Made by a program: the position numbers and the translations under genes. The notes below the pieces were generated by a model. The model was not told the origin of the DNA and searched no databases. It saw nothing but the letters and a program-made list of their open reading frames with translations. Of a stretch of DNA of 64,000 bases, positions 1 to 64,000 are shown in pieces. Origin of the DNA: Rhodanobacter sp. FDAARGOS 1247 (GTDB taxonomy: Bacteria > Pseudomonadota > Gammaproteobacteria > Xanthomonadales > Rhodanobacteraceae). The stretch lies in contig NZ_CP069535.1 of the NCBI RefSeq assembly GCF_016889805.1, forward strand, positions 2,604,001 through 2,668,000, written 5' to 3'. Numbering within the stretch: the first letter of the stretch is position 1; the number at the start of each line of letters is the position of its first letter.

Positions 1-15
1 GAGCGCCATCCCCAT

Positions 16-31
16 CACTGCTTCGGCAGTG
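16..31. terminator. short UUCG-loop hairpin upstream of first gene
   Basis: CACTGC and GCAGTG pair perfectly around a TTCG tetraloop. It sits about 30 bases before the first start codon and probably ends, or follows, a gene lying left of the window. No T-run follows, so its role as a terminator is inference. Confidence 0.35.
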
Positions 32-59
32 GCAACCCCTCCCACCAAGGATTCATGAC

Positions 60-794
60 ATGAGCAAGTTGAATGGAAAGACCGCCGTCATCACCGGCGG
101 CGCCACCGGCATCGGCCTCGCAGCGGCCGAGCGCTTCATCGAGGAAGGCGCCTTCGTCTTCATCTACGGCCGTCGGCAGGAAGCGCTCGACGCCGCGCTG
201 GCGAAGCTCGGCCCCAACGCCCGCGCGGTGCAGGGCTCGGTCTCCGACCCGGCCGACCTCGACCGGCTTTACGCGGCGGTGAAGGCCGAACGCGGCACGC
301 TCGACATCGTGTTCGCCAACGCCGGGACCGGCGGCCTGCTTCCGCTCGGCCAGATCACCGCCGAGCACATCGACGAAACCTTCGACACCAACGTGAAGGG
401 CACGATCTTCACGGTGCAGCAGGCGCTGCCGCTGATGGGCCAGGGCGGCTCGATCATCCTGACCGGATCGAGCGCCGGCACCACCGGCGCCCCGGCCTTC
501 GGCGTCTACAGCGCGAGCAAGGCCGCCGTGCGAAACCTCGCCAAGACCTTCGCGGAGGACCTGAAGGGCACCGGCATTCGGGTCAACGTGCTGTCGCCCG
601 GGCCGACCGCGACCGAACTGGCGAAGGCCGCGGTGGGCGAGGAAGGCCTGAAGGCGTTCGCCTCGATGAACCCGTTGCAGCGCATGGCCGAACCGGCGGA
701 GATCGGAGCGGCGGCGGCCTTCCTGGCGTCGTCGGACAGCAGCTTCATGACCGCCAGCGAGCTGGCCGTCGATGGCGGGTTGGCGCAGATCTGA
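60..794 (+). CDS. short-chain dehydrogenase/reductase (SDR)
   Basis: A 244-residue classical SDR, an NAD(P)-dependent cytoplasmic oxidoreductase whose substrate cannot be told from sequence. The nucleotide-binding motif TGGATGIG lies at residues 12-19, NAG near residue 86, the catalytic serine in LTGSSAG, and the YSASK motif places Tyr150 and Lys154. The C-terminal VDGG motif is also present. The start is supported by AAGGA eight bases upstream. Length is normal for the family. It is followed after 61 bases by a methyltransferase and then a second SDR on the same strand, so the three may form one transcription unit, but nothing in them names a pathway. Closest annotation style would be glucose-dehydrogenase-like or YkvO-like SDR. 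Confidence 0.9.
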   Translation: MSKLNGKTAVITGGATGIGLAAAERFIEEGAFVFIYGRRQEALDAALAKLGPNARAVQGSVSDPADLDRLYAAVKAERGTLDIVFANAGTGGLLPLGQITAEHIDETFDTNVKGTIFTVQQALPLMGQGGSIILTGSSAGTTGAPAFGVYSASKAAVRNLAKTFAEDLKGTGIRVNVLSPGPTATELAKAAVGEEGLKAFASMNPLQRMAEPAEIGAAAAFLASSDSSFMTASELAVDGGLAQI

Positions 795-855
795 CGCGGC
801 ACGCCCTTCCGGCTCCGCCACCAGCTTTTCAGAGTCATCCACTTCGGAGGCCACC

Positions 856-1488
856 ATGTACCCACACTCCAGACCATCCGGGTTGCTGCGTTTCGCACGA
901 GCCGAGGCCGGCTCGACCGTGATCGACGTGTACCCGGGCGACGGGGACTGGACCGGCCTCTTTTCCGACCTCGTCGGACCCGAGGGACGGGTCTGCAGCT
1001 TCGTGCCGGCCGAGGTCGCTCACCTCAACAACGATCCGGTCGGCCGCGCCCGAGCCCTGGCGAAGCAGCCGGGGCGAGAGAATGTGCAGGCCGTCGCGGC
1101 GGACCTGATGGCGCTGCCTGAAAGCGTGCCACCGGCGGATGTCGTGTGGCTGCACCTGTTCTATCACGACCTCCACACCGCGCTCATGCAGGCCAGGGGC
1201 GCCACCGCGGCCGACTTCAATCGAGCCGTCCATGGGCGGCTCAAGCGTGGCGGCTTCTACGTCATCGTCGACCACGTCGCCGCAGCCGGAACAGGCACGA
1301 GCAACGCCGGGTCGCTGCATCGGATCGAGCCGGCGGCGGTGCGCGAAGAGGTGGAAGCGGCGGGCTTTGTGCTGGACGCCGAAAGCAGCCTGCTGGCGAA
1401 CAACGACGACTCGCACTCCAGCAAGGTTTTCGACCCATCGATCAAGGGCCACACCGATCGCTTCGCCTATCGGTTCGTGAAGGCCTGA
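856..1488 (+). CDS. class I SAM-dependent methyltransferase-like protein
   Basis: A 210-residue protein resembling the predicted methyltransferase group COG4798. After a short N-terminus, VIDVYPGDGDWTGL is a degenerate motif I (the usual glycine-rich E/DxGxGxG), and the acidic residue and later strands of a Rossmann-like methyltransferase follow, ending in GGFYVIVDHVA and a C-terminal AGF...F strand. The ATG at 856 has a good CGGAGG site at 845-850; longer in-frame starts would run back into the preceding SDR and lack such a site. Members of this group often carry an export signal; none is seen here. Substrate unknown. It lies between two SDR genes on the same strand. Confidence 0.7.
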   Translation: MYPHSRPSGLLRFARAEAGSTVIDVYPGDGDWTGLFSDLVGPEGRVCSFVPAEVAHLNNDPVGRARALAKQPGRENVQAVAADLMALPESVPPADVVWLHLFYHDLHTALMQARGATAADFNRAVHGRLKRGGFYVIVDHVAAAGTGTSNAGSLHRIEPAAVREEVEAAGFVLDAESSLLANNDDSHSSKVFDPSIKGHTDRFAYRFVKA

Positions 1489-1612
1489 CAGCGACGCATG
1501 CGCCCTGCAAGGCGACCCGCTCCGCGGGCGCAGAACCTTGCCGCGCGCGAAAGCTCGTGATCATCCGGATCACTTCCCAAGAAATGTCGACCAACCACAC
1601 AGGAACATCATC

Positions 1613-2368
1613 ATGTCCAACCAACCCGATTTACCGAAAGAACTCGCCGGCCGCCGTGCCCTCGTCACCGGAGGCACGCGCGGCATCGGCGCGGCGGTGG
1701 CCCAGCGCCTGCTCGATGCCGGCGCCAAGGTCGTTGTCGTCGCGCGCAAAGCCGACAAGGACATGCCCGCGGGCGCCACGTTCGTGTCCGGCGACGTCGC
1801 CACGAGCGAAGGCGTGGCGGCCGTCGCGACACAGGCCCTTGCAGCGCTCGGCGGCATCGACATCCTGGTGAACAACGCGGGCGGCGCGCGCGCCTTCCTG
1901 GAAGGCTCATGGACGATCCCCGACGAGGCGTGGGCCGACGGCTTCGCACTCAACCTCCAGGCTGCGATCCGCCTTACCAACGCCCTGCTCCCGGCGTTGC
2001 GGGAGTCGAAAGCTGCAGCGGTCGTGAACATTTCCTCCGCGGCAGCGGCGATGCCGTTCGCCCCCTTCGTGCATTACGGCGCCGCCAAGGCCGCGCTCGA
2101 GTACTACTCGCGCACGCTCGCACTGGAACTCGCGCCGGCAATCCGCGTGAACGTGGTGGCCCCCGGCGTCATCGCGACACCGGGCTCCGATGAGTTCGCC
2201 AGGACGACACCGGGATTTTCCACCGACGCGTGGCTGCAGCTCATGCCGCTGGGCCGCATCGGCGCCACCGAGGACATCGCCGAAGTCGTGGCGCTGCTGG
2301 TGTCGGATCGCGGCAAGTTCCTGACTGGCGCGAATTACCGCGTGGATGGCGGAATGACGGCGCGCTGA
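1613..2368 (+). CDS. short-chain dehydrogenase/reductase (SDR)
   Basis: A 251-residue classical SDR. TGGTRGIG near residues 19-26 binds the dinucleotide, NNAGG follows at about residue 90, and the serine of NISSA together with Tyr155 and Lys159 (YGAAK) forms the catalytic set. The start at 1613 is chosen because AGGAA lies at 1601-1605; the reading frame stays open further upstream with no convincing site. It resembles 3-oxoacyl-ACP reductase-like members, and the missing basic residue pattern gives no firm cofactor call. It is only distantly similar to the SDR at 60-794, so the two are not a recent duplication. Substrate unknown. Confidence 0.88.
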   Translation: MSNQPDLPKELAGRRALVTGGTRGIGAAVAQRLLDAGAKVVVVARKADKDMPAGATFVSGDVATSEGVAAVATQALAALGGIDILVNNAGGARAFLEGSWTIPDEAWADGFALNLQAAIRLTNALLPALRESKAAAVVNISSAAAAMPFAPFVHYGAAKAALEYYSRTLALELAPAIRVNVVAPGVIATPGSDEFARTTPGFSTDAWLQLMPLGRIGATEDIAEVVALLVSDRGKFLTGANYRVDGGMTAR

Positions 2369-2493
2369 AGCATGTGGCTTCCAGCCGGATGCGACGCGCT
2401 CGCGGCGATCCGGCCGAATGGCTGCCGGCCGGCATCCACGCGGTTCGTCTGTCGCGCAAGCCTTTGCCGATCGAGGGGTGAGGTTGGTGATTT

Positions 2494-3171
2494 TTACGAA
2501 GCCGCATACGCCACCCATCCCTTGAACGTGAAAGCCGCATAGAACAGCTCATGCCGCTCGAAGCCGGCCTGCTCCAGCAAGTCGACCTCGGCTTCGGGAG
2601 AAAGCAGCGGGAGGCGGCTGGCCATCGCTTCGATCGTCGTGGCCATGTTCGCAACCGGCATGCCGTTCGAAGCCATGAAGGCCACGTGCCGCCGTAGCCA
2701 GCGCAGCTTTTCGTCCGGTGCATCGGGAACGCTGTGATGGGCCATCACCAGCGGGGCGCCGGGTTTCAACCGGCGCCTCAGCTCGCGCAGCGTGTGCAGG
2801 CGTTCCCCGATGGACAGGAAGTGCATGGTCAGCAGGCAAACCGCGCCGTCGAATTCGATGGCCGGAGCCGCATCGATGTAGCCCTCCAGCAACTCCACCC
2901 GCGGCGCCAGCGGCCCCAGTGTCTGGACGGCCAATTCCAGCATCGGCGCCGACGGGTCGACGCCGAGCAGACGCCAGTGCGGGTAGGTCTCGGCGAAGGC
3001 CTTGAGCTCCAGGCCTCCACCGGCGCCCAGCACCAGCACGCGCCCATTGGACGGCACGTGCTCGTGCAGGAGCAGGCCGCTCATCTGGTGGAGCGCATGC
3101 AATCCGGGCACCTGGCGCAGCGGCCCGTCCGTGTATCGCGCCACCGCCTGGGGATCGTTGAAAGAAGACAT
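2494..3171 (-). CDS. class I SAM-dependent methyltransferase
   Basis: A cytoplasmic methyltransferase of about 225 residues. VLVLGAGGGLELKAFAE is motif I, LLGVDPS carries the acidic ribose-binding residue, and LLEGYID, FDGAVCLLTMHFL and the post-motif region with LKPGAPLVMAHHS complete the Rossmann core. This fits the Methyltransf_25/TrmR-like group; no substrate can be named. Start 3171 follows GAGGG six bases away; an alternative ATG at 3192 follows GGAG and would add seven residues. The gene is divergent from the Rrf2-type regulator at 3222, sharing a short promoter region with a palindrome, so it is a likely target of that regulator. Confidence 0.82.
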   Translation of the reverse strand: MSSFNDPQAVARYTDGPLRQVPGLHALHQMSGLLLHEHVPSNGRVLVLGAGGGLELKAFAETYPHWRLLGVDPSAPMLELAVQTLGPLAPRVELLEGYIDAAPAIEFDGAVCLLTMHFLSIGERLHTLRELRRRLKPGAPLVMAHHSVPDAPDEKLRWLRRHVAFMASNGMPVANMATTIEAMASRLPLLSPEAEVDLLEQAGFERHELFYAAFTFKGWVAYAAS

Positions 3172-3204
3172 GCCGCCCTCGCCGCTTGACATGGAGGCTC
3201 CAAC

Positions 3205-3221
3205 GTAACATCGTTTGTTAC
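3205..3221. promoter_or_regulatory. palindrome between divergent methyltransferase and Rrf2-type regulator
   Basis: GTAAC and GTTAC form a perfect 5-bp inverted repeat around a 7-base centre, ending one base before the regulator's ATG at 3222. Its position between divergent genes and on the regulator's own start suggests an autoregulatory operator. That is inference. Confidence 0.5.
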
Positions 3222-3674
3222 ATGAAACGAGACAGCCGACTTTCCGCCGTACTCCACGCCTTGCTGCACATGGCCGAGCGCGATACGCCGATGACATCCG
3301 ATGCGCTGGCGCAGTGCCTGGGCACGCATCCGGTGGTGGTCCGCCGCACCATGGGCCTGCTGCGGGAGGCTGGTTTGGTCACGGCGGATCGCGGACACGC
3401 CGGGGGCTGGCGCATTTCGGCGGATCTCAGCAAGGTCACGCTGCGCCAGTTGCATGAAGCGCTGGGCGAGCCCGCGCTGTTCGCCGTGGGCAACCGGAAC
3501 GAACATCCCGAATGCCTCGTCGAGCAGGCGATCAATGCGGCGCTGGACACCGCTTTCGTCGACGCCGAGGCACTGCTGCTGCAGCGGTTCGAGTCGGTCA
3601 CCCTGGCCGCGCTGGCCGCGGATTTCGCGCGCCGCCATGGCGCCCATCGATCGAGGCACCGGCATGAAGCATGA
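3222..3674 (+). CDS. Rrf2 family transcriptional regulator
   Basis: A 150-residue winged-helix regulator beginning MKRDSRLSAVLHALLHM, a beginning typical of the YwnA-like branch of Rrf2. The recognition helix covers about residues 26-50 (SDALAQCLGTHPVVVRRTMGLLREAGLV) and the wing follows with RGHAGGW. Only two cysteines, Cys32 and Cys98, are present, so the three-cysteine Fe-S cluster of IscR or NsrR is missing; a thiol-based or other signal is more likely. No ribosome-binding site lies close to the ATG and a palindrome abuts it, so the mRNA may be leaderless. Its last 11 bases overlap the start of the flavoprotein gene downstream, which indicates coupled translation. Confidence 0.88.
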   Translation: MKRDSRLSAVLHALLHMAERDTPMTSDALAQCLGTHPVVVRRTMGLLREAGLVTADRGHAGGWRISADLSKVTLRQLHEALGEPALFAVGNRNEHPECLVEQAINAALDTAFVDAEALLLQRFESVTLAALAADFARRHGAHRSRHRHEA

Positions 3675-4551
3675 CGTCATCATCATCGGCGGCAGTTACT
3701 CGGGCATGGCCGCGGCCCTGCAGCTGCTACGGGCGCGCCGCAGCGTACTCATCATCGACGGCGGCAAGCGGCGCAATCGCACTGCCAGTCATTCCCACGG
3801 ATTCCTGGGCCAGGACGGCGTCGATCCCGCCGAGCTGGCCCGTGTCGCCCGCGAGCAACTGCACGCGTACCCCACGCTGACCTGGTTGGATGGCGAGGTC
3901 GAGCAAGCAGCGGGCACGATGGACGACTTCCAGGTGGCCTGTGGCGGCACCACGTATTCAGCCAGGCGTTTGCTGCTGGCGATCGGCGTGTCGGATCGGC
4001 TGCCCGAAATCTCCGGCCTGGCCGAGCGCTGGGGCAGGAGCATCTTCCACTGCCCGTATTGCCACGGCTATGAACTGGATCAGGGCCGCATCGGCGTCAT
4101 CGCCACGGGCCCGATGTCGATCCATCAGGCGCAGCTGCTGCCGGAGTGGGGAACCACCACGTTCTTCCTCAACGGCACGTTCGAACTCGACGAGACTGCC
4201 GCGGAAGAACTGGCTCGTCGCGGCGTGACGGTCGAAACGACGCGAATCGAGCGGATCGACGGGAATGCGGATGTCGTACTCAGCGACGGGCGATGCATGA
4301 GCTTCGCCGGCCTGTTCACCGCGCCGCGGAACGAGCCTTCGACACCGATCGCGGCGCAGCTCGGCTGCGAACTGGTCGAGACGCCGATGGGCACGCAGAT
4401 ATCGACCGGAGAAACCAAGGAGACCACCGTGCCAGGCGTGTTCGCCTGCGGTGACGCCGCCAGGATCCCGCACTCGGTTTCGCTTGCAGTCGGCGACGGC
4501 GCCTGGGCTGGTGCGCAGATCCACCGCTCGCTGGTGTGGCCGGCGTCGTAG
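3664..4551 (+). CDS. thioredoxin-reductase-like NAD(P)/FAD-dependent oxidoreductase
   Basis: A 295-residue flavoprotein of the thioredoxin reductase fold. GGSYSG at residues 9-14 binds FAD, HCPYCHGYE places a redox-active CxxC at Cys130 and Cys133, and VFACGDAA near the C-terminus is the second FAD motif. The NADPH-binding glycine motif is weak (IGVIATGPMS), so cofactor use is less sure than in TrxB. The protein belongs to the CPYC group often linked to Rrf2-type regulators rather than to housekeeping thioredoxin reductase. It starts inside the regulator gene (ATG 3664, 11-base overlap), so the two should be co-expressed. A disulfide or small-molecule reductase role in stress response is a reasonable guess only. 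Confidence 0.85.
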   Translation: MKHDVIIIGGSYSGMAAALQLLRARRSVLIIDGGKRRNRTASHSHGFLGQDGVDPAELARVAREQLHAYPTLTWLDGEVEQAAGTMDDFQVACGGTTYSARRLLLAIGVSDRLPEISGLAERWGRSIFHCPYCHGYELDQGRIGVIATGPMSIHQAQLLPEWGTTTFFLNGTFELDETAAEELARRGVTVETTRIERIDGNADVVLSDGRCMSFAGLFTAPRNEPSTPIAAQLGCELVETPMGTQISTGETKETTVPGVFACGDAARIPHSVSLAVGDGAWAGAQIHRSLVWPAS

Positions 4552-4645
4552 AGGACGTTGTCCGCGCCTGGCCGAGCGCTGACGTTGACCGAGTCCAAGG
4601 GCACCGAGCCGCCCATCCTTGCCTACGGCATGGCCAAGACAAACC

Positions 4646-5308
4646 TCAGGTCAGAAGATCGATTGCGCGCAGGAGATTCACTCGGGCTTGCCGCTCGAAC
4701 GCTTCGAAGCAAGGCGCGGTGGCATAGATGCGATCGCGGTCGAGAAAGCCCTGCAACACCTGCCTTCGCTTTCGCCGGTAGAGAAACGCAGGCACATGTT
4801 GGTACTCCTGTCGAATCTGATGGTCGTATTCGTCGAACCGTCCGGGGGGAGCGCCGAGGATGGCCAGGTCGGTATCGACGAGCACAGCCTGGTCGAGAGA
4901 CATGGGAGCTGCATCGTGCCGGGTGACCATCACAAGATCCCGAAGCCGTCGCCGAGTCTCATCGCCAAGGCCGCAGTCGTGCGCGACCTCGTCAAGCCAT
5001 TTCGCACTGCGCTCCTCATTGTCGTGTCGCGTCGGCTCGTAGATGGCATCGTGGAACCACAGGGCCAGCTCGACCTCAGCCGGCCTGGAGCACGGCGTGC
5101 GGAACCGTTGGCGCAGTTCGAGACACTCCGTCAGGTGCCGGAGTGTGTGATACGCCCGGTGCGGCTCGGAATAGCGCCTGATGAGTTCCGCGTGGAGCGC
5201 TCGAGGCGCCTCAGCCACGCCAAGCTGGTCCCAGACGTTTTGCCACGCGGCGAACTCGACGAACCCGCCCGGCGACACCGGAACATTCCCTTCGGCGGAC
5301 GGGCTCAT
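4646..5308 (-). CDS. HD-superfamily metal-dependent phosphohydrolase
   Basis: A 220-residue cytoplasmic protein of the COG4339 group. The HD signature is visible as HxLRH (AYHTLRHL), the central HD pair in LWFHDAIYEP, a further histidine in VMVTRHD and the late aspartate in LVDTDLAILG. These ligands would hold one or two metal ions for phosphate-ester hydrolysis; the natural substrate is unknown. The start is fixed by a 4-base ATGA overlap with the upstream TetR gene (5305-5308), so the two are translated together. A much longer open frame exists upstream but lies inside the TetR gene in another frame. Confidence 0.85.
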   Translation of the reverse strand: MSPSAEGNVPVSPGGFVEFAAWQNVWDQLGVAEAPRALHAELIRRYSEPHRAYHTLRHLTECLELRQRFRTPCSRPAEVELALWFHDAIYEPTRHDNEERSAKWLDEVAHDCGLGDETRRRLRDLVMVTRHDAAPMSLDQAVLVDTDLAILGAPPGRFDEYDHQIRQEYQHVPAFLYRRKRRQVLQGFLDRDRIYATAPCFEAFERQARVNLLRAIDLLT

Positions 5309-5913
5309 CGCTCGTCCTCGGCATCCATGTAGCGTTGCAGCCACAGGGTCAGCATGGGGGCGGCGAAACCCGCCGGCAGCAAGGGACGGGCCGTGGTCGA
5401 GAGGGTGAATGCGCCCTGGATAAACGCGCTCACCGCCGCCACGAGATGATCGAGCCGCCTGGCCCGGCGTCCCCGTTCGGCGAACACCTTCCGAAGGATC
5501 GACTTCAACACCTTCATCTGTGCGCCGAGCGCGGCTTGGTATACCTCCCGCACGTCCGCATCGTGCGCGGCCTGCTCCCCTACCATGACCCATGCGGCAA
5601 CCGCATCGGGTTGCGCGTCGGCGCCGTAGGCAAGGTACGCGGCGATATAGGCATCCAGTTTTTGCCAGGCCGTCCCGCACGCCCTCGCCCGGGATTCGTA
5701 ACGATCTTGCGCATAGCCGGCAAGCGCATCGACCAGCGCGACCAGGATCTCCCGCTTGTCGCGAAAGTGATAGTGAATCAACCCCGGCGCCAGGCCAGCG
5801 TGCCGGGCAACCTCCGCCACCGTCGCGCCCGCATAACCCGACCGGGCCATCACCATCTGAAGTGCTGAAACGATCTGCGCGCGTCGCTCGTCACTGTTCG
5901 GTCGCCGTCCCAT
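5305..5913 (-). CDS. TetR/AcrR family transcriptional regulator
   Basis: A 202-residue repressor. Residues about 8-55 form the helix-turn-helix, with GYAGATVAEVARHAGLAPGLIHYHFRDKREIL as the recognisable region. The C-terminal ligand-binding half ends in PAGFAAPMLTLWLQRYMD, a pattern shared with BetI-like regulators, but the ligand is unknown. It is coupled to the HD hydrolase through ATGA and is divergent from the oxygenase-WD40 gene. Two near-identical 24-base sites in inverted orientation flank the shared promoter region (5920-5943 and 5989-6012) and are good candidates for its operator, so it probably represses itself and the oxygenase gene. Confidence 0.9.
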   Translation of the reverse strand: MGRRPNSDERRAQIVSALQMVMARSGYAGATVAEVARHAGLAPGLIHYHFRDKREILVALVDALAGYAQDRYESRARACGTAWQKLDAYIAAYLAYGADAQPDAVAAWVMVGEQAAHDADVREVYQAALGAQMKVLKSILRKVFAERGRRARRLDHLVAAVSAFIQGAFTLSTTARPLLPAGFAAPMLTLWLQRYMDAEDER

Positions 5914-5919
5914 TCAACT

Positions 5920-5943
5920 CTCCAAATTTGGTCGCACAACCAG
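5920..5943. promoter_or_regulatory. candidate TetR operator, copy 1
   Basis: This site contains CCAAATTTGGTC and lies just upstream of the tetR start. Its reverse complement matches the site at 5989-6012 at 20 of 24 positions. Placement suggests autorepression; binding itself is inference. Confidence 0.6.
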
Positions 5944-5950
5944 TTTAGCA

Positions 5951-5979
5951 TTGACAGCGGACGAATCCACGCCTAACGT
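5951..5979 (+). promoter_or_regulatory. candidate sigma-70 promoter for the oxygenase-WD40 gene
   Basis: TTGACA at 5951-5956 is a perfect -35 box; TAACGT at 5974-5979 lies 17 bases later as a partial -10. The promoter sits between the two operator-like sites, so a bound repressor at 5989-6012 would cover the transcription start. Confidence 0.5.
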
Positions 5980-5988
5980 CACGCATTA

Positions 5989-6012
5989 TTGGTTGAGTGA
6001 CCAAATATGGAG
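5989..6012. promoter_or_regulatory. candidate TetR operator, copy 2
   Basis: This is the inverted partner of 5920-5943 (20 of 24 positions identical), containing GACCAAATATGG. It overlaps the ribosome-binding site of the downstream gene, which is a strong position for repression. Confidence 0.6.
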
Positions 6013-6018
6013 AGCAGC

Positions 6019-7524
6019 ATGGATGTGTGGACCGACCTGCTGGATGCGATGGAGGCGCCTTTTCCTGCGGCAGTGGAGTTCCCGCTTGGCCCCGGGGAGC
6101 CATGCGTGCTGGTCCATGGGTTTCTTTCGGCGCATGAATGCGACGCGCTTATACAGGCAACGGAACAGCGTGGGTTCACGGGTGCGGGACCGGACTACCC
6201 ACCCTCCTATCGTGACAATGACCGACTGGTGGCTGATGACCCAGGCCTGGCTGCCCAGCTGTTCGAACGCCTGCTCGGGGGTGCGGCCCGCTCTGCAGAA
6301 ATGGCGGGCATCATGAGCGAGGCCGGCTGGACCATCACCGGCGTCAATGAACGCCTGCGGTTCTGCCGCTATCGTCCGGGCACACAGTTCCGTGCGCACC
6401 AGGACGGCGTTCACCATCGTTCGTGCAGCCAGTCGCGCCTGACCTTCATGGTCTATCTCAACGACGACACATTCACGGGCGGCGACACCTTGTTCTTTGA
6501 AGGCCGTTCCTCAGCCATGGAGGGTCGGGACCCCGTCCCGCTGCGCCCACGCAAGGGCAGCCTGATCCTGTTTTCCCACTCGTTGTGGCACGCAGGCGCT
6601 CGCGTGCATACAGGCGTGAAGTACGTCATGCGTAGCGACCTGATGTACCGGCCGGAGCATCCCGCCGAGCCTGATGGAGCATTCCAGCCGGGCCATCGCG
6701 GCTATGTCTGGGCACTTGCCGCGTTACGCGACTTCGGGATAGCCAGCGGTGGTCGCGACTCCACCATCAGGCTGTGGGATGACGAGGGCGCCCCGCTGGG
6801 AACGCTGGACGGTCACACACAATCGGTGCTCGGTCTCGTCGAGATGGCACCTGGCCAACTCGTTTCCCATTCGCGCGATCGCACGATCAGGCAGTGGAGT
6901 CTGGCAACGGGCGCCTCCACGATAGTCGGCACCTCCGATTCGGCCGTGTTGTCGGCTGCCCGGCTGGATCGCGAGCGACTCGTCACTGGAGACGCCAGCG
7001 GGAAACTTGCAGTCTGGAACCTGACCACTGGCACAGCGGAAACCTGGCGTGCTCACGACTCCTGGGTCTGGGCCATAGCGCCCTTGCGGGACGGCGATTT
7101 CGCGACCGCTTCGGAAGACGGCCTGATCAGGCTCTGGCGTTCTGTGGACCGCTGCGCGATGGCGGCAGCGAATCCGGGGTATCCCCTCAGAGCAATGGCA
7201 AGCCTCGTAACGCGCGACGTCGCGATGCTGGCAGCGGGCGACGTCAAGGGCACCGTGCACCTGCTGGGTGCGGGGCAGGAGCTGGAGCGCCTGGGGAGCT
7301 TTACCGCGCACGACGGACCAGTCCGGCGAGTGCGCTTCGAAAGCGAACACATGTTGCTCACGTGCGGTGAAGACAGGTTCGTTCGACGATGGGATCTTCG
7401 TACACGGCAATGCACCGTCGTCGCCGCCCACACCAACTTCGCCACTGACGTGCTCTGCACCGGGCCGGGCCGCTGGATCAGTTGTGGTTACGACGGCCGT
7501 ATAGAGGCGCATGGCCCTCCATGA
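6019..7524 (+). CDS. 2OG-Fe(II) oxygenase fused to a WD40 beta-propeller
   Basis: A 501-residue two-domain protein. Residues about 25-212 form a prolyl-4-hydroxylase-like double-stranded beta-helix: His127 and Asp129 (AHQD) and His191 (LWHAG) are the iron ligands, and Lys201 in VKYVMRSD is placed to bind 2-oxoglutarate. Residues about 226-501 hold seven WD40-like blades, recognised by repeated GH/AH...W endings such as STIRLWD, TIRQWS, KLAVWN, LIRLWR and FVRRWD. No signal peptide is seen. The start at 6019 follows GGAG six bases away; an ATG at 6007 lies in the operator-like site and has no such support. The propeller may recruit a protein substrate for hydroxylation. The divergent TetR gene is the likely regulator. 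Confidence 0.85.
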   Translation: MDVWTDLLDAMEAPFPAAVEFPLGPGEPCVLVHGFLSAHECDALIQATEQRGFTGAGPDYPPSYRDNDRLVADDPGLAAQLFERLLGGAARSAEMAGIMSEAGWTITGVNERLRFCRYRPGTQFRAHQDGVHHRSCSQSRLTFMVYLNDDTFTGGDTLFFEGRSSAMEGRDPVPLRPRKGSLILFSHSLWHAGARVHTGVKYVMRSDLMYRPEHPAEPDGAFQPGHRGYVWALAALRDFGIASGGRDSTIRLWDDEGAPLGTLDGHTQSVLGLVEMAPGQLVSHSRDRTIRQWSLATGASTIVGTSDSAVLSAARLDRERLVTGDASGKLAVWNLTTGTAETWRAHDSWVWAIAPLRDGDFATASEDGLIRLWRSVDRCAMAAANPGYPLRAMASLVTRDVAMLAAGDVKGTVHLLGAGQELERLGSFTAHDGPVRRVRFESEHMLLTCGEDRFVRRWDLRTRQCTVVAAHTNFATDVLCTGPGRWISCGYDGRIEAHGPP

Positions 7525-7604
7525 GAACGGCGGAAACGGGGTCACGCCTGCTAAAGCCTCTTTCCCGCTCGTCCCCGGATCGAACCCTGAGCATTGCGCC
7601 TTGC

Positions 7605-8420
7605 TCACTGCGTTGACGATGTCTCCAGCGCCCGATTGAGTCGTTCCACCAGCGCAGCCTGGATGTGCCCGTTGGACACGCAGACATTGCCGCCATGCAC
7701 GTCCACCGGGCCACCGGTGACCGAGCTGGCCACGCCGCCGGCTTCGCGCACCAGGATGATGCCCGGCGCCATGTCCCAGGCACACAGCGAGCGTTCCCAG
7801 TAGGCGTCCCAGCGTCCGGCCGCGACGTAGGCCATGTCGACCGAGCACGCGCCGGTGCGACGGATGCCGGCGACTTCGCCGGACAGCAGCGCCATCTCGC
7901 GGGCGAACACCGGGTGATCGGGCTTGCCGGCGAACGGGATGCCGCAGCCGAGCACGCTGTCGACCAGGCGGTTGCGGATGGAGACGCGGATCGGCTCGCT
8001 GTTGAGCCAGGCACCCTCGCCTTTCGCCGCCACGAACATTTCCCGCAACACCGGCAACCAGGTCACGCCGGCCACCACCTCGCCCTCGCGCGCGAGCGCG
8101 ATGTTGACGCCCCACAGCGGCGTGCCGAACAGGAAGTTGGTGGTGCCGTCCAGCGGGTCGACGATCCAGCTCTGCGCATCGTCGCTGCCGCCGGTGGTGC
8201 CGCCCTCTTCGCCGATGAAGCCGAACGATGGCTGCGCCTTGCCGAGGATTTCGCGGGTGCTGCGCTCGGCTTCCTCGTCGGCGATCGAGACCAGGTCGGC
8301 CGGGCCGGACTTGGTGCGCGCCACCAGTTCCCCGAGCTGGCCGAAGCGCTGCAGCAGGCCGTCGCCGGCTACCTGGGCGGCCTTGATCATCGCCTTGAGT
8401 TCGGGGGAAGCGCGCAACAT
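7605..8420 (-). CDS. inositol-monophosphatase-family phosphatase
   Basis: A 271-residue cytoplasmic enzyme of the IMPase (SuhB) family: Mg-dependent hydrolysis of a sugar or inositol monophosphate. Metal ligands are seen in FIGEEGG, in WIVDPLDGTTNF and in the C-terminal WD.APG motif (AWDMAPGIILVREAGG). No signal peptide. It begins four bases after the stop of the organophosphate antiporter gene and is surely co-transcribed with it. In this neighbourhood its likely role is to release myo-inositol from an imported inositol phosphate; that is inference, since family members also act on FBP, PAP or histidinol phosphate. If the main product of phytate breakdown is Ins(2)P, the enzyme would need activity on the axial phosphate, on which mammalian IMPase is poor. 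Confidence 0.85.
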   Translation of the reverse strand: MLRASPELKAMIKAAQVAGDGLLQRFGQLGELVARTKSGPADLVSIADEEAERSTREILGKAQPSFGFIGEEGGTTGGSDDAQSWIVDPLDGTTNFLFGTPLWGVNIALAREGEVVAGVTWLPVLREMFVAAKGEGAWLNSEPIRVSIRNRLVDSVLGCGIPFAGKPDHPVFAREMALLSGEVAGIRRTGACSVDMAYVAAGRWDAYWERSLCAWDMAPGIILVREAGGVASSVTGGPVDVHGGNVCVSNGHIQAALVERLNRALETSSTQ

Positions 8421-8424
8421 GGTT

Positions 8425-9771
8425 TCAGTCCCTGCGTCGTGTGCGCCACAGGCTCAGCGCCAGCAGCATGGAGAGCACCGACGAGCCGATCCAGAACGCG
8501 ATCGCCGGGCCGAAATTGTAGTGGCGCACGCCATCGACCAAGGTCATGCCGTGCTGGATCAGCGTGCCGGACACCTGCTCCTGCACGCCGGCGCCGATGT
8601 AGCTGCAGATGCCGATCACGCCCATCGCCGCGCCGGCCACGCGCTTGGGCGCGATGTCCACCGCGAACAAGCCGCCCAGCGAGGTGACCAGGCCGGTCAG
8701 GCCCATGCCGAACAGCACCATCGCGATGATCAGCGACCACAGGTGATTGGGGCCATAGAAGAACAGCAGCAGGCCAGCCAGTTCCAGCAGCGCGAAGATC
8801 AGGTTCACCGGCGGGCGGTGCGCGTCGAACAGCTTGTCGGAAATGAAGCCGAACGCGATGGCACCAGCCATGCCGGCCAGGGTGCTGATCATCAGCAGGG
8901 TGCCGGCCATGGTCAGCGAGTAACCGTGGATCTCCTGCAGGTACAGCACGCCCCAGGAATTGATCGCGTAGCGCGTCACGTAGGTGGTGGCCGAGGCCAG
9001 GCACAGCACCCAGATCGCGGGCATCTTCAGGATCGACAGCTGCAGCTTCAGCACCGAGGCGATCTTCGGTTTCGACGCCTCGCCGAAGTTGTCGTTCTTC
9101 CAGTCGTTGACCGCGGGCAGGCCCAGGGTGGGTGGGCGATCCTGCAGCAGCAGATAGGCGCCGATCGCGGTGGCCACGCCGATCATGCCCGGCCCCCAGA
9201 AACCGAAGCGCCAGCCGAAGGTGGCCACGGTGGCGCCGACCACGAGAAAGGTCAGGCCTTCGCCGATCGAGTGCGCGGTGCTCCAGATGCCGTAGGTGCG
9301 CCCGCGCTCGCGGTTGGAAAACCACGCCGTCATCGCCACCACGCCGCCCGGCGCGCCGAAGCTCTGGAACCAGCCGTTGAGCCCCCACAGGATCACCGCC
9401 AGCCACACCGTGGTGACGAAGCCCATCGCCAGGTTGCACACCGCCGTGGTGAGGAAGGCGAAGGCCAGGAAGCGCTTCATGTTCGCGTGATCGGCGAGGA
9501 AGCCGTTGGTGAGCTTGCCGATCGCGTAGGTATAAAAAAGTGCCGAACCGATCATGCCCAGTTCGGCGGGAGTAAAGATGCCGGCGTCGATGATCGGTTT
9601 CTTGACCACCCCGAGCGCCAGGCGGCAGGTGTAGATCAGGCCGTAGCCCAGCGTTATCGCAAGCATCACGCGCAGGCGATGCTTGCGATATTGCCGGTCG
9701 ATGACGTCCCTGTCGGTGATCTCGGGCTGGTCAGCTCCGGTTGCGAAAAACGCCAGCCATCCACGCGCCAT
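8425..9771 (-). CDS. organophosphate:phosphate antiporter (OPA family, GlpT/UhpT type)
   Basis: A 448-residue MFS inner-membrane carrier with about 12 hydrophobic segments. It is OPA rather than a sugar:proton symporter: Arg50 (IYTCRLALGVVKKP) and Arg267 (YVTRYAINSWGVLYLQE) match the phosphate-binding arginines of GlpT, Arg45 and Arg269, and His167 in ERGRTYGIWSTAHSIGEG matches GlpT His165. A phosphorylated substrate exchanged for phosphate is therefore likely. Neighbours suggest an inositol phosphate: the next gene encodes an IMPase-family enzyme four bases on, and phytase and iol genes lie upstream. No other inositol carrier is visible in the window. The start follows a strong GAGGGGGGAG site. 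A GGAA-N6-TTCC palindrome lies 76 bases upstream. Confidence 0.85.
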   Translation of the reverse strand: MARGWLAFFATGADQPEITDRDVIDRQYRKHRLRVMLAITLGYGLIYTCRLALGVVKKPIIDAGIFTPAELGMIGSALFYTYAIGKLTNGFLADHANMKRFLAFAFLTTAVCNLAMGFVTTVWLAVILWGLNGWFQSFGAPGGVVAMTAWFSNRERGRTYGIWSTAHSIGEGLTFLVVGATVATFGWRFGFWGPGMIGVATAIGAYLLLQDRPPTLGLPAVNDWKNDNFGEASKPKIASVLKLQLSILKMPAIWVLCLASATTYVTRYAINSWGVLYLQEIHGYSLTMAGTLLMISTLAGMAGAIAFGFISDKLFDAHRPPVNLIFALLELAGLLLFFYGPNHLWSLIIAMVLFGMGLTGLVTSLGGLFAVDIAPKRVAGAAMGVIGICSYIGAGVQEQVSGTLIQHGMTLVDGVRHYNFGPAIAFWIGSSVLSMLLALSLWRTRRRD

Positions 9772-9846
9772 CGGACTCCCCCCTCAGCGGCCGGCGCAGC
9801 AGGCACCGGCCTCGTTGCAATCAGACTATTTCATATTTGAACAAAT

Positions 9847-9862
9847 TGGAAGAATTATTCCA
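9847..9862. promoter_or_regulatory. candidate RpiR/IolR operator upstream of the antiporter
   Basis: TGGAA and TTCCA form a perfect inverted repeat around six bases, giving GGAA-N6-TTCC, the consensus I recall for the RpiR-type IolR repressor of Sinorhizobium meliloti. It lies in the 152-base gap before the antiporter gene, inside an unusually A+T-rich stretch likely to be a promoter. Confidence 0.55.
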
Positions 9863-9881
9863 TATACACCGAAACGCCTTG

Positions 9882-9904
9882 CTTCCCCCGCTGCGCGGAG
9901 GAAG
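9882..9904. repeat. REP-like hairpin
   Basis: CTTCCCCCGC and GCGGAGGAAG pair with one mismatch around a 3-base loop. It belongs to the same hairpin type as those at 11504-11528 and around 30444-30632. It lies just after the mmsA stop and may act as a transcription attenuator between mmsA and the antiporter gene. Confidence 0.5.
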
Positions 9905-9923
9905 GATCGTTCGTGTCACGCCG

Positions 9924-11420
9924 TCACAAGGTCGGGATCACGAAGCTCTGTTCGATCGCTTCGCCGCCCCTGGGCCAGCGCTGGGTCACCGTCTTGGTGC
10001 GGGTGTAGAAGCGCACGCCGTCCATGCCGTACTGGTTGAGGTCGGCGAAGCCCGAGCGCTTCCAGCCGCCGAAGCTGTGGTACGCCACCGGCACCGGGAT
10101 CGGCACGTTGATGCCGACCATGCCCACCTCGACGCGGTCGGCGAACTCGCGCGCCGCGTCGCCGCTGCGGGTGAAGATGCTGACGCCGTTGCCGTAGGGA
10201 TGCTGCGACGGCAGCGCCAGCGCTTCCTCGAAGCTGTGCGCACGCACGATCTGCAGCACCGGGCCGAAGATTTCGTCCTGGTAGGTCTTCATCGTGGGCT
10301 TCACGTGATCGAACAGCGTGGGCGCGAGGAAGAAGCCGCCCTCGTGGCCGGGCACCTTGAGGCCGCGGCCGTCGACCACCAGTTCCGCGCCCTCGTCCAC
10401 GCCGAGCTGGATATAGCCCTCGATCCGCGCCTTGTGCGCCGCCGACACCACCGGGCCGTAGTGCGCATCGGGATTGCCGGAGACGCCCACCTGCAGCGCG
10501 GCGATCGCCGGCAGCAGTTTCGCGCGCAGCGCCTCGGCGGTCGCCTCGCCCACCGGCACCACCACCGGCAGCGCCATGCAGCGTTCGCCGGCCGAACCGT
10601 AGGCGGCGCCCATCAGGTCGGCGACGACCTGGTCGAGGTCCGCATCCGGCAGCACGATGCCGTGGTTCTTGGCGCCGCCCATGCACTGCACGCGCTTGCC
10701 GTGGGCCGCGCCGGCCGCGTACACCGATTGCGCCACGTCGGACGAGCCGACGAAGCTGACCGCCTTGATCGTCGGATGCGCCACGATCGCGTCGACGATC
10801 TCCTTGTCGCCGTGCACCACGTTGAGGATGCCAGGCGGCAGGCCGGCCTCGATCATCAGCTCGGCCAGCCGCACCGGCACCGACGGGTCGCGTTCGGACG
10901 GCTTGAGGATGAATGCGTTGCCGGTGGCGATCGCCGGGCCGAACATCCACATCGGGATCATCGCGGGGAAGTTGAACGGCGTGACGCCGGCCACCACGCC
11001 TAGCGGCTGCATCGCCGAATAGACGTCTATCCGCGGGCCGGCGCCCTGGGTGTACTCGCCCTTCAGCAGGTGCGGGATGCCACAGGCGAACTCGATCACC
11101 TCCAGTCCGCGCAGCACGTCGCCGTGCGCATCGGACACCACCTTGCCGTGCTCGCTGGCCAGCAGCTCGGCCAGCTCCTGCTTGTGCGCGTTGAGCAGGC
11201 GCACGAACTCGAACATCACCCGCGCGCGGCGCTGCGGATTCACCGCGGCCCACGCCGGCTGCGCCTCGGCGGCGTTGCGCACCGCGCGATCAAGCTCCGC
11301 GGCGTTGGCCAGCGACACCTTCGCCTGCACCTGGCCGCTGTTCGGATCGAAGACGTCGCTGTGGCGACCGGAGGTGCCGACGACGGTCTGGCCGCCGATG
11401 AAATGTTCGATGTTGCGCAT
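9924..11420 (-). CDS. mmsA: CoA-acylating methylmalonate-semialdehyde dehydrogenase
   Basis: A 498-residue aldehyde dehydrogenase that converts malonate semialdehyde (last step of inositol catabolism, also called IolA) or methylmalonate semialdehyde to acetyl-CoA or propionyl-CoA with NAD and CoA. VAGVTPFNFPAMIPMWM is the substrate/cofactor region typical of this subfamily, and GSAGERCMAL carries the catalytic cysteine. Length is typical. It is downstream of iolB on the same strand, separated by 158 bases with a REP-like hairpin, so it may be partly uncoupled from the iolCDEB unit. Valine breakdown uses the same enzyme; the location favours the inositol role. Confidence 0.93.
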   Translation of the reverse strand: MRNIEHFIGGQTVVGTSGRHSDVFDPNSGQVQAKVSLANAAELDRAVRNAAEAQPAWAAVNPQRRARVMFEFVRLLNAHKQELAELLASEHGKVVSDAHGDVLRGLEVIEFACGIPHLLKGEYTQGAGPRIDVYSAMQPLGVVAGVTPFNFPAMIPMWMFGPAIATGNAFILKPSERDPSVPVRLAELMIEAGLPPGILNVVHGDKEIVDAIVAHPTIKAVSFVGSSDVAQSVYAAGAAHGKRVQCMGGAKNHGIVLPDADLDQVVADLMGAAYGSAGERCMALPVVVPVGEATAEALRAKLLPAIAALQVGVSGNPDAHYGPVVSAAHKARIEGYIQLGVDEGAELVVDGRGLKVPGHEGGFFLAPTLFDHVKPTMKTYQDEIFGPVLQIVRAHSFEEALALPSQHPYGNGVSIFTRSGDAAREFADRVEVGMVGINVPIPVPVAYHSFGGWKRSGFADLNQYGMDGVRFYTRTKTVTQRWPRGGEAIEQSFVIPTL

Positions 11421-11503
11421 GACTCACTCCTGGATGATGTTTTCTGGTGGGCGCCGGATGGCCGGCCCGATGACCGTTCCCCCGTGAGGTCTGGAATCTT
11501 TCG

Positions 11504-11528
11504 CTTCCCCCGCCGGCAGCGGGGGAAG
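11504..11528. repeat. REP-like hairpin between iolB and mmsA
   Basis: A perfect 10-bp stem (CTTCCCCCGC / GCGGGGGAAG) with a 5-base loop. It may protect the 3' end of the upstream iol mRNA or attenuate transcription into mmsA. The same stem type recurs at 9882 and in the 30.4-30.6 kb cluster. Confidence 0.6.
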
Positions 11529-11578
11529 GAGACCCGCCCCTCCGGCCCGCCTTTGGTGCCCGCGTGTGGAAACCGGGG

Positions 11579-12391
11579 TTAGCCGGGCGGACGCCGCGCG
11601 ATCCAGTCGTGGGCCGGGTCGTTGCGGAAAATCCATTGGCGATGCGGGCCCGCCATCACGTTGAGGTAGTACAGGTCGTAGCCGTGCGCCGTGCCGACCG
11701 GGTGGTAGCCGCGCGGCACCATCACCACGTCGCCGTCTTCCACGCAGACGGTTTCATCGAGCGAGCGGTCGTCGGTGTAGACGCGCTGGAAGGCGAAGCC
11801 CTGCGGCGGGTTGAGCCGGTGGTAGTAGGTTTCCTCCAGCGCGGTTTCCGCGCCCGCCTCGGCGGTGTCGTGCTTGTGCGGCGGGTAGCTGGACCAGTGC
11901 CCGCCGGGCGTGATCACTTCCACCACCAGCAGGCTGTCGGCCGGCTCGGTCTGCGGCAGGATGTTGCGCACGTGGCGGGTGTTGGTGCCCGCGCCGCGCA
12001 CTTCGCGGCTCATCGCGGACTCGGCGATCAGCCGCGGTTCGCCCTGCGCCGTGCCGGGCGCGGTACAGACGGCCAATTCGATCGGGCCGCTGGCGACGAC
12101 TTCATAGGCGACGCCCGCGGGCACGTAGACGGCACCGGGCGCGCGATCCTCGAACGGGTTGCTGCGACCACCGACGTGCGCGAAGTGCAGTCCGCCCGCA
12201 TCAACGTCGGCCATGCCGGCAACGATCACCAGGCAGGCCTCGCGGCCGGCCTCGCCGCCGGCGAACCGCTCACCGGCCGCCAGTTTCACCAGGCGGAAGC
12301 CGACATGTTTCCAGCCGGCGCTGGCCGGAGTCACCTCCAACACGGTACCCGTGGCGTCGGGCGCATGGGGGCGGACGCGCAGGCCGGCCAT
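11579..12391 (-). CDS. iolB: 5-deoxy-glucuronate isomerase
   Basis: A 270-residue double-cupin enzyme converting 5-deoxy-D-glucuronate to 2-deoxy-5-keto-D-gluconate in the inositol pathway. The C-terminal cupin shows the family pattern SSYPPHKHD with metal-ligand histidines, followed by EETYYHRLNPPQGFAFQRVYTDD and VMVPRGYHPVGTAHGYDLYYLNVMAG. The ATG overlaps the iolE stop by one base (TGATG), so translation is coupled; the longer open frame upstream runs out of phase through iolE. Fourth gene of the iolC-D-E-B unit. Confidence 0.95.
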   Translation of the reverse strand: MAGLRVRPHAPDATGTVLEVTPASAGWKHVGFRLVKLAAGERFAGGEAGREACLVIVAGMADVDAGGLHFAHVGGRSNPFEDRAPGAVYVPAGVAYEVVASGPIELAVCTAPGTAQGEPRLIAESAMSREVRGAGTNTRHVRNILPQTEPADSLLVVEVITPGGHWSSYPPHKHDTAEAGAETALEETYYHRLNPPQGFAFQRVYTDDRSLDETVCVEDGDVVMVPRGYHPVGTAHGYDLYYLNVMAGPHRQWIFRNDPAHDWIARRPPG

Positions 12392-13277
12392 CACTGCAAC
12401 CCCGCGGCGGCGGCGCGCTCCCGCAGCGTGCCGAGGCCGAGTTGGGCGTAGGTGCGCGGATCGGCCAGGGCCGGGTCCTGCTCGGCCTCGATCACGATCC
12501 AGCCGCTGTAACGGATCTTCGCCAGTGCAGCCATCAGCGCCGCGTAATCCAGGCCGCCGTCGCCGGGCACGGTGAACATGCCGGCCAGCACGCCGTCGAG
12601 GAAACTCGACCCGGCTGCGCGCAGTTCGTCGAACACCTCGCGGCGCACGTCCTTGCAATGCACGTGGGCGATGCGCGCAGGGTGCTCGGCGATCAGCTGC
12701 AACGCGTCGATGCCGCCCAGCGCGGCGTGGCCGGTGTCCAGGGTCAGCCCCACCGATGCGCCGGTGTGGCGCAGGAAGGCCTGCAGGTCCGACGCGCGCT
12801 CGACCACGGTGCCCAGGTGATGGTGGTAGGCGAAGCGGATGCCCTGGGCCTGGATGTAATCGGCCACCTCGGTCAGGCGCTGGCCGAACACGGCCCACTC
12901 GTCCGGGCCGAGTTGCGGCGTGTCCTGCATGGCCTGGTCGCGCTGGCCATGGATCGCATTGCTGGTTTCGGCGAACACGAACACCGTGCTGCCCATCGCC
13001 TTGAGCAGTTCCAGATGCGGCTGCAGCGCCACGATCTCGTCGTGGGCGGACTGCGTCAGCAGCGAGCCGCTGTACCAGCCGCCGATCAGGTCGAGCTGGT
13101 AGCGCGCCAGCAGCGGCTTCAGCGCGGCCGCCTGGCGCGGGAACTTGCCGCCCAGCTCGACGCCTTCGAAGCCCAGCTCCTGGATGTCGCGCAGGATGCT
13201 TTCCAGCGGCGTGTCGCCGCCCAGCTCGGGCATGTCGTCGTTGGCCCAGGCGATCGGGCTGACGCCGAAACGGATGC

Positions 13278-13281
<4 letters not shown>
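12391..13281 (-). CDS. iolE: myo-inosose-2 dehydratase
   Basis: A 296-residue TIM-barrel (xylose-isomerase-like) enzyme that dehydrates 2-keto-myo-inositol to a diketone. Recognisable stretches are FGVSPIAWANDD at the N-terminus, YHHHLGTVVE, LTLDTGHAALGG, VHCKDVR and VIEAEQDP, carrying the metal-binding acidic and histidine residues. It overlaps iolD by four bases (ATGA at 13278-13281) and iolB by one base. Length matches the family. Confidence 0.95.
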
Positions 13282-15110
<1,829 letters not shown>

Positions 15111-15111
15111 C

Positions 15112-17049
15112 TCACACCGCCTCGCTGCGGCAGGCCAGAGCCGCTGCGCGGGCCTCGCGCCACGCTTCGACCAGCACGGCGAAGCGCGCGCAGAGATCGG
15201 CGATCGCCGCCTCGTCATCGAAGCTGCCGGACAACCAGCGTGCCGCGGCATCCGCGAAAATCGTGCGCCCCACCGCGAAGCCCTTGACGATGGGACTGGC
15301 CGCGGCGCTGCGGAACGAATCGGCGAGCACTTCGCTGGGCGCCTGCAGACCCAGCAGCAGGACGCCGTGGCAAAGCGGATCGTTGCGTCGAATGGCGCGC
15401 TCGATATGGCCCCAGGTGGCGCCGTCGGCGGCCGGTTCGAGTTTCCACCAGTCCGGTTTCATGCCCCGATCATAGAGACACTGGATCGCCCGCGCCGCGG
15501 TGTACTGGTCGACCGGTCCATGGCGCGAGGCGATCACTTCCAGCAGCAGCTCGTGGCGGGTCTTGCGGCAGGCGTCCTGCAGGCGCAGCAGCTGGCGTTC
15601 CTGCTGTTCGCACAACTCGCGCGGGTCGTCCGGGTGATAGAACACCAGGCACTTCACCACGTGGTTGTACGGCCAGGTGGCCAGCTCGGTGGCCACGTCG
15701 GCGGAGCTTTCGAACACCAGCGGGCGCGAACCGGGCAGCTCGATCGGACGGCCGATCCAGTACGGACGATCGGCGGCGGCTTCCAGCGCGCGCATGCCGT
15801 AGCGGCCATCCAGCAACACGCCGAAACGGTCGTCGCCACGCGCCAGCCGGTCGACCGCCTGCAACACCAGCGCCTTGAACGCGGGGATGCGGGCCGGGTC
15901 CGCCCCGGTCTCGCGGCAGATGTCCTCGAACTGGCTGCGATGATCGACCGCCAGCACGGTGAGGTCCTCGTGCACGCGGGCCCGCGTGGTCGCCCAGTGC
16001 AGCTGTTCCAGCGCGGCATCGTCGCGCAGCCGGAACGGTCGTTCGCCGCCACCGAGGAATGCCTGCAGTTCGTCCCAGGTCGGCATCGCGGGCGCGCAGC
16101 CGTGGCGCGAGACCACGATGGCGCCGCAGGCGTTGGCGTATTCGCAACACGTCGACAACGGCTCGTCGCGCAGCCAGCCGCGCAGGAAGCCGGCCATGAA
16201 TGCATCGCCGGCGCCCAGCACGTTGAATACCTCGACCTGGAAACCGCGGCCGACCACGCCGTCGTCGAGGCGGTCGGGGATCGCGGCGGGGAACGCCGAG
16301 CAACCCAGCGCGCCGCGCTTGCACACCAGCAACGCGTCGCTGCGCGCGCGGATCGCCCGCAGCGCGGCGATGGTGTCGGTGCTGCCGCCGAGGATGTGGA
16401 TCTCCTCCTCGGTGCCCACGATCAGGTCGCACAGCGGCAGCACCTGCTGCAGCCGCGCGGTGACTTCGGCGTCGGCGACGAAGCGGTTCTCGCCCATGTC
16501 CCTGCCGGTCAGCCCCCACAGCACGGGCCGGTAATCGATGTCGAACACCACCCTGGCGCCGGCGGCGCGGGCCAGTTCGCAGGCGTGCACGGAGGCGTCG
16601 AACACGTTCGGCCGCGACAGGTGCGTGCCGTTGATCAGCACGGAGCGCGCGGACTGCACCAGCTCCACGTCGATGTCCGATACGCCCAGCGCCATGTCGG
16701 CGCAGTTCTCGCGATAGAAGATCAGCGGGAACGTGTCCGGGTCGCGGATGCCCAGGAAGACCAGCGCGGTGAGCCGCTCGCGGTCGGTGACCAAGCCATC
16801 GACGCAGACGCCTTCGCGCCGCAGCTGCTCGTGGATGAAGCGGCCGAAATGATCGGCGCCCACGCGGGTGACCAGGGCGCTGCGCAAGCCGAGTCGCGAG
16901 GCGCCGACGGCGGTGTTGGTCGGACTGCCGCCGATGTACTTCGCGAAAGAGGTCATGTCCTCCAGGCGACCACCGGTCTGCTCGCCGTACAAGTCGATGC
17001 AGGATCGTCCGATGGTTACAAGGTCAAGCTGACGCTTTGCCCCTTCCAT
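15112..17049 (-). CDS. iolC: bifunctional 5-dehydro-2-deoxygluconokinase / DUF2090 aldolase-like fusion
   Basis: A 645-residue fusion. Residues about 8-320 are a PfkB-family kinase: the GGSPTNTAVGASRLG substrate region and GAGDAF (catalytic Asp282) are intact; it phosphorylates 2-deoxy-5-keto-gluconate. Residues about 330-640 are a DUF2090 domain, annotated in other genomes as the 5-dehydro-2-deoxyphosphogluconate aldolase (IolJ activity), which splits the product into dihydroxyacetone phosphate and malonate semialdehyde. No separate iolJ is seen in the window. First gene of the iol unit; start 17049 (ATG) is preferred to an in-frame GTG at 17064. The 87-base gap upstream holds A+T-rich ATTCTATT-type sequence. 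Confidence 0.93.
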   Translation of the reverse strand: MEGAKRQLDLVTIGRSCIDLYGEQTGGRLEDMTSFAKYIGGSPTNTAVGASRLGLRSALVTRVGADHFGRFIHEQLRREGVCVDGLVTDRERLTALVFLGIRDPDTFPLIFYRENCADMALGVSDIDVELVQSARSVLINGTHLSRPNVFDASVHACELARAAGARVVFDIDYRPVLWGLTGRDMGENRFVADAEVTARLQQVLPLCDLIVGTEEEIHILGGSTDTIAALRAIRARSDALLVCKRGALGCSAFPAAIPDRLDDGVVGRGFQVEVFNVLGAGDAFMAGFLRGWLRDEPLSTCCEYANACGAIVVSRHGCAPAMPTWDELQAFLGGGERPFRLRDDAALEQLHWATTRARVHEDLTVLAVDHRSQFEDICRETGADPARIPAFKALVLQAVDRLARGDDRFGVLLDGRYGMRALEAAADRPYWIGRPIELPGSRPLVFESSADVATELATWPYNHVVKCLVFYHPDDPRELCEQQERQLLRLQDACRKTRHELLLEVIASRHGPVDQYTAARAIQCLYDRGMKPDWWKLEPAADGATWGHIERAIRRNDPLCHGVLLLGLQAPSEVLADSFRSAAASPIVKGFAVGRTIFADAAARWLSGSFDDEAAIADLCARFAVLVEAWREARAAALACRSEAV

Positions 17050-17100
17050 ATGCACTTCTCTCACGGGTCTCCGGCGCCCACCGCTCCGGATGCACGTAAT

Positions 17101-17122
17101 ATATATTCTATTTTCTATTTTT
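17101..17122. promoter_or_regulatory. A+T-rich ATTCTA-containing stretch upstream of iolC
   Basis: This stretch contains ATTCTATT followed directly by another CTATT, in a gap otherwise of high G+C. Similar ATTCTA elements occur before iolG1 (18104) and inside the palindrome before the phytase (24175). Probably the iolC promoter or operator; the GAA-N6-TTC form is only half matched here. Confidence 0.4.
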
Positions 17123-17136
17123 TAGCAACAGATGTT

Positions 17137-18027
17137 TCATTTCTTGGCGGACCTGGAAGACGGCAGCCGCGAACTGTTGCGCCGGGGCGTGCTGCTGGCG
17201 AAGGCGTAGGAGATCACCAGCGCCTGGGCCAGGCACATGGAAGCGGACAGCGAGCGGAACTTGCGCACTTCGGCCTCGCGCACCTGCAGCACCACGGTGG
17301 CGGGCTTGGCCACCGGGCTGACCAGGCTGTCGCTGATCGACAGCACCTTGCAGTGGTTCTCCGCAGCGGCATCGATCATCTGCACCGCCTCTTCCGCATA
17401 CGGGTGGTAGCTCACCGCGATCAGCAGGTCGCGGCGGGTGATCGCGTGGATCTGCTGGCGGGTCATGCCGCCGATGCTGTCGATGAAGACGGTCTTCTTG
17501 TCCACCTGGTGCAGCGAGTAGGCCAGGTAGGCGGCGACCGGGAAGGAACGGCGGAAGCCGGCCACGTAGACGGTGTCGGCCTCCTCGATCAGTTTCACCG
17601 CGGCCGCCAGGTTCTTGCGGCCCACCGCGTCGGCGAGGTTGTGCAGGGCCAGCACGTTGCCCTCGACGAACTCGGCCAGCACCTGCACCGGGTCGCCCAC
17701 CGACTTGCCGTCGACGTTCTGGCTGAACTGCCGCACGCGCTCGCCGTAACCCAGCGCGGCGTTGCCCGACAGCAGGCCGTCACGGAACAGCCGCTGCATC
17801 TGGCTGGCGCCCTCGAAGCCGAACGACTTGGCGAAGCGCACGATCGCCGACGGCTGCACGCTGCAGCGCTCGGCCAGCACGGCCAGCGTTTCCAGCGCCA
17901 CCGCGTTGGGTTCGTCGAGCACGTAGCGGGCGATCTGCTGCAGGCGTTTGCTGAGCGATTCGTAGCGATCGAGGATGGCGGAGCGCAGTTCTTCGGCGCT
18001 GGCGGGCGGCACGTCCATTTCGACCAT
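17137..18027 (-). CDS. RpiR/MurR family transcriptional regulator (HTH-SIS), probable inositol repressor
   Basis: A 296-residue regulator. The N-terminal HTH_6 domain (residues about 12-88) includes ALETLAVLAERCSVQPSAIVRFAKSFGFEG; a SIS sugar-phosphate-binding domain follows at about 125-265 with VYVAGFRRSFPVAAYLAYSLHQ and LIAVSYHPYAEEAVQMIDAA. In rhizobia, a regulator of this family (IolR) represses inositol genes, with an inositol-pathway intermediate as inducer. The start at 18027 follows AAGGAAAG; an upstream frame start at 18093 is unsupported. It lies between iolC and the divergent iolG1, exactly where a local repressor would be expected. Candidate operators are at 9847, 18121 and 24166. 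Confidence 0.88.
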   Translation of the reverse strand: MVEMDVPPASAEELRSAILDRYESLSKRLQQIARYVLDEPNAVALETLAVLAERCSVQPSAIVRFAKSFGFEGASQMQRLFRDGLLSGNAALGYGERVRQFSQNVDGKSVGDPVQVLAEFVEGNVLALHNLADAVGRKNLAAAVKLIEEADTVYVAGFRRSFPVAAYLAYSLHQVDKKTVFIDSIGGMTRQQIHAITRRDLLIAVSYHPYAEEAVQMIDAAAENHCKVLSISDSLVSPVAKPATVVLQVREAEVRKFRSLSASMCLAQALVISYAFASSTPRRNSSRLPSSRSAKK

Positions 18028-18103
18028 GGGGCTTTCCTTCGTGTTTCGCCGGGCTGCACGCGCAACACCGGCCTTTGTTGAAATATGGCGCAACTTTCCA
18101 GAA

Positions 18104-18140
18104 ATTCTATTACACTCAAAAACAGAATATCAGTTCTATT
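18104..18140. promoter_or_regulatory. candidate RpiR operator array between rpiR gene and iolG1
   Basis: At 18121-18140, AACAGAA and TTCTATT form a 7-bp inverted repeat (one mismatch) around six bases, so AGAA-N6-TTCT. Just left, ATTCTATT at 18104-18111 adds a further half-site that can pair with ACAGAAT. The region is strongly A+T-rich and lies upstream of the TTG start of iolG1. Confidence 0.55.
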
Positions 18141-18173
18141 TTTTTCGGCAACTCAGCTCGGGGGAGTCTACTC

Positions 18174-19157
18174 TTGGACAGAATCGACGTTGTCTTGATC
18201 GGCGCGGGCCGCATGGGCCAGGTGCACGGGCCCAATGCCGCCCGTCACCCGGGCCTGCGCCTGAAGTACGTGGTGGATCCCCGCGTCGAGGCCGCGGGCT
18301 TCGCCGCCCTGCACGGCGCCAGCATGGTCAGCCTGGAACAGGCGCTGGCCGATCCCTCGATCGGCGGCGTGCTGATCTGCAGCTCGACCGACCAGCACCT
18401 GGGCCACGCGCTGGCGGCGGTCGAGGCGGGCAAGGCGGTGTTCTGCGAGAAGCCGATCGATCTGGATCTGGAAAAGGTGCGGGCGGCGCAGTCGCGCTTC
18501 GCCGGCGCCCGCTTCCTGCTCGGCTTCAACCGGCGCTTCGATCCGCAGTTTGCGCGACTGAAGCAGCAGCTGGACGCGGGCGCGATCGGCCGGTTGGAAA
18601 CCCTGCACCTGGTCAACCACGACCCGGCCTCGCCGCCGGCGGGCTTCATTCCCACCAGCGGCGGCCTGTTCAAGGACTTCACCATCCACGACCTGGACAT
18701 GGCGCGCTGGCTGATGGGCGAGGAGCCGGTCGAAGTGTTCGCCAGCGCCAGTTGCCTGGTCGACCCGGAGATCGGCCGCCAGGGCGACGTCGACACCGCC
18801 CGCTGCGTGCTGAAGACCGCCAGCGGCCGGCTGTGCGTGATCTCCAACACGCGCCGCAGCGGTTACGGTTACGACCAGCGCATCGAGGCGTTCGGCTCGA
18901 CCGGCATGATCCGCGCCGACAACGTGGCGCAGGACACCGTGCACACGCTGACCGAGGCCGGCAGCTGCGGTGCGCCGATCATGCCCGCCTTCGCCGAGCG
19001 CTACCGCGAGGCCTATCGCGCCCAGATCGACCACTTCGCCGACGTGGTGCACGGCCGTGCCGTTTCGCGCACCGATTATGCCGACGGCGTGGCCGCGCTG
19101 ATCCTGGCCGAGGCCTGCGCATGGTCCGCGCAGCACGAACAAGTCTTCACCCTCTGA
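18174..19157 (+). CDS. iolG: inositol 2-dehydrogenase (Gfo/Idh/MocA family), first copy
   Basis: A 327-residue NAD-dependent dehydrogenase that oxidises inositol to 2-keto-inositol. GAGRMG at residues 10-15 binds NAD; Lys93 of CEKP, Asp168 and His172 (DFTIH) match the catalytic Lys, Asp and His of Bacillus IDH. I place the start at a TTG (18174) because GGGGGAG lies seven bases upstream and because the only in-frame ATG (18075) would put the operator-like palindrome at 18121-18140 inside the gene. It is followed after 13 bases by a second, clearly related copy. Confidence 0.9.
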   Translation: MDRIDVVLIGAGRMGQVHGPNAARHPGLRLKYVVDPRVEAAGFAALHGASMVSLEQALADPSIGGVLICSSTDQHLGHALAAVEAGKAVFCEKPIDLDLEKVRAAQSRFAGARFLLGFNRRFDPQFARLKQQLDAGAIGRLETLHLVNHDPASPPAGFIPTSGGLFKDFTIHDLDMARWLMGEEPVEVFASASCLVDPEIGRQGDVDTARCVLKTASGRLCVISNTRRSGYGYDQRIEAFGSTGMIRADNVAQDTVHTLTEAGSCGAPIMPAFAERYREAYRAQIDHFADVVHGRAVSRTDYADGVAALILAEACAWSAQHEQVFTL

Positions 19158-19170
19158 GCGAGACACGATC

Positions 19171-20148
19171 ATGCACAAAGTCGTCATAGTCGGAGCCGGC
19201 CGCATCGGTCGCATCCATGCCCGCAACGCCGCCCTGCATCCACGCATCGAACTGGCCGGCGTGATCGACGCGATCGACGCGTCGGCGCAGGCGCTTGCCG
19301 CGGAGTGGAATGCCCCGGTCACCACCCTCGACGCCGCGCTGGCCGATGCATCGGTCCGCGGCGTGATCATCGCCAGCTCCACCGACACCCACCTGGACTA
19401 CTGCGTGCGCGCTGCCGCCGCCGGCAAGGCGATCTTCTGCGAGAAACCCATCGACCAGGACCTGGCCCGCGCCCGCGGCGCGGCGGCGAAGCTGTCCGGC
19501 GCCAACCTGCTGCTGGCCTTCAACCGGCGTTTCGATCCGAACTTCCGGGCATTGAAGGCGCGCCTGGACAGCGGCCGGATCGGCACGATCGAAAGCCTGC
19601 AGATCACCTCGAACGATCCCGCGCCGCCGCCGCCGTCCTACGTCGCCGTGTCCGGCGGCCTGTTCAAGGACATGGCGATCCACGACTTCGACATGGCCCG
19701 CTGGCTGCTCGGCGAGGAACCGGTCCAGGTCTATGCCGCCGGCAGTTGCCTGGTCGACCCGGTGATCGGCGAACTGGGCGACGTGGACACCGCGCGCACG
19801 CTGCTGAAAACCGCCTCGGGCAGGCTCTGCGTGATCTCCAACAGCCGCCGCAGCGGTTTCGGCTACGACCAGCGCATCGAGGCCTTCGCCTCCGGCGGCA
19901 TGGTGCGGGCGGACAACGTGCTGGAGAGCACCACCCAGGTCTGCACCGAGGCCGGCGTCGCCAGCGACCGCCTGCAGAATTTCTTTCTCGACCGCTACGC
20001 CGAGGCCTATCGCAGCGAGATGGAGCACTTCGCCGACATGCTGGACGGCACGCGTGCCGCGGTCGGCTATGCCGACGGCGTGGCGGCGCTGGCGCTGGCC
20101 GAGGCGGCCAGTGAATCGGTACGCTCGGGCGCGCCGGTCAGGCTCTGA
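19171..20148 (+). CDS. iolG: inositol 2-dehydrogenase (Gfo/Idh/MocA family), second copy
   Basis: A 325-residue paralogue of the preceding gene. GAGRIG at residues 8-13, Lys92 (CEKP), Asp167 and His171 (DMAIH) keep the catalytic set. The two proteins share long stretches such as SGGLFKD, HD.DMARWL and RRSG.GYDQRIEAF, so they arose by tandem duplication but have diverged. They may use different inositol isomers (myo, scyllo, D-chiro) or form pathway-specific pairs; sequence alone does not decide. Followed by a strong hairpin at 20156-20186. Confidence 0.9.
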   Translation: MHKVVIVGAGRIGRIHARNAALHPRIELAGVIDAIDASAQALAAEWNAPVTTLDAALADASVRGVIIASSTDTHLDYCVRAAAAGKAIFCEKPIDQDLARARGAAAKLSGANLLLAFNRRFDPNFRALKARLDSGRIGTIESLQITSNDPAPPPPSYVAVSGGLFKDMAIHDFDMARWLLGEEPVQVYAAGSCLVDPVIGELGDVDTARTLLKTASGRLCVISNSRRSGFGYDQRIEAFASGGMVRADNVLESTTQVCTEAGVASDRLQNFFLDRYAEAYRSEMEHFADMLDGTRAAVGYADGVAALALAEAASESVRSGAPVRL

Positions 20149-20155
20149 ATGAAGC

Positions 20156-20186
20156 GATGGCGGCGACCATCACGGTCGCCGCCATC
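20156..20186. terminator. hairpin between iolG2 and the acid phosphatase gene
   Basis: GATGGCGGCGACC and GGTCGCCGCCATC form a perfect 13-bp stem with a 5-base loop between two convergent genes. No T-run follows on either side, so it may need Rho or act as an mRNA end stabiliser. Confidence 0.7.
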
Positions 20187-20205
20187 ATGTTCCAGGCGGT
20201 CTTGA

Positions 20206-21525
20206 TCAGGGCAGCACGGGGCGGCGCAGCACCGGGACCAGCTTGTCCTTCACGATCTTCTCGAAATCCGCCAGCGGGCAGCGCTCCGCGCACCCCGGAA
20301 TCGGGATGTACTGGTACGAGGCCGGATTGCCGGCGTCGAGCTTCTGCAGCTCGCGCACCTGGTCCATCGTCTGCGAGCGGTAGAACGCACGGACGAACTG
20401 CGCGCCCGACGGATCGGCCAGCACCTCGAAACCGATCGCGCCGCCCGGCGGCGGATCGTCGCTGGGATAGCTGGGCACCTGCCAGTGCAGGTCGAGCATG
20501 CCGCCCAGGTCGGCAATGTTGGTGTCGTGCCCCACCAGCACCGTCAGCTTCGCGCCGTGCTCCACCGCCGCCAGCATGCGTGCGGCCAATGGCGTGGCGG
20601 CGCGGGCCGCCACGTAGGGCGCGCGGCCTTCGTAGCGGAATTTCAGCGCGTGGAATTTCAGCAGGGTGGAAATCTGCTCACGGGTGAGGTGCCCCCAGGC
20701 GACGTCCTTCATCGGCTTCCCTTCGAGGTATTCGAGCAGGAAGGTCTGGCTGGCGGTGGAGGCGACGCCGAACGGATTGCCCACGCCGGGGCGATCACCG
20801 TCCTTGTGCTCCAGCCCGGCCGGCATCTTCGAGATGTCGCAAGCTGCGGCGGGCGCGCAGCCCATCGCCTGGTTGAGCAGGGCGAACAACGGCGCCTGCG
20901 CCTGCACTTCCGCCGCCATGCCACCGGCGGGCATCAGCGCCTGCACGGCCTTCAGCGCGGCATCGGCATCGATCGCCACCGCCCGCGTATCCAGCGGATG
21001 GAATTCCACGTCGTCGCGCTTGTCGGCCGGGAACGCGACGTTGATGCCGCAATCGGGAGCCATGCCTTCGACCAGCGCCCGTGCGGTGGCCTGGGTGCGC
21101 GACTTCGCGCTGGCGGCGACCTCGACGTCTCCGTTCGCCGGACAGCCGGTGGCCGGCAGCAGGCCGCGGGCGGCCCAGTTGATGCGATCCCACTGGCCGA
21201 GCAGGCGCACCGCGTCGCGGCCGTGCCCGGTCAGCTCGCCGAAGTCGACGTCCCATTGCGGCCACGGCGACGGGTTGGTGCCGGCCGGTGTGACCTGCTG
21301 CTTGGTCGGCGGCCTGACGCCGTGGCGCATCAGCATCACCACCCGTTGCAGCTTCAGCTCGACTGGCTGCGCGACGGCCGATGTCGCGGCCGACGCCGGC
21401 GTGGACGACTGCGCGTCCGATGCGCGCGTGCACCCGCCCATGCTCATCGAGAACACCGCCAGCGGAATGCCGGCGAGCAGCCTCAGCGCAAGCGCGGATG
21501 AATTTCTGGAGTGCTTCAGTTGCAT
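20206..21525 (-). CDS. histidine acid phosphatase (AppA-like phytase / glucose-1-phosphatase group)
   Basis: A 439-residue exported phosphomonoesterase. RHGVRPPT at residues 67-74 holds the nucleophilic His68 and phosphate-binding arginines; GHDTN (His333, Asp334) is the proton donor motif. The N-terminus is a signal peptide with a lipobox-like SMGGC, so Cys32 may be lipidated and the enzyme held in the envelope. Enzymes of this group remove several phosphates from phytate and can go down to inositol monophosphate. The ATG at 21525 has GAGGAG eight bases upstream; the ATG at 21531 is too close. It lies on the same strand as the TonB-dependent receptor but after that gene's terminator. Confidence 0.88.
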   Translation of the reverse strand: MQLKHSRNSSALALRLLAGIPLAVFSMSMGGCTRASDAQSSTPASAATSAVAQPVELKLQRVVMLMRHGVRPPTKQQVTPAGTNPSPWPQWDVDFGELTGHGRDAVRLLGQWDRINWAARGLLPATGCPANGDVEVAASAKSRTQATARALVEGMAPDCGINVAFPADKRDDVEFHPLDTRAVAIDADAALKAVQALMPAGGMAAEVQAQAPLFALLNQAMGCAPAAACDISKMPAGLEHKDGDRPGVGNPFGVASTASQTFLLEYLEGKPMKDVAWGHLTREQISTLLKFHALKFRYEGRAPYVAARAATPLAARMLAAVEHGAKLTVLVGHDTNIADLGGMLDLHWQVPSYPSDDPPPGGAIGFEVLADPSGAQFVRAFYRSQTMDQVRELQKLDAGNPASYQYIPIPGCAERCPLADFEKIVKDKLVPVLRRPVLP

Positions 21526-21565
21526 GTTCATTGCTCCTCGCAAACCGGACCTTGCCATGTTGCTC

Positions 21566-21598
21566 AAAAAAACGGCGATCCCGGGGAGAGGATCGCCG
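21566..21598 (-). terminator. intrinsic terminator of the TonB-dependent receptor gene
   Basis: On the minus strand a perfect 9-bp G+C-rich stem (CGGCGATCC / GGATCGCCG, 8-base loop) is followed by seven T residues. This is the clearest Rho-independent terminator in the window and separates the receptor from the acid phosphatase. Confidence 0.9.
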
Positions 21599-21628
21599 CC
21601 AGACACCGTGGGGACGGAATTCGAAGGC

Positions 21629-24091
21629 TCAGAACACGGCGCGCAGCGTGAGCGACCAGCGTGGCGACGAGCACTCGCGCTCGAGCTCCATGAAGTCGAC
21701 GTTGTACGCCCGGTTGTTGGCCATCATCTCGGTGGCGTCGTCACCGGCGAAATCCTGTTCCAGCTGTTCGCTGCACGAGTCGAGCAGGTTGTTGCCGGTC
21801 AGGCGCAGCACGAACGACTTGCCGAGGCGCTTTTCCAGGAACACCTCCAGATTGCCGCCGTAGCTGGTGCTCTGCATTTCGCCGGGCGAATTGTGCTGGT
21901 AGGACGGCCCCTGCTTCTGGTAGCTGGCGCCGAAGCTGGCCTTCCACGCGGGAATGTCCTGGGTCACGCCGACGTTGTAGACGAACGACGGCTGGTCGTC
22001 GACGGTCACGTCGCGGCCGGTGATCGGGTTGAGCCGCTTGGAGAACAGCCGGGTGTAGTTGCCGAAGATGCCGGTGTTGGGCATGCCCAGCGCGCTCAGC
22101 GGCATCGACATGTCGAACTCCACGCCGCGGACCTTGGCGCTGCCGATGTTCTGGAACGTGTACAGGCCACCGGGGAAATCGTCCGGGTCCTGGCCGGCAT
22201 CGGTGACCGGTCGCGTGGTGCGGACCATGCCGATCAGGTCGGAGATGTTGCGCTGGAACAGGTTGACGCCAACGATGCCGCTCTTGCCGATGCTGTGCTC
22301 GTAACCCAGGTCGAAGCCCAGCGAGCGCTCCATCTTCAGGTCCGGGTTGCCGATCGTCACGTCCCACTCGCCCGGCGATTCCAGGGTCACCGACGGCACC
22401 AGCTGCTCGACGCTGGGACGACGCACGGTGCGCGCCACGCTGAAACGCAGCTGGTCGGCATCGGTCAGTTTCCACTGCAGGTGCGACGACGGGTTGAGCA
22501 TGAACTCGTGGCTGTCGGCGTGACCGGTGGTCTGCGCGTCCTGCACGTAGTTGACGTAGTTGGTGGTGACGTAGTCCTGCTTCGTCCGGGTCTTTTCGCC
22601 GCGCACGCCGGTAGTGAGGGTGAACGTCGGGCTGAATTCCCAGTCCACCGTGGCGTAGGTGTCGAAGCGGTCTTCCTTGTAATCGAACCGCCCTTCGGTG
22701 CCCTTCTGGGTCGACTTGCTCAGGCCCGAGAGCTCCGATTCGGTATAGGTGCGGTCCTTGTTCTTGACCTGCACGCCCACCTTCAGCGTCGCCGCGTCGA
22801 GACCCATCGAGCTGGCAAGATCCGGCATGCGCCGCGTGATGGAGGCATCGGCCATCCAGTTCTTGTCATCGGCCGCCGTGCCCTTGTTCTTGTCCCGGGT
22901 ATCCGGCGTGTCCTTGAAGTAGTGCTTGACCTCGCTGCCCTTGGTGCTGTTGCGGCCCAGGTAGGCCTCGAAATCGGTGCGGTCGTTGAACGAGGTGTTG
23001 AACAGCGCGGACAGGCCGTAGCTGTCCTCGTCGATCGGCGTGTTCTCGAACTTCAGTTCCGGATTGGCCAGGTCGAGGCCGCCGACGCTGCCATCGCCCT
23101 CGTAGGTCCGGGTGTTCTCGTATTCGGTGCGGCGGGTCTTGATCGCGAAGGCATCCAGCCGCAGGCTGGAGACATCGGACATGCGCCAGGTCACGTCGCC
23201 GTTGAAGGACAAGTCCTTCGACTCGCGCTCGTCGCCCTGCTCTTCGCGCCCGGTCGCCCGCGACTTGCTGATGTCGTCCCAGCTCTGCAGGCCGCGACCG
23301 TTGCTGCCGGCGGCTACCGCATCGCTGAAGCCGACCGTGTCGCCGTCGACCACTTCCTGGATCGCATGCTTCTCGTTGAAGCGCTTCTGCGCATCCACGG
23401 TCAGCGAATAGAACACCGTGTTCGCGTCGTTGCGGCCGGACCAGGACACGGCCGCATTCGGGCGGATCCGGCCGGTCTTCTTGTCCCAGGTTTCGCCGAC
23501 GCGGACGATGACGCCGGGCGGCAAGGTCGCGCCGTCCTTGAGGATGATGTTGATGGTGCCGCCCACGCCCTGGCTGTCGAAGTCGGCCGATGGCGAACGG
23601 ACGATCTCGATGCGATCGATGATCTCGGCGGGGATGCGGTCGACGGCGACCGAACGGTCATTGCCGATGCCGGGCACGGCGCGGCCGTTGACCAGGATCT
23701 GCGTATAGCCGTTGCCCAGGCCGCGCATTTCCGGCGCCACCGATTCACCGACGTCGCCGACGAAGGCCACGCCCGGTACGCGACGCAGCTGGTCGCCCAC
23801 CGAGACCGGCTCGAACTTGGCGAAGAACTGCTGGTCGTAGACCAGCACCGGCGCCGGCACATCGATGTGGCTGCGATAACCGATGTTGCCGGTGACCACC
23901 ATCGCCTGCAGGTCGATGGCCTCCTGCTTCTTCTTGTCATCCGCCTGCGCGGCGGCCTGATCGCCACCGCCAGCCTGGACGCCCGTAGCCGGCTGGGCGG
24001 CCTCCTGCGCAAACACCAGGCTCGGCGTAGCCAAGGCGCAACCGCTCAACAGTAGTGCCGCCTGCAACGCATTTCGACGAAAAGTGTGCAT
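21629..24091 (-). CDS. TonB-dependent outer-membrane receptor, phytase-linked
   Basis: An 820-residue receptor. A signal peptide (about 1-28, ending LVFAQ) is followed by a Q/A/D-rich stretch and a TonB-box-like segment before VVTGN. The plug domain (about 70-190) contains LRRVPGVAFVGDVGES, NGYTQILVNGRAVPG and DRIEIVRSPSADFDSQGVGGTINI. The remaining 600 residues form the 22-strand barrel and end in an aromatic residue (LRAVF). The divergent neighbour is a beta-propeller phytase; pairing of such phytases with TonB-dependent receptors is known in Proteobacteria. Phytate, a lower inositol phosphate, or their metal complexes are the likely ligands. No FecR-like signalling extension is seen. Confidence 0.9.
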   Translation of the reverse strand: MHTFRRNALQAALLLSGCALATPSLVFAQEAAQPATGVQAGGGDQAAAQADDKKKQEAIDLQAMVVTGNIGYRSHIDVPAPVLVYDQQFFAKFEPVSVGDQLRRVPGVAFVGDVGESVAPEMRGLGNGYTQILVNGRAVPGIGNDRSVAVDRIPAEIIDRIEIVRSPSADFDSQGVGGTINIILKDGATLPPGVIVRVGETWDKKTGRIRPNAAVSWSGRNDANTVFYSLTVDAQKRFNEKHAIQEVVDGDTVGFSDAVAAGSNGRGLQSWDDISKSRATGREEQGDERESKDLSFNGDVTWRMSDVSSLRLDAFAIKTRRTEYENTRTYEGDGSVGGLDLANPELKFENTPIDEDSYGLSALFNTSFNDRTDFEAYLGRNSTKGSEVKHYFKDTPDTRDKNKGTAADDKNWMADASITRRMPDLASSMGLDAATLKVGVQVKNKDRTYTESELSGLSKSTQKGTEGRFDYKEDRFDTYATVDWEFSPTFTLTTGVRGEKTRTKQDYVTTNYVNYVQDAQTTGHADSHEFMLNPSSHLQWKLTDADQLRFSVARTVRRPSVEQLVPSVTLESPGEWDVTIGNPDLKMERSLGFDLGYEHSIGKSGIVGVNLFQRNISDLIGMVRTTRPVTDAGQDPDDFPGGLYTFQNIGSAKVRGVEFDMSMPLSALGMPNTGIFGNYTRLFSKRLNPITGRDVTVDDQPSFVYNVGVTQDIPAWKASFGASYQKQGPSYQHNSPGEMQSTSYGGNLEVFLEKRLGKSFVLRLTGNNLLDSCSEQLEQDFAGDDATEMMANNRAYNVDFMELERECSSPRWSLTLRAVF

Positions 24092-24165
24092 GGATCATCT
24101 ACCCCCAAAGATTTGGCCACCCTCCCCTGCGACCCCCGCGGCGAAGTGCTGGCAATCCGAGAATA

Positions 24166-24204
24166 CGAACAAACATTCTAAAATGCAACACGTTTAGAAT
24201 GTTT
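24166..24204. promoter_or_regulatory. operator region between TonB receptor and phytase genes
   Basis: AAACATTCTAAA (24171-24182) and TTTAGAATGTTT (24193-24204) form a perfect 12-bp inverted repeat with a 10-base centre, midway between divergent genes. Overlapping its left arm, GAA (24167) and TTC (24176) are spaced by six bases, the same GAA-N6-TTC form as before iolG1 and the antiporter. Confidence 0.65.
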
Positions 24205-24292
24205 CGTGCAAAAAAGTTTTTGATGCCGTATGGTGGCCGCACGACAGCCAAGACACCGCGCGGGCGCAGCGGCCATCCGAGGAGAAAGGGGA

Positions 24293-26353
24293 ATGAAAAC
24301 ACTGCTTCTTTACAGCGTCGCGACATCGCTTGCCCTGCTGCCGGCAACCGGAACCGGCAAGTCCGCCGCACGCGACGCCGCCGCGCCGGTGGTGCAGGCA
24401 AGCCTGCAGACCCAGGCCACCAGGAGCGGCAAGACCGACGCCAGCGTGATCGTCACCGGCACATCGCCTTCGGCGGTGCCACACGTGGTCGCCACCGCGG
24501 CGCTGGGCGGGCTGGAGGTCTATGGCGTCGATGGCCAGCGCCAGGCCAGCGTGCCCGCCGGCGAAGTGGCCGGTGTCGATGTCAGCTACGACTTTCCGAT
24601 CGCGGGCAGGCCGCGCACGGTGCTTGCCGCGGTCGACGCCACCGGCAACCGCCTGCGCCTGTTCACCATGGACGGCGGCGTGCCGGTCGAAGCGGGCGCA
24701 CGCGCGATCCCGCTCGGCTTCGCGGTCGAAGGCGTGTGCCTGTTCCGCCAGCGGCTGGACGACGCGCTCTACGCCGTTGCGGTGGGCGACGGCGGCGAAG
24801 TGGATCAGCAGATGATCTACGCCACCGCCGAGGGCAAGCTCGATGCACGCCAGGTGCGGCGGATCAGCCTTCCCTCCAAGCTGAAGCAGTGCACTGCCGA
24901 CGGCGACGGCAACCTGTATGTCGCCGAGCAGGCCGTCGGCATCTGGCACCTCGACGGCAATCCCGAGGCCGACCTGTCCGCCACCCTGGTCGATGCGCCG
25001 CGACTGGGCCACCTCGGCAAGAAGGTCGAAGGCGTGGCCTTGTACGACGGCGGCAAGGGCAGCCGGTGGCTGCTCGCCGCGGACACCTCCGAAGGACGCA
25101 TCAATCTCTACGACCGCGCCGATCACGATGCCTACCTGGGCAGCTTCGCCGTCACGGCACAGGGCAAGCCGCTGGACGGTCCCGGCCCGCTGTTCGCCAC
25201 CAGCGTGGCGCTGGGCGCGAAGCTTCCCCACGGCGTGCTGCTGATCAGCGACGAGGACGGCGGTGCCAACCACAAGGGCGTGTCGATGGCCGACGTCGCC
25301 CGCGCGCTCAAGCTGCAGCCGGGCACGCCGCAGGACCCGCGCGCAGCGGCGAAGCCGCCATTGGCAACCGTCACCGCCCTGGTGGAAACCGTGCCGGTGG
25401 CGAGCTTCGGCGACGCGGCCGACGACCCGGCGATCTGGGCGCATCCCACCGATCCGGCAAAAAGCCTGATCGTGGCCACCGACAAGAAAGCCGGCATGTT
25501 CGTCTACGACATGCAGGGCAAGGTGGTGCAGTTCCGTCCCGACGGCAAGATGAACAACACCGACCTGCGCGACGGCTTTCCGCTGGGCGGCGACAAGGTG
25601 ACCCTGGTCACCGCCAGCGACCGCACGCACAAGTCGGTGGCGATCTACCGGCTCGATCCCGACCGGCGCGAACTGGTGGACGTCGCCGACGGCGTGCAGG
25701 CCACCGGCATGGCCGATCCCTACGGCCTGTGCATGTATCGCAGCCCGAAGAGCGCGAAGACCTACGTGTTCATCAACACCGGCGACGGCCTGATGCGCCA
25801 GTGGGAATTGCTCGACGCCGGCAACGGCCGCGTGCGCATCAAGCAGGTGCGCGAGTTCCGCATGGCCAGCCAGGCCGAGGGCTGCGTCGCCGACGATGCC
25901 AGCGGCGCGCTCTACGTCGGCGAGGAAGACGTGGCCTTGTGGAAGATGGACGCCGAACCGGATGGCGGCAACGCGATGACGGCGATCGACCGCGTCGCCG
26001 ACAACAAGGCGATCAGGGACGACCTCGAAGGCGTCGGCATCTACGACCTGGGCGGCGGCCGCGGCTACATCGTGGTTTCCAGCCAGGGCAACAACACCTA
26101 TGCGGTGTACCGCCGCGAGGGCGATCATGCCTACCTGGGTTCGTTCGCCGTGGTGGCCGATGGTGCCCGCGGCATCGACGGCATCTCCGAGACCGACGGT
26201 CTGGAGGTCACCAGCCGCAACCTCGGCCCCGGCTTCGAGCACGGCGCGATGATCGCCCAGGACGGCCGCAACGTGCTGCCCACGCAGAACCAGAACTACA
26301 AATACGTTCCCTGGGAGTCGATCGCCCGGGCGCTGAAGCTGGAAATGCGCTGA
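24293..26353 (+). CDS. two-domain beta-propeller phytase (3-phytase)
   Basis: A 686-residue secreted phytase with a signal peptide (about 1-22). Residues about 45-345 form an incomplete N-terminal propeller; residues 359-686 are a full catalytic domain of the Bacillus type. Family landmarks include DDPAIWAHP (about 378), DGKMNNTDLRDGFPL (about 417), GLCMYRS, EFRMASQAEGCVADD (527), GEEDVALWKMDAEP, LEGVGIYDLGGGRGYIVVSSQGNNTYAVY, DGISETDGLEV and QNQNYKYVPWE. Acidic residues here bind the Ca ions needed for activity. Such enzymes typically remove alternate phosphates, leaving a trisphosphate, so a second phosphatase is needed downstream; one lies 3 kb away. The ATG follows GGAGAAAGGGGA. Confidence 0.93.
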   Translation: MKTLLLYSVATSLALLPATGTGKSAARDAAAPVVQASLQTQATRSGKTDASVIVTGTSPSAVPHVVATAALGGLEVYGVDGQRQASVPAGEVAGVDVSYDFPIAGRPRTVLAAVDATGNRLRLFTMDGGVPVEAGARAIPLGFAVEGVCLFRQRLDDALYAVAVGDGGEVDQQMIYATAEGKLDARQVRRISLPSKLKQCTADGDGNLYVAEQAVGIWHLDGNPEADLSATLVDAPRLGHLGKKVEGVALYDGGKGSRWLLAADTSEGRINLYDRADHDAYLGSFAVTAQGKPLDGPGPLFATSVALGAKLPHGVLLISDEDGGANHKGVSMADVARALKLQPGTPQDPRAAAKPPLATVTALVETVPVASFGDAADDPAIWAHPTDPAKSLIVATDKKAGMFVYDMQGKVVQFRPDGKMNNTDLRDGFPLGGDKVTLVTASDRTHKSVAIYRLDPDRRELVDVADGVQATGMADPYGLCMYRSPKSAKTYVFINTGDGLMRQWELLDAGNGRVRIKQVREFRMASQAEGCVADDASGALYVGEEDVALWKMDAEPDGGNAMTAIDRVADNKAIRDDLEGVGIYDLGGGRGYIVVSSQGNNTYAVYRREGDHAYLGSFAVVADGARGIDGISETDGLEVTSRNLGPGFEHGAMIAQDGRNVLPTQNQNYKYVPWESIARALKLEMR

Positions 26354-26360
26354 AACTCAC

Positions 26361-26389
26361 AAAGACGGCGGCCTGAGGCCGCCGTCTTT
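26361..26389. terminator. hairpin after the phytase gene
   Basis: AAAGACGGCGGCC and GGCCGCCGTCTTT form a perfect 13-bp stem with a 3-base loop, ending in TTT, eight bases after the phytase stop. A good intrinsic terminator. Confidence 0.85.
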
Positions 26390-26451
26390 GGCATCGGTGC
26401 CGCCAACGAGGCAAACTGCGCGTCTGTCCAGACGACACGCGGAACGCGCCC

Positions 26452-26742
26452 ATGCACGGCGAATACAAGATGCCCGGCGGCAAGCTGGTGGTGATCGACT
26501 TGGAGTTGCATGGCGATCACCTGGCCAAGGTGCAGCTGAGCGGCGACTTCTTCCTGGAGCCGGACGGCGCGCTCGACCTCATCAATCGCGCGCTGGAAGG
26601 CCAGCCCGCGGCGGCCACGGAAGCGGAACTGGCCCGCGCCATCGCCGGCCCGCTCGACAGTGACGTGATGATGTACGGCATTTCGCCCGAGGCGATCGCG
26701 GTCGCCGTGCGCCGCGCCCTGCACAAGGAATCTGCAGCATGA
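26452..26742 (+). CDS. lipoate-protein ligase C-terminal (accessory) domain protein
   Basis: A 96-residue protein matching the small C-terminal domain that in E. coli LplA is fused to the catalytic part. Recognisable features are the start MHGEYKMPGGKLVVIDLELHGD, FFLEPDGALDLINRALEG and MYGISPEAIAVAVRRAL. In Thermoplasma the same domain is a separate subunit (LplB) required for lipoate adenylation. The ATGA overlap with the next gene, the catalytic subunit, shows a true two-gene ligase. The upstream site is weak (GGAA, seven bases). Confidence 0.8.
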   Translation: MHGEYKMPGGKLVVIDLELHGDHLAKVQLSGDFFLEPDGALDLINRALEGQPAAATEAELARAIAGPLDSDVMMYGISPEAIAVAVRRALHKESAA

Positions 26743-27515
26743 TCCGCACCGACTGGCGCGACCACGACTGGCAGCTGATCCACACCACGCCGCAATCGCC
26801 CACCCTGCACATGGCGCTGGACGACGTGCTGACCCACGAGGTCGGCGCGGGCCGCCGCGCACCCACCCTGCGCATCTGGGAATGGGCTTCGCCCGCGGTG
26901 GTGATCGGTCGTTTCCAGTCGCTGCGCAACGAGGTCGACGCCGAAGCGGCGCAGCGTCACGGCATCGAGGTGGTGCGCCGGGTTTCCGGCGGCGGCGCGA
27001 TGTTCATCGAGCCCGGCAACACCATCACCTATTCGATCTACGCGCCGAAGTCGCTGGTCAAGGACCTGTCGTTCCAGGAGGCCTATGCCTTCCTCGACGA
27101 ATGGGTGCTCGAAGCGCTGGCCGAGCTGGGCATCAAGGCCTGGTACCAGCCGCTCAACGACATCACCTCCGAAGGTGGCAAGATCGCCGGCGCGGCCCAG
27201 GTGCATCGCGGCGGCGCGGTGCTGCACCACGTCACCATGGCCTACGACATCGACGCGGCGAAGATGCTGGACGTGCTGCGCATCGGCCGCGAGAAACTGT
27301 CCGACAAGGGCACCACCAGCGCGGCCAAGCGGGTCGATCCGCTGCGCAGCCAGACCGGCCTGCCCCGCGAGGCGGTGATCGAGCACATGATCGCCACCTT
27401 CCGCCGACTGCACGGCCTCGGCGACGGCATGCTGCGGATGGATGAACTGACCCAGGCCGAGACCCTGGCGCAGTCCAAGTTCGGCAGCCGCGAATGGACG
27501 GCCGACGTGGCCTGA
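26739..27515 (+). CDS. lplA: lipoate-protein ligase A, catalytic domain
   Basis: A 258-residue biotin/lipoate transferase-fold enzyme that activates lipoate with ATP and transfers it to the E2 or H-protein lysine. RRVSGGGAMFIEPGN is the lipoyl-AMP binding loop, and Lys in SEGGKIAGAAQ is the catalytic lysine. It lacks the C-terminal accessory domain, which is supplied by the preceding gene through a 4-base overlap. A 6-bp hairpin follows at 27527-27544. Confidence 0.9.
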   Translation: MIRTDWRDHDWQLIHTTPQSPTLHMALDDVLTHEVGAGRRAPTLRIWEWASPAVVIGRFQSLRNEVDAEAAQRHGIEVVRRVSGGGAMFIEPGNTITYSIYAPKSLVKDLSFQEAYAFLDEWVLEALAELGIKAWYQPLNDITSEGGKIAGAAQVHRGGAVLHHVTMAYDIDAAKMLDVLRIGREKLSDKGTTSAAKRVDPLRSQTGLPREAVIEHMIATFRRLHGLGDGMLRMDELTQAETLAQSKFGSREWTADVA

Positions 27516-27552
27516 GCAGCTGCGCGGCAGGACCATACCTGCCATTCGTCAC

Positions 27553-27606
27553 TTGTCAGCCGCGGTTCGCGAGGCAGAGGATCGGGCTTCCGTTCGCGCT
27601 GACAAG
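27553..27606 (+). promoter_or_regulatory. 5' leader inverted repeat next to the M16 peptidase ribosome-binding site
   Basis: CTTGTCAGC (27553-27561) pairs perfectly with GCTGACAAG (27598-27606). The second arm runs into the AAGGAGA Shine-Dalgarno sequence, so the folded leader could mask it. Function is inference. Confidence 0.4.
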
Positions 27607-27615
27607 GAGAAGTAG

Positions 27616-28998
27616 ATGCGTGCTTCACGACTATCCGTCCTGGTCGCCGGGCTCTGCCTGGCCTTCGCCGCCCACGCCGCCGACACCGACACCTGGAAGC
27701 TCCCGGTCGCGGTGAAGAAGCTCGACAACGGCCTCACCGTGGTGGTCTCCGAAGACCACAGCTCGCCCACCGTCGGCATCAGCATGGTCTACCACGTCGG
27801 CATGCGGCTGGAGCCGCAGAATCGCACCGGCTTCGCCCACCTGTTCGAGCACCTGATGTTCGAGGGCACGCCGGACGCGCCCAAGGGCACCTTCGAGCGG
27901 GTGATCCAGGGTGGCGGCGGCGTGTTCAACGGCTCCACCCGCGCCGACTACACCAACTACATCGCGTCGGCACCCTCGTCGGCGCTGGCGCCGATCCTGT
28001 GGATGGAGGCCGACCGCATGAAGTCGCTGGACTTCAGCGCGAAGAACCTCGCCAACCAGCAGAACGTGGTGAAGGAGGAGATCCGCGTCAACGTGAAGAA
28101 CCAGCCCTATGGCCTGTTCTACTGGACCGATCTCAACCGTCTCGCGTTCGACAAGTGGGCCAACAACCACGACGGCTACGGCTCGTTCAAGGACCTGGAC
28201 CACGCCAGCATAGCCGACGTGAAGACCTTCCACGACACCTTCTACCAGCCGGCCAATGCGGTGCTCGGCATCGCCGGCGACGTCACCCCGGCGCAGGCCT
28301 TCGCGCTGGCGCAGAAATACTTCGGCCAGCTGCCCGCCCGTGCGTTGCCGCGGCGTCCCGACGTCACCGAGCCGCTGAACACCAAGCCGCGCCACGAAGA
28401 GCAGACCGACGCGCTGGCCAAGGTGCCGGCGCTGGCGATCGGCTGGAAGATGCCCGCCCGCGGCAGCAAGGACCAGGTGCCGATGATGGTGCTGTCGCAG
28501 CTGCTGGTGGGCGACGATGCCTCACGCTTCTACCAGGGCCTGGTCAAGGGCCGCGAGCTGCTGCTCAACATCAACGGCGGCGTGAACTTCCCGCTCGGCG
28601 ACGGCAGCGACTACGCCGGTCCGACCCTGCTGGGACTGTTCGCGCTGTACAAGCCCAACGCCACGCCGGACCAGGTGCTGGCCGCGATCGACGAGGAGAT
28701 CAGCAAGGTCGCCAGCGACGGCGTCGACGACGCCACCCTGGCGCGGCTGAAGACCAAGATGCTGTCGGACTGGTATGGCGGGCTGGAGTCCTTCCTCGGC
28801 CGCGCCGACACGCTGGCCAAGCTGCAGACCTTGTGGGGTGACGCCAACGTGGCCAACCGGATGCCGGGCTGGATCGAGGCGGTGAGTTCGGATGACATCA
28901 GGCGCGTGGCCCGCGCCTATCTCACCGACGCCAACCGCAGCGTGATCGTGCGCCGCCCGGCGGCTGCTGCCGCTCCCGCCACCAAGACCGCCAAGTGA
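27616..28998 (+). CDS. M16 family zinc peptidase, active subunit
   Basis: A 460-residue exported peptidase with signal peptide MRASRLSVLVAGLCLAFAAHA. The inverted zinc motif HLFEH (His75, Glu78, His79) is present, with the third ligand Glu155 in VVKEEIRVN at the usual 76-residue spacing. The C-terminal M16 half spans about 200-380. The next gene encodes a related protein without the zinc site; together they would form a heterodimer like the alpha/beta mitochondrial processing peptidase. Location is probably the periplasm. Confidence 0.92.
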   Translation: MRASRLSVLVAGLCLAFAAHAADTDTWKLPVAVKKLDNGLTVVVSEDHSSPTVGISMVYHVGMRLEPQNRTGFAHLFEHLMFEGTPDAPKGTFERVIQGGGGVFNGSTRADYTNYIASAPSSALAPILWMEADRMKSLDFSAKNLANQQNVVKEEIRVNVKNQPYGLFYWTDLNRLAFDKWANNHDGYGSFKDLDHASIADVKTFHDTFYQPANAVLGIAGDVTPAQAFALAQKYFGQLPARALPRRPDVTEPLNTKPRHEEQTDALAKVPALAIGWKMPARGSKDQVPMMVLSQLLVGDDASRFYQGLVKGRELLLNINGGVNFPLGDGSDYAGPTLLGLFALYKPNATPDQVLAAIDEEISKVASDGVDDATLARLKTKMLSDWYGGLESFLGRADTLAKLQTLWGDANVANRMPGWIEAVSSDDIRRVARAYLTDANRSVIVRRPAAAAAPATKTAK

Positions 28999-29006
28999 GG
29001 ACCGCC

Positions 29007-30425
29007 ATGAAGACGAACATGACATTCAGGACGCTCGCCATCGCGCTTGGCCTGGCACTGGCCGGCATGGCGCAGGCCTCCACCACTGCGCTGCCGAAGG
29101 ACCTGCCCGCCTACGGCCCGGACAAGCCGCTGCCGGTGCCGCAGATCGCCCAGCGCACCCTGCCGAACGGGCTCACCGTGTGGGTGGTGCCGCGCGAGGG
29201 CCTGCCCAAGGTCAACGTGGCGCTGTCCGTGCTCGGCGGCACCGCGGCCGACGATGCCGCCACGCCGGCGATGTCGCAGATGATGGCGCGCCTGCTCGAC
29301 GAAGGCACCGCCAGCCGCAGCTCGCGCGACATCGCCGAGGCGCTGCAGGCGATCGGCGGCGACTACGGCGCCGGCGCCGACGACGATGCGATCGGCATCC
29401 GCGCCAGCGCGCTGGCCTCGCACGCCTCACAGTTGCTGGCGCTGGTGGCGGACACCGCGCTGCATCCCAGCTTCCCCGCCAACGAAGTCGCCCTGGCGAA
29501 AGCCAATGCGCTGCAGGGCCTGAAGGTGCAGGAAGCCGACCCGGACTGGCAGGCAGGCCGTGCTTTCAGCCACGCGGTCTACGGCGATCATCCGTACGCG
29601 CGGGATTCGCTGGTCGAAGCCACCGTGCAGGCCACTTCCAGCGACTCGCTGCGCGCGCTGCACGACGCCCGCTTCCGGCCCGATCGTGCCCTGCTGGTGA
29701 TCGTCGGGCGCATCGACGCGGACGCGGCGTTCAAGCTGGCCGAACAGCAGTTCGGCAGCTGGAAGGCCGACGGCAAGGCCCTGCCCGACACTGCGCCGGC
29801 ACCGCGTGAAGCAGCGCCCCAGCGGCTGCTGGTATCGCGCGACGGCGCCGTGCAGAGCAACATCCGTTATGGCCGTCCAGCCGTCCCCGCCAGCGACCCG
29901 GACTACATCCCGCTGACCGTGGCCAACACCATCCTGGGCGGCGGCTTCACCAGCCGCATCACCCAGGACATCCGCGAGGACAAGGGCTACTCGTACAGTC
30001 CGTGGTCGCGCTTCAGCGCCAGCCGCGTGGGCGGCAGCACGGTGGCCACCGTCGACGTGCGCAACGAGGTCACTGGCGCCACCCTGGCCGAACTGTCCAG
30101 GCTGTTCGACAGCATGGCCAGCCAGCCGGCCAGTGCGGAAGAACTCAACGGCGCCAAGCGCCTGGTCGGCGGCATCTACCTGCTGCGCAACCAGATCCAG
30201 GGCTCGCTGACCGGCACGCTGGCGAACTACTGGGTGGACGGCCTGCCGCCGAGTTTCCTCGGCAGCTACGTGGCCGAGGCGAACAAGGTCACCGCCGCGC
30301 AGGTGCAGGCGATGGGCCGCAAGTATTTCGCCGCGAAGGACCAGAGCATCGTGATCGTGGGCGATCCCAAGGCGATCGATGCGCAGCTGAAGCCATACGG
30401 GACGTTTGCGGCGTTCAAGCCCTGA
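29007..30425 (+). CDS. M16 family peptidase-like, non-catalytic subunit
   Basis: A 472-residue exported protein with a signal peptide ending MAQAS. The region equivalent to the zinc motif reads MSQMMARLLDEG, without HxxEH, so it should be inactive. The glycine-rich and R/Y substrate-binding half is kept (TILGGGFTSRITQDIREDKGYSYS), as in other partner subunits. It starts nine bases after the stop of the active subunit, with GAGG as ribosome-binding site, and the two are certainly co-expressed. Confidence 0.9.
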   Translation: MKTNMTFRTLAIALGLALAGMAQASTTALPKDLPAYGPDKPLPVPQIAQRTLPNGLTVWVVPREGLPKVNVALSVLGGTAADDAATPAMSQMMARLLDEGTASRSSRDIAEALQAIGGDYGAGADDDAIGIRASALASHASQLLALVADTALHPSFPANEVALAKANALQGLKVQEADPDWQAGRAFSHAVYGDHPYARDSLVEATVQATSSDSLRALHDARFRPDRALLVIVGRIDADAAFKLAEQQFGSWKADGKALPDTAPAPREAAPQRLLVSRDGAVQSNIRYGRPAVPASDPDYIPLTVANTILGGGFTSRITQDIREDKGYSYSPWSRFSASRVGGSTVATVDVRNEVTGATLAELSRLFDSMASQPASAEELNGAKRLVGGIYLLRNQIQGSLTGTLANYWVDGLPPSFLGSYVAEANKVTAAQVQAMGRKYFAAKDQSIVIVGDPKAIDAQLKPYGTFAAFKP

Positions 30426-30431
30426 AAAGCG

Positions 30432-30660
30432 ACCCCACCCCAACCCTCCCCTGCACGCAGGGGAGGGAGCAAGGACGCGCATTCGCGCTCATCTCCTGCA
30501 TGACAGGGCAGGAGCAAAACCGCACGCTCGATCCCTCCCCCTGCGCAGCAGGGGGAGGTCAGGAGGGGGTGGCTTTTGACTTTGCGGCGAAGAGCGGCCC
30601 CACCCCGGCCCTTCCCTGCACGCAGGAGAGGGAGCAAGGCTGCGCGCCAGGCTTTACCCA
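30432..30660. repeat. cluster of REP-like hairpins
   Basis: A roughly 230-base gap packed with related palindromes: 30444-30467 (perfect 11-bp stem, 2-base loop), 30534-30558 (perfect 11-bp stem, CCTCCCCCTGC), and 30609-30632 (a variant of the first). The first and third are preceded by GGCCCCACCCC-like sequence and followed by GGGAGCAAGG, so they are direct copies of one unit. It lies between convergent genes and could be a transcription end. Confidence 0.8.
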
Positions 30661-30674
30661 TACAAGAAGCAGGC

Positions 30675-31070
30675 TCACAACAGCGGCAGGATGTGCTCGC
30701 GGCTGAGCTGGGCTACCGGCACGTCGGGCTGGGCCGGATCGATCCAGCGCAGTTCGGCGATCTCGGCCTGGGCCGTAATCGTGCCGCGCACTGCCACCGC
30801 GTAGACGGCCGCCTCGACCACGTGGCCCGGCTCGTTCGCCGCCGGCGCGCGGCAATGGCACAGCAGGCGGGCCGAGTCGCGCAGCAGTTCGCAACCCAGT
30901 TCCTCGCGCAGCTCGCGAGCCAGTGTGGCCAGTTCGTCGAGATCGTCCGGATCGCGCTTGCCGCCGGGCTGCTGGAACACCGTGGCGCCGTGCTTGCGCA
31001 CCAGCAGGCTGCGCCCCGCCGCATCGCGGATCACTGCAGCGACAATGCGGATGACCGGTTCCGCACTCAC
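30675..31070 (-). CDS. Nudix hydrolase
   Basis: A 131-residue Nudix protein. The core is GGKRDPDDLDELATLARELREELG: the REL.EELG half is intact, but the spacing from the glycine is one residue longer than the usual GX5EX7REUXEEXGU, so the glutamate positions are shifted. PGGK and FQQPGG are typical. A GTG start at 31070 overlaps the stop of the upstream Nudix gene (GTGA), giving coupled translation; no ATG is available at a sensible place. Substrate unknown; probably a nucleoside di- or triphosphate or related pyrophosphate. Confidence 0.78.
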   Translation of the reverse strand: MSAEPVIRIVAAVIRDAAGRSLLVRKHGATVFQQPGGKRDPDDLDELATLARELREELGCELLRDSARLLCHCRAPAANEPGHVVEAAVYAVAVRGTITAQAEIAELRWIDPAQPDVPVAQLSREHILPLL

Positions 31071-31555
31071 AGCCGCGTGTACGACCACGACTGCATGCGA
31101 CCGTCCTTGTATGGCATCACGCCGTGGAACGGGCGCGGGTCGGCGTCGAACACCAGCGGCAGGAAGTGGCGGTCGCCTTCCCACATCGGCAGGGTCAGCA
31201 GGCGCTCCAGCGCGACCCATTCCAGGGTGCCTTCGGGATTGACCATGAACGGCGTGCCCGCGTAGCGGTCGATCACGAAGATGAAGCCGAGCCAGTCCTC
31301 GCCCTGCTTGCCGAAGCCGGGCCAGTTCAGCGTGCCGCGCAACTGCATCGACTCGCAGGTGATGCCGGCCTCCTCCAGGATCTCGCGCTGCATGCAGGCG
31401 GCGATGTCCTCGCCCGGTTCCATCTTGCCGCCCAGGCCGTTGTACTTGCCCAGGTGCTGGTCGTCCGGGCGGGCGTTGCGATGGATCATCAGCACTTCGC
31501 TGCGATCGGGCGACAACACGTAACCGAGGGTTGCCACTATCGGCGTATAGGGCAT
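31067..31555 (-). CDS. Nudix hydrolase, MutT/8-oxo-dGTPase-like
   Basis: A 162-residue Nudix protein with a perfect box, GGKMEPGEDIAACMQREILEEAGI (Gly about 42 onwards). The surrounding sequence (VLMIHRN, GKYNGLGGK, WLPMWEGDRHFLPLVF) matches the MTH1/MutT-like 8-oxo-dGTP diphosphatase group, in which WP.WF-type residues shape the pocket. Likely role: cleaning the nucleotide pool or degrading another oxidised purine nucleotide. It is followed by a second Nudix gene overlapping by four bases. Confidence 0.88.
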   Translation of the reverse strand: MPYTPIVATLGYVLSPDRSEVLMIHRNARPDDQHLGKYNGLGGKMEPGEDIAACMQREILEEAGITCESMQLRGTLNWPGFGKQGEDWLGFIFVIDRYAGTPFMVNPEGTLEWVALERLLTLPMWEGDRHFLPLVFDADPRPFHGVMPYKDGRMQSWSYTRL

Positions 31556-31652
31556 GGGCGGGCACCGGGGAAAAGCGCAAGTTTAACGGCAGCCGGGCCT
31601 CGGCGCAGGCGGCGGACTTGCACGCGCAACGCAGGGCGGCGACCATCGACGC

Positions 31653-32468
31653 ATGGCTTCTTCTCCCCCGCTCCACTCCCGCCCCCGCCATTCCCGATGG
31701 CAGCGCGCGCTGTTGCCCCTGTTGCTGCTGCTCGGCGCACCCGGTTGCGCGCCCACGGCGCAGGCACTGGCCAGCGGCGAGATCGCCTTCGAAGGACAGA
31801 ACTACCGGATCGTGCACGTCGACCTCAGGCGCGAGACCCTGTCCCTGCACTGGCGCGACCCGCAGAGCGGCCAGCCCTTCAGCAGTATCGAGACGCTGCG
31901 CCAGTGGGGCGAGCAGCACGGCCGGCACCTGCTGTTCGCCGCCAACGCCGGCATCTACGACCACAAGTTCGCACCGCTCGGCCTGTACGTGGAAAACGGC
32001 AAGACCGTGGTGCCGCTGAACCTGGCCCACGGCAACCCGGCCTCGGGCAATTTCTCGCTGCTGCCGAACGGCGTGTTCGCGGTGTATCCGGACGGCCACG
32101 CCGCGGTGCGCACCAGCGCCGCGTTCAAGGCCGACGGCAAGAGTGCGAAGTGGGCCACCCAGTCCGGCCCGATGCTGCTGATCGACGGCAAGCTCAACGA
32201 GCAGTTCGTCGACGATTCGTCCAGCCTGAAATGGCGCAGCGGCGTCTGCGTGAAAACCCCGACCGAAGTGGTCTTTGCCGTGAGCGAGGCGCCGGTGAAC
32301 TTCCATACGTTTGGACGTCTGTTCCGCGACAAGCTGGGCTGCCGCGACGCGCTGTACCTCGATGGCAGCATCTCGCAGCTGTACGTCGACGGCGAAGGCT
32401 ACGCCGGCGCGCCGGCGTTCATGGTCAAGCCGTACGCGGGCATCTTCGCGGTGTTCGCCAAGCCATGA
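31653..32468 (+). CDS. phosphodiester glycosidase (NAGPA/DUF2233) family protein
   Basis: A 271-residue exported protein. After a charged N-terminus and a leucine-rich signal segment ending near GAPGC, the NAGPA domain shows AANAGIYDHKFAPLGLYVENGK, FSLLPNGVFAVY, ATQSGPMLLIDGKLN and the C-terminal CRDALYLDGSISQLYV. Family members split a phosphodiester bond between a sugar and a phosphate, as in the mannose-6-phosphate uncovering enzyme or bacterial cell-wall glycans; the bacterial substrate here is unknown. Its stop overlaps the ATG of the penicillin acylase family gene (ATGA). Confidence 0.82.
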   Translation: MASSPPLHSRPRHSRWQRALLPLLLLLGAPGCAPTAQALASGEIAFEGQNYRIVHVDLRRETLSLHWRDPQSGQPFSSIETLRQWGEQHGRHLLFAANAGIYDHKFAPLGLYVENGKTVVPLNLAHGNPASGNFSLLPNGVFAVYPDGHAAVRTSAAFKADGKSAKWATQSGPMLLIDGKLNEQFVDDSSSLKWRSGVCVKTPTEVVFAVSEAPVNFHTFGRLFRDKLGCRDALYLDGSISQLYVDGEGYAGAPAFMVKPYAGIFAVFAKP

Positions 32469-34876
32469 CGACGCGTCGTCGCCGCATCCTGCGCATCGCG
32501 CTGCCGAGCCTGCTGGCGCTGCTGCTGGCCGCCTTCCTCGTCGGCTGGTACCTGTTCGCCGGCAGCCGCGCCCGGCTCGACGGCACGCGCCAGACCACCG
32601 GCCTGTCCGCTCCGGTAAGCATCCGTCGCGATGCGCTGGGCACGGTCACCATCGAGGGGAAGAATCGCACCGACATCAGCTATGCACTGGGCTACGTGCA
32701 TGCACAGGAGCGCTTCTTCGCGATGGACCTGATGCGCCGCGTGAGCGCCGGCGAACTGTCCGCGCTGGTCGGGCCGGCCGCGCTGAAGGTCGACCTCAAC
32801 CACCGTCGCCATCGGCTGCGCGCCGTGGTCGAGGCCGCCTATGCGCAGATGGCTCCCGCCGCGAAGCACGAACTCGACCGCTATCGCGACGGCGTCAACG
32901 CCGGGCTTGCCGACCTGCGGGTGAAGCCGTGGGAATACCTGCTGCTGGGCAGCCAGCCGCAACCGTGGCGCTCGGAAGACAGCGCGCTGGTGATCGCCGC
33001 GATGTACCTGGACCTCAACAGCGACGGCCGCAACGAACGCGAGCTGCGCATGGCGCAGATGCGCGCGGTGCTGCCCGGCCCGCTGGTGGATTTCCTGCTC
33101 GCGCCCGACCCCGACTGGGAAGCCCCGCTGAGCGGTCGGCTGTCGCGCACGCCGGTGCTGCCCGCCGCCAGCGTGTTCGACCTGCGCCAGCTCGCGCCGA
33201 CTGCAGCGTCGACGGCGCTGGCCGCCGCGCTGGCACCGGCGCTGGATGCACCGCGCCCCGGCAGCAACAACTTCGCCGTGGCCGGCACGCTCACCGGCAA
33301 CGGCGCGGCGATGCTGGCCAACGACATGCACCTGGGCCTGCGCGTGCCGAACATCTGGTTCCGCACCCGCCTGCGCTACCCCGATTCCGGCGCGCCGAAT
33401 GGCCAGCGCGACGTCAACGGCGTCAGCCTGCCCGGCACGCCGGCGGTCATCGTCGGTTCCAACGGCCAGATCGCCTGGGGCTTCACCAACAGCTACGGCG
33501 ACTGGCAGGACTGGGTGCGCGTGCTGCGCGATCCGGCCGACCCGACGCGCTACAAGGTGCCGGACGGCTGGGCGAACATCGAAACCCACGACGAGCACAT
33601 CCGGGTCAAGGGTCGTCCCGACACCATCCTCAAGGTCGAGGACACCCGCTGGGGCCCGATCATGGGCCAGGACGCCGACGGCACGCCGCTGGCGCTGGCG
33701 TGGATCGCCGGCCGGCCGCACGGCTACAACCTCGACCTGATGCAGCTGGAGCACACGCCCGACGTGGCTGCGGCGCTAAACCTGGCGCCGCATCTCGGCA
33801 TGCCGCCGCAGAACCTGCTGGTCGCCGACAGCCACGGCAACATCGGCTGGACCCTCGCCGGCAACAGCATCCCGCTGCGCGCGGGGATCGACCCGCTGCT
33901 GCCGTCGGACTGGTCGAAACCCGGCAGTGGCTGGCAGGGCTGGGCCGCACCCGAGCGTTACCCGCGCATCGAGAATCCCGCCGATGGGCGACTGTGGACG
34001 GCCAACAACCGCACCGTCGACGGCGACGCGCTGGCCCTGCTCGGCAACGGCGGCCACGACCTCGGAGCCCGCGCCCAGCAGATCCGCGACGACTTGCGCG
34101 CCCGCCCCAGTTTCACCCCGGGCAACCTGCTCGACATCCAGCTGGACAACCGCGCGGTGTTCCTCGCGCGCTGGCAGCGCCTGCTGCAGGACACCCTGGC
34201 CGGCAGCACCGACCCGGCGCTGCAGCAACTGCGCCAGCTCACCGCCACCTGGCGCGGCCGCGCCGCGGTGGACAGCGTCGACTACCGGCTGGTGCGCGCG
34301 TTCCGCAACCAGGTCAGCGAGGCCGTGCTGGCGCCGTTCGCCGCCCGCGTCAAACAGCGTTACCCAGACTTCAGCTGGCCCAGCGAAAACAGCGCCGAAG
34401 CCGCCGTGTGGACGCTGATCCACGCGCGGCCGCCGCAACTGCTCGACCCGCGATATCCCGACTGGCGCGCCCTGCTCGTCGACGCCGCGAAACAGGTGAC
34501 GACCGAACTCGGCGGGCAACCGGGTGGCCTCGCCGCCCGCAGCTGGGGCGAGCACAACCGCGCCGACATCCGCCACCCGCTATCCGCCGCGTTGCCGCGC
34601 TGGCTGGGCCGCCACATCGACATGCCCGACCAGCCGATTCCCGGCGACAACAACATGCCCCATGTCGCCGCGCCCGGCTTCGGCGCATCCGAGCACCTGG
34701 ACGTCGCGCCCGGCCACGAAGCCGACGCCATCCTCAACATGCCCGGCGGCCAGAGCGACCACCCGCTGTCGCCGTATTTCGGCGCGGGCCACGAAGACTG
34801 GGTCGCGGGACGACCCACGCCGCTGCTGCCCGGCGCCACCGCGCACACGCTGATCCTGCAGCCCGCCACGCGCTGA
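32465..34876 (+). CDS. penicillin acylase family (Ntn) hydrolase
   Basis: An 803-residue enzyme with one N-terminal membrane segment (about 9-33) and a large periplasmic part. The precursor would be cut before Ser267 in PRPGSNNFAVAG to expose the catalytic serine; downstream, TGNGAAMLANDMHLGLRVPNIW, GLPGTPAVIVGSNGQIAWGFTNSYGDWQDW and the C-terminal WGEHNRADIRHPLS are family landmarks. Relatives hydrolyse amide bonds, including acyl-homoserine lactones and beta-lactams, so quorum quenching is possible but unproved. Start 32465 is fixed by the overlap with the preceding gene. Confidence 0.9.
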   Translation: MTTRRRRILRIALPSLLALLLAAFLVGWYLFAGSRARLDGTRQTTGLSAPVSIRRDALGTVTIEGKNRTDISYALGYVHAQERFFAMDLMRRVSAGELSALVGPAALKVDLNHRRHRLRAVVEAAYAQMAPAAKHELDRYRDGVNAGLADLRVKPWEYLLLGSQPQPWRSEDSALVIAAMYLDLNSDGRNERELRMAQMRAVLPGPLVDFLLAPDPDWEAPLSGRLSRTPVLPAASVFDLRQLAPTAASTALAAALAPALDAPRPGSNNFAVAGTLTGNGAAMLANDMHLGLRVPNIWFRTRLRYPDSGAPNGQRDVNGVSLPGTPAVIVGSNGQIAWGFTNSYGDWQDWVRVLRDPADPTRYKVPDGWANIETHDEHIRVKGRPDTILKVEDTRWGPIMGQDADGTPLALAWIAGRPHGYNLDLMQLEHTPDVAAALNLAPHLGMPPQNLLVADSHGNIGWTLAGNSIPLRAGIDPLLPSDWSKPGSGWQGWAAPERYPRIENPADGRLWTANNRTVDGDALALLGNGGHDLGARAQQIRDDLRARPSFTPGNLLDIQLDNRAVFLARWQRLLQDTLAGSTDPALQQLRQLTATWRGRAAVDSVDYRLVRAFRNQVSEAVLAPFAARVKQRYPDFSWPSENSAEAAVWTLIHARPPQLLDPRYPDWRALLVDAAKQVTTELGGQPGGLAARSWGEHNRADIRHPLSAALPRWLGRHIDMPDQPIPGDNNMPHVAAPGFGASEHLDVAPGHEADAILNMPGGQSDHPLSPYFGAGHEDWVAGRPTPLLPGATAHTLILQPATR

Positions 34877-34915
34877 CCGTCATCGGAGATCGCGGCTGGC
34901 GAGCGCTTCGAAGGC

Positions 34916-35296
34916 TCACGCCTCCAGCGCGGCAGCCACCGTCTCAGGCAAGGTGTTCAGTGAGAACGGCTTCTGCAGCACGCGATAGACCAGCGCCTGC
35001 AGCGCTGGCGGCAGCGGCGATGGCGCGTAACCGGTCATCAGGATCACCTTCAGTTCCGGACGCAGCGTCTTGCCGATCCGGGCGACCGTACAGCCGTCGA
35101 TGTCGGGCAGCTTGATGTCGCTCAGCAGCACGTCGATGCGCTGGTCGGATTTCAGGGCCTCGACCCCGCTGCTGCCATCGCTGGCTTCGACGACGCCGTA
35201 ACCTGCGTCCTGCAGGTTTTCCATGACCAGTTCGCGCAGGAAGGTCTCGTCTTCGACAAGCAGGATGCATGGTGCGGAGGGATCGGGGGAAGACAT
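34916..35296 (-). CDS. single-domain response regulator
   Basis: A 126-residue receiver domain and nothing else. The acidic pair in LLVEDE, the phosphoacceptor Asp60 in LLSDIKLPD, the threonine in LMTGY and the lysine in LQKPF are all present. With no output domain it must act by protein contact or pass phosphate on. Its ATG overlaps the kinase stop (TAATG), so it is the kinase's partner; it is the last gene of the receptor-YfiR-kinase-regulator unit. Confidence 0.92.
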   Translation of the reverse strand: MSSPDPSAPCILLVEDETFLRELVMENLQDAGYGVVEASDGSSGVEALKSDQRIDVLLSDIKLPDIDGCTVARIGKTLRPELKVILMTGYAPSPLPPALQALVYRVLQKPFSLNTLPETVAAALEA

Positions 35297-36741
35297 TACG
35301 CTACCTCGAAAGTCGCTTCGCCGGCGACGTGCGGCAAGACGATGTGGATGGTGGTGCCGCGGCCGGGCTCGCTGTCGATGCTGGCCAGTCCGCGGGACTG
35401 CACGATGAAACCGAAGATGGTGCTGAGGCCCAGGCCGGTGCCCTTGCCGACCGGCTTGGTGGTGAAGAATGGCTCGAAGGCCTTGCGGCGAACTTCCTCG
35501 CTCATGCCGATGCCGTTGTCGATCACTCGCAGATGCACGTAGTCGCCGTCCGGCAGGCCTTGCATGGGGTGATCGGCATCGATGTGCAGGTCGTCCACGC
35601 CGATGACGATGCGCCCACCGTCAGGCATCGCATCGCGCGCGTTGACGACCAGGTTCAATATCGTGTTTTCCATCTGGTTCGCGTCGCACAGCACGGGCCG
35701 ACGCGAGTCGAGCCGGTAATCGATTTCCACGCCGCTGCCCACCGAATGCTCCAGCAGCGGGTGGATGTCGCGAACCAGCACATCCAGCCGGAGCGACCGG
35801 GGCGACAGCGGCTGTTGCCGCGCGAAGCTGAGCAGGCGCTGGGTCAGGCTGGCGGCCCGACCGATGCCGTCCTGCGCCACGTCGAGGTAGTGCCTGATCC
35901 GCTGTTCCCGCGCTTCGTGGCCATCGTGTGACTCGCGCTCGCGCGGCGGCGAGGCGGGCGTGCCATTCGCCGACGGGTCACCCTGCAGCAGCTTCTGTTG
36001 CAGCAGGGTGAGACTGCTCTTGATGATCATCAGCAGATTGTTGAAGTCGTGCGCGATGCCGCCGGAAAGCTGGCCGATGGCTTCCATCTTCTGGCTCTGC
36101 CGCAGCGCCTCCTCGGTCCGTGCCCGCTGCGCCATCTCGATGTTGAGTCGCTCGTTGGCGTCGGCCAGTTCGGTGGCGCGCCGATGCAGCGCATCGTTGG
36201 CGCGGGTCAGCACGCCCTGCGCCACCGCCAGCACGGCAAGCATCAGCACCGCCATGATGGTCAAGAGCGCCACGCCGCTGTAGCGAGTCAGTTGCACCAT
36301 CAGCGGCGTGTCTGCGGCGCGCAGATATACCCGGCCGACCGTGGTGGCACCCTGGCGCGCCGGCACTTCCACCAGTTGCCGCTGCTGCGGCGCGCGGTCG
36401 TCGGCGGCCAGGCTGTCCGCGATCGGCTCGCTGCCCGCCCGCTGGAAGCCGGCCACCTGGCGGTGCGCCTCGTTGTACACCGCCGCCGCATCCAGCCGGG
36501 GGTCGAGCATCAGGGCGTTCACGTATTCCTGTGCGGCCGCGCGGTCATCGAACGCGATCGCCGCGGTCACGCTGGCGGCCAGGATGTTGGCCTGGGTGAT
36601 CAGCTGGTGTCGCCGCTCGACCCGCGCCGAATGGTATTGGTAGGCAGCGGCAAGCGCGCCGGCGATCAGCAGCATGCCGGCCGCGACCAGCAGCATCACG
36701 GGCCGGAACGTGTAGGGCCGGCGGTCCGCGCGTGCCTTCAT
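35296..36741 (-). CDS. membrane histidine kinase with CHASE8-type sensor
   Basis: A 481-residue kinase. Membrane segments lie at about 13-35 and 153-177; between them the periplasmic part (ILAASVTAAIAFDDRAAAQEYVNALMLDPRLDAAAVY) is of the CHASE8 type found in the cyclase YfiN. A short linker precedes HisKA with His231 (GGIAHDFNNLL) and an ATPase domain with NLVVNARDAM, DNGIGM and GTGLGLS. It is translated from an ATGA overlap with yfiR. The expected model is that periplasmic YfiR binds the sensor, as with YfiN, but the output is phosphorylation rather than cyclic di-GMP. Confidence 0.88.
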   Translation of the reverse strand: MKARADRRPYTFRPVMLLVAAGMLLIAGALAAAYQYHSARVERRHQLITQANILAASVTAAIAFDDRAAAQEYVNALMLDPRLDAAAVYNEAHRQVAGFQRAGSEPIADSLAADDRAPQQRQLVEVPARQGATTVGRVYLRAADTPLMVQLTRYSGVALLTIMAVLMLAVLAVAQGVLTRANDALHRRATELADANERLNIEMAQRARTEEALRQSQKMEAIGQLSGGIAHDFNNLLMIIKSSLTLLQQKLLQGDPSANGTPASPPRERESHDGHEAREQRIRHYLDVAQDGIGRAASLTQRLLSFARQQPLSPRSLRLDVLVRDIHPLLEHSVGSGVEIDYRLDSRRPVLCDANQMENTILNLVVNARDAMPDGGRIVIGVDDLHIDADHPMQGLPDGDYVHLRVIDNGIGMSEEVRRKAFEPFFTTKPVGKGTGLGLSTIFGFIVQSRGLASIDSEPGRGTTIHIVLPHVAGEATFEVA

Positions 36742-37391
36742 CGCGAATTGACCTTCAGGGCCAAGCTCAACAGCTTCGAACTGATCGTGAGATGGTTGCG
36801 TGCGGCGGCGGCGATATTGATCTCGAAGCCGACCCGGCCCCGGCGTATCACGAACTGCACGATGCCCCGCTCATCCGGCGCGGCGGAGTCGACCACGGTC
36901 AGCACCGGCTTGCCGTCCACCGCAGCCAGCGCCTGCCGCGTGGTCTGCGCCGGCAACTGGCCGATGAAGGCGATCTGGCAACCCGCGTCGGCCGTCAGCG
37001 CATCCAGCCGGAGCACTTCAAAGGCATGCGTGCCGAAGCGACGCCCGACCACCGCGTCGGCGAGAAAGCCGCGGAACGGATCGTCGCCGACCACGCAGAT
37101 CCTGAAAGGCACATCGGGGCTGGCGAACTCCCCTGGCGGCCAGTTGACGAAGGGCGCCAGCTTGTAGAGATACGTCGCCTTGACCGCGTACTCCAGCGAG
37201 ATCGCCGCTGGCGCCGGCGACGCCTGTCGTGGCAATTGCACCGCGTTCGCCGCCGCCACACCCGCCGCGTACAGCAGCAGGACGACCAGACAGGCCGGGC
37301 CGCGGGCATGCACTGCGCGCCATCCCGTGCGCAACGCGGCCACGGCACGCAGGGCGTGTCCGGACGCGGCGCGATGGGGCGGGATCGGCAT
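36738..37391 (-). CDS. YfiR family periplasmic protein (DUF4154)
   Basis: A 217-residue exported protein. A long, positively charged N-terminus precedes a hydrophobic signal (about 33-48); the mature part begins near SLEYAVKATYLYKLAPFVNWP, the hallmark of YfiR. RICVVGDDPF and GKPVLTVVD, and the C-terminal GRVGFEINIAAAARNHLTISSKLLSLA, complete the domain. In Pseudomonas, YfiR represses the cyclase YfiN in the periplasm. Here it lies between a TonB-dependent receptor (4 bases upstream) and a CHASE8 kinase (overlapping), which suggests it relays a signal from the outer membrane. Confidence 0.9.
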   Translation of the reverse strand: MPIPPHRAASGHALRAVAALRTGWRAVHARGPACLVVLLLYAAGVAAANAVQLPRQASPAPAAISLEYAVKATYLYKLAPFVNWPPGEFASPDVPFRICVVGDDPFRGFLADAVVGRRFGTHAFEVLRLDALTADAGCQIAFIGQLPAQTTRQALAAVDGKPVLTVVDSAAPDERGIVQFVIRRGRVGFEINIAAAARNHLTISSKLLSLALKVNSR

Positions 37392-37395
37392 GTGC

Positions 37396-39330
37396 TCAGA
37401 ATTTCAGGCGGGCATCGAACAGCACGCTGCGTCCGATGCGGTCGCTGTCCGGGAACACGTATTCCTGATGCCACGAGTGCAGCAGGCTGGAGCCGGACAA
37501 GGCGAGATCCAGTTTCTCATTCACCCGCCAGGCCAGTCGCGCGTCGAGCTCCACGTAGCCGGGCACCTTCGGGTCCGGCAAGGCGCTGACCCCGCGCAGT
37601 TCGGCCACCAGGGTCCAGCGATCCGAGAGGTTCATCACCGAGCGGATGAAACCGTGACGCTCGGGGTCATCGCCAGCCTGCGACAGGCCCAGCAGGCCGC
37701 TCGCACCCGGCTTGAAGCGCAGCCGTTGCCGCTGCGTGGCGAAGCCCGCGCCCAGACGCCAGGAGTCGCCGATCGCGTAGCTGCCCCAGGCTTCCAGCCC
37801 CCAGGTATGGCCTTCCATGCCATTGCCCCACAGCAAGGGAAGCAGCGTGGGGGAATACTCGATGGTCCGCAGGTCGTCGTAGACGTTGTAGTACATCGAA
37901 ACCGATACGGTCGCCCGGGTGGCCACCTGTGCCCGCCAGCCGGCTTCGTAGGCGGTCAGCTGCTCGCGCCTGAAATCCGGATTGCCGACCAGGAAGGTGG
38001 TCGAGCCGAGTTTCTCGATGACATCCTGGTCGAACGGCGTGGGCGTGCGCACCGCGCGCGAAGCGGCCGCCCACAGCAGCACGTTCCCGCCCGGCTTCCA
38101 TGACAGTTTTCCACTGGGCATCAGCGACACGCCCGAGTAGGGATCGTCCTCGGCCTTGAGGCCCAGCGTCAGCTGCACGCGCGGGCCCAGTCCGATCTGG
38201 TCCTGCACGAACGCGTTCGCCAGGTTCTGCGTGTTCACCGCCGGGTCCCACAGCAGTGAACTGGCCGGACTGATCCGCGGCTTGATGTCGTAGCGGTAGT
38301 TCCGGTTGCCGGCGCCCCAGACGACCTGGTTGTGTTCGCCCAGCGCGAAGTTGTGCTGTAGCTCGATGTCCCAGGTGTCGAGCGCGAAGCCGTCTCCAGT
38401 GGCGTCGTTGCGACGATGCACATGGTCGTAATAAGCCTGCACCTGGAAGCTCGAGGTGTCGCTGATCGCGTGCTGCCAGCGCGCCAGCACGTCGCCTTCG
38501 GTGCTGCGCGAATCGGCCGCGCCGGCCTGCTCGACGCGGCCATCGTGCAGGTCGCCCTGCAGCATGACGGCATCTGCCGCGCCGGCATCCCAGTCCAGCC
38601 GGAAACCGACCTGCGGATTGCTCCAGCCGTTGCGCGCGTCGTGCCCGGCGCTGTTGTCGAACGAATCCCGGCGAAAGTCCCGTGCGTAGACGCGGTAATG
38701 CGCGTGTTGTCCCAGCACGCCGCCATATTGCACGGACGCCTCACGCTGCAGGTTGCCCACGCCCACGTGCAGCACCCCGCCCCGGGTATCGGCAGCCTTG
38801 CGGGTGATGATGTTGATCACGCCGTTGACGGCGTTGGCGCCCCACAGCGCACCACCGGGACCGCTGATGACCTCGATGCGCTCGATGTTCTCGGGCAGCA
38901 CGTACTGATCATCCCAGTACATGCCGGAGAAGATCGGCGAATACACGCTGCGGCCGTCGATCAGCACCAGCAGCTTGTTGGGGAAATTCTGCGCGGCGTT
39001 GTTGCCGCTGAAACCTCGCGCGGTGATCACGTAGTTGCTGGGGCTGGTCTGGAAGACCGCCAGGTTGGGCGCGAGCCGCAGGATGTCCGGCAGGTTGGTG
39101 GCGCCCGATCGCAGGATGTCGTCGTGGCCGATCACGTACACCGCTGCCGCGGCATCGCCCAGCGGCTCGGGGGTCTTCGCCACCGAGGAGACCACCACCT
39201 TGCCCAGATCCTCCAGCGAAAGATGGCTGAGATCCTGCGGCAGTGACACGGCGCCGGCCACGTCGACCGACAGCGCCAACAGGCCCAGCGCGACCACGCC
39301 GGGCCGACACGCGCGCATCGCCGTGCTCAT
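37396..39330 (-). CDS. TonB-dependent outer-membrane receptor
   Basis: A 644-residue receptor of the BtuB/CirA type, shorter than the phytase-linked one. Signal peptide to about residue 27; LSLEDLGKVVVSSVAKTPEPL is a common N-terminal pattern of such receptors before the plug. Plug landmarks are ILRLAPNLAVFQTSPSNYVITARGFSG, LLVLIDGRSVY and ENIERIEVISGPGGALWGANAVNGVINI. The barrel ends in FDARLKF. The ligand is unknown. The start at 39330 follows AAGGA; the further open frame begins with TTG and is less likely. First gene of the YfiR/kinase operon. Confidence 0.9.
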   Translation of the reverse strand: MSTAMRACRPGVVALGLLALSVDVAGAVSLPQDLSHLSLEDLGKVVVSSVAKTPEPLGDAAAAVYVIGHDDILRSGATNLPDILRLAPNLAVFQTSPSNYVITARGFSGNNAAQNFPNKLLVLIDGRSVYSPIFSGMYWDDQYVLPENIERIEVISGPGGALWGANAVNGVINIITRKAADTRGGVLHVGVGNLQREASVQYGGVLGQHAHYRVYARDFRRDSFDNSAGHDARNGWSNPQVGFRLDWDAGAADAVMLQGDLHDGRVEQAGAADSRSTEGDVLARWQHAISDTSSFQVQAYYDHVHRRNDATGDGFALDTWDIELQHNFALGEHNQVVWGAGNRNYRYDIKPRISPASSLLWDPAVNTQNLANAFVQDQIGLGPRVQLTLGLKAEDDPYSGVSLMPSGKLSWKPGGNVLLWAAASRAVRTPTPFDQDVIEKLGSTTFLVGNPDFRREQLTAYEAGWRAQVATRATVSVSMYYNVYDDLRTIEYSPTLLPLLWGNGMEGHTWGLEAWGSYAIGDSWRLGAGFATQRQRLRFKPGASGLLGLSQAGDDPERHGFIRSVMNLSDRWTLVAELRGVSALPDPKVPGYVELDARLAWRVNEKLDLALSGSSLLHSWHQEYVFPDSDRIGRSVLFDARLKF

Positions 39331-39491
39331 GTCGCGATCCTTACGCAAGCGCTACCCGAACAGCACATGAAAGCCCCCTGGCACGACCTGGCACGCCCCG
39401 GATGCCGGCATCGGGCGATATTATGCCGCCGATGCTCATGGCGACATGTCTAGGGCTTCTTCACATTTCGCAGTGGCGCCTGCCCACGCCT

Positions 39492-39515
39492 TGTGTCAGG
39501 CGCTGTGTCAGGCGC
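39492..39515. repeat. 12-bp tandem repeat downstream of dapE
   Basis: TGTGTCAGGCGC occurs twice in direct succession 12 bases after the dapE stop. It is outside any gene; the 196-base gap between dapE and the receptor gene holds nothing else I can support. Confidence 0.6.
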
Positions 39516-39526
39516 TCGCCCCGCGC

Positions 39527-40660
39527 CTATCCCAGCAGGCGTTCGCACACCGCCCGATACAGCGCCGGAAGCGCGTCCAGATCGGCCACGTCCACGCATT
39601 CGTCCACCTTGTGGATGGTGGCGTTGACCGGGCCGAGCTCGACGACTTCGGCACCCATCGGGGCGACGAAGCGACCGTCGGAGGTACCGCCCCCGGTGCT
39701 CTGCTCGGGATCGATGCCGCACAGCTCGCGGCAGACCGCCACCACGGTTTCGCGCAGGACACCGCCGGCTGGCGTGAGGAAGGGTTCGCCGGAGAGGTTC
39801 CAGTCCAGCGCGAAGTCCAGGCCGTGTCGTTGCAGGATCGCCTCAGTGCGGGCACGCAGATCCTCGGCGCGGCTGGCGGTGCAGTAGCGGAAGTTGATCA
39901 GCGCGGTGAGTTCGCCGGGGATCACGTTGGTGGCGCCGGTGCCGGCGTTGAGATTGGAGAACTGGAACGAGGTGGGCGGGAAGTCGCCATTGCCTTCGTC
40001 CCAGCGTTCGGCAGCCAGTTCGGCCAGCGCGGGGGCAAATGCATGGATCGGGTTCAGCGCCTTCTCCGGATACGCCACGTGGCCCTGCACGCCCCGCACC
40101 ACCAGCGTGCCGGACAGCGATCCGCGGCGGCCCACGCGAATCAGGTCGCCCAGCCGTTCCTTCGAGGACGGTTCGCCCACCACGCACCAGTCGATGCGTT
40201 CGCCGCGTTCGCGAAAGTGTTCGACCACCCGCCGCACGCCGTCGAGATTGGTCGGACCTTCCTCGTCGCTGGTCAGCAGCAGGCCGACGCGGCCACCATG
40301 CGCGGGATGCGCCGCCACGAACTGCTCAAGCGCCACCACCATCGCGGCAACCGAGCCCTTCATGTCGGCCGCGCCTCGGCCGTATAGACGTCCGTTCCGG
40401 ACGGTCGGCTCGAACGGCGGACTTTGCCAGGAGGCTTCCGGGCCGCTGGGCACCACGTCGGTGTGGCCGAGGAACGCCAGCGTCGGGCCGGCGTCGCCAT
40501 GGGTGGCCCACAGGTTGTCGACTTCACCGTAGCGCAGGTGCTCGACGCGAAAACCCGCACGCGCCAGCCGTTCGCCGATCAGCGGCAGGCAACCGGCATC
40601 TTCCGGCGTTACCGAACGGCGGCGGATCAGCTCACAGGCAAGCTCGAAGACGTCGGACAT
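39527..40660 (-). CDS. dapE: succinyl-diaminopimelate desuccinylase
   Basis: A 377-residue M20 dizinc hydrolase that frees LL-diaminopimelate for lysine and cell-wall synthesis. Zinc ligands are seen in [19 protein letters not shown] and DEEGP, and in the C-terminal [11 protein letters not shown]; substrate-binding GTSDGRF and the dimerisation lid (about 180-290) are typical. The ATG at 40660 is preferred; the frame opens six bases earlier with GTG. It ends a same-strand run that begins with dapD, with three unrelated genes between. Confidence 0.95.
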
Positions 40661-40722
40661 GGGCACTCGCGATAGTCACGCAGGGCAATACCGCAGCATA
40701 CCAAGCGCGCCCTGCCCGGGGC

Positions 40723-41787
40723 TCAACCGGTCAACACCACGCCCAGCAGATGGCCCACCCCGTAGGTGATCGCGGCGGCCGCGGCGGTGATGCCGAACTG
40801 GCGGGCGATCGAGAACAGCATGCTGCGCCCGGTGAACAGCGAGGTGCCGATGCCGATCAGGGCCAGCCCGGCGGCGGTGGAGCACGCGCTGGCCAGCATG
40901 GCGACATCGCCGCCGAGGAAGAAGTACGGCGCCACCGGAAACAGCGCGCCACAGGCGAACAGGCAGAACGAGGAGATCGCCGCGCCCCAGGCCGAGCCGC
41001 CCAGTTCAGCCGGGTCGACGCCCAGGTCTTCGCGCACCAGCATGTCCAGCGCCGCGCGCGGCGTTTCGGCCACGTGCCCGGCCAGGTGTTCGGCCGCCGC
41101 CGGTTCCAGTCCCTTGTCGCGATAGATGCCGGCGATGTGTGCCAGGCCGTCTTCCGGCGCCACTGCCAGGCGCTCGGCGCGCTCGGTGATCTGCGCCTGG
41201 TAGAACTCGCGCGAACTGTTGACCGACAGCCATTCGCCCAGCGCCATCGAGCATGCCCCGGCGACCAGTCCGGCCAGACCGGCCAGCAGCACGGCGCGAT
41301 CACCCGAGGCGGCACCGGCCATGCCCATCACCAGGCTGACGTTGGAAACCAGTCCGTCGTTGGCGCCGAGCACGGCGGCACGCAAGGTGTTGCCGCTCTG
41401 GGCGCGATGGCGCAAGCCGTGCGGACCGGCCGGCTGCGGCAACGGGAAATGGTCGCGATGGCCGCTGCGGTCGACCGGCGTAACGGCATGGTCGGCGTGT
41501 TCCAGCCGCACCACGGTCGGCATCACGAACTCGGTGCCGAAGCGCTGCGCGAACCAGCTCAGCGTGCGCACGCGCAAGCCGATCCGCGGCGACGGCACGG
41601 CCTCGCCCAGTTCGCGCAGGCGCTCCTCCCAGAACTGCGCATTGGCCCGCTCGCCCGCCGCGATGCGTCGATAGGCCTGGCCCAGTCGCGCATCATCGGC
41701 CAGCTCGGCCAGCCGCGCGTACAGTGCGGCGTTGTCGCGCTCGATGCGAAGGTTGCTGCGGAAGCGGCGGATGCGGTGCGTACTCAT
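40723..41787 (-). CDS. ferritin-like domain fused to VIT1/CCC1 family metal transporter
   Basis: A 354-residue inner-membrane protein. Residues about 8-55 look like a rubrerythrin-type helical pair (RIERDNAALYARLAELADDARLGQAYRRIAAGERANAQFW), although the usual histidine of ExxH is not evident. Residues about 135-354 form a VIT1 domain with LGANDGLVSNVSLVMGMAGA and GEWLSVNSSREFY, and about five membrane segments. Family members export iron or manganese from the cytoplasm. It lies five bases after a DUF2165 membrane-protein gene. Confidence 0.87.
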   Translation of the reverse strand: MSTHRIRRFRSNLRIERDNAALYARLAELADDARLGQAYRRIAAGERANAQFWEERLRELGEAVPSPRIGLRVRTLSWFAQRFGTEFVMPTVVRLEHADHAVTPVDRSGHRDHFPLPQPAGPHGLRHRAQSGNTLRAAVLGANDGLVSNVSLVMGMAGAASGDRAVLLAGLAGLVAGACSMALGEWLSVNSSREFYQAQITERAERLAVAPEDGLAHIAGIYRDKGLEPAAAEHLAGHVAETPRAALDMLVREDLGVDPAELGGSAWGAAISSFCLFACGALFPVAPYFFLGGDVAMLASACSTAAGLALIGIGTSLFTGRSMLFSIARQFGITAAAAAITYGVGHLLGVVLTG

Positions 41788-41792
41788 CGTGG

Positions 41793-42290
41793 TCAGTCGT
41801 CGAGCCCGTCGTCGCGCTGGCCCAGGTAGACCAGCGCCAGCAGCAGCACCACGACGAAACGGAACGCGCTGGCCAGTCCGTTCCACTGGCTGGACATCCA
41901 CATGCCAAACCATTCGCCGCCGATCGCCATGAAACCGCCCAGCCACAGCAGCACCCCGACGCCGAGGCCGGCCACGGCGAGGCGCTTGGCACGATGGAAC
42001 TGCGCGGCCGGTGAACGGCGTGCGCGCCACAGGCGCCACGTCCCCAATCCGCACAGCACGGCGGCCAATGTTTCGGTGGCGATGATCAGCACGTAGGCCG
42101 CATGCTGCAGCAGCGGCGCTTGGATCGCGCGGTAGTGGATGGTGGCGTCGGGGAAGATCGAGTCCATCGCCAGCACGTGCTGCACGAAGACCAGGTTGCT
42201 GCCGTAGTCGGTGAGGTTGCCGAATGCGACCAGAGCCAGCCACAGCGCGATCGTCGCCATCAGCCCGATCTTCGAAAGCCGCGTCGGCAT
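41793..42290 (-). CDS. DUF2165 small membrane protein
   Basis: A 165-residue protein with about four membrane segments: near 8-25, 65-85, 105-122 and 138-157. FGNLTDYGSNLVFVQHVLAMDSIFPDATIHYRAI is the family signature, as is GGEWFGMWMSSQWNG. No function is known. It begins one base before the ArsC-like gene stop region and precedes the VIT transporter closely, so all three are probably on one mRNA. Confidence 0.82.
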   Translation of the reverse strand: MPTRLSKIGLMATIALWLALVAFGNLTDYGSNLVFVQHVLAMDSIFPDATIHYRAIQAPLLQHAAYVLIIATETLAAVLCGLGTWRLWRARRSPAAQFHRAKRLAVAGLGVGVLLWLGGFMAIGGEWFGMWMSSQWNGLASAFRFVVVLLLALVYLGQRDDGLDD

Positions 42291-42291
42291 G

Positions 42292-42654
42292 TCAGCGGCC
42301 GAACAGTTTCTTGAAGCCGTTGTCGCTGAAGCCCACGCTCACCGTGCCGTCGGGCTGTACCACTACCGGGCGGCGGATCAGCGCGGGATATTCCTTCAGC
42401 AGCAGCGTCCACTCCGGATCGCTGCCGGGGTTCTTGCGCTGCGGCAGCAGGTTGCGCCAGGTGGTCGAGGACTTGTTGACCAGCTTCTCCCAGCCGCCGA
42501 GCTGCGCGGCCCAGTCTTTCAGCGTCGCCGCCGGCACCGGATTGGTGCGGTAGTCGACGAAGTCGTGCGCCACCTCGAAACGGGCCAGCCAGTTGCGCGC
42601 CTTGCGGCAGGTGTCGCAGGTGGGGAGGCCGTAGAGGGTCGTGAGCTGGGTCAT
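42292..42654 (-). CDS. ArsC/Spx-like (YffB type) thioredoxin-fold protein
   Basis: A 120-residue protein with a CxxC active site (Cys13-Asp-Thr-Cys16) in TLYGLPTCDTCRKARNWL, DFVDYRTNPV, and the ArsC-type conserved region RRPVVVQPDGTVSVGF. This YffB branch often sits beside dapD or dapE in gammaproteobacteria; it is unlikely to be a true arsenate reductase. Probably a glutathione-dependent reductase of unknown target. Confidence 0.88.
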   Translation of the reverse strand: MTQLTTLYGLPTCDTCRKARNWLARFEVAHDFVDYRTNPVPAATLKDWAAQLGGWEKLVNKSSTTWRNLLPQRKNPGSDPEWTLLLKEYPALIRRPVVVQPDGTVSVGFSDNGFKKLFGR

Positions 42655-42668
42655 GTTCTTGTCGAGAA

Positions 42669-42853
42669 GTAAGTGGAGAGGAGTGAGAAGTGAGAGAGAG
42701 CCTGGTGACACCTGCTGGAAACGTCGCGTCTGCGACAGCCATGTTTTACACGACGGAAGGCGCTGGATTCCCGCTTTCGCAGGAATGACGGATCAAGGGC
42801 GAGTCGTGAGCTCTGCCGTGCCGCGCTCTCACTTCTCACCCCTCTCCACTCAC
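42669..42853. repeat. 185-bp element bounded by 28-bp inverted repeats
   Basis: The arms at 42669-42696 and 42826-42853 match as inverted repeats at 26 of 28 positions. The interior includes GGATTCCCGCTTTCGCAGG (about 42766-42784) followed by AATGACGG, a dispersed repeat type familiar in Xanthomonadales. It fills the gap between dapD and the ArsC-like gene and reaches four bases into the dapD stop end. Confidence 0.75.
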
Positions 42854-43692
42854 TCCTCGCCATACCGTCGCAGCAACTCGTTGATGCTGGTCTTGCCACG
42901 GGTCTTCTCGTCCACCTGCTTGACGATGATCGCGGCGTACAGGCTGTGGCTGCCGTCCTTTGCGGGCAGGCTGCCGGCCACCACCACGCTGCCGGCCGGC
43001 ACGCGACCGTAACTCACCTCGCCGGTGGCGCGGTTGTAGATGCGGGTGGACTGCCCCAGGAACACGCCCATGCCGATCACGCTGCCCTTCTCCACCACCA
43101 CGCCTTCGACCACTTCGGAGCGCGCACCGATGAAGCAGCCGTCCTCGATGATGGTGGGGTTGGCCTGCAGCGGCTCCAGCACGCCGCCGATGCCGACGCC
43201 GCCGGACAGGTGCACGCCGGCGCCGATCTGCGCGCAGGAGCCTACCGTGGCCCAGGTGTCGATCATGCTGCCGGCACCGACATGGGCGCCGATGTTGACG
43301 TAGCTGGGCATCAGTACGGCGTCTCTGGCGATGTGCGCGCCGCGGCGCACCAGCGCCCCGGGTACCACGCGTGCACCGAGCTGCTCCAGCTCGGTGTCAT
43401 CGCCGTGGGCGAAGCGCAGCGGAACCTTGTCGAAGGCCTGGGCCGGACCACCGTCGACCACGCGGTTGTCGTTGATGCGGAAGTACAGCAGCACCGCCTT
43501 CTTGATCCACTGGTTCACCGTCCAGCCGCCGTGGCCGTCCGGCTCGGCCACCCGGCGCTCGCCGGATTCCAGCAGGTCGAGGACCTGGCCGATCGCCGGA
43601 CGCAGACGGGTCTCGATCTCGGCCGGGTTCAGCGTGTTGCGACGTTCAAAGGCTTCGTCGATCAGGGTTTCGATGGCTTGCATGGGGTTCAT
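42850..43692 (-). CDS. dapD: tetrahydrodipicolinate N-succinyltransferase
   Basis: A 280-residue left-handed beta-helix acyltransferase of the diaminopimelate/lysine pathway, using succinyl-CoA. The hexapeptide-repeat part runs from about 105 to 230 ([46 protein letters not shown], then [29 protein letters not shown]). The start is either 43692 or 43683; neither has a good ribosome-binding site. First gene of the run leading to dapE. Confidence 0.94.
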
Positions 43693-43826
43693 TCGCAGAA
43701 GATGATGATGACGGTCGGCCGGTGCGGCCACCAAGAATACAGGCCGGATCGGCATTTGCCTGCCCGGATTCATCCGTATTTGACGACGGCGCATCCATTG
43801 TTTCACAGCACTCAACGGAGTCGGAA

Positions 43827-44381
43827 ATGAACCAGATCAAGATTGGCGTGATGGTGGGAAGCCTGCGCATGGATTCGTTCAATCGCCGACTGGCCCGGGC
43901 CGTGGAGAAGCTGGCTCCCGACGATCTCGCCTTCCGGCACATCCAGATCAACGACCTGCCGCTGTACTCGCAGGATTTCGATGCGGCCTACCCCGCTGCC
44001 GCCACCCGACTGAAGAAGGACATCGAGTCCGTCGATGCCCTGCTCTTCGCCACGCCCGAATACAACCGCTCGATTCCGGGCGTGCTGAAGAATGCGATCG
44101 ATATCGCTTCGCGACCCTGGGGCACCAACTCGTTCGCCGGCAAGCCCGCGGCCGTCATCGGCGCCTCGATCGGTTCCACCGGCACCGCCCTGGCGCAGCA
44201 GCATCTGCGCAACGTGCTCGCCTACCTGGACATGCCCGTGCTGGCCCAACCGGAGGTGTTCATCCATTTCAAGGAAGATCTTGTCGGCGAGGATGGCAGC
44301 ATCGGCAATGATGGAACCCGGAAATTCCTGCAGGGCTTTGTCGACAACTATGTCGCCTGGGTCAGGCGATTCGTTCGGTAA
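43827..44381 (+). CDS. NADPH-dependent FMN reductase
   Basis: A 184-residue flavodoxin-fold enzyme. [13 protein letters not shown] at residues 11-23 binds the FMN phosphate, and [21 protein letters not shown] is the family signature around residues 75-95. It reduces quinones, chromate or azo compounds in known relatives (ChrR, AzoR-like); the actual substrate here is open. The ATG follows CGGAG closely. It is divergent from dapD. The 225-base gap downstream to the next gene holds no element I can support apart from that gene's ribosome-binding site. Confidence 0.9.
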
Positions 44382-44606
44382 GCAAGAAGCGCGACGCGTG
44401 CGCTGGTCGCGTCGGCACGGCGCTGCCGGAAACTGTCGCGGCTTCCTGACTTTCGGGTGCTCCGATCAGCGGATCGAACAGGCGATCGGGAGCAACTCCC
44501 TTCACCATCACGAGACGTCCTGCGGGTCCATGATGCATCCGTACCCGCACGTGCAACCGGAACGCGCGAGGGGTACCGTTTCGTCATCTCCCCTTGGAGG
44601 AAGCCC

Positions 44607-44891
44607 ATGCACGAGCAGATCAGTCAAGGCTCCATGGTTTTCGTCACCGATGGTGCCGACGGCATCGGTGCCGTGCGGGAGATCAGGCGCGGCTTGCCCG
44701 AGCTGCTGGTCTACATCGAAAACGCCGGAGACTTCGTGATACCGATATCGGCCGTCAAGGATGTTCATTCCGGCAAGGTCGTGCTGGATTTCGACAGGCT
44801 GGATCTGCGCCTGCGCAATGCCATCCGCCATGCGCGCGATGCGGAAGACCGCAATTACGTTGCACCGGCTTCGGGGGAAGAGGAAGAATAG
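44607..44891 (+). CDS. small acidic protein, PRC-barrel/DUF2171-like
   Basis: A 94-residue cytoplasmic protein with a strong GGAGG site. MVFVTDGADGIGAVREI, LLVYIENAGDFVIPISAVKDVHSGKVVLDFDRLD is a beta-rich pattern like PRC-barrel or DUF2171 proteins, followed by a charged helix and an acidic tail (EEEE). I do not recognise a function. It is followed by a structured 75-base gap and a small membrane protein gene. Confidence 0.65.
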   Translation: MHEQISQGSMVFVTDGADGIGAVREIRRGLPELLVYIENAGDFVIPISAVKDVHSGKVVLDFDRLDLRLRNAIRHARDAEDRNYVAPASGEEEE

Positions 44892-44966
44892 CCGTCGACA
44901 TGCGCCAGGCCGATCACCCCGCGGCCTGGGGAACGCTTTCCGGCAAGACCTCCGGCTTGTCGACGG
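44892..44966 (+). ncRNA. structured intergenic segment, possible leader RNA
   Basis: Outer arms CCGTCGACA (44892-44900) and TGTCGACGG (44958-44966) pair perfectly; inside, CCAGGCC and GGCCTGG pair around 11 bases and two CCGG units can pair. The result could be a three-way junction just before the next gene's start. Whether it is a functional RNA is unknown. Confidence 0.3.
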
Positions 44967-44979
44967 AATCCCTCATGGC

Positions 44980-45297
44980 ATGATCAACCGAGACGAAGAA
45001 CGACTGAACCGCCAGCTGGACCGGTTCGAACGCGAGTTGCCCGCGTCGTTGAGTCGAAGCATGCGCTGGCTGCGCGAACCTTCGTCGCGGTGGATCCGGA
45101 TTCCGGCCGGTCTGCTGCTGATCGCTGGTGGCATTTTCAGCATCCTGCCCCTGCTGGGCCTGTGGATGCTGCCGCTGGGGCTCCTGCTTCTGGCCCAGGA
45201 CCTGCCCTTCCTGCGGCGCCCGACGCGGCGCGCCCTGCTGTGGATGGAACGGCGCTGGGTGCGCTGGAAACGGCGGCGGCGCAACAGGCCGGGGTAA
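44980..45297 (+). CDS. small membrane protein
   Basis: A 105-residue protein: a charged N-terminal helix (residues 1-40), one hydrophobic hairpin or long membrane segment (about 42-72, IPAGLLLIAGGIFSILPLLGLWMLPLGLLLLA), then a very basic, tryptophan-rich tail (WMERRWVRWKRRRR). Function unknown. Start at 44980 is chosen as the ATG giving the shortest soluble head; no strong ribosome-binding site is seen and the adjoining RNA structure may matter. Confidence 0.6.
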   Translation: MINRDEERLNRQLDRFERELPASLSRSMRWLREPSSRWIRIPAGLLLIAGGIFSILPLLGLWMLPLGLLLLAQDLPFLRRPTRRALLWMERRWVRWKRRRRNRPG

Positions 45298-45471
45298 CCG
45301 GAAGACCGGCCTGGCCGATGCCGCCGTGTGGCCCGATCCGCTCGCCCTCGGCAACCACTCCGCGGCCGCCATGAATCGTCGATGCATGGCGTTGGAAAAC
45401 CGCTGGTGACTGGTTTTGTGTGGATAATTCGTGATAATGGCGTGATCCCACCTGGAAGGCGGTGCAAACCC

Positions 45472-46509
45472 ATGACGCAATATGATCTTGAGTCTTTGTT
45501 GGCACCGATCGGAGACGAATCCCCGTCGGGTGACGATCTCGAATACGATCCCGAATTTCTCGCGCTGGAGCGCGCCGCCGCGCCAAAAGCGGAGCGCGCG
45601 ATCGGCGACAACGTCAAGGCCGCGGAAGAGCCGGACTGGGAAAAGGTCGCCGAACTGGCCGAGGCCCTGCTGCACCGTTCCAAGGACTTGCGTCCAGCCA
45701 TCCACCTCACCACCGCCTGGATGCGCACCTCGGGCATGCGTGGATGGAGTGCCGGGCTCAGCCTGATCCGCGGGCTGCTTGAACACTTCTGGGACACCGT
45801 CTATCCGCAACTGGACGCCGAGGACGACAACGATCCGACCATGCGGGTCAATTCGGTCGTGCCACTCGGTGACCTGCAGGGCGTGCTGCGCTACTTCCGC
45901 ACCACGCCATTCGTGCAATCGCCGCGGATGGGCCGTTTCGACCTGCGCGACCTGCGCATCGCCAACGGAACGCTGAAGGTCACGACGGAAGGCGAGCCCG
46001 GTCCGTCATTGACCGAGATCGAAGCCTGCTGCATGGACTGTTCCGAAGACGACCTGGTGGCGGTCACCGCCGCCATCGGCCAGTCGCTGGAAAGCGCCAA
46101 GGCCATCGACAGCATTTTCAACGACCGTATCGGCACCGCCGGCCCGGACCTCAAGAATCTGCTCAGCGATATCTACGAACTGAAGAAGTTCCTGGACCCC
46201 CAGCTGGCACGCCGGCTTCCGCAGGAAGGCGCGGGTGGTGAAGGTGAGGCGGGCGAAGGTGGCGGCGAAGGCGGAACCGGCGGCACCCGCGCATCCAACG
46301 GCGCCATTTCCGGGCCGCAGGACGTCATGCGGCGGCTGGACGAGTTGTGCGACTACTACTCGCGCAATGAACCGTCGAGCCCGGTGCCGCTGCTGCTGCG
46401 GCGTGCCCAACGACTGGTCGGCATGGACTTCATGGACCTGCTGAAGGATCTCGCCCCGGGCGGCATTTCCGAGCTGCGCGTGGTTTCCGGCACGCCCGAA
46501 GACGAATAG
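45472..46509 (+). CDS. tssA: type VI secretion system protein TssA (ImpA_N)
   Basis: A 345-residue cytoplasmic T6SS component that caps or primes sheath-tube assembly at the baseplate. The ImpA_N domain fills residues about 8-130 (LLAPIGDESPSGDDLEYDPEFLALE, LLEHFWDTVYPQLDAEDDNDPTMRVNSV). A glycine/glutamate-rich linker (about 250-275) separates a C-terminal helical part with RAQRLVGMDFMDLLKDLAPGG. No other T6SS structural gene is beside it; the next genes belong to two-partner secretion on the opposite strand. A 15-base tandem repeat covers its stop codon. Confidence 0.93.
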   Translation: MTQYDLESLLAPIGDESPSGDDLEYDPEFLALERAAAPKAERAIGDNVKAAEEPDWEKVAELAEALLHRSKDLRPAIHLTTAWMRTSGMRGWSAGLSLIRGLLEHFWDTVYPQLDAEDDNDPTMRVNSVVPLGDLQGVLRYFRTTPFVQSPRMGRFDLRDLRIANGTLKVTTEGEPGPSLTEIEACCMDCSEDDLVAVTAAIGQSLESAKAIDSIFNDRIGTAGPDLKNLLSDIYELKKFLDPQLARRLPQEGAGGEGEAGEGGGEGGTGGTRASNGAISGPQDVMRRLDELCDYYSRNEPSSPVPLLLRRAQRLVGMDFMDLLKDLAPGGISELRVVSGTPEDE

Positions 46510-46538
46510 CCCGAAGACGAATATCCTGAAGACGAACC
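46494..46538 (+). repeat. 15-bp tandem repeat across the tssA stop codon
   Basis: GCCCGAAGACGAATA occurs twice exactly and once imperfectly in direct succession. The first copy encodes the last residues of TssA (PEDE) and its TAG stop. Confidence 0.8.
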
Positions 46539-46575
46539 GGTCGCAGATCCGATCCGGCAGTTGCAGGGGCAGGCT

Positions 46576-47688
46576 TCAGTAGACGCCCTTGCAGCTGTTC
46601 GCGCCGGAACGAACGAAGAGCTGACGCACCGACGGGTCCCAGCTAAGGGTCAGCCCAGCCGGCAGTCCCGCGGTGATGCCGGCCGAAGCGATCTGGCTGA
46701 TTGGCCCCACCGTGGTGGTGCGGCCATCCGCGAAGGTGACTCCCGCGCTGATCGTGTAGCGCAGCGGATCGGTGCACGCCCCGATGTCCACCTGCCTGGA
46801 AACGGTGTTGCCGCCGGAAAAGTCCGGCATGGTGCCGGCAATGGGCGACCCGACCTTCTCGCTGCCATCCCCGGCACGGCACGTGGTGGTCAATACGTAG
46901 CTGATCGAAAGTCTCGCCGGGGTGGCCACCTGCACCACGGCCACCGCCTCGGGCTGGGCCCCGCAGCCAAGCAGGAAAGCCTTGCGCCTGGACGCCACGT
47001 GGAGCACGTAACTGCCAGGATCGAGCTTGGCCCCTGCGGGCAACTCCAGCTCGATCCGGGCGGGCGAGACCCCGGTCACCTTCGGCTGCACCGCCTGCGG
47101 CTTGCCCTGGGCATCGGTGGCTGTGACCTTGGGGTCCTCACACTGCGCATCGAACAGGTTGGCTCCCACCAGCGCGAAGCTGGTCTTGCCCGGGATGTTT
47201 CGCAACACGAACAGCGGTCGATGATCGGCAGTCTCGACAGCATCGACGACCGGCGGCAGCTTCGCTCCGTCCGACGCTTCGGCAAGCTGGGCCACCGTCG
47301 TCGCCAGCGCATCGGCCATGGCAGTTGCGTCCGTGTCCAGGCAACCCTTGCTGGCTGCCAGAAACGCCTGCACCCGCTGGCTGGCCGCATGGGCACGATA
47401 GGCGTTGCTCTTGGGTTTGGCGTCGATGATGTCGATCGGCTTGTCGATGTCCTTGCCCAGCGATTTCCGCAAGGCCTCGCTCATCGTGGCGAGACGCTCG
47501 CTGGTCGCCCCCAGGCTGGAGCCCGGCATGCCGGCCGCACGAGCGGACAGCTCATGCTGGGCCGTGCCCAGTTCTTCCAGGATCGCCGTTCCACTCAGTC
47601 GCGGCGCAAGCTGCGCCGCGAGTGGCGTAACCCACCCCGGCGCCAGCAATCCGACCAGGACGGCCGCGCCGAGCTTCAGCATGCTCAT
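46576..47688 (-). CDS. uncharacterised exported protein of the two-partner secretion operon
   Basis: A 370-residue protein I do not recognise. A signal peptide (MSMLKLGAAVLVGLLAPGWVTPLAAQ) is followed by a helical, alanine-rich region (about 30-150) and a beta-rich second half with six cysteines visible in SKGC, DAQC, LLGCGAQ, TTTCRAG, IGACTD and NSCKG, which suggests disulfides in the periplasm or at the cell surface. It starts inside the tpsA stop (ATGA, 47685-47688), so it is the third gene of the tpsB-tpsA operon and is probably made in step with the giant exoprotein. It might be an accessory, inhibitor or chaperone of TpsA. Confidence 0.75.
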   Translation of the reverse strand: MSMLKLGAAVLVGLLAPGWVTPLAAQLAPRLSGTAILEELGTAQHELSARAAGMPGSSLGATSERLATMSEALRKSLGKDIDKPIDIIDAKPKSNAYRAHAASQRVQAFLAASKGCLDTDATAMADALATTVAQLAEASDGAKLPPVVDAVETADHRPLFVLRNIPGKTSFALVGANLFDAQCEDPKVTATDAQGKPQAVQPKVTGVSPARIELELPAGAKLDPGSYVLHVASRRKAFLLGCGAQPEAVAVVQVATPARLSISYVLTTTCRAGDGSEKVGSPIAGTMPDFSGGNTVSRQVDIGACTDPLRYTISAGVTFADGRTTTVGPISQIASAGITAGLPAGLTLSWDPSVRQLFVRSGANSCKGVY

Positions 47689-50600
47689 CGGCGACCATTC
47701 ATCATGAAGCCCACCATCCCCACGGTGTCGCCTTCCTGGCAATCCTGCTGATCCGGCTGGTCCGGATCGCACCCGCTCTGCTGATCAGCCGGCAAACGCA
47801 CGCCGGACGGCACGATGCCGTAGGAGCGATAGTTCGCCGTGATCACGCTGGGGTCGATGTAGGAGTCACCGTGATTGCCGTTCTGCGCACTGCCTGCACC
47901 GGTTGCGGTCGGCACGTTGATCGCGAAGCCGCCACCCAGCGGCAGCAGGTTGCTGTTGCTGTCGATCGCGTAGAAGTAAGCGGGCGGGAACCCGACATTC
48001 GCAATCATCTGCAAGCCGGTACCGACCACGTAGATCGGCGCCGAAGCCTTGCCCATCCGTCCGGTGGAGCCCCAGATACCCGTGCTGTTGTAAAGCGGCG
48101 TAGTGCCCAGCTGGAACAGGTCGCCGTTGGTCACCGACAGATAGGTGGCCGCCGTGCCCGCGTTGACCGTGAACGTGCTGCCATCGACCGACGCGAGGGT
48201 CAGGGTCTTGTTGTTGGTCATGCTGAAGCCACCCGGCGACGAGAAGTTGCCAAGTGTGTCGACCATGTTGTTGATGCGACCCGAGGCACTGCCCAGGGTG
48301 GTGGCGCCCGCCGAGCTTCCACTCAGGGTGCTGGCCGTGATCAGGCCACCGGAGCCTTCGGTGATCGCGCCAGCGGACTTCAGCGTGGTCTTGGTGCCGC
48401 TGATCGCCCCGTCGATGGACAGGCCACCGGCGGTCGTGGTCAGGGCCAGGGCGGAGCCGCCGTTGACCGCACCATTGACCGTCAGCGCCTGCGCATTGCT
48501 CAGCGCGAAGTTCGCTGCACTGAAGCTGCCCAGGGTACCGACGTGGTTGGCGCCGGTGAGGGTCGTCGCGCCGACGGACTGGCCGCTCAGGGTGCCGGCC
48601 GTGATGCTGCCGCCGGCGCCTTCGCTGATCGCACCGGCCGACTTCAGCGTCGTCGTGGCGCCGCTGATGGCACCGTTGATGATCAGGTCACCCGCGGTGG
48701 TCGTGAGTGCCACGACCGGGCCGCCATCGAGTGGGCCGACCACCGTCAGCGTCTGCGCATTGGTCAGACTGAAGTCCGCCGTGAAGCTGCCCAGCGTGTT
48801 GATGTGGTTGCTGCCGTCCAGCGTCGTATTGCCGGTCGACTGACCCGTCAGCAGATTCGCGGTGATGCTGCCTGCCGCCCCCTCGGTGATCGCACCGGCG
48901 GAGTTGAGCGTGGTCGTGGTGCCGCTGACCGCACCGTTGATCGCGAGATCGCCAGCGGTCGTGGTCAACGTGGTACTGGTGCCACCCTGCAGCGGACCAC
49001 TCACGGTCAGCGAGCGCGCATTGGTCAGGCTGAAGGCCGTCGCGCTGAAATCGCCCAGCGTGGTGATCTTGTTGGCCTGGTTCAGCGTGGTGCTGCCGCT
49101 CGAACTGCCGGTCAGCGTGCCGGCGGTGAGGATGCCACCGCCCTGGCTGATGTTGCCGGTGGAGTCCAGGTTCACCGTCGTGCCGGTGACGTTGTTGCCC
49201 AACGCCAGATCGCCAGCCGAGGTCAGCGAAACCTGGTCACCCGTGACGGCCGTGTTCACGCTCAGCGCCCCGCTGGTCGTGGTCAGGCTGATGTCGCCAG
49301 TGCCGCCCGTGGTGGTCAGCGGACCACCCACACTCAGCGCTTGCGCATTGGTCAGGGCGAAATTGGCGGCGCTGAAGCTCCCGAGCGTGCCGATGTGATT
49401 GGCCTGGTTCAGCGTCGTGTTGCCGACCGAGCTGCCATTCAAGGTGGTCGCGGTGATGCTGCCGCCACTGCCTTCGGTGATGTCCGCGGCGGAGTTCAGC
49501 GTGGTCGTGGTGCCGCTGACCGCACCGTTGATGGCCAGGTTGCCGGCCGTGGTGGCCAGGGTCGTGCTGGTGCCGCCGCTGACCGGACCCGTGACGGTCA
49601 GTGCCTGCGCGTCGGTCAATGCGAAGCCAGCCGCCGTGAAGCTGCCCAGCGTGCCGATGTGGTTGCTGCCGTTGAGCGTCGTTGCTCCGCCCGAGTGGCC
49701 TGTCAACGTGGTTGCCGTGATGGCACCGCCGGCGCCTTGGCTGATCGCCCCTGCGGAGGCGAGTGTCGTCGTCGTGCCGTTGACTGCCGCGTTGATCGCC
49801 AGGTTGCCGGCGGTCGTGGTCAGCGCCGTACTGGCGCCACCGTTCAGGGCGCCGGCGACGGTCAGCGACTGTGCATTGGTCAGGGCAAAACCCGCAGCAC
49901 TGAAATTGCCCAGATTGGTGACATGGTTGCTGCCGTTGAGCGTGGTCGCACCCGCCGACTGCCCGGTCAGCGTCGCAGCGGTGATGTTGCCACCAGCCCC
50001 TTCACTGATCGTTCCGGCCGACTTCAGGGTGGTGGTGGTGCCGCTCACCGCACCGTTGATGGCCAGGTTCCCTGACGTCGTGGTCAACGCCGTGCTGGCT
50101 CCGCCATCGACTGCTCCGGTCACGGCCAGCGACTGTGCATTGGTCAGCGCAAAGCCGGCAGCAGTGAAGCTGCCCAGGGTGCCGACATGGTTGACCCCGG
50201 CAAGACTGGTTGCGCCTGCCGAATGACCGGTCAACGTGGTCGCCGTGATGCTGCCCGCCGGTCCTTCGTTGATCGTACCGGACGAGTTCAGGCTCACTGC
50301 CGTGCCGTTGAGCACGCCGCCCACGGTCAGGTTGCCCGAATTTACCGTCAATGCGCCCGTGCTCACCGTCCCGAGCGTCAAGGCGTTGATGTCACGGATC
50401 TGCGTGGCGCCACCGGCGAGATTGACCACGCCACCGAAGTCATTGCTGCCGCCAGCGAGGGTAATCGCGCTGGTGCCGGCATTGACCGTGGTGGTGCCCG
50501 CCACGGCCAGCGCCGCGCCCGTCTGCGATACCGCCCCGCTGCTGGTGATGAGCAGGTCACCACCCACCGTGGTCGCACCCAGCGTCGTGCTGGTCCCGGC

Positions 50601-53600
50601 TCCGGTCGTGGTGATCGTGAGCGTGCCGGCCGCATTGCCGCTGACACCAAGATTGCTGCTCGCCGTCACCGCCGCGATGCCCGACGTGGTGCCGCCGACC
50701 CCCGTCGTACCCGCACCGGACAGGTTCACATTGACCGGCGTGGTGTAGCCCGAGTAATCCAGGCTGCCGTTGCTGCCAGCATCGAGATTGCCCGAGATAT
50801 CCCCGTCGGCCCCCGAGTGCATGAAGAAATGGCCGGTACCGGTGTCGATCAGGTTGCCGATGCCGGAGAAGGTACCGGCCAGATTGGTCACCGTACCCTG
50901 GTTGTGGCCCGTGAGGCTCCAGTTCTGGTTGGATGCGGTCAGCGTGCCGGTGCCGGCATCGGCGATGTTCTCGAACGAGGTCCAGGCCAGCGCGCCGCCG
51001 TTGCCGGCATTCGCGCCGGTCAGCGTGTAGGTCTGGTTGCTGCCACTGATCGTGTCCGAAGCCGAACCACCCTTCGCCGTGGTGATGCCGCTCCAGCCGC
51101 CGGTGCCGGTGGCCGTGCCGCCCAGGCCCACGTTCACCGCCGTCGTGTACGCGCTGTAGTCCAGCGTGCCTGCGCTGCCGGCCGTCACCATGCCGCTGAC
51201 GCCCGCGCCGTTCGCAAACACGAAGTTGCCCGCTGCGCTGTCGGTCAGGTTCTCGAACGAAGTCCAGCTCAACACGCCATTGTTGCCGGCGTTCGCGCCG
51301 GTCAGCTGATACGTCTGGCTGCTGCCGCTGATCGTGTCCGAGGCTGAACCGCCCTTCACCGTGGTGATGCCGCTCCAGCCACCGGTGCCGGTCGCCGTAC
51401 CACCCAGGCCCACGCTCACCGCCGTGGTGTACGCGCTGTAATCCAGCGTGCCCGCACCACCGCCCGCCAGCGTGCCGCTGACGCTCGCACCGTTCGCAAA
51501 CACGAAGTTGCCCGCTGCGCTGTCGCTCAGGTTCTCGAACGACGTCCAGTTCAGCAAGCCGCTGCCGCCGGCGTTCGCGCCGGTCAGGTTGTAGGTCCGG
51601 CTGCTGCCATGCACCGTGTCGTTGTGACCGCTGCCGGTCACCGACGTCACGCCGCTCCAGGTGCCGCCGATGCCAGTCGTCGCGCCGCTGCCGTTGGACA
51701 GGTCCAGCGACACCGCCGTGCCGTAGCTGGCGTAATTCAGCGCCTGCGCCGTGACATTGCCGGCAAGGCTGCCGGCCGTGCCGAAGTTCACCGTGCCGGT
51801 GGCGTCGGTGATGTTCTGGAAGCTGCTCCAGTTGTAGCCGTTGCTGCTGCCCTGGTTGGCCACCGTGTTGTCCAGCGCATAGCTCTGGCCCGTACCGATA
51901 ACCGTGTTGTTTTGCGCCGCGTTCGCATTGACCGTGGTGTACCCGCTGAAGCTTCCGCTGACGCCCGAGATCGCGCCGGTATCCACGTTCAGCGTCAGGT
52001 CTTGCAGGTAATTGCCGAAGTCCAGCGTCTGCACTGCGACGTTGCCAGTGACGCCGCCATTGCTGCCGAAGTTGACCGTGCCGGTGGCGTCGTTGATGTT
52101 CTCGAACGAGCTCCAGCCCACCAGGCCACTGCTGCCCTTGTTGGCAACGGCGTTGTCCAGTTGGTAGGTCTGGCCGGAACCCGTGATCGTGTCGCTGTTG
52201 CCGCTGCCTGTCACCGTGGTGACACCCGCCCAGGTACCGCCAATGCCGGTGGTCGCGCCGGCACCGTTGGACAGGTCGAACGTCACCGCCGTGGCGTAGC
52301 TGGCGTAATTCAGCGTCTTCGCCGTGATGTTGCCCGTGACGCTGCCGCCGGTACCGAAGTTGACGGTACCGGTGGCTGCGTTGAGGTTGCCGATACCGCT
52401 GAAGCCACCCGGCAGCAGGGTCGTGACCGTGCCAGCGTTGCTTCCGCTCAGGTTGTAGACCTGCGCACTCGCGGTCGCGATCGTGCCGGTGCCGGCATCG
52501 GCGATGTTCTCGAACGAGGTCCAGGTCAGCGTGCCGCCGTTGCCGGCGCCTGCACCGGTCAGGGTGTAGGTCTGGTTGCTGCCGCTGATCGTGTCCGAAG
52601 CCGAACCACCCTTCGCCGTGGTGATGCCGCTCCAGCCGCCGGTGCCGGTGGCCGTGCCGCCCAGGCCCAAGTTCACCGCCGTGGTGTACGCGCTGTAATC
52701 CAGCGTGCCCGCACCACCACCTGCCAGCGTGCCACTGACGCTGGCCCCATCGGCAAACACGAAGTTGCCCGCCGTGCTGTCGCTCAGGTTCTCGAACGAA
52801 GTCCAGCTCAACACGCCATTGTTGCCAGCGTTCGCGCCGGTCAGCTGATACGTCTGGCTGCTGCCGCTGATCGTGTCCGAGGCCGAACCGCCCTTCACCG
52901 TGGTGATGCCGCTCCAGCCACCGGTGCCGGTCGCCGTACCACCCAGGCCCACGCTCACCGTCGTGGTGTACGCGCTGTAATCCAGCGTGCCCGCACCACC
53001 GCCCGCCAGCGTGCCGCTGACGCTGGCTCCATCGGCAAACACGAAGTTGCCCGCCGTGCTGTCGCTCAGGTTCTCGAACGAAGTCCAGCTCAACGCGCCA
53101 TTGTTGCCGGCGTTCGCGCCGGTCAGGTTGTAGGTCTGGCTGTTGCCATGCACCGTGTCGTTGTGACCGCTGCCGGTCACCGACGTCACGCCGCTCCAGG
53201 TGCCGCCGATGCCAGTCGTCGCGCCGCTGCCGTTGGACAGATCCAGCGACACCGCCGTGCCGTAGCTGGCGTAGTTCAGCGCCTGCGCCGTGACATTGCC
53301 GGCAAGGCTGCCGGCCGTGCCGAAGTTCACCGTGCCGGTGGCGTCGGTGATGTTCTGGAAGCCGCTCCAGTTGTAGCCGTTGCTGCTGCCCTGGTTGGCC
53401 ACCGTGTTGTCCAGCACATAGCTCTGGCCCGTACCGGTCACCGTGTTGCTTTGCGCCGCGTTCGCATTGACCGTGGTGTACCCGCTGAAGCTTCCGCTGA
53501 CGCCCGAGATCGCGCCGGTATCCACGTTCAGCGTCAGGTCTTGCAGGTAATTGCCGAAGTCCAGCGTCTGCACTGCGATGTTGCCAGTGACGCCGCCATT

Positions 53601-56600
53601 GCTGCCGAAGTTGACCGTGCCGGTGCCGTCGCTGATGTTCTCGAACGAGCTCCAGCCCAGTGCGCCACTGCTGCCCTGGTCGGCAACGGTGTTGTCCAGC
53701 TGGTAGGTCTGGCCGGAACCCGTGATCGTGTCCGAGGCCAAACCGCCCTTCGCCGTGGTGATGCCGCTCCAGCCGCCGGTGCCGGTGGCCGTGCCGCCCA
53801 GGCCCAAGTTCACCGCCGTGGTGTACGCGCTGTAATCCAGCGTGCCCGCACCACCACCTGCCAGCGTGCCACTGACGCTGGCCCCATCGGCAAACACGAA
53901 GTTGCCCGCCGTGCTGTCGCTCAGGTTCTCGAACGAAGTCCAGCTCAACACGCCATTGTTGCCAGCGTTCGCGCCGGTCAGCTGATACGTCTGGCTGCTG
54001 CCGCTGATCGTGTCCGAGGCCGAACCGCCCTTCACCGTGGTGATGCCGCTCCAGCCACCGGTGCCGGTCGCCGTACCACCCAGGCCCACGCTCACCGTCG
54101 TGGTGTACGCGCTGTAATCCAGCGTGCCCGCACCACCGCCCGCCAGCGTGCCGCTGACGCTGGCTCCATCGGCAAACACGAAGTTGCCCGCCGTGCTGTC
54201 GCTCAGGTTCTCGAACGAAGTCCAGCTCAACGCGCCATTGTTGCCGGCGTTCGCGCCGGTCAGGTTGTAGGTCTGGCTGTTGCCATGCACCGTGTCGTTG
54301 TGACCGCTGCCGGTCACCGACGTCACGCCGCTCCAGGTGCCGCCGATGCCAGTCGTCGCGCCGCTGCCGTTGGACAGATCCAGCGACACCGCCGTGCCGT
54401 AGCTGGCGTAGTTCAGCGCCTGCGCCGTGACATTGCCGGCAAGGCTGCCGGCCGTGCCGAAGTTCACCGTGCCGGTGGCGTCGGTGATGGTCTGGAAACC
54501 GCCCCAGTTGTAGCCGTTGCTGCTGCCCTGGTTGGCCACCGTGTTGTCCAGCACATAGGTCTGGCCCGTACCGATAACCGTGTTGTTTTGCGCCGCGTTC
54601 GCATTGAAGGTGGTGTATCCGCTCAAGCTTCCGCCCACGCCCGTGGCCGAGAGCACACCGGTATCCACGTTCAGCGTCAAATCGTGGAGGTAGTCGCTGT
54701 AATCCAGCGTCTGCGCCGTAACGTTGCCGCTGATGTTTCCGTTGCTGCCGAAATTGACCGTGCCGGTGGTGTCGTTGATGTTCTCGAACGAGGTCCAGCC
54801 CAGTGCGCCACTGCTGCCCTGGTCGGCAACGGTGTTGTCCAGCTGGTAGGTCTGGCCGGAACCTGTGAGCGTGTCGCTGTTGCCGCTGCCTGTCACCGTG
54901 GTGACACCCGCCCAGGTACCGCCAATGCCGGTGGTCGCGCCGGCGCCATTGGACAGGTCGAACGTCACCGCCGTGGCGTAGCTGGCGTAATTCAGCGTCT
55001 GCGCCGTGATGTTGCCCGTGACGCTGCCGCCGGTACCGAAGTTCACCGTGCCGGTGGCATCAGCGATGTTGCCGAACGACGTCCAGTTCAGGCCGTTGCT
55101 GCTGCCCTTGTCCGCAACGGCATTGTCCAGCAGATAGGTTTCTCCCGAACCCGTGATCGTCGCCCCGGAGCCGTTGCCGGCTATCGTGGTCAGGCCGAAA
55201 GCACTGTAATCCAGGCCCGAGTCGCTCGAGGTCTTCGTACCGACGTCGAAAGCGCCGGTCACGTCGGTGACGTCGCCGCCGGTACCGGACACTGCGCCGA
55301 ACCCGGTATAGCTTATGCCACTTGTCGACGATGCCCCGGCGTGGTCGTCGAAGCTGCCGGCGACGTTCGCAATGGTGCCGTTACCCGCCACGTTGGTGGC
55401 ATTGACGAAGGTCATGCCAAGGCTGGTCAGTGCGTTGTCGTCGAATCCCGAGGCTCCGGTAACCGTCGTGGTGTCGGCGGCGGTGAACCCGTTGAAGGTG
55501 ACGCCGCCGCTGCTGCCGATCGTGTTGCCGGTCAGGTTGAACGCGGCGCTGCCAAGGCCGGTGATCGAACCGGTGCCAGTGATGCTTCCCGTCCCTGTTG
55601 GCGCAGCGCCGGAAAATGCAGCGTTGCCCAGGCCTGCAAGCGTGCCGTCGACCGTGATGGTCGTTGCCGCGGTCGCCGACAAATCGCCATTGATCGTGCC
55701 GGTGCCCAGGTCCAGCGCACCGCTGTTGCTGACTACGGTCAGTGCACCCGTATTCAAGGTGCCCAGAACCAGATCGCCGCTGTTCGTGACCTGAGTGGTT
55801 CCACCGGTGAGACTTACCGCGCCAGTGAATGCATTGAGGCTGTTCAGCGTGATCGTCCCGCTGCCGGCGTTGAACGCCGAGGTGCCGGCCACGCTGAAGA
55901 TGCCCGACGTCTGCGAGATGTTGCCGGTCGTGGTGGTCACCGACAGGGGGCCGTTGACGGTTACATCGCCCGCACTGAACGTGCTGCTGTTCGTGGTCAG
56001 ACCGGCCAGCGCCACCCCGCTTCCCACCGCATCACCAAAGGTTGCCGCGCCGCTCGTGCTCTGCACTGCCAGCGTGTGCGCACCGTCAACCATCGAGGCA
56101 AAGTCGATCCCACCGCCCGTGCTCGTCAACAGCGTATCGGCGCCCAGCGTCACTGCGCCGCTGTACATCTGATCGCCGCTCGTGCTCACACCCGTGGCGT
56201 TGAGCGCCGTCGTGCCACTGACCGACAACGTGTTCAGGCCGGACAACACGCTACCGAGCACGGCATTGCCCGTAACAGTCAGGCTGTTGCCCGATCCGGT
56301 TACACCGCCGAGCAGTTTTACCGTCGTGCCCGTCAGGATGTCGCTGTTACCCAACGTCACGCTGTCGTTGTAGGTCTGCGCGCCGGTGGTATGGACATTA
56401 CCGCCCAGCATCGTCACGCCCGCCGCATCCGTGGTCAGACTTGTCAGGGCGTTCGCCGCACCAACCGCCCCACCAAACGTCGTCTGGCCGCCCGTATTCA
56501 CCGAGAGGGTGTGCCCACCGTCCACCGTCGAGATGAAATTGATGGTGCCGCTGCCGCTGCTGGCAAGCGTCACGTTGGCGCCAAGGACCACCGGACCGTT

Positions 56601-58274
56601 GTAGGTCTGGTCGCCACCCGTGGTGATGTTCTTGCCGATCTTGATGGCGCCGCCGACCACGGCTGCATCTGCACCGTTGGCGGTCGCGGAATTCAGCACC
56701 AGCGCGGATGTCCCGGTGCCGGTGAGTACGGCGTTGATGTTGACATCGTTGGCGGCGGTGAGAGTAAGCGTGTATGTGCCCCAGCTCACCGTATCATTCA
56801 CGTTGATGTTGCCGCTGCCGCCGCCGCTGCCGGTGCTGGACAGGATCGTGACGTTGCCGCTGCCCAAATTGGTGCCTAGCGCGAGACCCGTGATGTCGCC
56901 GCCGGTGGCGGCGATCTTGAAATCCTTCGGGTCGATCAGCCAGTTGCCGGCTTGTCCATTGGGAGCGAGCGTATTGACGCGGGCGCTGTCGGCGATGCTG
57001 ACGTGCGCAGCCGAGGTTTCGATGGCGCCGCCGTTACCGCCCAAGGCACCGCCGCGGGCGCTCAGGCTGCCGGCGATGGTGCTGGACTGGTCGCCCCATA
57101 CCACCACGGAGCCGCCGTCGCCGGATTGCGTGGCGTCGGCATTCAACGTGGCGCTGGCGCCGAGCGTGCTGTTGGCGGCCCTGAGCAGTCCTTCCCCGCC
57201 TTGTTGGCCTCCACCGATGCGGATGCTGCCACCACCCAGGGCACCGGAGGCGTCAACGCTGCCGCTGACGTTGACATCATGGTCGGACAGCAACTGGGCG
57301 CTGCCGCCGTGCACGCCGGACACCGTGATGTTGCCGCTGTTCTCGACGTTGCCGCCGTTGCCGACCAGCCGCACCACGCCGCCGTCAGTGCTGATGCCGC
57401 TGGCGTCGATCACACCGGCGTTGTTGACCAGGTTGGTGAACAGGTCCTTGGTGGCCGAGGCCTGCAGCACCACGGTGCCGTCTTCGGCGCGTAAGGTGCC
57501 CTTGTTGGTGACCGCGGCTTCCTTCGCGTCCAGGCGTTCCTTCAGTTCACCGGTGATCTGGATGTTGATCAGGCCATTGCCATCGAAATCCAGCGTGGCA
57601 TGGTCTGCGCCATCGAGGTTGATCTTGCCGTAGTTGGCGAAGATCACGCCGTCGTTGAGGACGCTGCCGCCCACCAGGCTGACGGAACCGCCGCTCGCGG
57701 CCTGGATCAGGCCATGGTTGACGATGCCGGCCCTCGCGCCCGCCACGTTGAGGTTGTAGCGCCCCGCGAGAAAGTCGTTCGGGGTCAGGTCCAGCGTGCT
57801 GGCGAGCAGGCCGCCGACATTCATCTGCGCCGTGGCGCCGAAGATGATGCCGTGCGTGTTGATCAGGAAGACCTGGCCGTTTGAATTGATCTTGCCGAAA
57901 ATCTGGCTGGGGTTCTGATCGAGGATGCGATTCAGGGCTACCGCCGAACGGCCCGGCTGATTGAACAGCACCGATTCGTTGGCCGCCAGGTTGAAGGTCT
58001 GCCAGTTCAGCGCCAGCCTCTGCGACACCTGGTTGATGACGGTGCTGTTGCCGCTTTGGGTGATGGAACCCGAACCACCGACCACCACGCCACCGGTCGG
58101 TCCTCCGGCGAGTGCTTCGCCGCTGAACACGATCGACCCCAGGGCCAGACCCACGCAAAGACTGATGGGCCAGGTCCGCCTCAAGGGCAGTGCCGCTCCG
58201 GAAGTCCGGTCTGCATGGACGCGCGCCGTCGTGCGCATCGTGCGCTGCTTTGTGCTCTTGCTCATGGTCGTCAT
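47685..58274 (-). CDS. giant two-partner secretion exoprotein TpsA (filamentous haemagglutinin type)
   Basis: A 3,529-residue exoprotein. An extended signal region (about 1-57) precedes the TPS domain (about 58-320), with NWQTFNLAANESVLFNQPGRSAVALNRIL and NSNGQVFLINTHGIIFG, the motifs recognised by the TpsB partner. The rest is a predicted beta-helix of imperfect repeats: units around G.LSWTSFENLSD and GTLDYSAYTTAV in the middle, and about 90-residue units with TTLKSAG.ISEGAGG.IT near the C-terminus. The end carries Cys3502 and Cys3512 and a hydrophilic tail. It may be an adhesin or biofilm protein; no toxin domain is seen. It starts three bases after the tpsB stop. Confidence 0.93.
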   Translation of the reverse strand: MTTMSKSTKQRTMRTTARVHADRTSGAALPLRRTWPISLCVGLALGSIVFSGEALAGGPTGGVVVGGSGSITQSGNSTVINQVSQRLALNWQTFNLAANESVLFNQPGRSAVALNRILDQNPSQIFGKINSNGQVFLINTHGIIFGATAQMNVGGLLASTLDLTPNDFLAGRYNLNVAGARAGIVNHGLIQAASGGSVSLVGGSVLNDGVIFANYGKINLDGADHATLDFDGNGLINIQITGELKERLDAKEAAVTNKGTLRAEDGTVVLQASATKDLFTNLVNNAGVIDASGISTDGGVVRLVGNGGNVENSGNITVSGVHGGSAQLLSDHDVNVSGSVDASGALGGGSIRIGGGQQGGEGLLRAANSTLGASATLNADATQSGDGGSVVVWGDQSSTIAGSLSARGGALGGNGGAIETSAAHVSIADSARVNTLAPNGQAGNWLIDPKDFKIAATGGDITGLALGTNLGSGNVTILSSTGSGGGSGNINVNDTVSWGTYTLTLTAANDVNINAVLTGTGTSALVLNSATANGADAAVVGGAIKIGKNITTGGDQTYNGPVVLGANVTLASSGSGTINFISTVDGGHTLSVNTGGQTTFGGAVGAANALTSLTTDAAGVTMLGGNVHTTGAQTYNDSVTLGNSDILTGTTVKLLGGVTGSGNSLTVTGNAVLGSVLSGLNTLSVSGTTALNATGVSTSGDQMYSGAVTLGADTLLTSTGGGIDFASMVDGAHTLAVQSTSGAATFGDAVGSGVALAGLTTNSSTFSAGDVTVNGPLSVTTTTGNISQTSGIFSVAGTSAFNAGSGTITLNSLNAFTGAVSLTGGTTQVTNSGDLVLGTLNTGALTVVSNSGALDLGTGTINGDLSATAATTITVDGTLAGLGNAAFSGAAPTGTGSITGTGSITGLGSAAFNLTGNTIGSSGGVTFNGFTAADTTTVTGASGFDDNALTSLGMTFVNATNVAGNGTIANVAGSFDDHAGASSTSGISYTGFGAVSGTGGDVTDVTGAFDVGTKTSSDSGLDYSAFGLTTIAGNGSGATITGSGETYLLDNAVADKGSSNGLNWTSFGNIADATGTVNFGTGGSVTGNITAQTLNYASYATAVTFDLSNGAGATTGIGGTWAGVTTVTGSGNSDTLTGSGQTYQLDNTVADQGSSGALGWTSFENINDTTGTVNFGSNGNISGNVTAQTLDYSDYLHDLTLNVDTGVLSATGVGGSLSGYTTFNANAAQNNTVIGTGQTYVLDNTVANQGSSNGYNWGGFQTITDATGTVNFGTAGSLAGNVTAQALNYASYGTAVSLDLSNGSGATTGIGGTWSGVTSVTGSGHNDTVHGNSQTYNLTGANAGNNGALSWTSFENLSDSTAGNFVFADGASVSGTLAGGGAGTLDYSAYTTTVSVGLGGTATGTGGWSGITTVKGGSASDTISGSSQTYQLTGANAGNNGVLSWTSFENLSDSTAGNFVFADGASVSGTLAGGGAGTLDYSAYTTAVNLGLGGTATGTGGWSGITTAKGGLASDTITGSGQTYQLDNTVADQGSSGALGWSSFENISDGTGTVNFGSNGGVTGNIAVQTLDFGNYLQDLTLNVDTGAISGVSGSFSGYTTVNANAAQSNTVTGTGQSYVLDNTVANQGSSNGYNWSGFQNITDATGTVNFGTAGSLAGNVTAQALNYASYGTAVSLDLSNGSGATTGIGGTWSGVTSVTGSGHNDTVHGNSQTYNLTGANAGNNGALSWTSFENLSDSTAGNFVFADGASVSGTLAGGGAGTLDYSAYTTTVSVGLGGTATGTGGWSGITTVKGGSASDTISGSSQTYQLTGANAGNNGVLSWTSFENLSDSTAGNFVFADGASVSGTLAGGGAGTLDYSAYTTAVNLGLGGTATGTGGWSGITTAKGGSASDTISGSNQTYTLTGAGAGNGGTLTWTSFENIADAGTGTIATASAQVYNLSGSNAGTVTTLLPGGFSGIGNLNAATGTVNFGTGGSVTGNITAKTLNYASYATAVTFDLSNGAGATTGIGGTWAGVTTVTGSGNSDTITGSGQTYQLDNAVANKGSSGLVGWSSFENINDATGTVNFGSNGGVTGNVAVQTLDFGNYLQDLTLNVDTGAISGVSGSFSGYTTVNANAAQNNTVIGTGQSYALDNTVANQGSSNGYNWSSFQNITDATGTVNFGTAGSLAGNVTAQALNYASYGTAVSLDLSNGSGATTGIGGTWSGVTSVTGSGHNDTVHGSSRTYNLTGANAGGSGLLNWTSFENLSDSAAGNFVFANGASVSGTLAGGGAGTLDYSAYTTAVSVGLGGTATGTGGWSGITTVKGGSASDTISGSSQTYQLTGANAGNNGVLSWTSFENLTDSAAGNFVFANGAGVSGMVTAGSAGTLDYSAYTTAVNVGLGGTATGTGGWSGITTAKGGSASDTISGSNQTYTLTGANAGNGGALAWTSFENIADAGTGTLTASNQNWSLTGHNQGTVTNLAGTFSGIGNLIDTGTGHFFMHSGADGDISGNLDAGSNGSLDYSGYTTPVNVNLSGAGTTGVGGTTSGIAAVTASSNLGVSGNAAGTLTITTTGAGTSTTLGATTVGGDLLITSSGAVSQTGAALAVAGTTTVNAGTSAITLAGGSNDFGGVVNLAGGATQIRDINALTLGTVSTGALTVNSGNLTVGGVLNGTAVSLNSSGTINEGPAGSITATTLTGHSAGATSLAGVNHVGTLGSFTAAGFALTNAQSLAVTGAVDGGASTALTTTSGNLAINGAVSGTTTTLKSAGTISEGAGGNITAATLTGQSAGATTLNGSNHVTNLGNFSAAGFALTNAQSLTVAGALNGGASTALTTTAGNLAINAAVNGTTTTLASAGAISQGAGGAITATTLTGHSGGATTLNGSNHIGTLGSFTAAGFALTDAQALTVTGPVSGGTSTTLATTAGNLAINGAVSGTTTTLNSAADITEGSGGSITATTLNGSSVGNTTLNQANHIGTLGSFSAANFALTNAQALSVGGPLTTTGGTGDISLTTTSGALSVNTAVTGDQVSLTSAGDLALGNNVTGTTVNLDSTGNISQGGGILTAGTLTGSSSGSTTLNQANKITTLGDFSATAFSLTNARSLTVSGPLQGGTSTTLTTTAGDLAINGAVSGTTTTLNSAGAITEGAAGSITANLLTGQSTGNTTLDGSNHINTLGSFTADFSLTNAQTLTVVGPLDGGPVVALTTTAGDLIINGAISGATTTLKSAGAISEGAGGSITAGTLSGQSVGATTLTGANHVGTLGSFSAANFALSNAQALTVNGAVNGGSALALTTTAGGLSIDGAISGTKTTLKSAGAITEGSGGLITASTLSGSSAGATTLGSASGRINNMVDTLGNFSSPGGFSMTNNKTLTLASVDGSTFTVNAGTAATYLSVTNGDLFQLGTTPLYNSTGIWGSTGRMGKASAPIYVVGTGLQMIANVGFPPAYFYAIDSNSNLLPLGGGFAINVPTATGAGSAQNGNHGDSYIDPSVITANYRSYGIVPSGVRLPADQQSGCDPDQPDQQDCQEGDTVGMVGFMMNGRR
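52611..54481. repeat. direct DNA duplication inside tpsA
   Basis: About 735 bases at 52611-53344 recur at 53748-54481 with a period of 1,137 bases; by eye I found no clear mismatch until the ends. They encode two adjacent copies of the same repeat blocks in the beta-helix. Confidence 0.85.
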
Positions 58275-58277
58275 CCG

Positions 58278-60032
58278 TCAGAACGTGAAGCTGAACCGGG
58301 AGTAGATGTGGTAGCCCTTTTTGTCAGACGCATCCTGCGAACTCAGGGGCACGGCACCGTTGAGGTGAAACTCGAAGTTGTGGAATCGCGGCAGGCGGAA
58401 AATCAGTCCGGCGCCCACGCCACTCAAGGTGGCCGTGTCGGGCGTGATCTCGCGGTTGGCGCCTGCGGAAAAGCCCTTGGCGTAGTCGACGAACACCTGG
58501 AATTCGAGCAGTTCGCGCCATGGCCTTCCGTAGAAAGGCGACACCTTGTCGCCGAAACCCGGGGCGTCGACGTGATACTCCAGCGAGGTGTAATAGCCGC
58601 GGTCGCGCAAGGCATCGGCGATCGGATAGGCGCGGGTACTGTCGGGGCCGCCCAGGGCAAACTGCTCAAGCGGAATCAGGGCATCGTTGGTGTATTGACC
58701 CACCAGCTTCAGGTAGAGCCGCTGCGACTTGGTCAGGAACTGCATGCGCGTGTACGACAGCTTCGTCACCAGGAAGCTGCGCGAGTGCTGCGGACTGACC
58801 AGGTCGGGAACGAGCGAGTCGTCACTGATGGACTTGCGCAGGCCGACCTGAAGGATGTCGACACCGTTGAAGCGACGATCGGTATGCAGCAAACCGTAGG
58901 TCAGTTCCCCCACGGTGAATTTCTCGTCCGACAGGTGAAATCCCAGACTGTCCAGCTTGGACTCTTCCCGGATCACATGCAGCGTGCTCAGTGCCTGCAT
59001 GTCGTCGCGATTGATGAACTTCCAGTCCATGCCGCCGTAATAAAGCGAACTGGGACCTTTCACGTCCAGGGCCGCGAACGTGCCGGTGTTGATCTGCAGC
59101 TCGTTGCGGGAGGCGCCGACCACGGCCGACAAACCTGGCACCCAGGGCGCCGGCGCGCGATAGGTGGTCGCGCCATAGATGTTGTCGCTGGGGTCCAGCG
59201 CGTAGTCGACATTGAGGTTGAACACGTCGCCGATACCCAGCGGGTTGGCCCACTCGATGCCGGCCTGTGCCCGGTACCGGCCGGTCAGCTCGGTGCCGTA
59301 ATTGTTGGCGCCCAGCATGAACTTGACCGGGCGCTTCGCCTCGGTGGCGATCATTACCAGATCGGTATCACCGGTGTTCTCGCCAGGCTGGAACGTCGAG
59401 GCCACGGTGACACCGGGGAGATCACGCGCGTAGAGCAACGCGGTATCCACATCGCTCTTTTGCAGCGGCTTGCCGCGGAGTTCCTGCGCCGCAGCGGAGA
59501 TCACGCTGGGCCGGTAGCGATTGGTGCCCTTGACGATGATCTTGCCGATCTTCCCTTCCAGCACCTGGATCTGCACGATCTTGTCCGGTCCCACCGTCTG
59601 CGCCGGAAGGAACGCGTTGGAGACGATGAAGCCGGCACTGCGATAACGCTCGACGATCTTGTTGGCGACTCCCTGCATGTCGTCGAAGCTGAGCTCCACC
59701 GGAGTGCCGGCCTTGGCCGCCAATTCCTGGTACTGCGCATCGGCCAGAGCCTGGATGCTGGCCGGCGTCACTCCGACATCGGAGTGGTCGGCCACGCCCG
59801 TCACGTGGAAACCCTGCACGGCGATTTTCTGGTCGGCCGCGGCGTCGCGATCACGAACGGGCGGCACCACGTTGTCCGCCTGGACCTGCGCCGGCGGAGT
59901 CTGTGGGGAGCTGCCGACAGGCGCCGCGTTGCCGGAACCCTGGTCAGCTGATCCGCCGCCAGCGTCCTGTGCCTGAACGTTTCCGCCCGTAAGTGCAAAT
60001 GCCAACGCTGCCGCGAAGCAAACAATGCGCAC
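58278..60032 (-). CDS. two-partner secretion outer-membrane transporter TpsB (ShlB/FhaC family)
   Basis: A 584-residue Omp85-type channel that exports TpsA. I choose a GTG start at 60032: AAGGGG lies eight bases upstream and the protein then begins with a clear signal peptide (RIVCFAAALAFALTGGNVQAQ); the longer open frame has no signal at its start. Two POTRA domains (about 75-230) include VQGFHVTGVADHSDVGVTPASIQAL and QVLEGKIGKIIVKGTNRY. The 16-strand barrel includes the FhaC-type signature near LEQFALGGPDSTRAYP and ends in SRFSFTF. First gene of the tpsB-tpsA-46576 operon. Confidence 0.92.
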   Translation of the reverse strand: MRIVCFAAALAFALTGGNVQAQDAGGGSADQGSGNAAPVGSSPQTPPAQVQADNVVPPVRDRDAAADQKIAVQGFHVTGVADHSDVGVTPASIQALADAQYQELAAKAGTPVELSFDDMQGVANKIVERYRSAGFIVSNAFLPAQTVGPDKIVQIQVLEGKIGKIIVKGTNRYRPSVISAAAQELRGKPLQKSDVDTALLYARDLPGVTVASTFQPGENTGDTDLVMIATEAKRPVKFMLGANNYGTELTGRYRAQAGIEWANPLGIGDVFNLNVDYALDPSDNIYGATTYRAPAPWVPGLSAVVGASRNELQINTGTFAALDVKGPSSLYYGGMDWKFINRDDMQALSTLHVIREESKLDSLGFHLSDEKFTVGELTYGLLHTDRRFNGVDILQVGLRKSISDDSLVPDLVSPQHSRSFLVTKLSYTRMQFLTKSQRLYLKLVGQYTNDALIPLEQFALGGPDSTRAYPIADALRDRGYYTSLEYHVDAPGFGDKVSPFYGRPWRELLEFQVFVDYAKGFSAGANREITPDTATLSGVGAGLIFRLPRFHNFEFHLNGAVPLSSQDASDKKGYHIYSRFSFTF

Positions 60033-60470
60033 GATACATTCCCCTTGGCCGCATCTAATCGATCCATTGACGGTGTGCCCCGGCGATCGGTGCCCACCAG
60101 CTGCGAACTTCCCAAGCCCCCGGCATTCAGGCAATTGCTGCCTGCTGGCTCGTCTTACCTCTATCAGGATACACCTTTGCCCTTCCAAAGGAAGAGCCGT
60201 TTGGCATCGAAAAAGATGCCCACGAGCATGCCTGGCAAGTTCTGACAGGGCATGTCGGAAAAGGACTGCTTTACAGATTCGCGACCGTTAAAAATCACTT
60301 GAAAAAAGGGTCCGCGCCGATCCCTGCCAAAGTTCCACAAGGCAACTCCGGCTGGGTTTCACACACGCAATCATGGCCGCCCAGGCTCGGGTTCAGGCGA
60401 GCGAAGGAACACGACGCAGATGCCTGTCATGGATGGAATCGCATCCTGAAGCGACTGCCATGGCAGGCAA
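60033..60470. other. 438-base gap upstream of tpsB
   Basis: No gene supported. It holds a perfect 6-bp hairpin (CAGGCA / TGCCTG, 60128-60144) and a lower G+C stretch around 60280-60310 that could be the tpsB promoter; I see no convincing -35/-10 pair or riboswitch. Confidence 0.4.
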
Positions 60471-60827
60471 TCAGTGACGCAGCATCAGCCAGCCAGCCAC
60501 CACCACGAGAACGGCCGCGGCAATCAGGATCAGCAGCATCTTCCTGGACAGCGTCGGCCGCATCGAAACCAGCGAGGCGAGTGCTCGTCCGGCGTCAGCG
60601 GAAGCATCACTGACGCTCGCCGCGGCCGGATCACCGGAGCGCGACGCCCTGACGCTTCCCGGCGGCACCAGCGCCTTGCGCGCCGTAACCACGCCACCGC
60701 CGTCCGACAAGGACTGCAATACGCGACGGCGACGGTTGCGATATTCCACACGGGAAATCCGGCCAAGCCGGTGGGCGTCATCCAGCGCGCGCAGATCCCG
60801 GTTGATGGCAGCTTCGCGTTCGGTCAT
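60471..60827 (-). CDS. hypothetical C-tail-anchored membrane protein
   Basis: A 118-residue protein I do not recognise. Residues 1-45 are charged and helical (MTEREAAINRDLRALDDAHRLGRISRVEYRNRRRRVLQSL, resembling short SHOCT-like or DNA-binding helices), a serine/alanine linker follows, and a single membrane segment closes the protein (about 93-114, KMLLILIAAAVLVVVAGWLML). Its ATG overlaps the stop of the PpkA-like gene (ATGA), so it is translated with that kinase and may be its partner. Confidence 0.65.
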   Translation of the reverse strand: MTEREAAINRDLRALDDAHRLGRISRVEYRNRRRRVLQSLSDGGGVVTARKALVPPGSVRASRSGDPAAASVSDASADAGRALASLVSMRPTLSRKMLLILIAAAVLVVVAGWLMLRH

Positions 60828-63800
60828 TTCAGCTCCCTCAGTATCCGGAAACCCACGTCCCGTTGCGGCGAACCGCCATCGACACGGCTGGAATCAACGC
60901 TGCAATCCGACCAGTAGCTGCTGTAGCTGCCGCCACGCACCATCACGCTGCCGCCGCTCACCACCCATTCCCACACATTGCCGGTCGAATTGACCAGGCC
61001 CCAGGGGTTGCGTGAGCGGCCACGCGGGGACACCGCAGCGCCGCCACCATCACCGCCGCCGGCCGAGGGAAGGATGCAGTTGCTGTCCTCGGCCTGCTTC
61101 CAGCCACCACCGCCTTTCGCCGCGTGCAGCCATTCCGCGTCGGTCGGCAGGCGATAGGTGAATCCGCCGCTGAGGTCACTGAGCCAGCGCGCGTAGGCAC
61201 GCGCCTGATCCAGGCTGATGTTGCTTATCGGCGCGTTGCCAAGATCCTTGTCGGCCACCGACACCGCCGCGCACTTGCCGCTGGCGCGGCAGAACTGGTT
61301 GAACTCGTTGATCGAGATTTCCGCACGCGAGATGGCGTAAGCCTTGCCGCCATTCACGCCGGGCACAACCACCAACAATGGCCCGCGCCCGCCATTGATG
61401 GCATCCGAACAGAACTTGCCCTTGCCTGCCAAGCCCGGCTTCGCGCAGGGATCGGGACCACCCACCGCAGCCACGCCTCCGCTGGGCGCGGGTTGCACCA
61501 CCGGTGTCGTGCCGGTCTTTCCGGTCGTCACGGGCGGCCGCCCCGGCGTCGGCGCCGGCGTCTCGGTCACCGGCGTCGATACCGGTGCCGTCACCTGCGG
61601 GGCGGGTGCTGCCGCAGCGGCGCGCTTCAGCTTGTCGAGCTGCTCGGCGAGTGACCGGGCAGTCAGCTGGCCTCGCGCCTTCATGCTCGTTTCCAGCTTG
61701 CCCAGTTCGGTGGCGTCATTTCTGCGCACGCTGTCCAGTTGCTTCTGCAACTGCGCGTACTCGGCACTGCCCAGTGGCTGCTTCGAGGCGGCCATGATGG
61801 CGGCGACCACATCGTAGCGGGCCTTTGCCGCGCGCAAGTTCGCGTTGTTGCCGAGTGCTCCCAGGCCCTGCCCGAGAACATCGGACGCACGCTGGTAGCG
61901 CCCCTTCTGGAAAGCGTCCTCGGCCTGGCCCAGATAGGCGTCGGCCAGCAGCTTCGGTCCCTCGGTCTGGAGGAAGGGATTGTCAGGCTGCAGGGTCTTG
62001 ATCCGTGCCAGCGACTGGCTTGCCTTGCTGACGTCGCCGGCGGCCACCGCGCTCTTCATCGACTCGATACGCGACTTGACTTCGGCGTCGGCGCCTTCCT
62101 GTGCGGCCTTCGCCTGCAACTGCTGCTGCAGCGTGTCCAGTGCCGCGCCCTGCGCGATCAGCTCAGCCGATTTCGGTACGTACTTCAGGCCGAAATCGAC
62201 CGCGATCCTTGCCTGCGGCAGGTGCTGTGGATCAGCCAGCCGCGCGGCTTCCGCCGCGATGGCCGCACCCAGCGCGTTGACCGCCCGTTCGGTTTCGGGA
62301 GACTTGTCGGCGCCGAGCGTGGCCATCGCGGTGGCCACGTCACGCTGCCAGTCCGGTGTCAGCGTCGGCTTCGCACCCAGGCTGGCCAGCGCAGTGCGTG
62401 CGTCGGCAAGTGCCTGTGCCTGTTGCTGCAAGGTCTTCTGCTGCGCCGCCGAACGGGAAGCGGCCACGTCGGCCAGCACCCTGGCGAAGCCGGCTTCCGC
62501 GGGATCGATCTGCTGGCCGGCTTGGGCGACCCGCTCGGCCGCATCCAGGTTGCCACCGGCGATCTGGTCGCGCGCCAGCTTGATCAGGCCGGCATCGGCC
62601 TGGGCCTTCACTGCCGCGTAGTCCGGAGAATCGGCGCCGATCTGGGTGCGTGCGGTATTCAGGGCGCTCCTGACGTCCTGCAACCAGACCACCGTGGCCT
62701 GGGGGCTGGCGAGCAGGTCGGTTACCCGGCTCTTCGCCAACGCGGTGCGTTGTGCTTCACTGGCGGCCTTCTGCGCCAATTGGTTCTGCTGTTCCAGCAA
62801 GGCCTGCCGCGTCGCCGACAAGCTGGAGTCGCCCGGGAACAGATCGATGCCGAAGCCGGCAATGCTGATCGCACCCGGCAGGTCGCCCGCGCCTTGCCTT
62901 TCCTTTGCCTGGGCTTCCAGAACATCCTTCAGCCGTGCCGTCTGCGCCGCCAGTCGCGGATCATCTCCCAGCAGGCTGGCCGCATCGTGATAGGCCGTGG
63001 CCACCTTGGCCCGCCAGTCATCGGCGCTGACCGGCTGGTCCAGCAAGCCGGTGAGCGTCTGCAAGCCCTGCTCCCGCTGCTGTTGCAGCGCCTGCGCCTT
63101 CTGCTCCTGCAGCCGTTGCGCCGCCAGCGCCTTGCCGATTTCGTCGAGCTGCGCGCTGCGCTGCTTCAGTCTCGCCGAATCGGGGAACAGGCTGCTTGCC
63201 AGCTTGAGTTCGACGGTTGCCTCGTCGACACGCCCTGCGTCGATCGACTTGCCGATGGCGGTGTCGTACTTCAACTCCAGCTCGGCATTCTTCAGCAGGG
63301 CACTGTTCGGATCGATCGCGCGGATGCGGGTCAGCGTGGTGACGACGTTGTCCGGCTGGTTCTCGAAAATCGCGTCGGCGCTGATCTGGTCGGTCAGCTT
63401 GGTGTCGAGCGAGTTGAGCAGGTCGTTGCGCTGCTTCTCCACCTCGGTGCGCTTGATATCCAGCGCTGGCGAGTAGAGCTTGAGGTCGTCGCGCAGCTTG
63501 AACACCTTCTGGGTGCCGGCATAGTCGTAACGGTCCCTGGCCGGATTCCAGTAGGCGTCGATGCGGCCGAGCAGGTAGCTCTGGATCAATTCGCCCTGAT
63601 CGATGATCGTACGCTTGCGGTCGTCGTCGTTCAGGGTGTCGAGGGCCTGCAGGGCCTGGCCTTCATCCGCGTAGTGGTCGGCGCGCGTCATGGTGAAACG
63701 GGCGATCACCTCGGCCAGATGATGATTGCGCTGGTAGGTCGTCCATGCCCAGGCGCCGCCGGCAATGATCAGAATGGCCGGCACGCCGTACAGCAGGTAT

Positions 63801-64000
63801 GGCAGTGCGCGTTCGCGCGCGCCCACGTCGCGCAGGCCTTCGATCAGCTCGTTGGCGCTCTTCAGGCGCTGCGCCTTGGTGAAGGCCACGCTGGCGCAGA
63901 GCGTCTTGTACTGATGCTTGGTCAGCCCCTTCACCGGTGGCGGCTTGCGGCCTTCCTTCATCGCCACTTCGGCGCTGGCCTTGTCATACGGATGCTTGCC
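60824..64000 (-). CDS. PpkA-like transmembrane Ser/Thr kinase with FGE/SUMF1 C-terminal domain (partial, 5' end outside window)
   Basis: The visible 1,058 residues are the C-terminal part of a larger gene. The first 50 residues (GKHPYDKASAE..MKEGRKPPPVKGLTKHQYKTLCASVAFTKAQRLKSANELIEGL) are the end of a Hanks-type kinase domain. A membrane segment follows (LPYLLYGVPAILIIAGGAWAW), then about 700 residues of alanine/glutamine-rich helices in TPR-like pattern in the periplasm, a proline/threonine-rich linker, and a formylglycine-enzyme-like domain (about the last 210 residues: YRLPTDAEWLHAAKG, GNVWEWVVSGGSVMVRGGSY, RDVGFRILRE). This layout matches PpkA, which activates T6SS by phosphorylating the FHA protein. 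The next gene overlaps its stop. Confidence 0.85.
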   Translation of the reverse strand, partial: GKHPYDKASAEVAMKEGRKPPPVKGLTKHQYKTLCASVAFTKAQRLKSANELIEGLRDVGARERALPYLLYGVPAILIIAGGAWAWTTYQRNHHLAEVIARFTMTRADHYADEGQALQALDTLNDDDRKRTIIDQGELIQSYLLGRIDAYWNPARDRYDYAGTQKVFKLRDDLKLYSPALDIKRTEVEKQRNDLLNSLDTKLTDQISADAIFENQPDNVVTTLTRIRAIDPNSALLKNAELELKYDTAIGKSIDAGRVDEATVELKLASSLFPDSARLKQRSAQLDEIGKALAAQRLQEQKAQALQQQREQGLQTLTGLLDQPVSADDWRAKVATAYHDAASLLGDDPRLAAQTARLKDVLEAQAKERQGAGDLPGAISIAGFGIDLFPGDSSLSATRQALLEQQNQLAQKAASEAQRTALAKSRVTDLLASPQATVVWLQDVRSALNTARTQIGADSPDYAAVKAQADAGLIKLARDQIAGGNLDAAERVAQAGQQIDPAEAGFARVLADVAASRSAAQQKTLQQQAQALADARTALASLGAKPTLTPDWQRDVATAMATLGADKSPETERAVNALGAAIAAEAARLADPQHLPQARIAVDFGLKYVPKSAELIAQGAALDTLQQQLQAKAAQEGADAEVKSRIESMKSAVAAGDVSKASQSLARIKTLQPDNPFLQTEGPKLLADAYLGQAEDAFQKGRYQRASDVLGQGLGALGNNANLRAAKARYDVVAAIMAASKQPLGSAEYAQLQKQLDSVRRNDATELGKLETSMKARGQLTARSLAEQLDKLKRAAAAAPAPQVTAPVSTPVTETPAPTPGRPPVTTGKTGTTPVVQPAPSGGVAAVGGPDPCAKPGLAGKGKFCSDAINGGRGPLLVVVPGVNGGKAYAISRAEISINEFNQFCRASGKCAAVSVADKDLGNAPISNISLDQARAYARWLSDLSGGFTYRLPTDAEWLHAAKGGGGWKQAEDSNCILPSAGGGDGGGAAVSPRGRSRNPWGLVNSTGNVWEWVVSGGSVMVRGGSYSSYWSDCSVDSSRVDGGSPQRDVGFRILRELK

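Follow-up and report, generated by a model that had tools for sequence, protein, structure and literature searches.

The last two genes of the inositol catabolic operon in Rhodanobacter sp. FDAARGOS 1247, which encode an OPA-type carrier and a phosphatase of the IMPase family, probably serve a locus that turns phytate into a carbon source, the carrier at the inner membrane and the phosphatase in the cytoplasm, as judged from sequence comparison. The window analysed here, a single 64,000-nucleotide stretch of the genome, contains a phytate/inositol cluster (7605–26353) that comprises two phytases, a TonB receptor, a full iol set, the carrier and the IMPase. Its features are as follows:

7605–8420, reverse strand: IMPase-family phosphatase (PF00459), proposed inositol-monophosphate phosphatase, last gene of the iol operon
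8425–9771, reverse strand: OPA-type major facilitator carrier, proposed inositol-monophosphate importer
9848–9861, unstranded: IolR-type operator, exact GGAA-N6-TTCC palindrome, 76 bp upstream of the carrier start
9924–11420, reverse strand: iolA/mmsA, methylmalonate/malonate semialdehyde dehydrogenase (TIGR01722, 653 bits, over cut-off)
11579–12394, reverse strand: iolB, 5-deoxy-glucuronate isomerase (TIGR04378, 335 bits, over cut-off)
12391–13281, reverse strand: iolE, inosose dehydratase (TIGR04379, 381 bits, over cut-off)
13278–15251, reverse strand: iolD, trihydroxycyclohexanedione hydrolase (TIGR04377, 903 bits, over cut-off)
15112–17064, reverse strand: iolC-DUF2090 fusion, kinase and proposed aldolase (NF047869, 759 bits, over cut-off)
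17137–18093, reverse strand: RpiR-family regulator, proposed IolR (HTH_6 and SIS domains)
18075–19157, forward strand: iolG1, inositol 2-dehydrogenase (TIGR04380, 369 bits, over cut-off; mechanical TTG start)
19171–20148, forward strand: iolG2, second Gfo/Idh/MocA dehydrogenase (PF01408, PF22725, PF02894)
20206–21606, reverse strand: AppA-family histidine acid phytase (best PDB match phytase 8xm1; mechanical GTG start)
21629–24091, reverse strand: TonB-dependent receptor (TIGR01782, 208 bits, below the cut-off of 310)
24166–24204, unstranded: divergent phytase promoter with a degenerate IolR box and a 12-bp inverted repeat
24230–26353, forward strand: dual-domain beta-propeller phytase (PF02333, 449 bits, two stretches)

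The start of iolD is a mechanical ORF start and overlaps iolC, and the fusion type of the latter is treated in PMC9007349.

In the proposed pathway, phytate or lower inositol phosphates would dock at or cross the outer membrane via the TonB receptor, and two exported phytases would strip their phosphates. The OPA-type carrier would then bring the leftover inositol monophosphate across the inner membrane, the cytoplasmic IMPase would take off the last phosphate, and IolG, IolE, IolD, IolB, IolC and IolA would burn the inositol. Control of the carrier would lie with an RpiR-type IolR that also regulates the iol genes and, probably, the phytases. The model has gene content, conservation, mutual exclusion, operator enrichment and a residue pattern as its observed base, and we infer the substrate, its isomer, the direction of transport, the coupling ion and the role of the TonB receptor. 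Monophosphate import followed by internal inositol release, as put forward in the sequence-only reading, gains support from the phytases and TonB receptor in the cluster, the replacement of an ABC importer, the IMPase-or-kinase partner and the IolR-type operator.

The carrier has the MFS fold and is homologous to GlpT and SLC37, as expected of the OPA family, with 29% identity to E. coli GlpT and, by VIA-align on the matches ranked by Foldseek, 22% to human SLC37A4. The 50 Foldseek matches listed do not include E. coli GlpT (1pw4), an absence that is not evidence for a different fold. Scores fall below every NCBIfam curated cut-off, namely those for GlpT (215 bits; cut-off 633), UhpT (151; 497), UhpC (262; 564), PgtP (149; 750) and the subfamily TIGR00881 (248; 408). 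The earlier statement that the carrier keeps the GlpT substrate residues is correct for the half of the site that is conserved, which is all that it covered. R45, H165 and R269 of the phosphate site (GlpT numbering throughout) are each kept in 84/84 rows of the carrier clade, and K80 in 81/84. Absent from the clade is the RK motif on helix 1, a hallmark of the OPA family (PMC13046256), with R-L in all 84 rows; the interdomain K46-D274 pair is lost (K46 to L in 84/84, D274 to S in 82/84), as is E299, and residues at positions 138, 162, 299 and 362 are smaller than those of GlpT. The RK motif and interdomain salt bridge are described for GlpT and G6PT (PMC4598623; PMC13046256), while the Asp of the bridge is missing in human SLC37A1-3 too (PMC13046256) and is aligned with Gln, at the D274 position, in E. 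coli UhpT. Because the RK motif is missing, the carrier is best called OPA-like and placed in a divergent group alongside those members that have been characterised. Loss of this motif and of the gating salt bridge also somewhat weakens the suggestion that import proceeds in exchange for phosphate. The quick tree of the carrier contained eight outside rows, some of them very long, and 5309 of the 7999 scored candidates lie at E <= 1e-60 against the window's carrier, other OPA proteins possibly included.

A close carrier (>50% identity) is encoded by 11 of the 299 order genomes scanned, the window's own included, and by none of the 12 other genomes sampled from the genus. All 11 have iolE over cut-off, which is true of 29 of the 299 in total; a further 54 genomes with below-cut-off matches only were taken to encode other proteins of the fold and were not counted. 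Among the remaining 18 iolE genomes, an ABC permease and ATPase of an inositol-type importer occur in 17 iolE regions, and carrier, IMPase, PfkB and phytase in none of the 18 (regions of about 20 kb each, one of 12 kb). Beyond the order, the best 80 of 256 relatives in named genomes were compared within their fetched flanks: 73 are flanked by iolB-E, iolG, phytase or IMPase genes (iolB-E at 53, phytase at 35, IMPase at 47) and seven have none of these nearby, compared with linkage to iol, phytase or IMPase genes at 0/15 control loci of OPA proteins outside the clade. iolA was left uncounted for the clade, as were IolA-like aldehyde dehydrogenases (23–35% identity) in 4/15 controls. These counts overstate independence, since the loci are mutually related and some of the 80 genomes are also in the order sample.

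The partner of the carrier varies between two enzyme families. An IMPase lies in reach of the carrier at the 47 loci noted above, directly downstream at 39, and a PfkB protein related to TM0415 of Thermotoga, a PPi-dependent myo-inositol kinase (PMC5931981), at 22/80; the two never occur together in the 80 loci, and 11 have neither. This swap suggests two different enzymes that have inositol and inositol phosphate in common as their reactant pair. Homology to TM0415 reaches E 1e-43 for the copy at locus L129 and 3e-35 for that at L153, and the PPi signature RXGRGD is kept in 22 of 23 carrier-linked PfkB copies, the exception being a fragment. Counting against the model, M266, the fifth residue of the PPi signature, is Met in only 14/22 kinase copies, and a phytase lies near the carrier at 17/22 PfkB loci versus only 16/47 IMPase loci, many of the flanks being short. 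N78 of the TM0415 acceptor site is Leu in 22/23 copies, which means that an isomer other than Ins(1)P may be used. The likeness to TM0415 lies in a homologue that follows the carrier at related loci with RXGRGD kept; the window itself differs in having an IMPase and not a kinase of this type.

In the window, the arrangement reported previously, with the carrier followed four bases later by a signal-less IMPase-family gene, was confirmed. The encoded protein matches PF00459 over cut-off (196 bits), contains the IMPase motifs GEEGG, DPLDGTTNF and WD, and has SuhB/IMPase proteins as its PDB relatives. No signal peptide was seen, and the N-terminus has no hydrophobic stretch. Metal-site residues are invariant across 11 carrier-partner IMPases, four divergent ones included, and the closest other PF00459 copy in the genome is 36% identical. 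Scores are below the curated cut-offs for SuhB-type IMPase (170 bits; 332) and HisN (168; 275), and the protein is proposed as an inositol-monophosphate phosphatase. Ins(2)P, the end product of AppA-type phytases, is a poor substrate for animal IMPases, and IMPase-family enzymes are promiscuous; both points count against the model.

Regulation by IolR is suggested by the GGAA-N6-TTCC motif, defined for Caulobacter IolR, an RpiR-family protein encoded beside the iol operon (PMC2597717). Exact boxes lie within 250 bp upstream of the carrier at 13/76 loci, against 0.98% of random segments, and boxes with at most one mismatch in 16/20 divergent phytase promoters, against 3.1 expected. Evidence within the window is modest: two exact motifs occur versus 0.41 expected, though 6 of 100 shuffles also give two, and the upstream regions of iolG/iolR and iolC have two-mismatch boxes only. 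The window's own phytase promoter has a box with two mismatches (24166–24179) and a perfect 12-bp inverted repeat with a 10-bp spacer (24171–24204); in two relatives, regions matching this promoter contain one-mismatch boxes. A stricter pattern with flanking letters, two mismatches allowed, gave one match in the window versus 2.0 expected from shuffles. That sole match sits at the carrier and has zero mismatches. A scan of the whole genome with the extended pattern and three mismatches gave near-equal counts for the pattern and its reversed control (13+18 versus 10+12), and 14 of the 50 exact boxes in the 80 loci fit no known gene start and 5 of the 50 lie inside genes.

Both phytases are recognisable by family. 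The histidine acid phytase has phytase 8xm1 as its best PDB match (E 1.5e-60) and the motifs RHGVRPP at 94 and HDT at 360, in agreement with the AppA-type RHGxRxP/HD pattern; it falls below the curated cut-off of NF007552 (238 bits versus 585) and shows, by eye, a lipoprotein-like N-terminus from residue 28. The beta-propeller phytase, over cut-off for PF02333, is the only gene of this family found in the genome. Export of the phytases is predicted solely from signal-like N-termini. The TonB receptor gene immediately precedes that of the histidine acid phytase on the same strand, and pairing of such a receptor with a phytase was reportedly described by Lim in 2007, a study cited in PMC8115612.

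Other substrates for the carrier are less probable. It is unlikely to take lower inositol polyphosphates (InsP2/InsP3) that the IMPase-family enzyme would finish inside. The beta-propeller phytase, for which InsP2 or InsP3 are example end products, is the commonest phytase in the carrier loci (29/80 by tblastn), and the smaller residues at the four positions named above could widen the pocket; however, such compounds would be highly charged for an OPA-type fold, PhoD-like and metallophosphoesterase genes in many loci suggest that trimming could finish outside, and TM0415, to which the partner kinases are homologous, works on inositol and its monophosphate (PMC5931981). Import of free inositol in place of the ABC importer, with phosphate-site residues as relics and the IMPase serving something else, is slightly less likely still. 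It would fit the mutual exclusion of carrier and ABC importer among those iol clusters of the order that were compared, and the loss of K46, D274 and E299 has changed the charge pattern of the site, but this explanation leaves near-universal retention of R45, H165, R269 and K80 to be accounted for, gives the adjoining IMPase or kinase no reason and does not explain phytase linkage, given that the 18 other iol clusters have no phytase. Counting against monophosphate import, the genome also encodes one uncharacterised sugar porter that could carry free inositol; the search of this genome for ABC permeases was run without a positive control.

It is very unlikely that the carrier moves glycerophosphoinositol or the phosphatidylinositol head group while the nearby phytases serve phosphorus supply only. 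PhoD-like proteins, a family that includes phosphodiesterases, occur in 41/80 loci, but a GlpQ-type diesterase is found at none of the 80 compared with 3/15 control loci by the same search, and an IMPase is not known to cleave diesters. Least probable of the four is a UhpC-like sugar-phosphate sensor, a name that some of the 120 listed homologues bear in public records. Among the curated profiles UhpC scores best, but its 262 bits are far from the cut-off, no UhpB match was found in the window or the 80 loci at the thresholds applied, UhpA-like matches (28–29%) occur in only 2/80, and the gene lies in an operon between a catabolic enzyme and a phosphatase. A carrier for glycerol-3-phosphate or hexose phosphate was ranked below the UhpC, glycerophosphoinositol and free-inositol readings, because the linkage is lacking at the control OPA loci and GlpQ is present in the controls only.

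The proposed inositol-monophosphate module resembles GlpT/GlpQ of E. coli in fold family, in the phosphate-binding Arg/His set and in having, 4 bp after the carrier, an enzyme for a related organophosphate. However, its carrier clade has neither the RK motif nor the K46-D274 pair, its partner is an IMPase or kinase and not a diesterase, and its setting is one of iol genes and phytases; human SLC37A4 likewise differs in that it retains RK as well as the salt bridge between Lys and Asp (PMC13046256). The Caulobacter iol module shares the same kind of catabolic genes, an RpiR-type regulator and the GGAA-N6-TTCC operator, but imports free inositol by an ABC transporter (PMC2597717). A word-start search of the available text of that paper returned no phytate, phosphatase or monophosphate terms. 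Its authors speculated that an HlyB-family transporter might carry inositol phosphates (PMC2597717). In Citromicrobium and Flavobacterium, TonB receptors are likewise paired with phytases and phytate uptake has been proposed, but the available text does not connect the pair with iol genes, IolR or any OPA carrier (PMC3400609; PMC8115612), and the pairing is read as phosphorus acquisition (PMC8115612). No bacterial inositol-phosphate carrier was found in the open-licence literature searched, as far as its accessible text extends.

More tentatively, the locus could belong to a widespread phytate-as-carbon regulon, a possibility below even odds, spanning Pseudomonadota, Acidobacteriota, Verrucomicrobiota, Bacteroidota, Ignavibacteriota and KSB1. 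Such a regulon would combine a new OPA-like subfamily of monophosphate carriers, working without the RK/salt-bridge mechanism, with an interchangeable IMPase or backward-running PPi-dependent inositol kinase. The kinase would convert inositol phosphate and Pi into inositol and PPi, saving the phosphoester bond as pyrophosphate, which would explain the poor Km of TM0415 for inositol.

In soil and feed, phytate is one of the main stores of organic phosphorus, and discussion of bacterial phytases usually treats them as phosphorus scavengers. If the model is true, phytate can feed bacteria with carbon as well as supply them with phosphorus, and a soil-type bacterium would hold in one cluster the means for external phytate stripping, import, internal release of inositol and its burning. 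Phytases would be joined to inositol carbon metabolism, under an inositol regulator, by a carrier that takes up the last product still phosphorylated. A function would be gained for a broad protein group that includes proteins now named 'sugar phosphate sensor', the physiological role of PPi-dependent inositol kinases would become testable, and the carrier clade would constitute a natural experiment in which an OPA-like fold works without the RK motif.

The carrier and its IMPase-family partner (PF00459) form the end of an iol operon (iolC-DUF2090, iolD, iolE, iolB, iolA, carrier, IMPase), upstream of which lie an RpiR regulator and two divergent iolG genes. The gene pair described in the sequence-only reading is confirmed in its coordinates and 4-base gap, and the same cluster contains two phytases and a TonB receptor absent from that reading:

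8425-9771, minus strand: OPA-type carrier
7605-8420, minus strand: IMPase-family gene, 4 bases after the carrier
20206-21606: AppA-family histidine acid phytase, beyond iolG2
21629-24091: TonB receptor, directly upstream of the histidine acid phytase
24230-26353: dual-domain beta-propeller phytase, divergent from the TonB receptor

No PF02333 gene other than the beta-propeller phytase was found in the Rhodanobacter genome. TonB receptors adjoining phytases are already known (PMC3400609, PMC8115612). The divergent promoter of the TonB receptor and beta-propeller phytase contains a perfect 12-bp inverted repeat (24171-24204). Elsewhere in the window, a gene joining a 2OG-Fe(II) oxygenase domain to WD40 repeats (6007-7524) lies past the end of the iol operon in convergent orientation, and an open frame of 3529 aa (47685-58274) has a weak match to DUF1494 as its sole match.

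The strongest single argument for the carrier's substrate is the replacement of the IMPase by a kinase behind the same carrier. Scanning named genomes with two peptide patterns yielded 256 stretches that encode relatives, the best 80 of which (59-96% identity) span Gamma-, Alpha- and Betaproteobacteria, Acidobacteriota, KSB1, Bacteroidota, Ignavibacteriota and Opitutaceae. Among these 80, an IMPase is in reach in 47 loci (directly downstream of the carrier in 39), while in 22 the carrier, or its tandem copy, is followed by a gene for a PfkB kinase; no locus has both and 11 have neither. The kinase matches TM0415 of Thermotoga (E 1e-43 for locus L129, 3e-35 for L153), which uses PPi rather than ATP as phosphate donor and yields Ins(1)P (PMC5931981). 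Inositol and inositol monophosphate form the metabolite pair common to IMPase and TM0415. RXGRGD (absent from a 137-aa fragment), K171, R229, R232 and the acceptor residues Q141 and R145 (TM0415 numbering) are conserved in 22 of 23 kinase copies and F221 in 21; position 266 is Met in 14 and otherwise Leu, Ile or Val, and position 78, Asn in TM0415, is Leu in 22/23. We infer that the carrier-linked kinase may run in the reverse, phosphorolytic direction; the authors of the TM0415 study themselves suggested a different acceptor (PMC5931981). Ten of the 22 kinase loci are proteobacterial, including Steroidobacteraceae, most with classic iol genes close by; the other 12 include Acidobacteriota, KSB1, Opitutaceae, Bacteroidetes and Ignavibacteria, with Thermotoga-type IolM/IolN matches in 10. 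A phytase is in reach in 17/22 PfkB loci versus 16/47 IMPase loci. At L129 the TM0415 homologue (11342-12235) follows the carrier and no IMPase was found, as in 21 other related loci; in the KSB1-type loci L164, L166 and L173 it follows a tandem carrier pair, with a beta-propeller phytase nearby.

Gene neighborhoods point the same way. In the flanks of the best 80 of 256 (up to 10 kb, often shorter), iolB/C/D/E occur in 53 loci, iolG in 54, an IMPase in 47 and a phytase in 35, with iolB-E and phytase together in 22; 73 loci have at least one of these genes and seven have none. The 80 loci are interrelated, and some genomes are shared with the order sample. Each of these genes was found in 0/15 control loci around non-clade OPA genes, three of them shorter than 14 kb; the controls comprise five distant carriers from the order scan and 10 of the 12 places found when 185 genomes of the class were searched for GlpT, the remaining two being clade members. 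An IolA-like aldehyde dehydrogenase, counted for neither set, occurs in 4/15 controls. No iol, phytase or IMPase gene was matched near seven alphaproteobacterial clade carriers (L147, L155, L160, L162, L165, L167 and L170); they may have a different substrate, or their pathway may be unlinked. The contig of L099, labelled Phenylobacterium, is probably mis-binned, since its carrier does not differ from the one in Rhodanobacter L100. A PhoD-like phosphatase with a twin-arginine-like start, judged by eye, follows the IMPase in L020 (7890-9353) and relatives, in 16/17 Luteimonas, Pseudoxanthomonas and Arenimonas loci; the window has no gene at this position. Small lipoprotein-like frames of 167-169 aa (L024:10662-11165, without Pfam match, and L026:9033-9542) lie between carrier and divergent IMPase, and L022 encodes a protein with jacalin-like lectin and Exo_endo_phos2 domains (18111-19469) adjoining a divergent histidine acid phytase.

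Across the order, the carrier was matched at E <= 1e-20 in 16/299 genomes; besides the genome of the window itself, 10 match at 54-80% identity and five at 31%. iolE exceeds its curated cut-off in 29/299, including all 11 genomes with close carriers. The order iolE-iolB-iolA-carrier-IMPase is conserved in seven of these 11 (window counted; one contig begins within iolD); in the other four, the carrier is accompanied by another IMPase-family gene (30-36% identity to the window's), inside or adjoining an iol cluster of different layout. A histidine acid phytase accompanies the carrier clusters of genomes G001 and G286 (65-68%), a divergent one that of G260, and a beta-propeller phytase those of G001, G181 and G097, a lower bound drawn from part of the neighbor genes. 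The other 18 iolE regions (about 20 kb each, one a 12 kb contig) encode an ABC permease and ATPase in 17 cases; carrier, IMPase, PfkB and phytase were matched in 0/18 at E 1e-10, as were TonB receptors, weak matches to which appeared in two regions in another search. The carrier's closest named relatives are from Rhodanobacter (94-96% identity), and the locus is patchy, since 12/12 other sampled genomes of the genus have no carrier match.

The carrier itself retains the GlpT substrate residues on which the sequence-only reading relied, with R45, H165 and R269 (GlpT numbering) in 84/84 clade members, aligned with E. coli GlpT, UhpT, UhpC and five distant OPA proteins. Y38, Y42, Q134, W161, Y270 and Y393 are likewise invariant, and K80 is kept in 81/84. 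Unlike GlpT, the clade has Leu for K46 (84/84) and Ser for D274 (82/84); further substitutions are H371 to Phe (84/84), E299 to Thr and W138 to Ala (82/84 each) and N162 to Ser (81/84). K46, N162, N166 and E299 are conserved in 8/8 outside sequences; W138, D274 and H371 also vary among UhpT and UhpC. The RK pair has been described as a family hallmark (PMC13046256), and in GlpT K46L lowers binding and a K46-D274 salt bridge is present in one state (PMC4598623). We read this as a conserved phosphate end of the site, an opposite end remodelled, mostly towards smaller side chains, and altered gating. The clade is separate in a quick tree (SH-aLRT 100) whose outside rows are few and long, and the predicted model (pLDDT 91) best matches human SLC37A4.

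Regulation may also join these genes. The Caulobacter IolR operator is GGAA-N6-TTCC (PMC2597717). An exact copy at 9848-9861 precedes the carrier by 76 bp and is one of two in the window, where 0.41 would be expected; 6/100 shuffles also reach two. In 76/80 loci the sequence reaches far enough upstream of the carrier: an exact box lies within 250 bp in 13 of these, compared with 0.98% of random segments, and a box with no more than one mismatch in 30, compared with 10%. The 80 loci hold 50 exact boxes versus 14 expected by composition: 11 upstream of carriers, two of phytases divergent from the carrier and 18 of iolG, iolC or regulators, with five inside genes and 14 elsewhere. Boxes with at most one mismatch occur in 16/20 divergent phytase promoters versus 3.1 expected; two relatives have CGAACAAA-type boxes with one mismatch, and the window's own phytase promoter box has two. 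IolR control of phytases is thus likely in the group and a candidate mechanism in the window.

An alternative supply of free inositol is conceivable. The 3.92 Mb genome encodes one XylE-like porter, between a regulator (LacI type, by eye) and a RecQ-like helicase gene, that might take up free inositol; no SSF protein was found, nor any match to the inositol-cluster ABC permease. The genome has four PF00459 genes and a single OPA match at E <= 1e-20. A 2022 iol survey names IolT and MFS transporters, and its text has no word starting with 'phosphatase' (PMC9430895); no described bacterial carrier for inositol-phosphate or phytate import was found in the open-licence literature. Import of inositol monophosphate and release of inositol inside the cell, with antiport for phosphate still a proposal, is probably correct in its core as an interpretation, and its reach is wider than originally stated.
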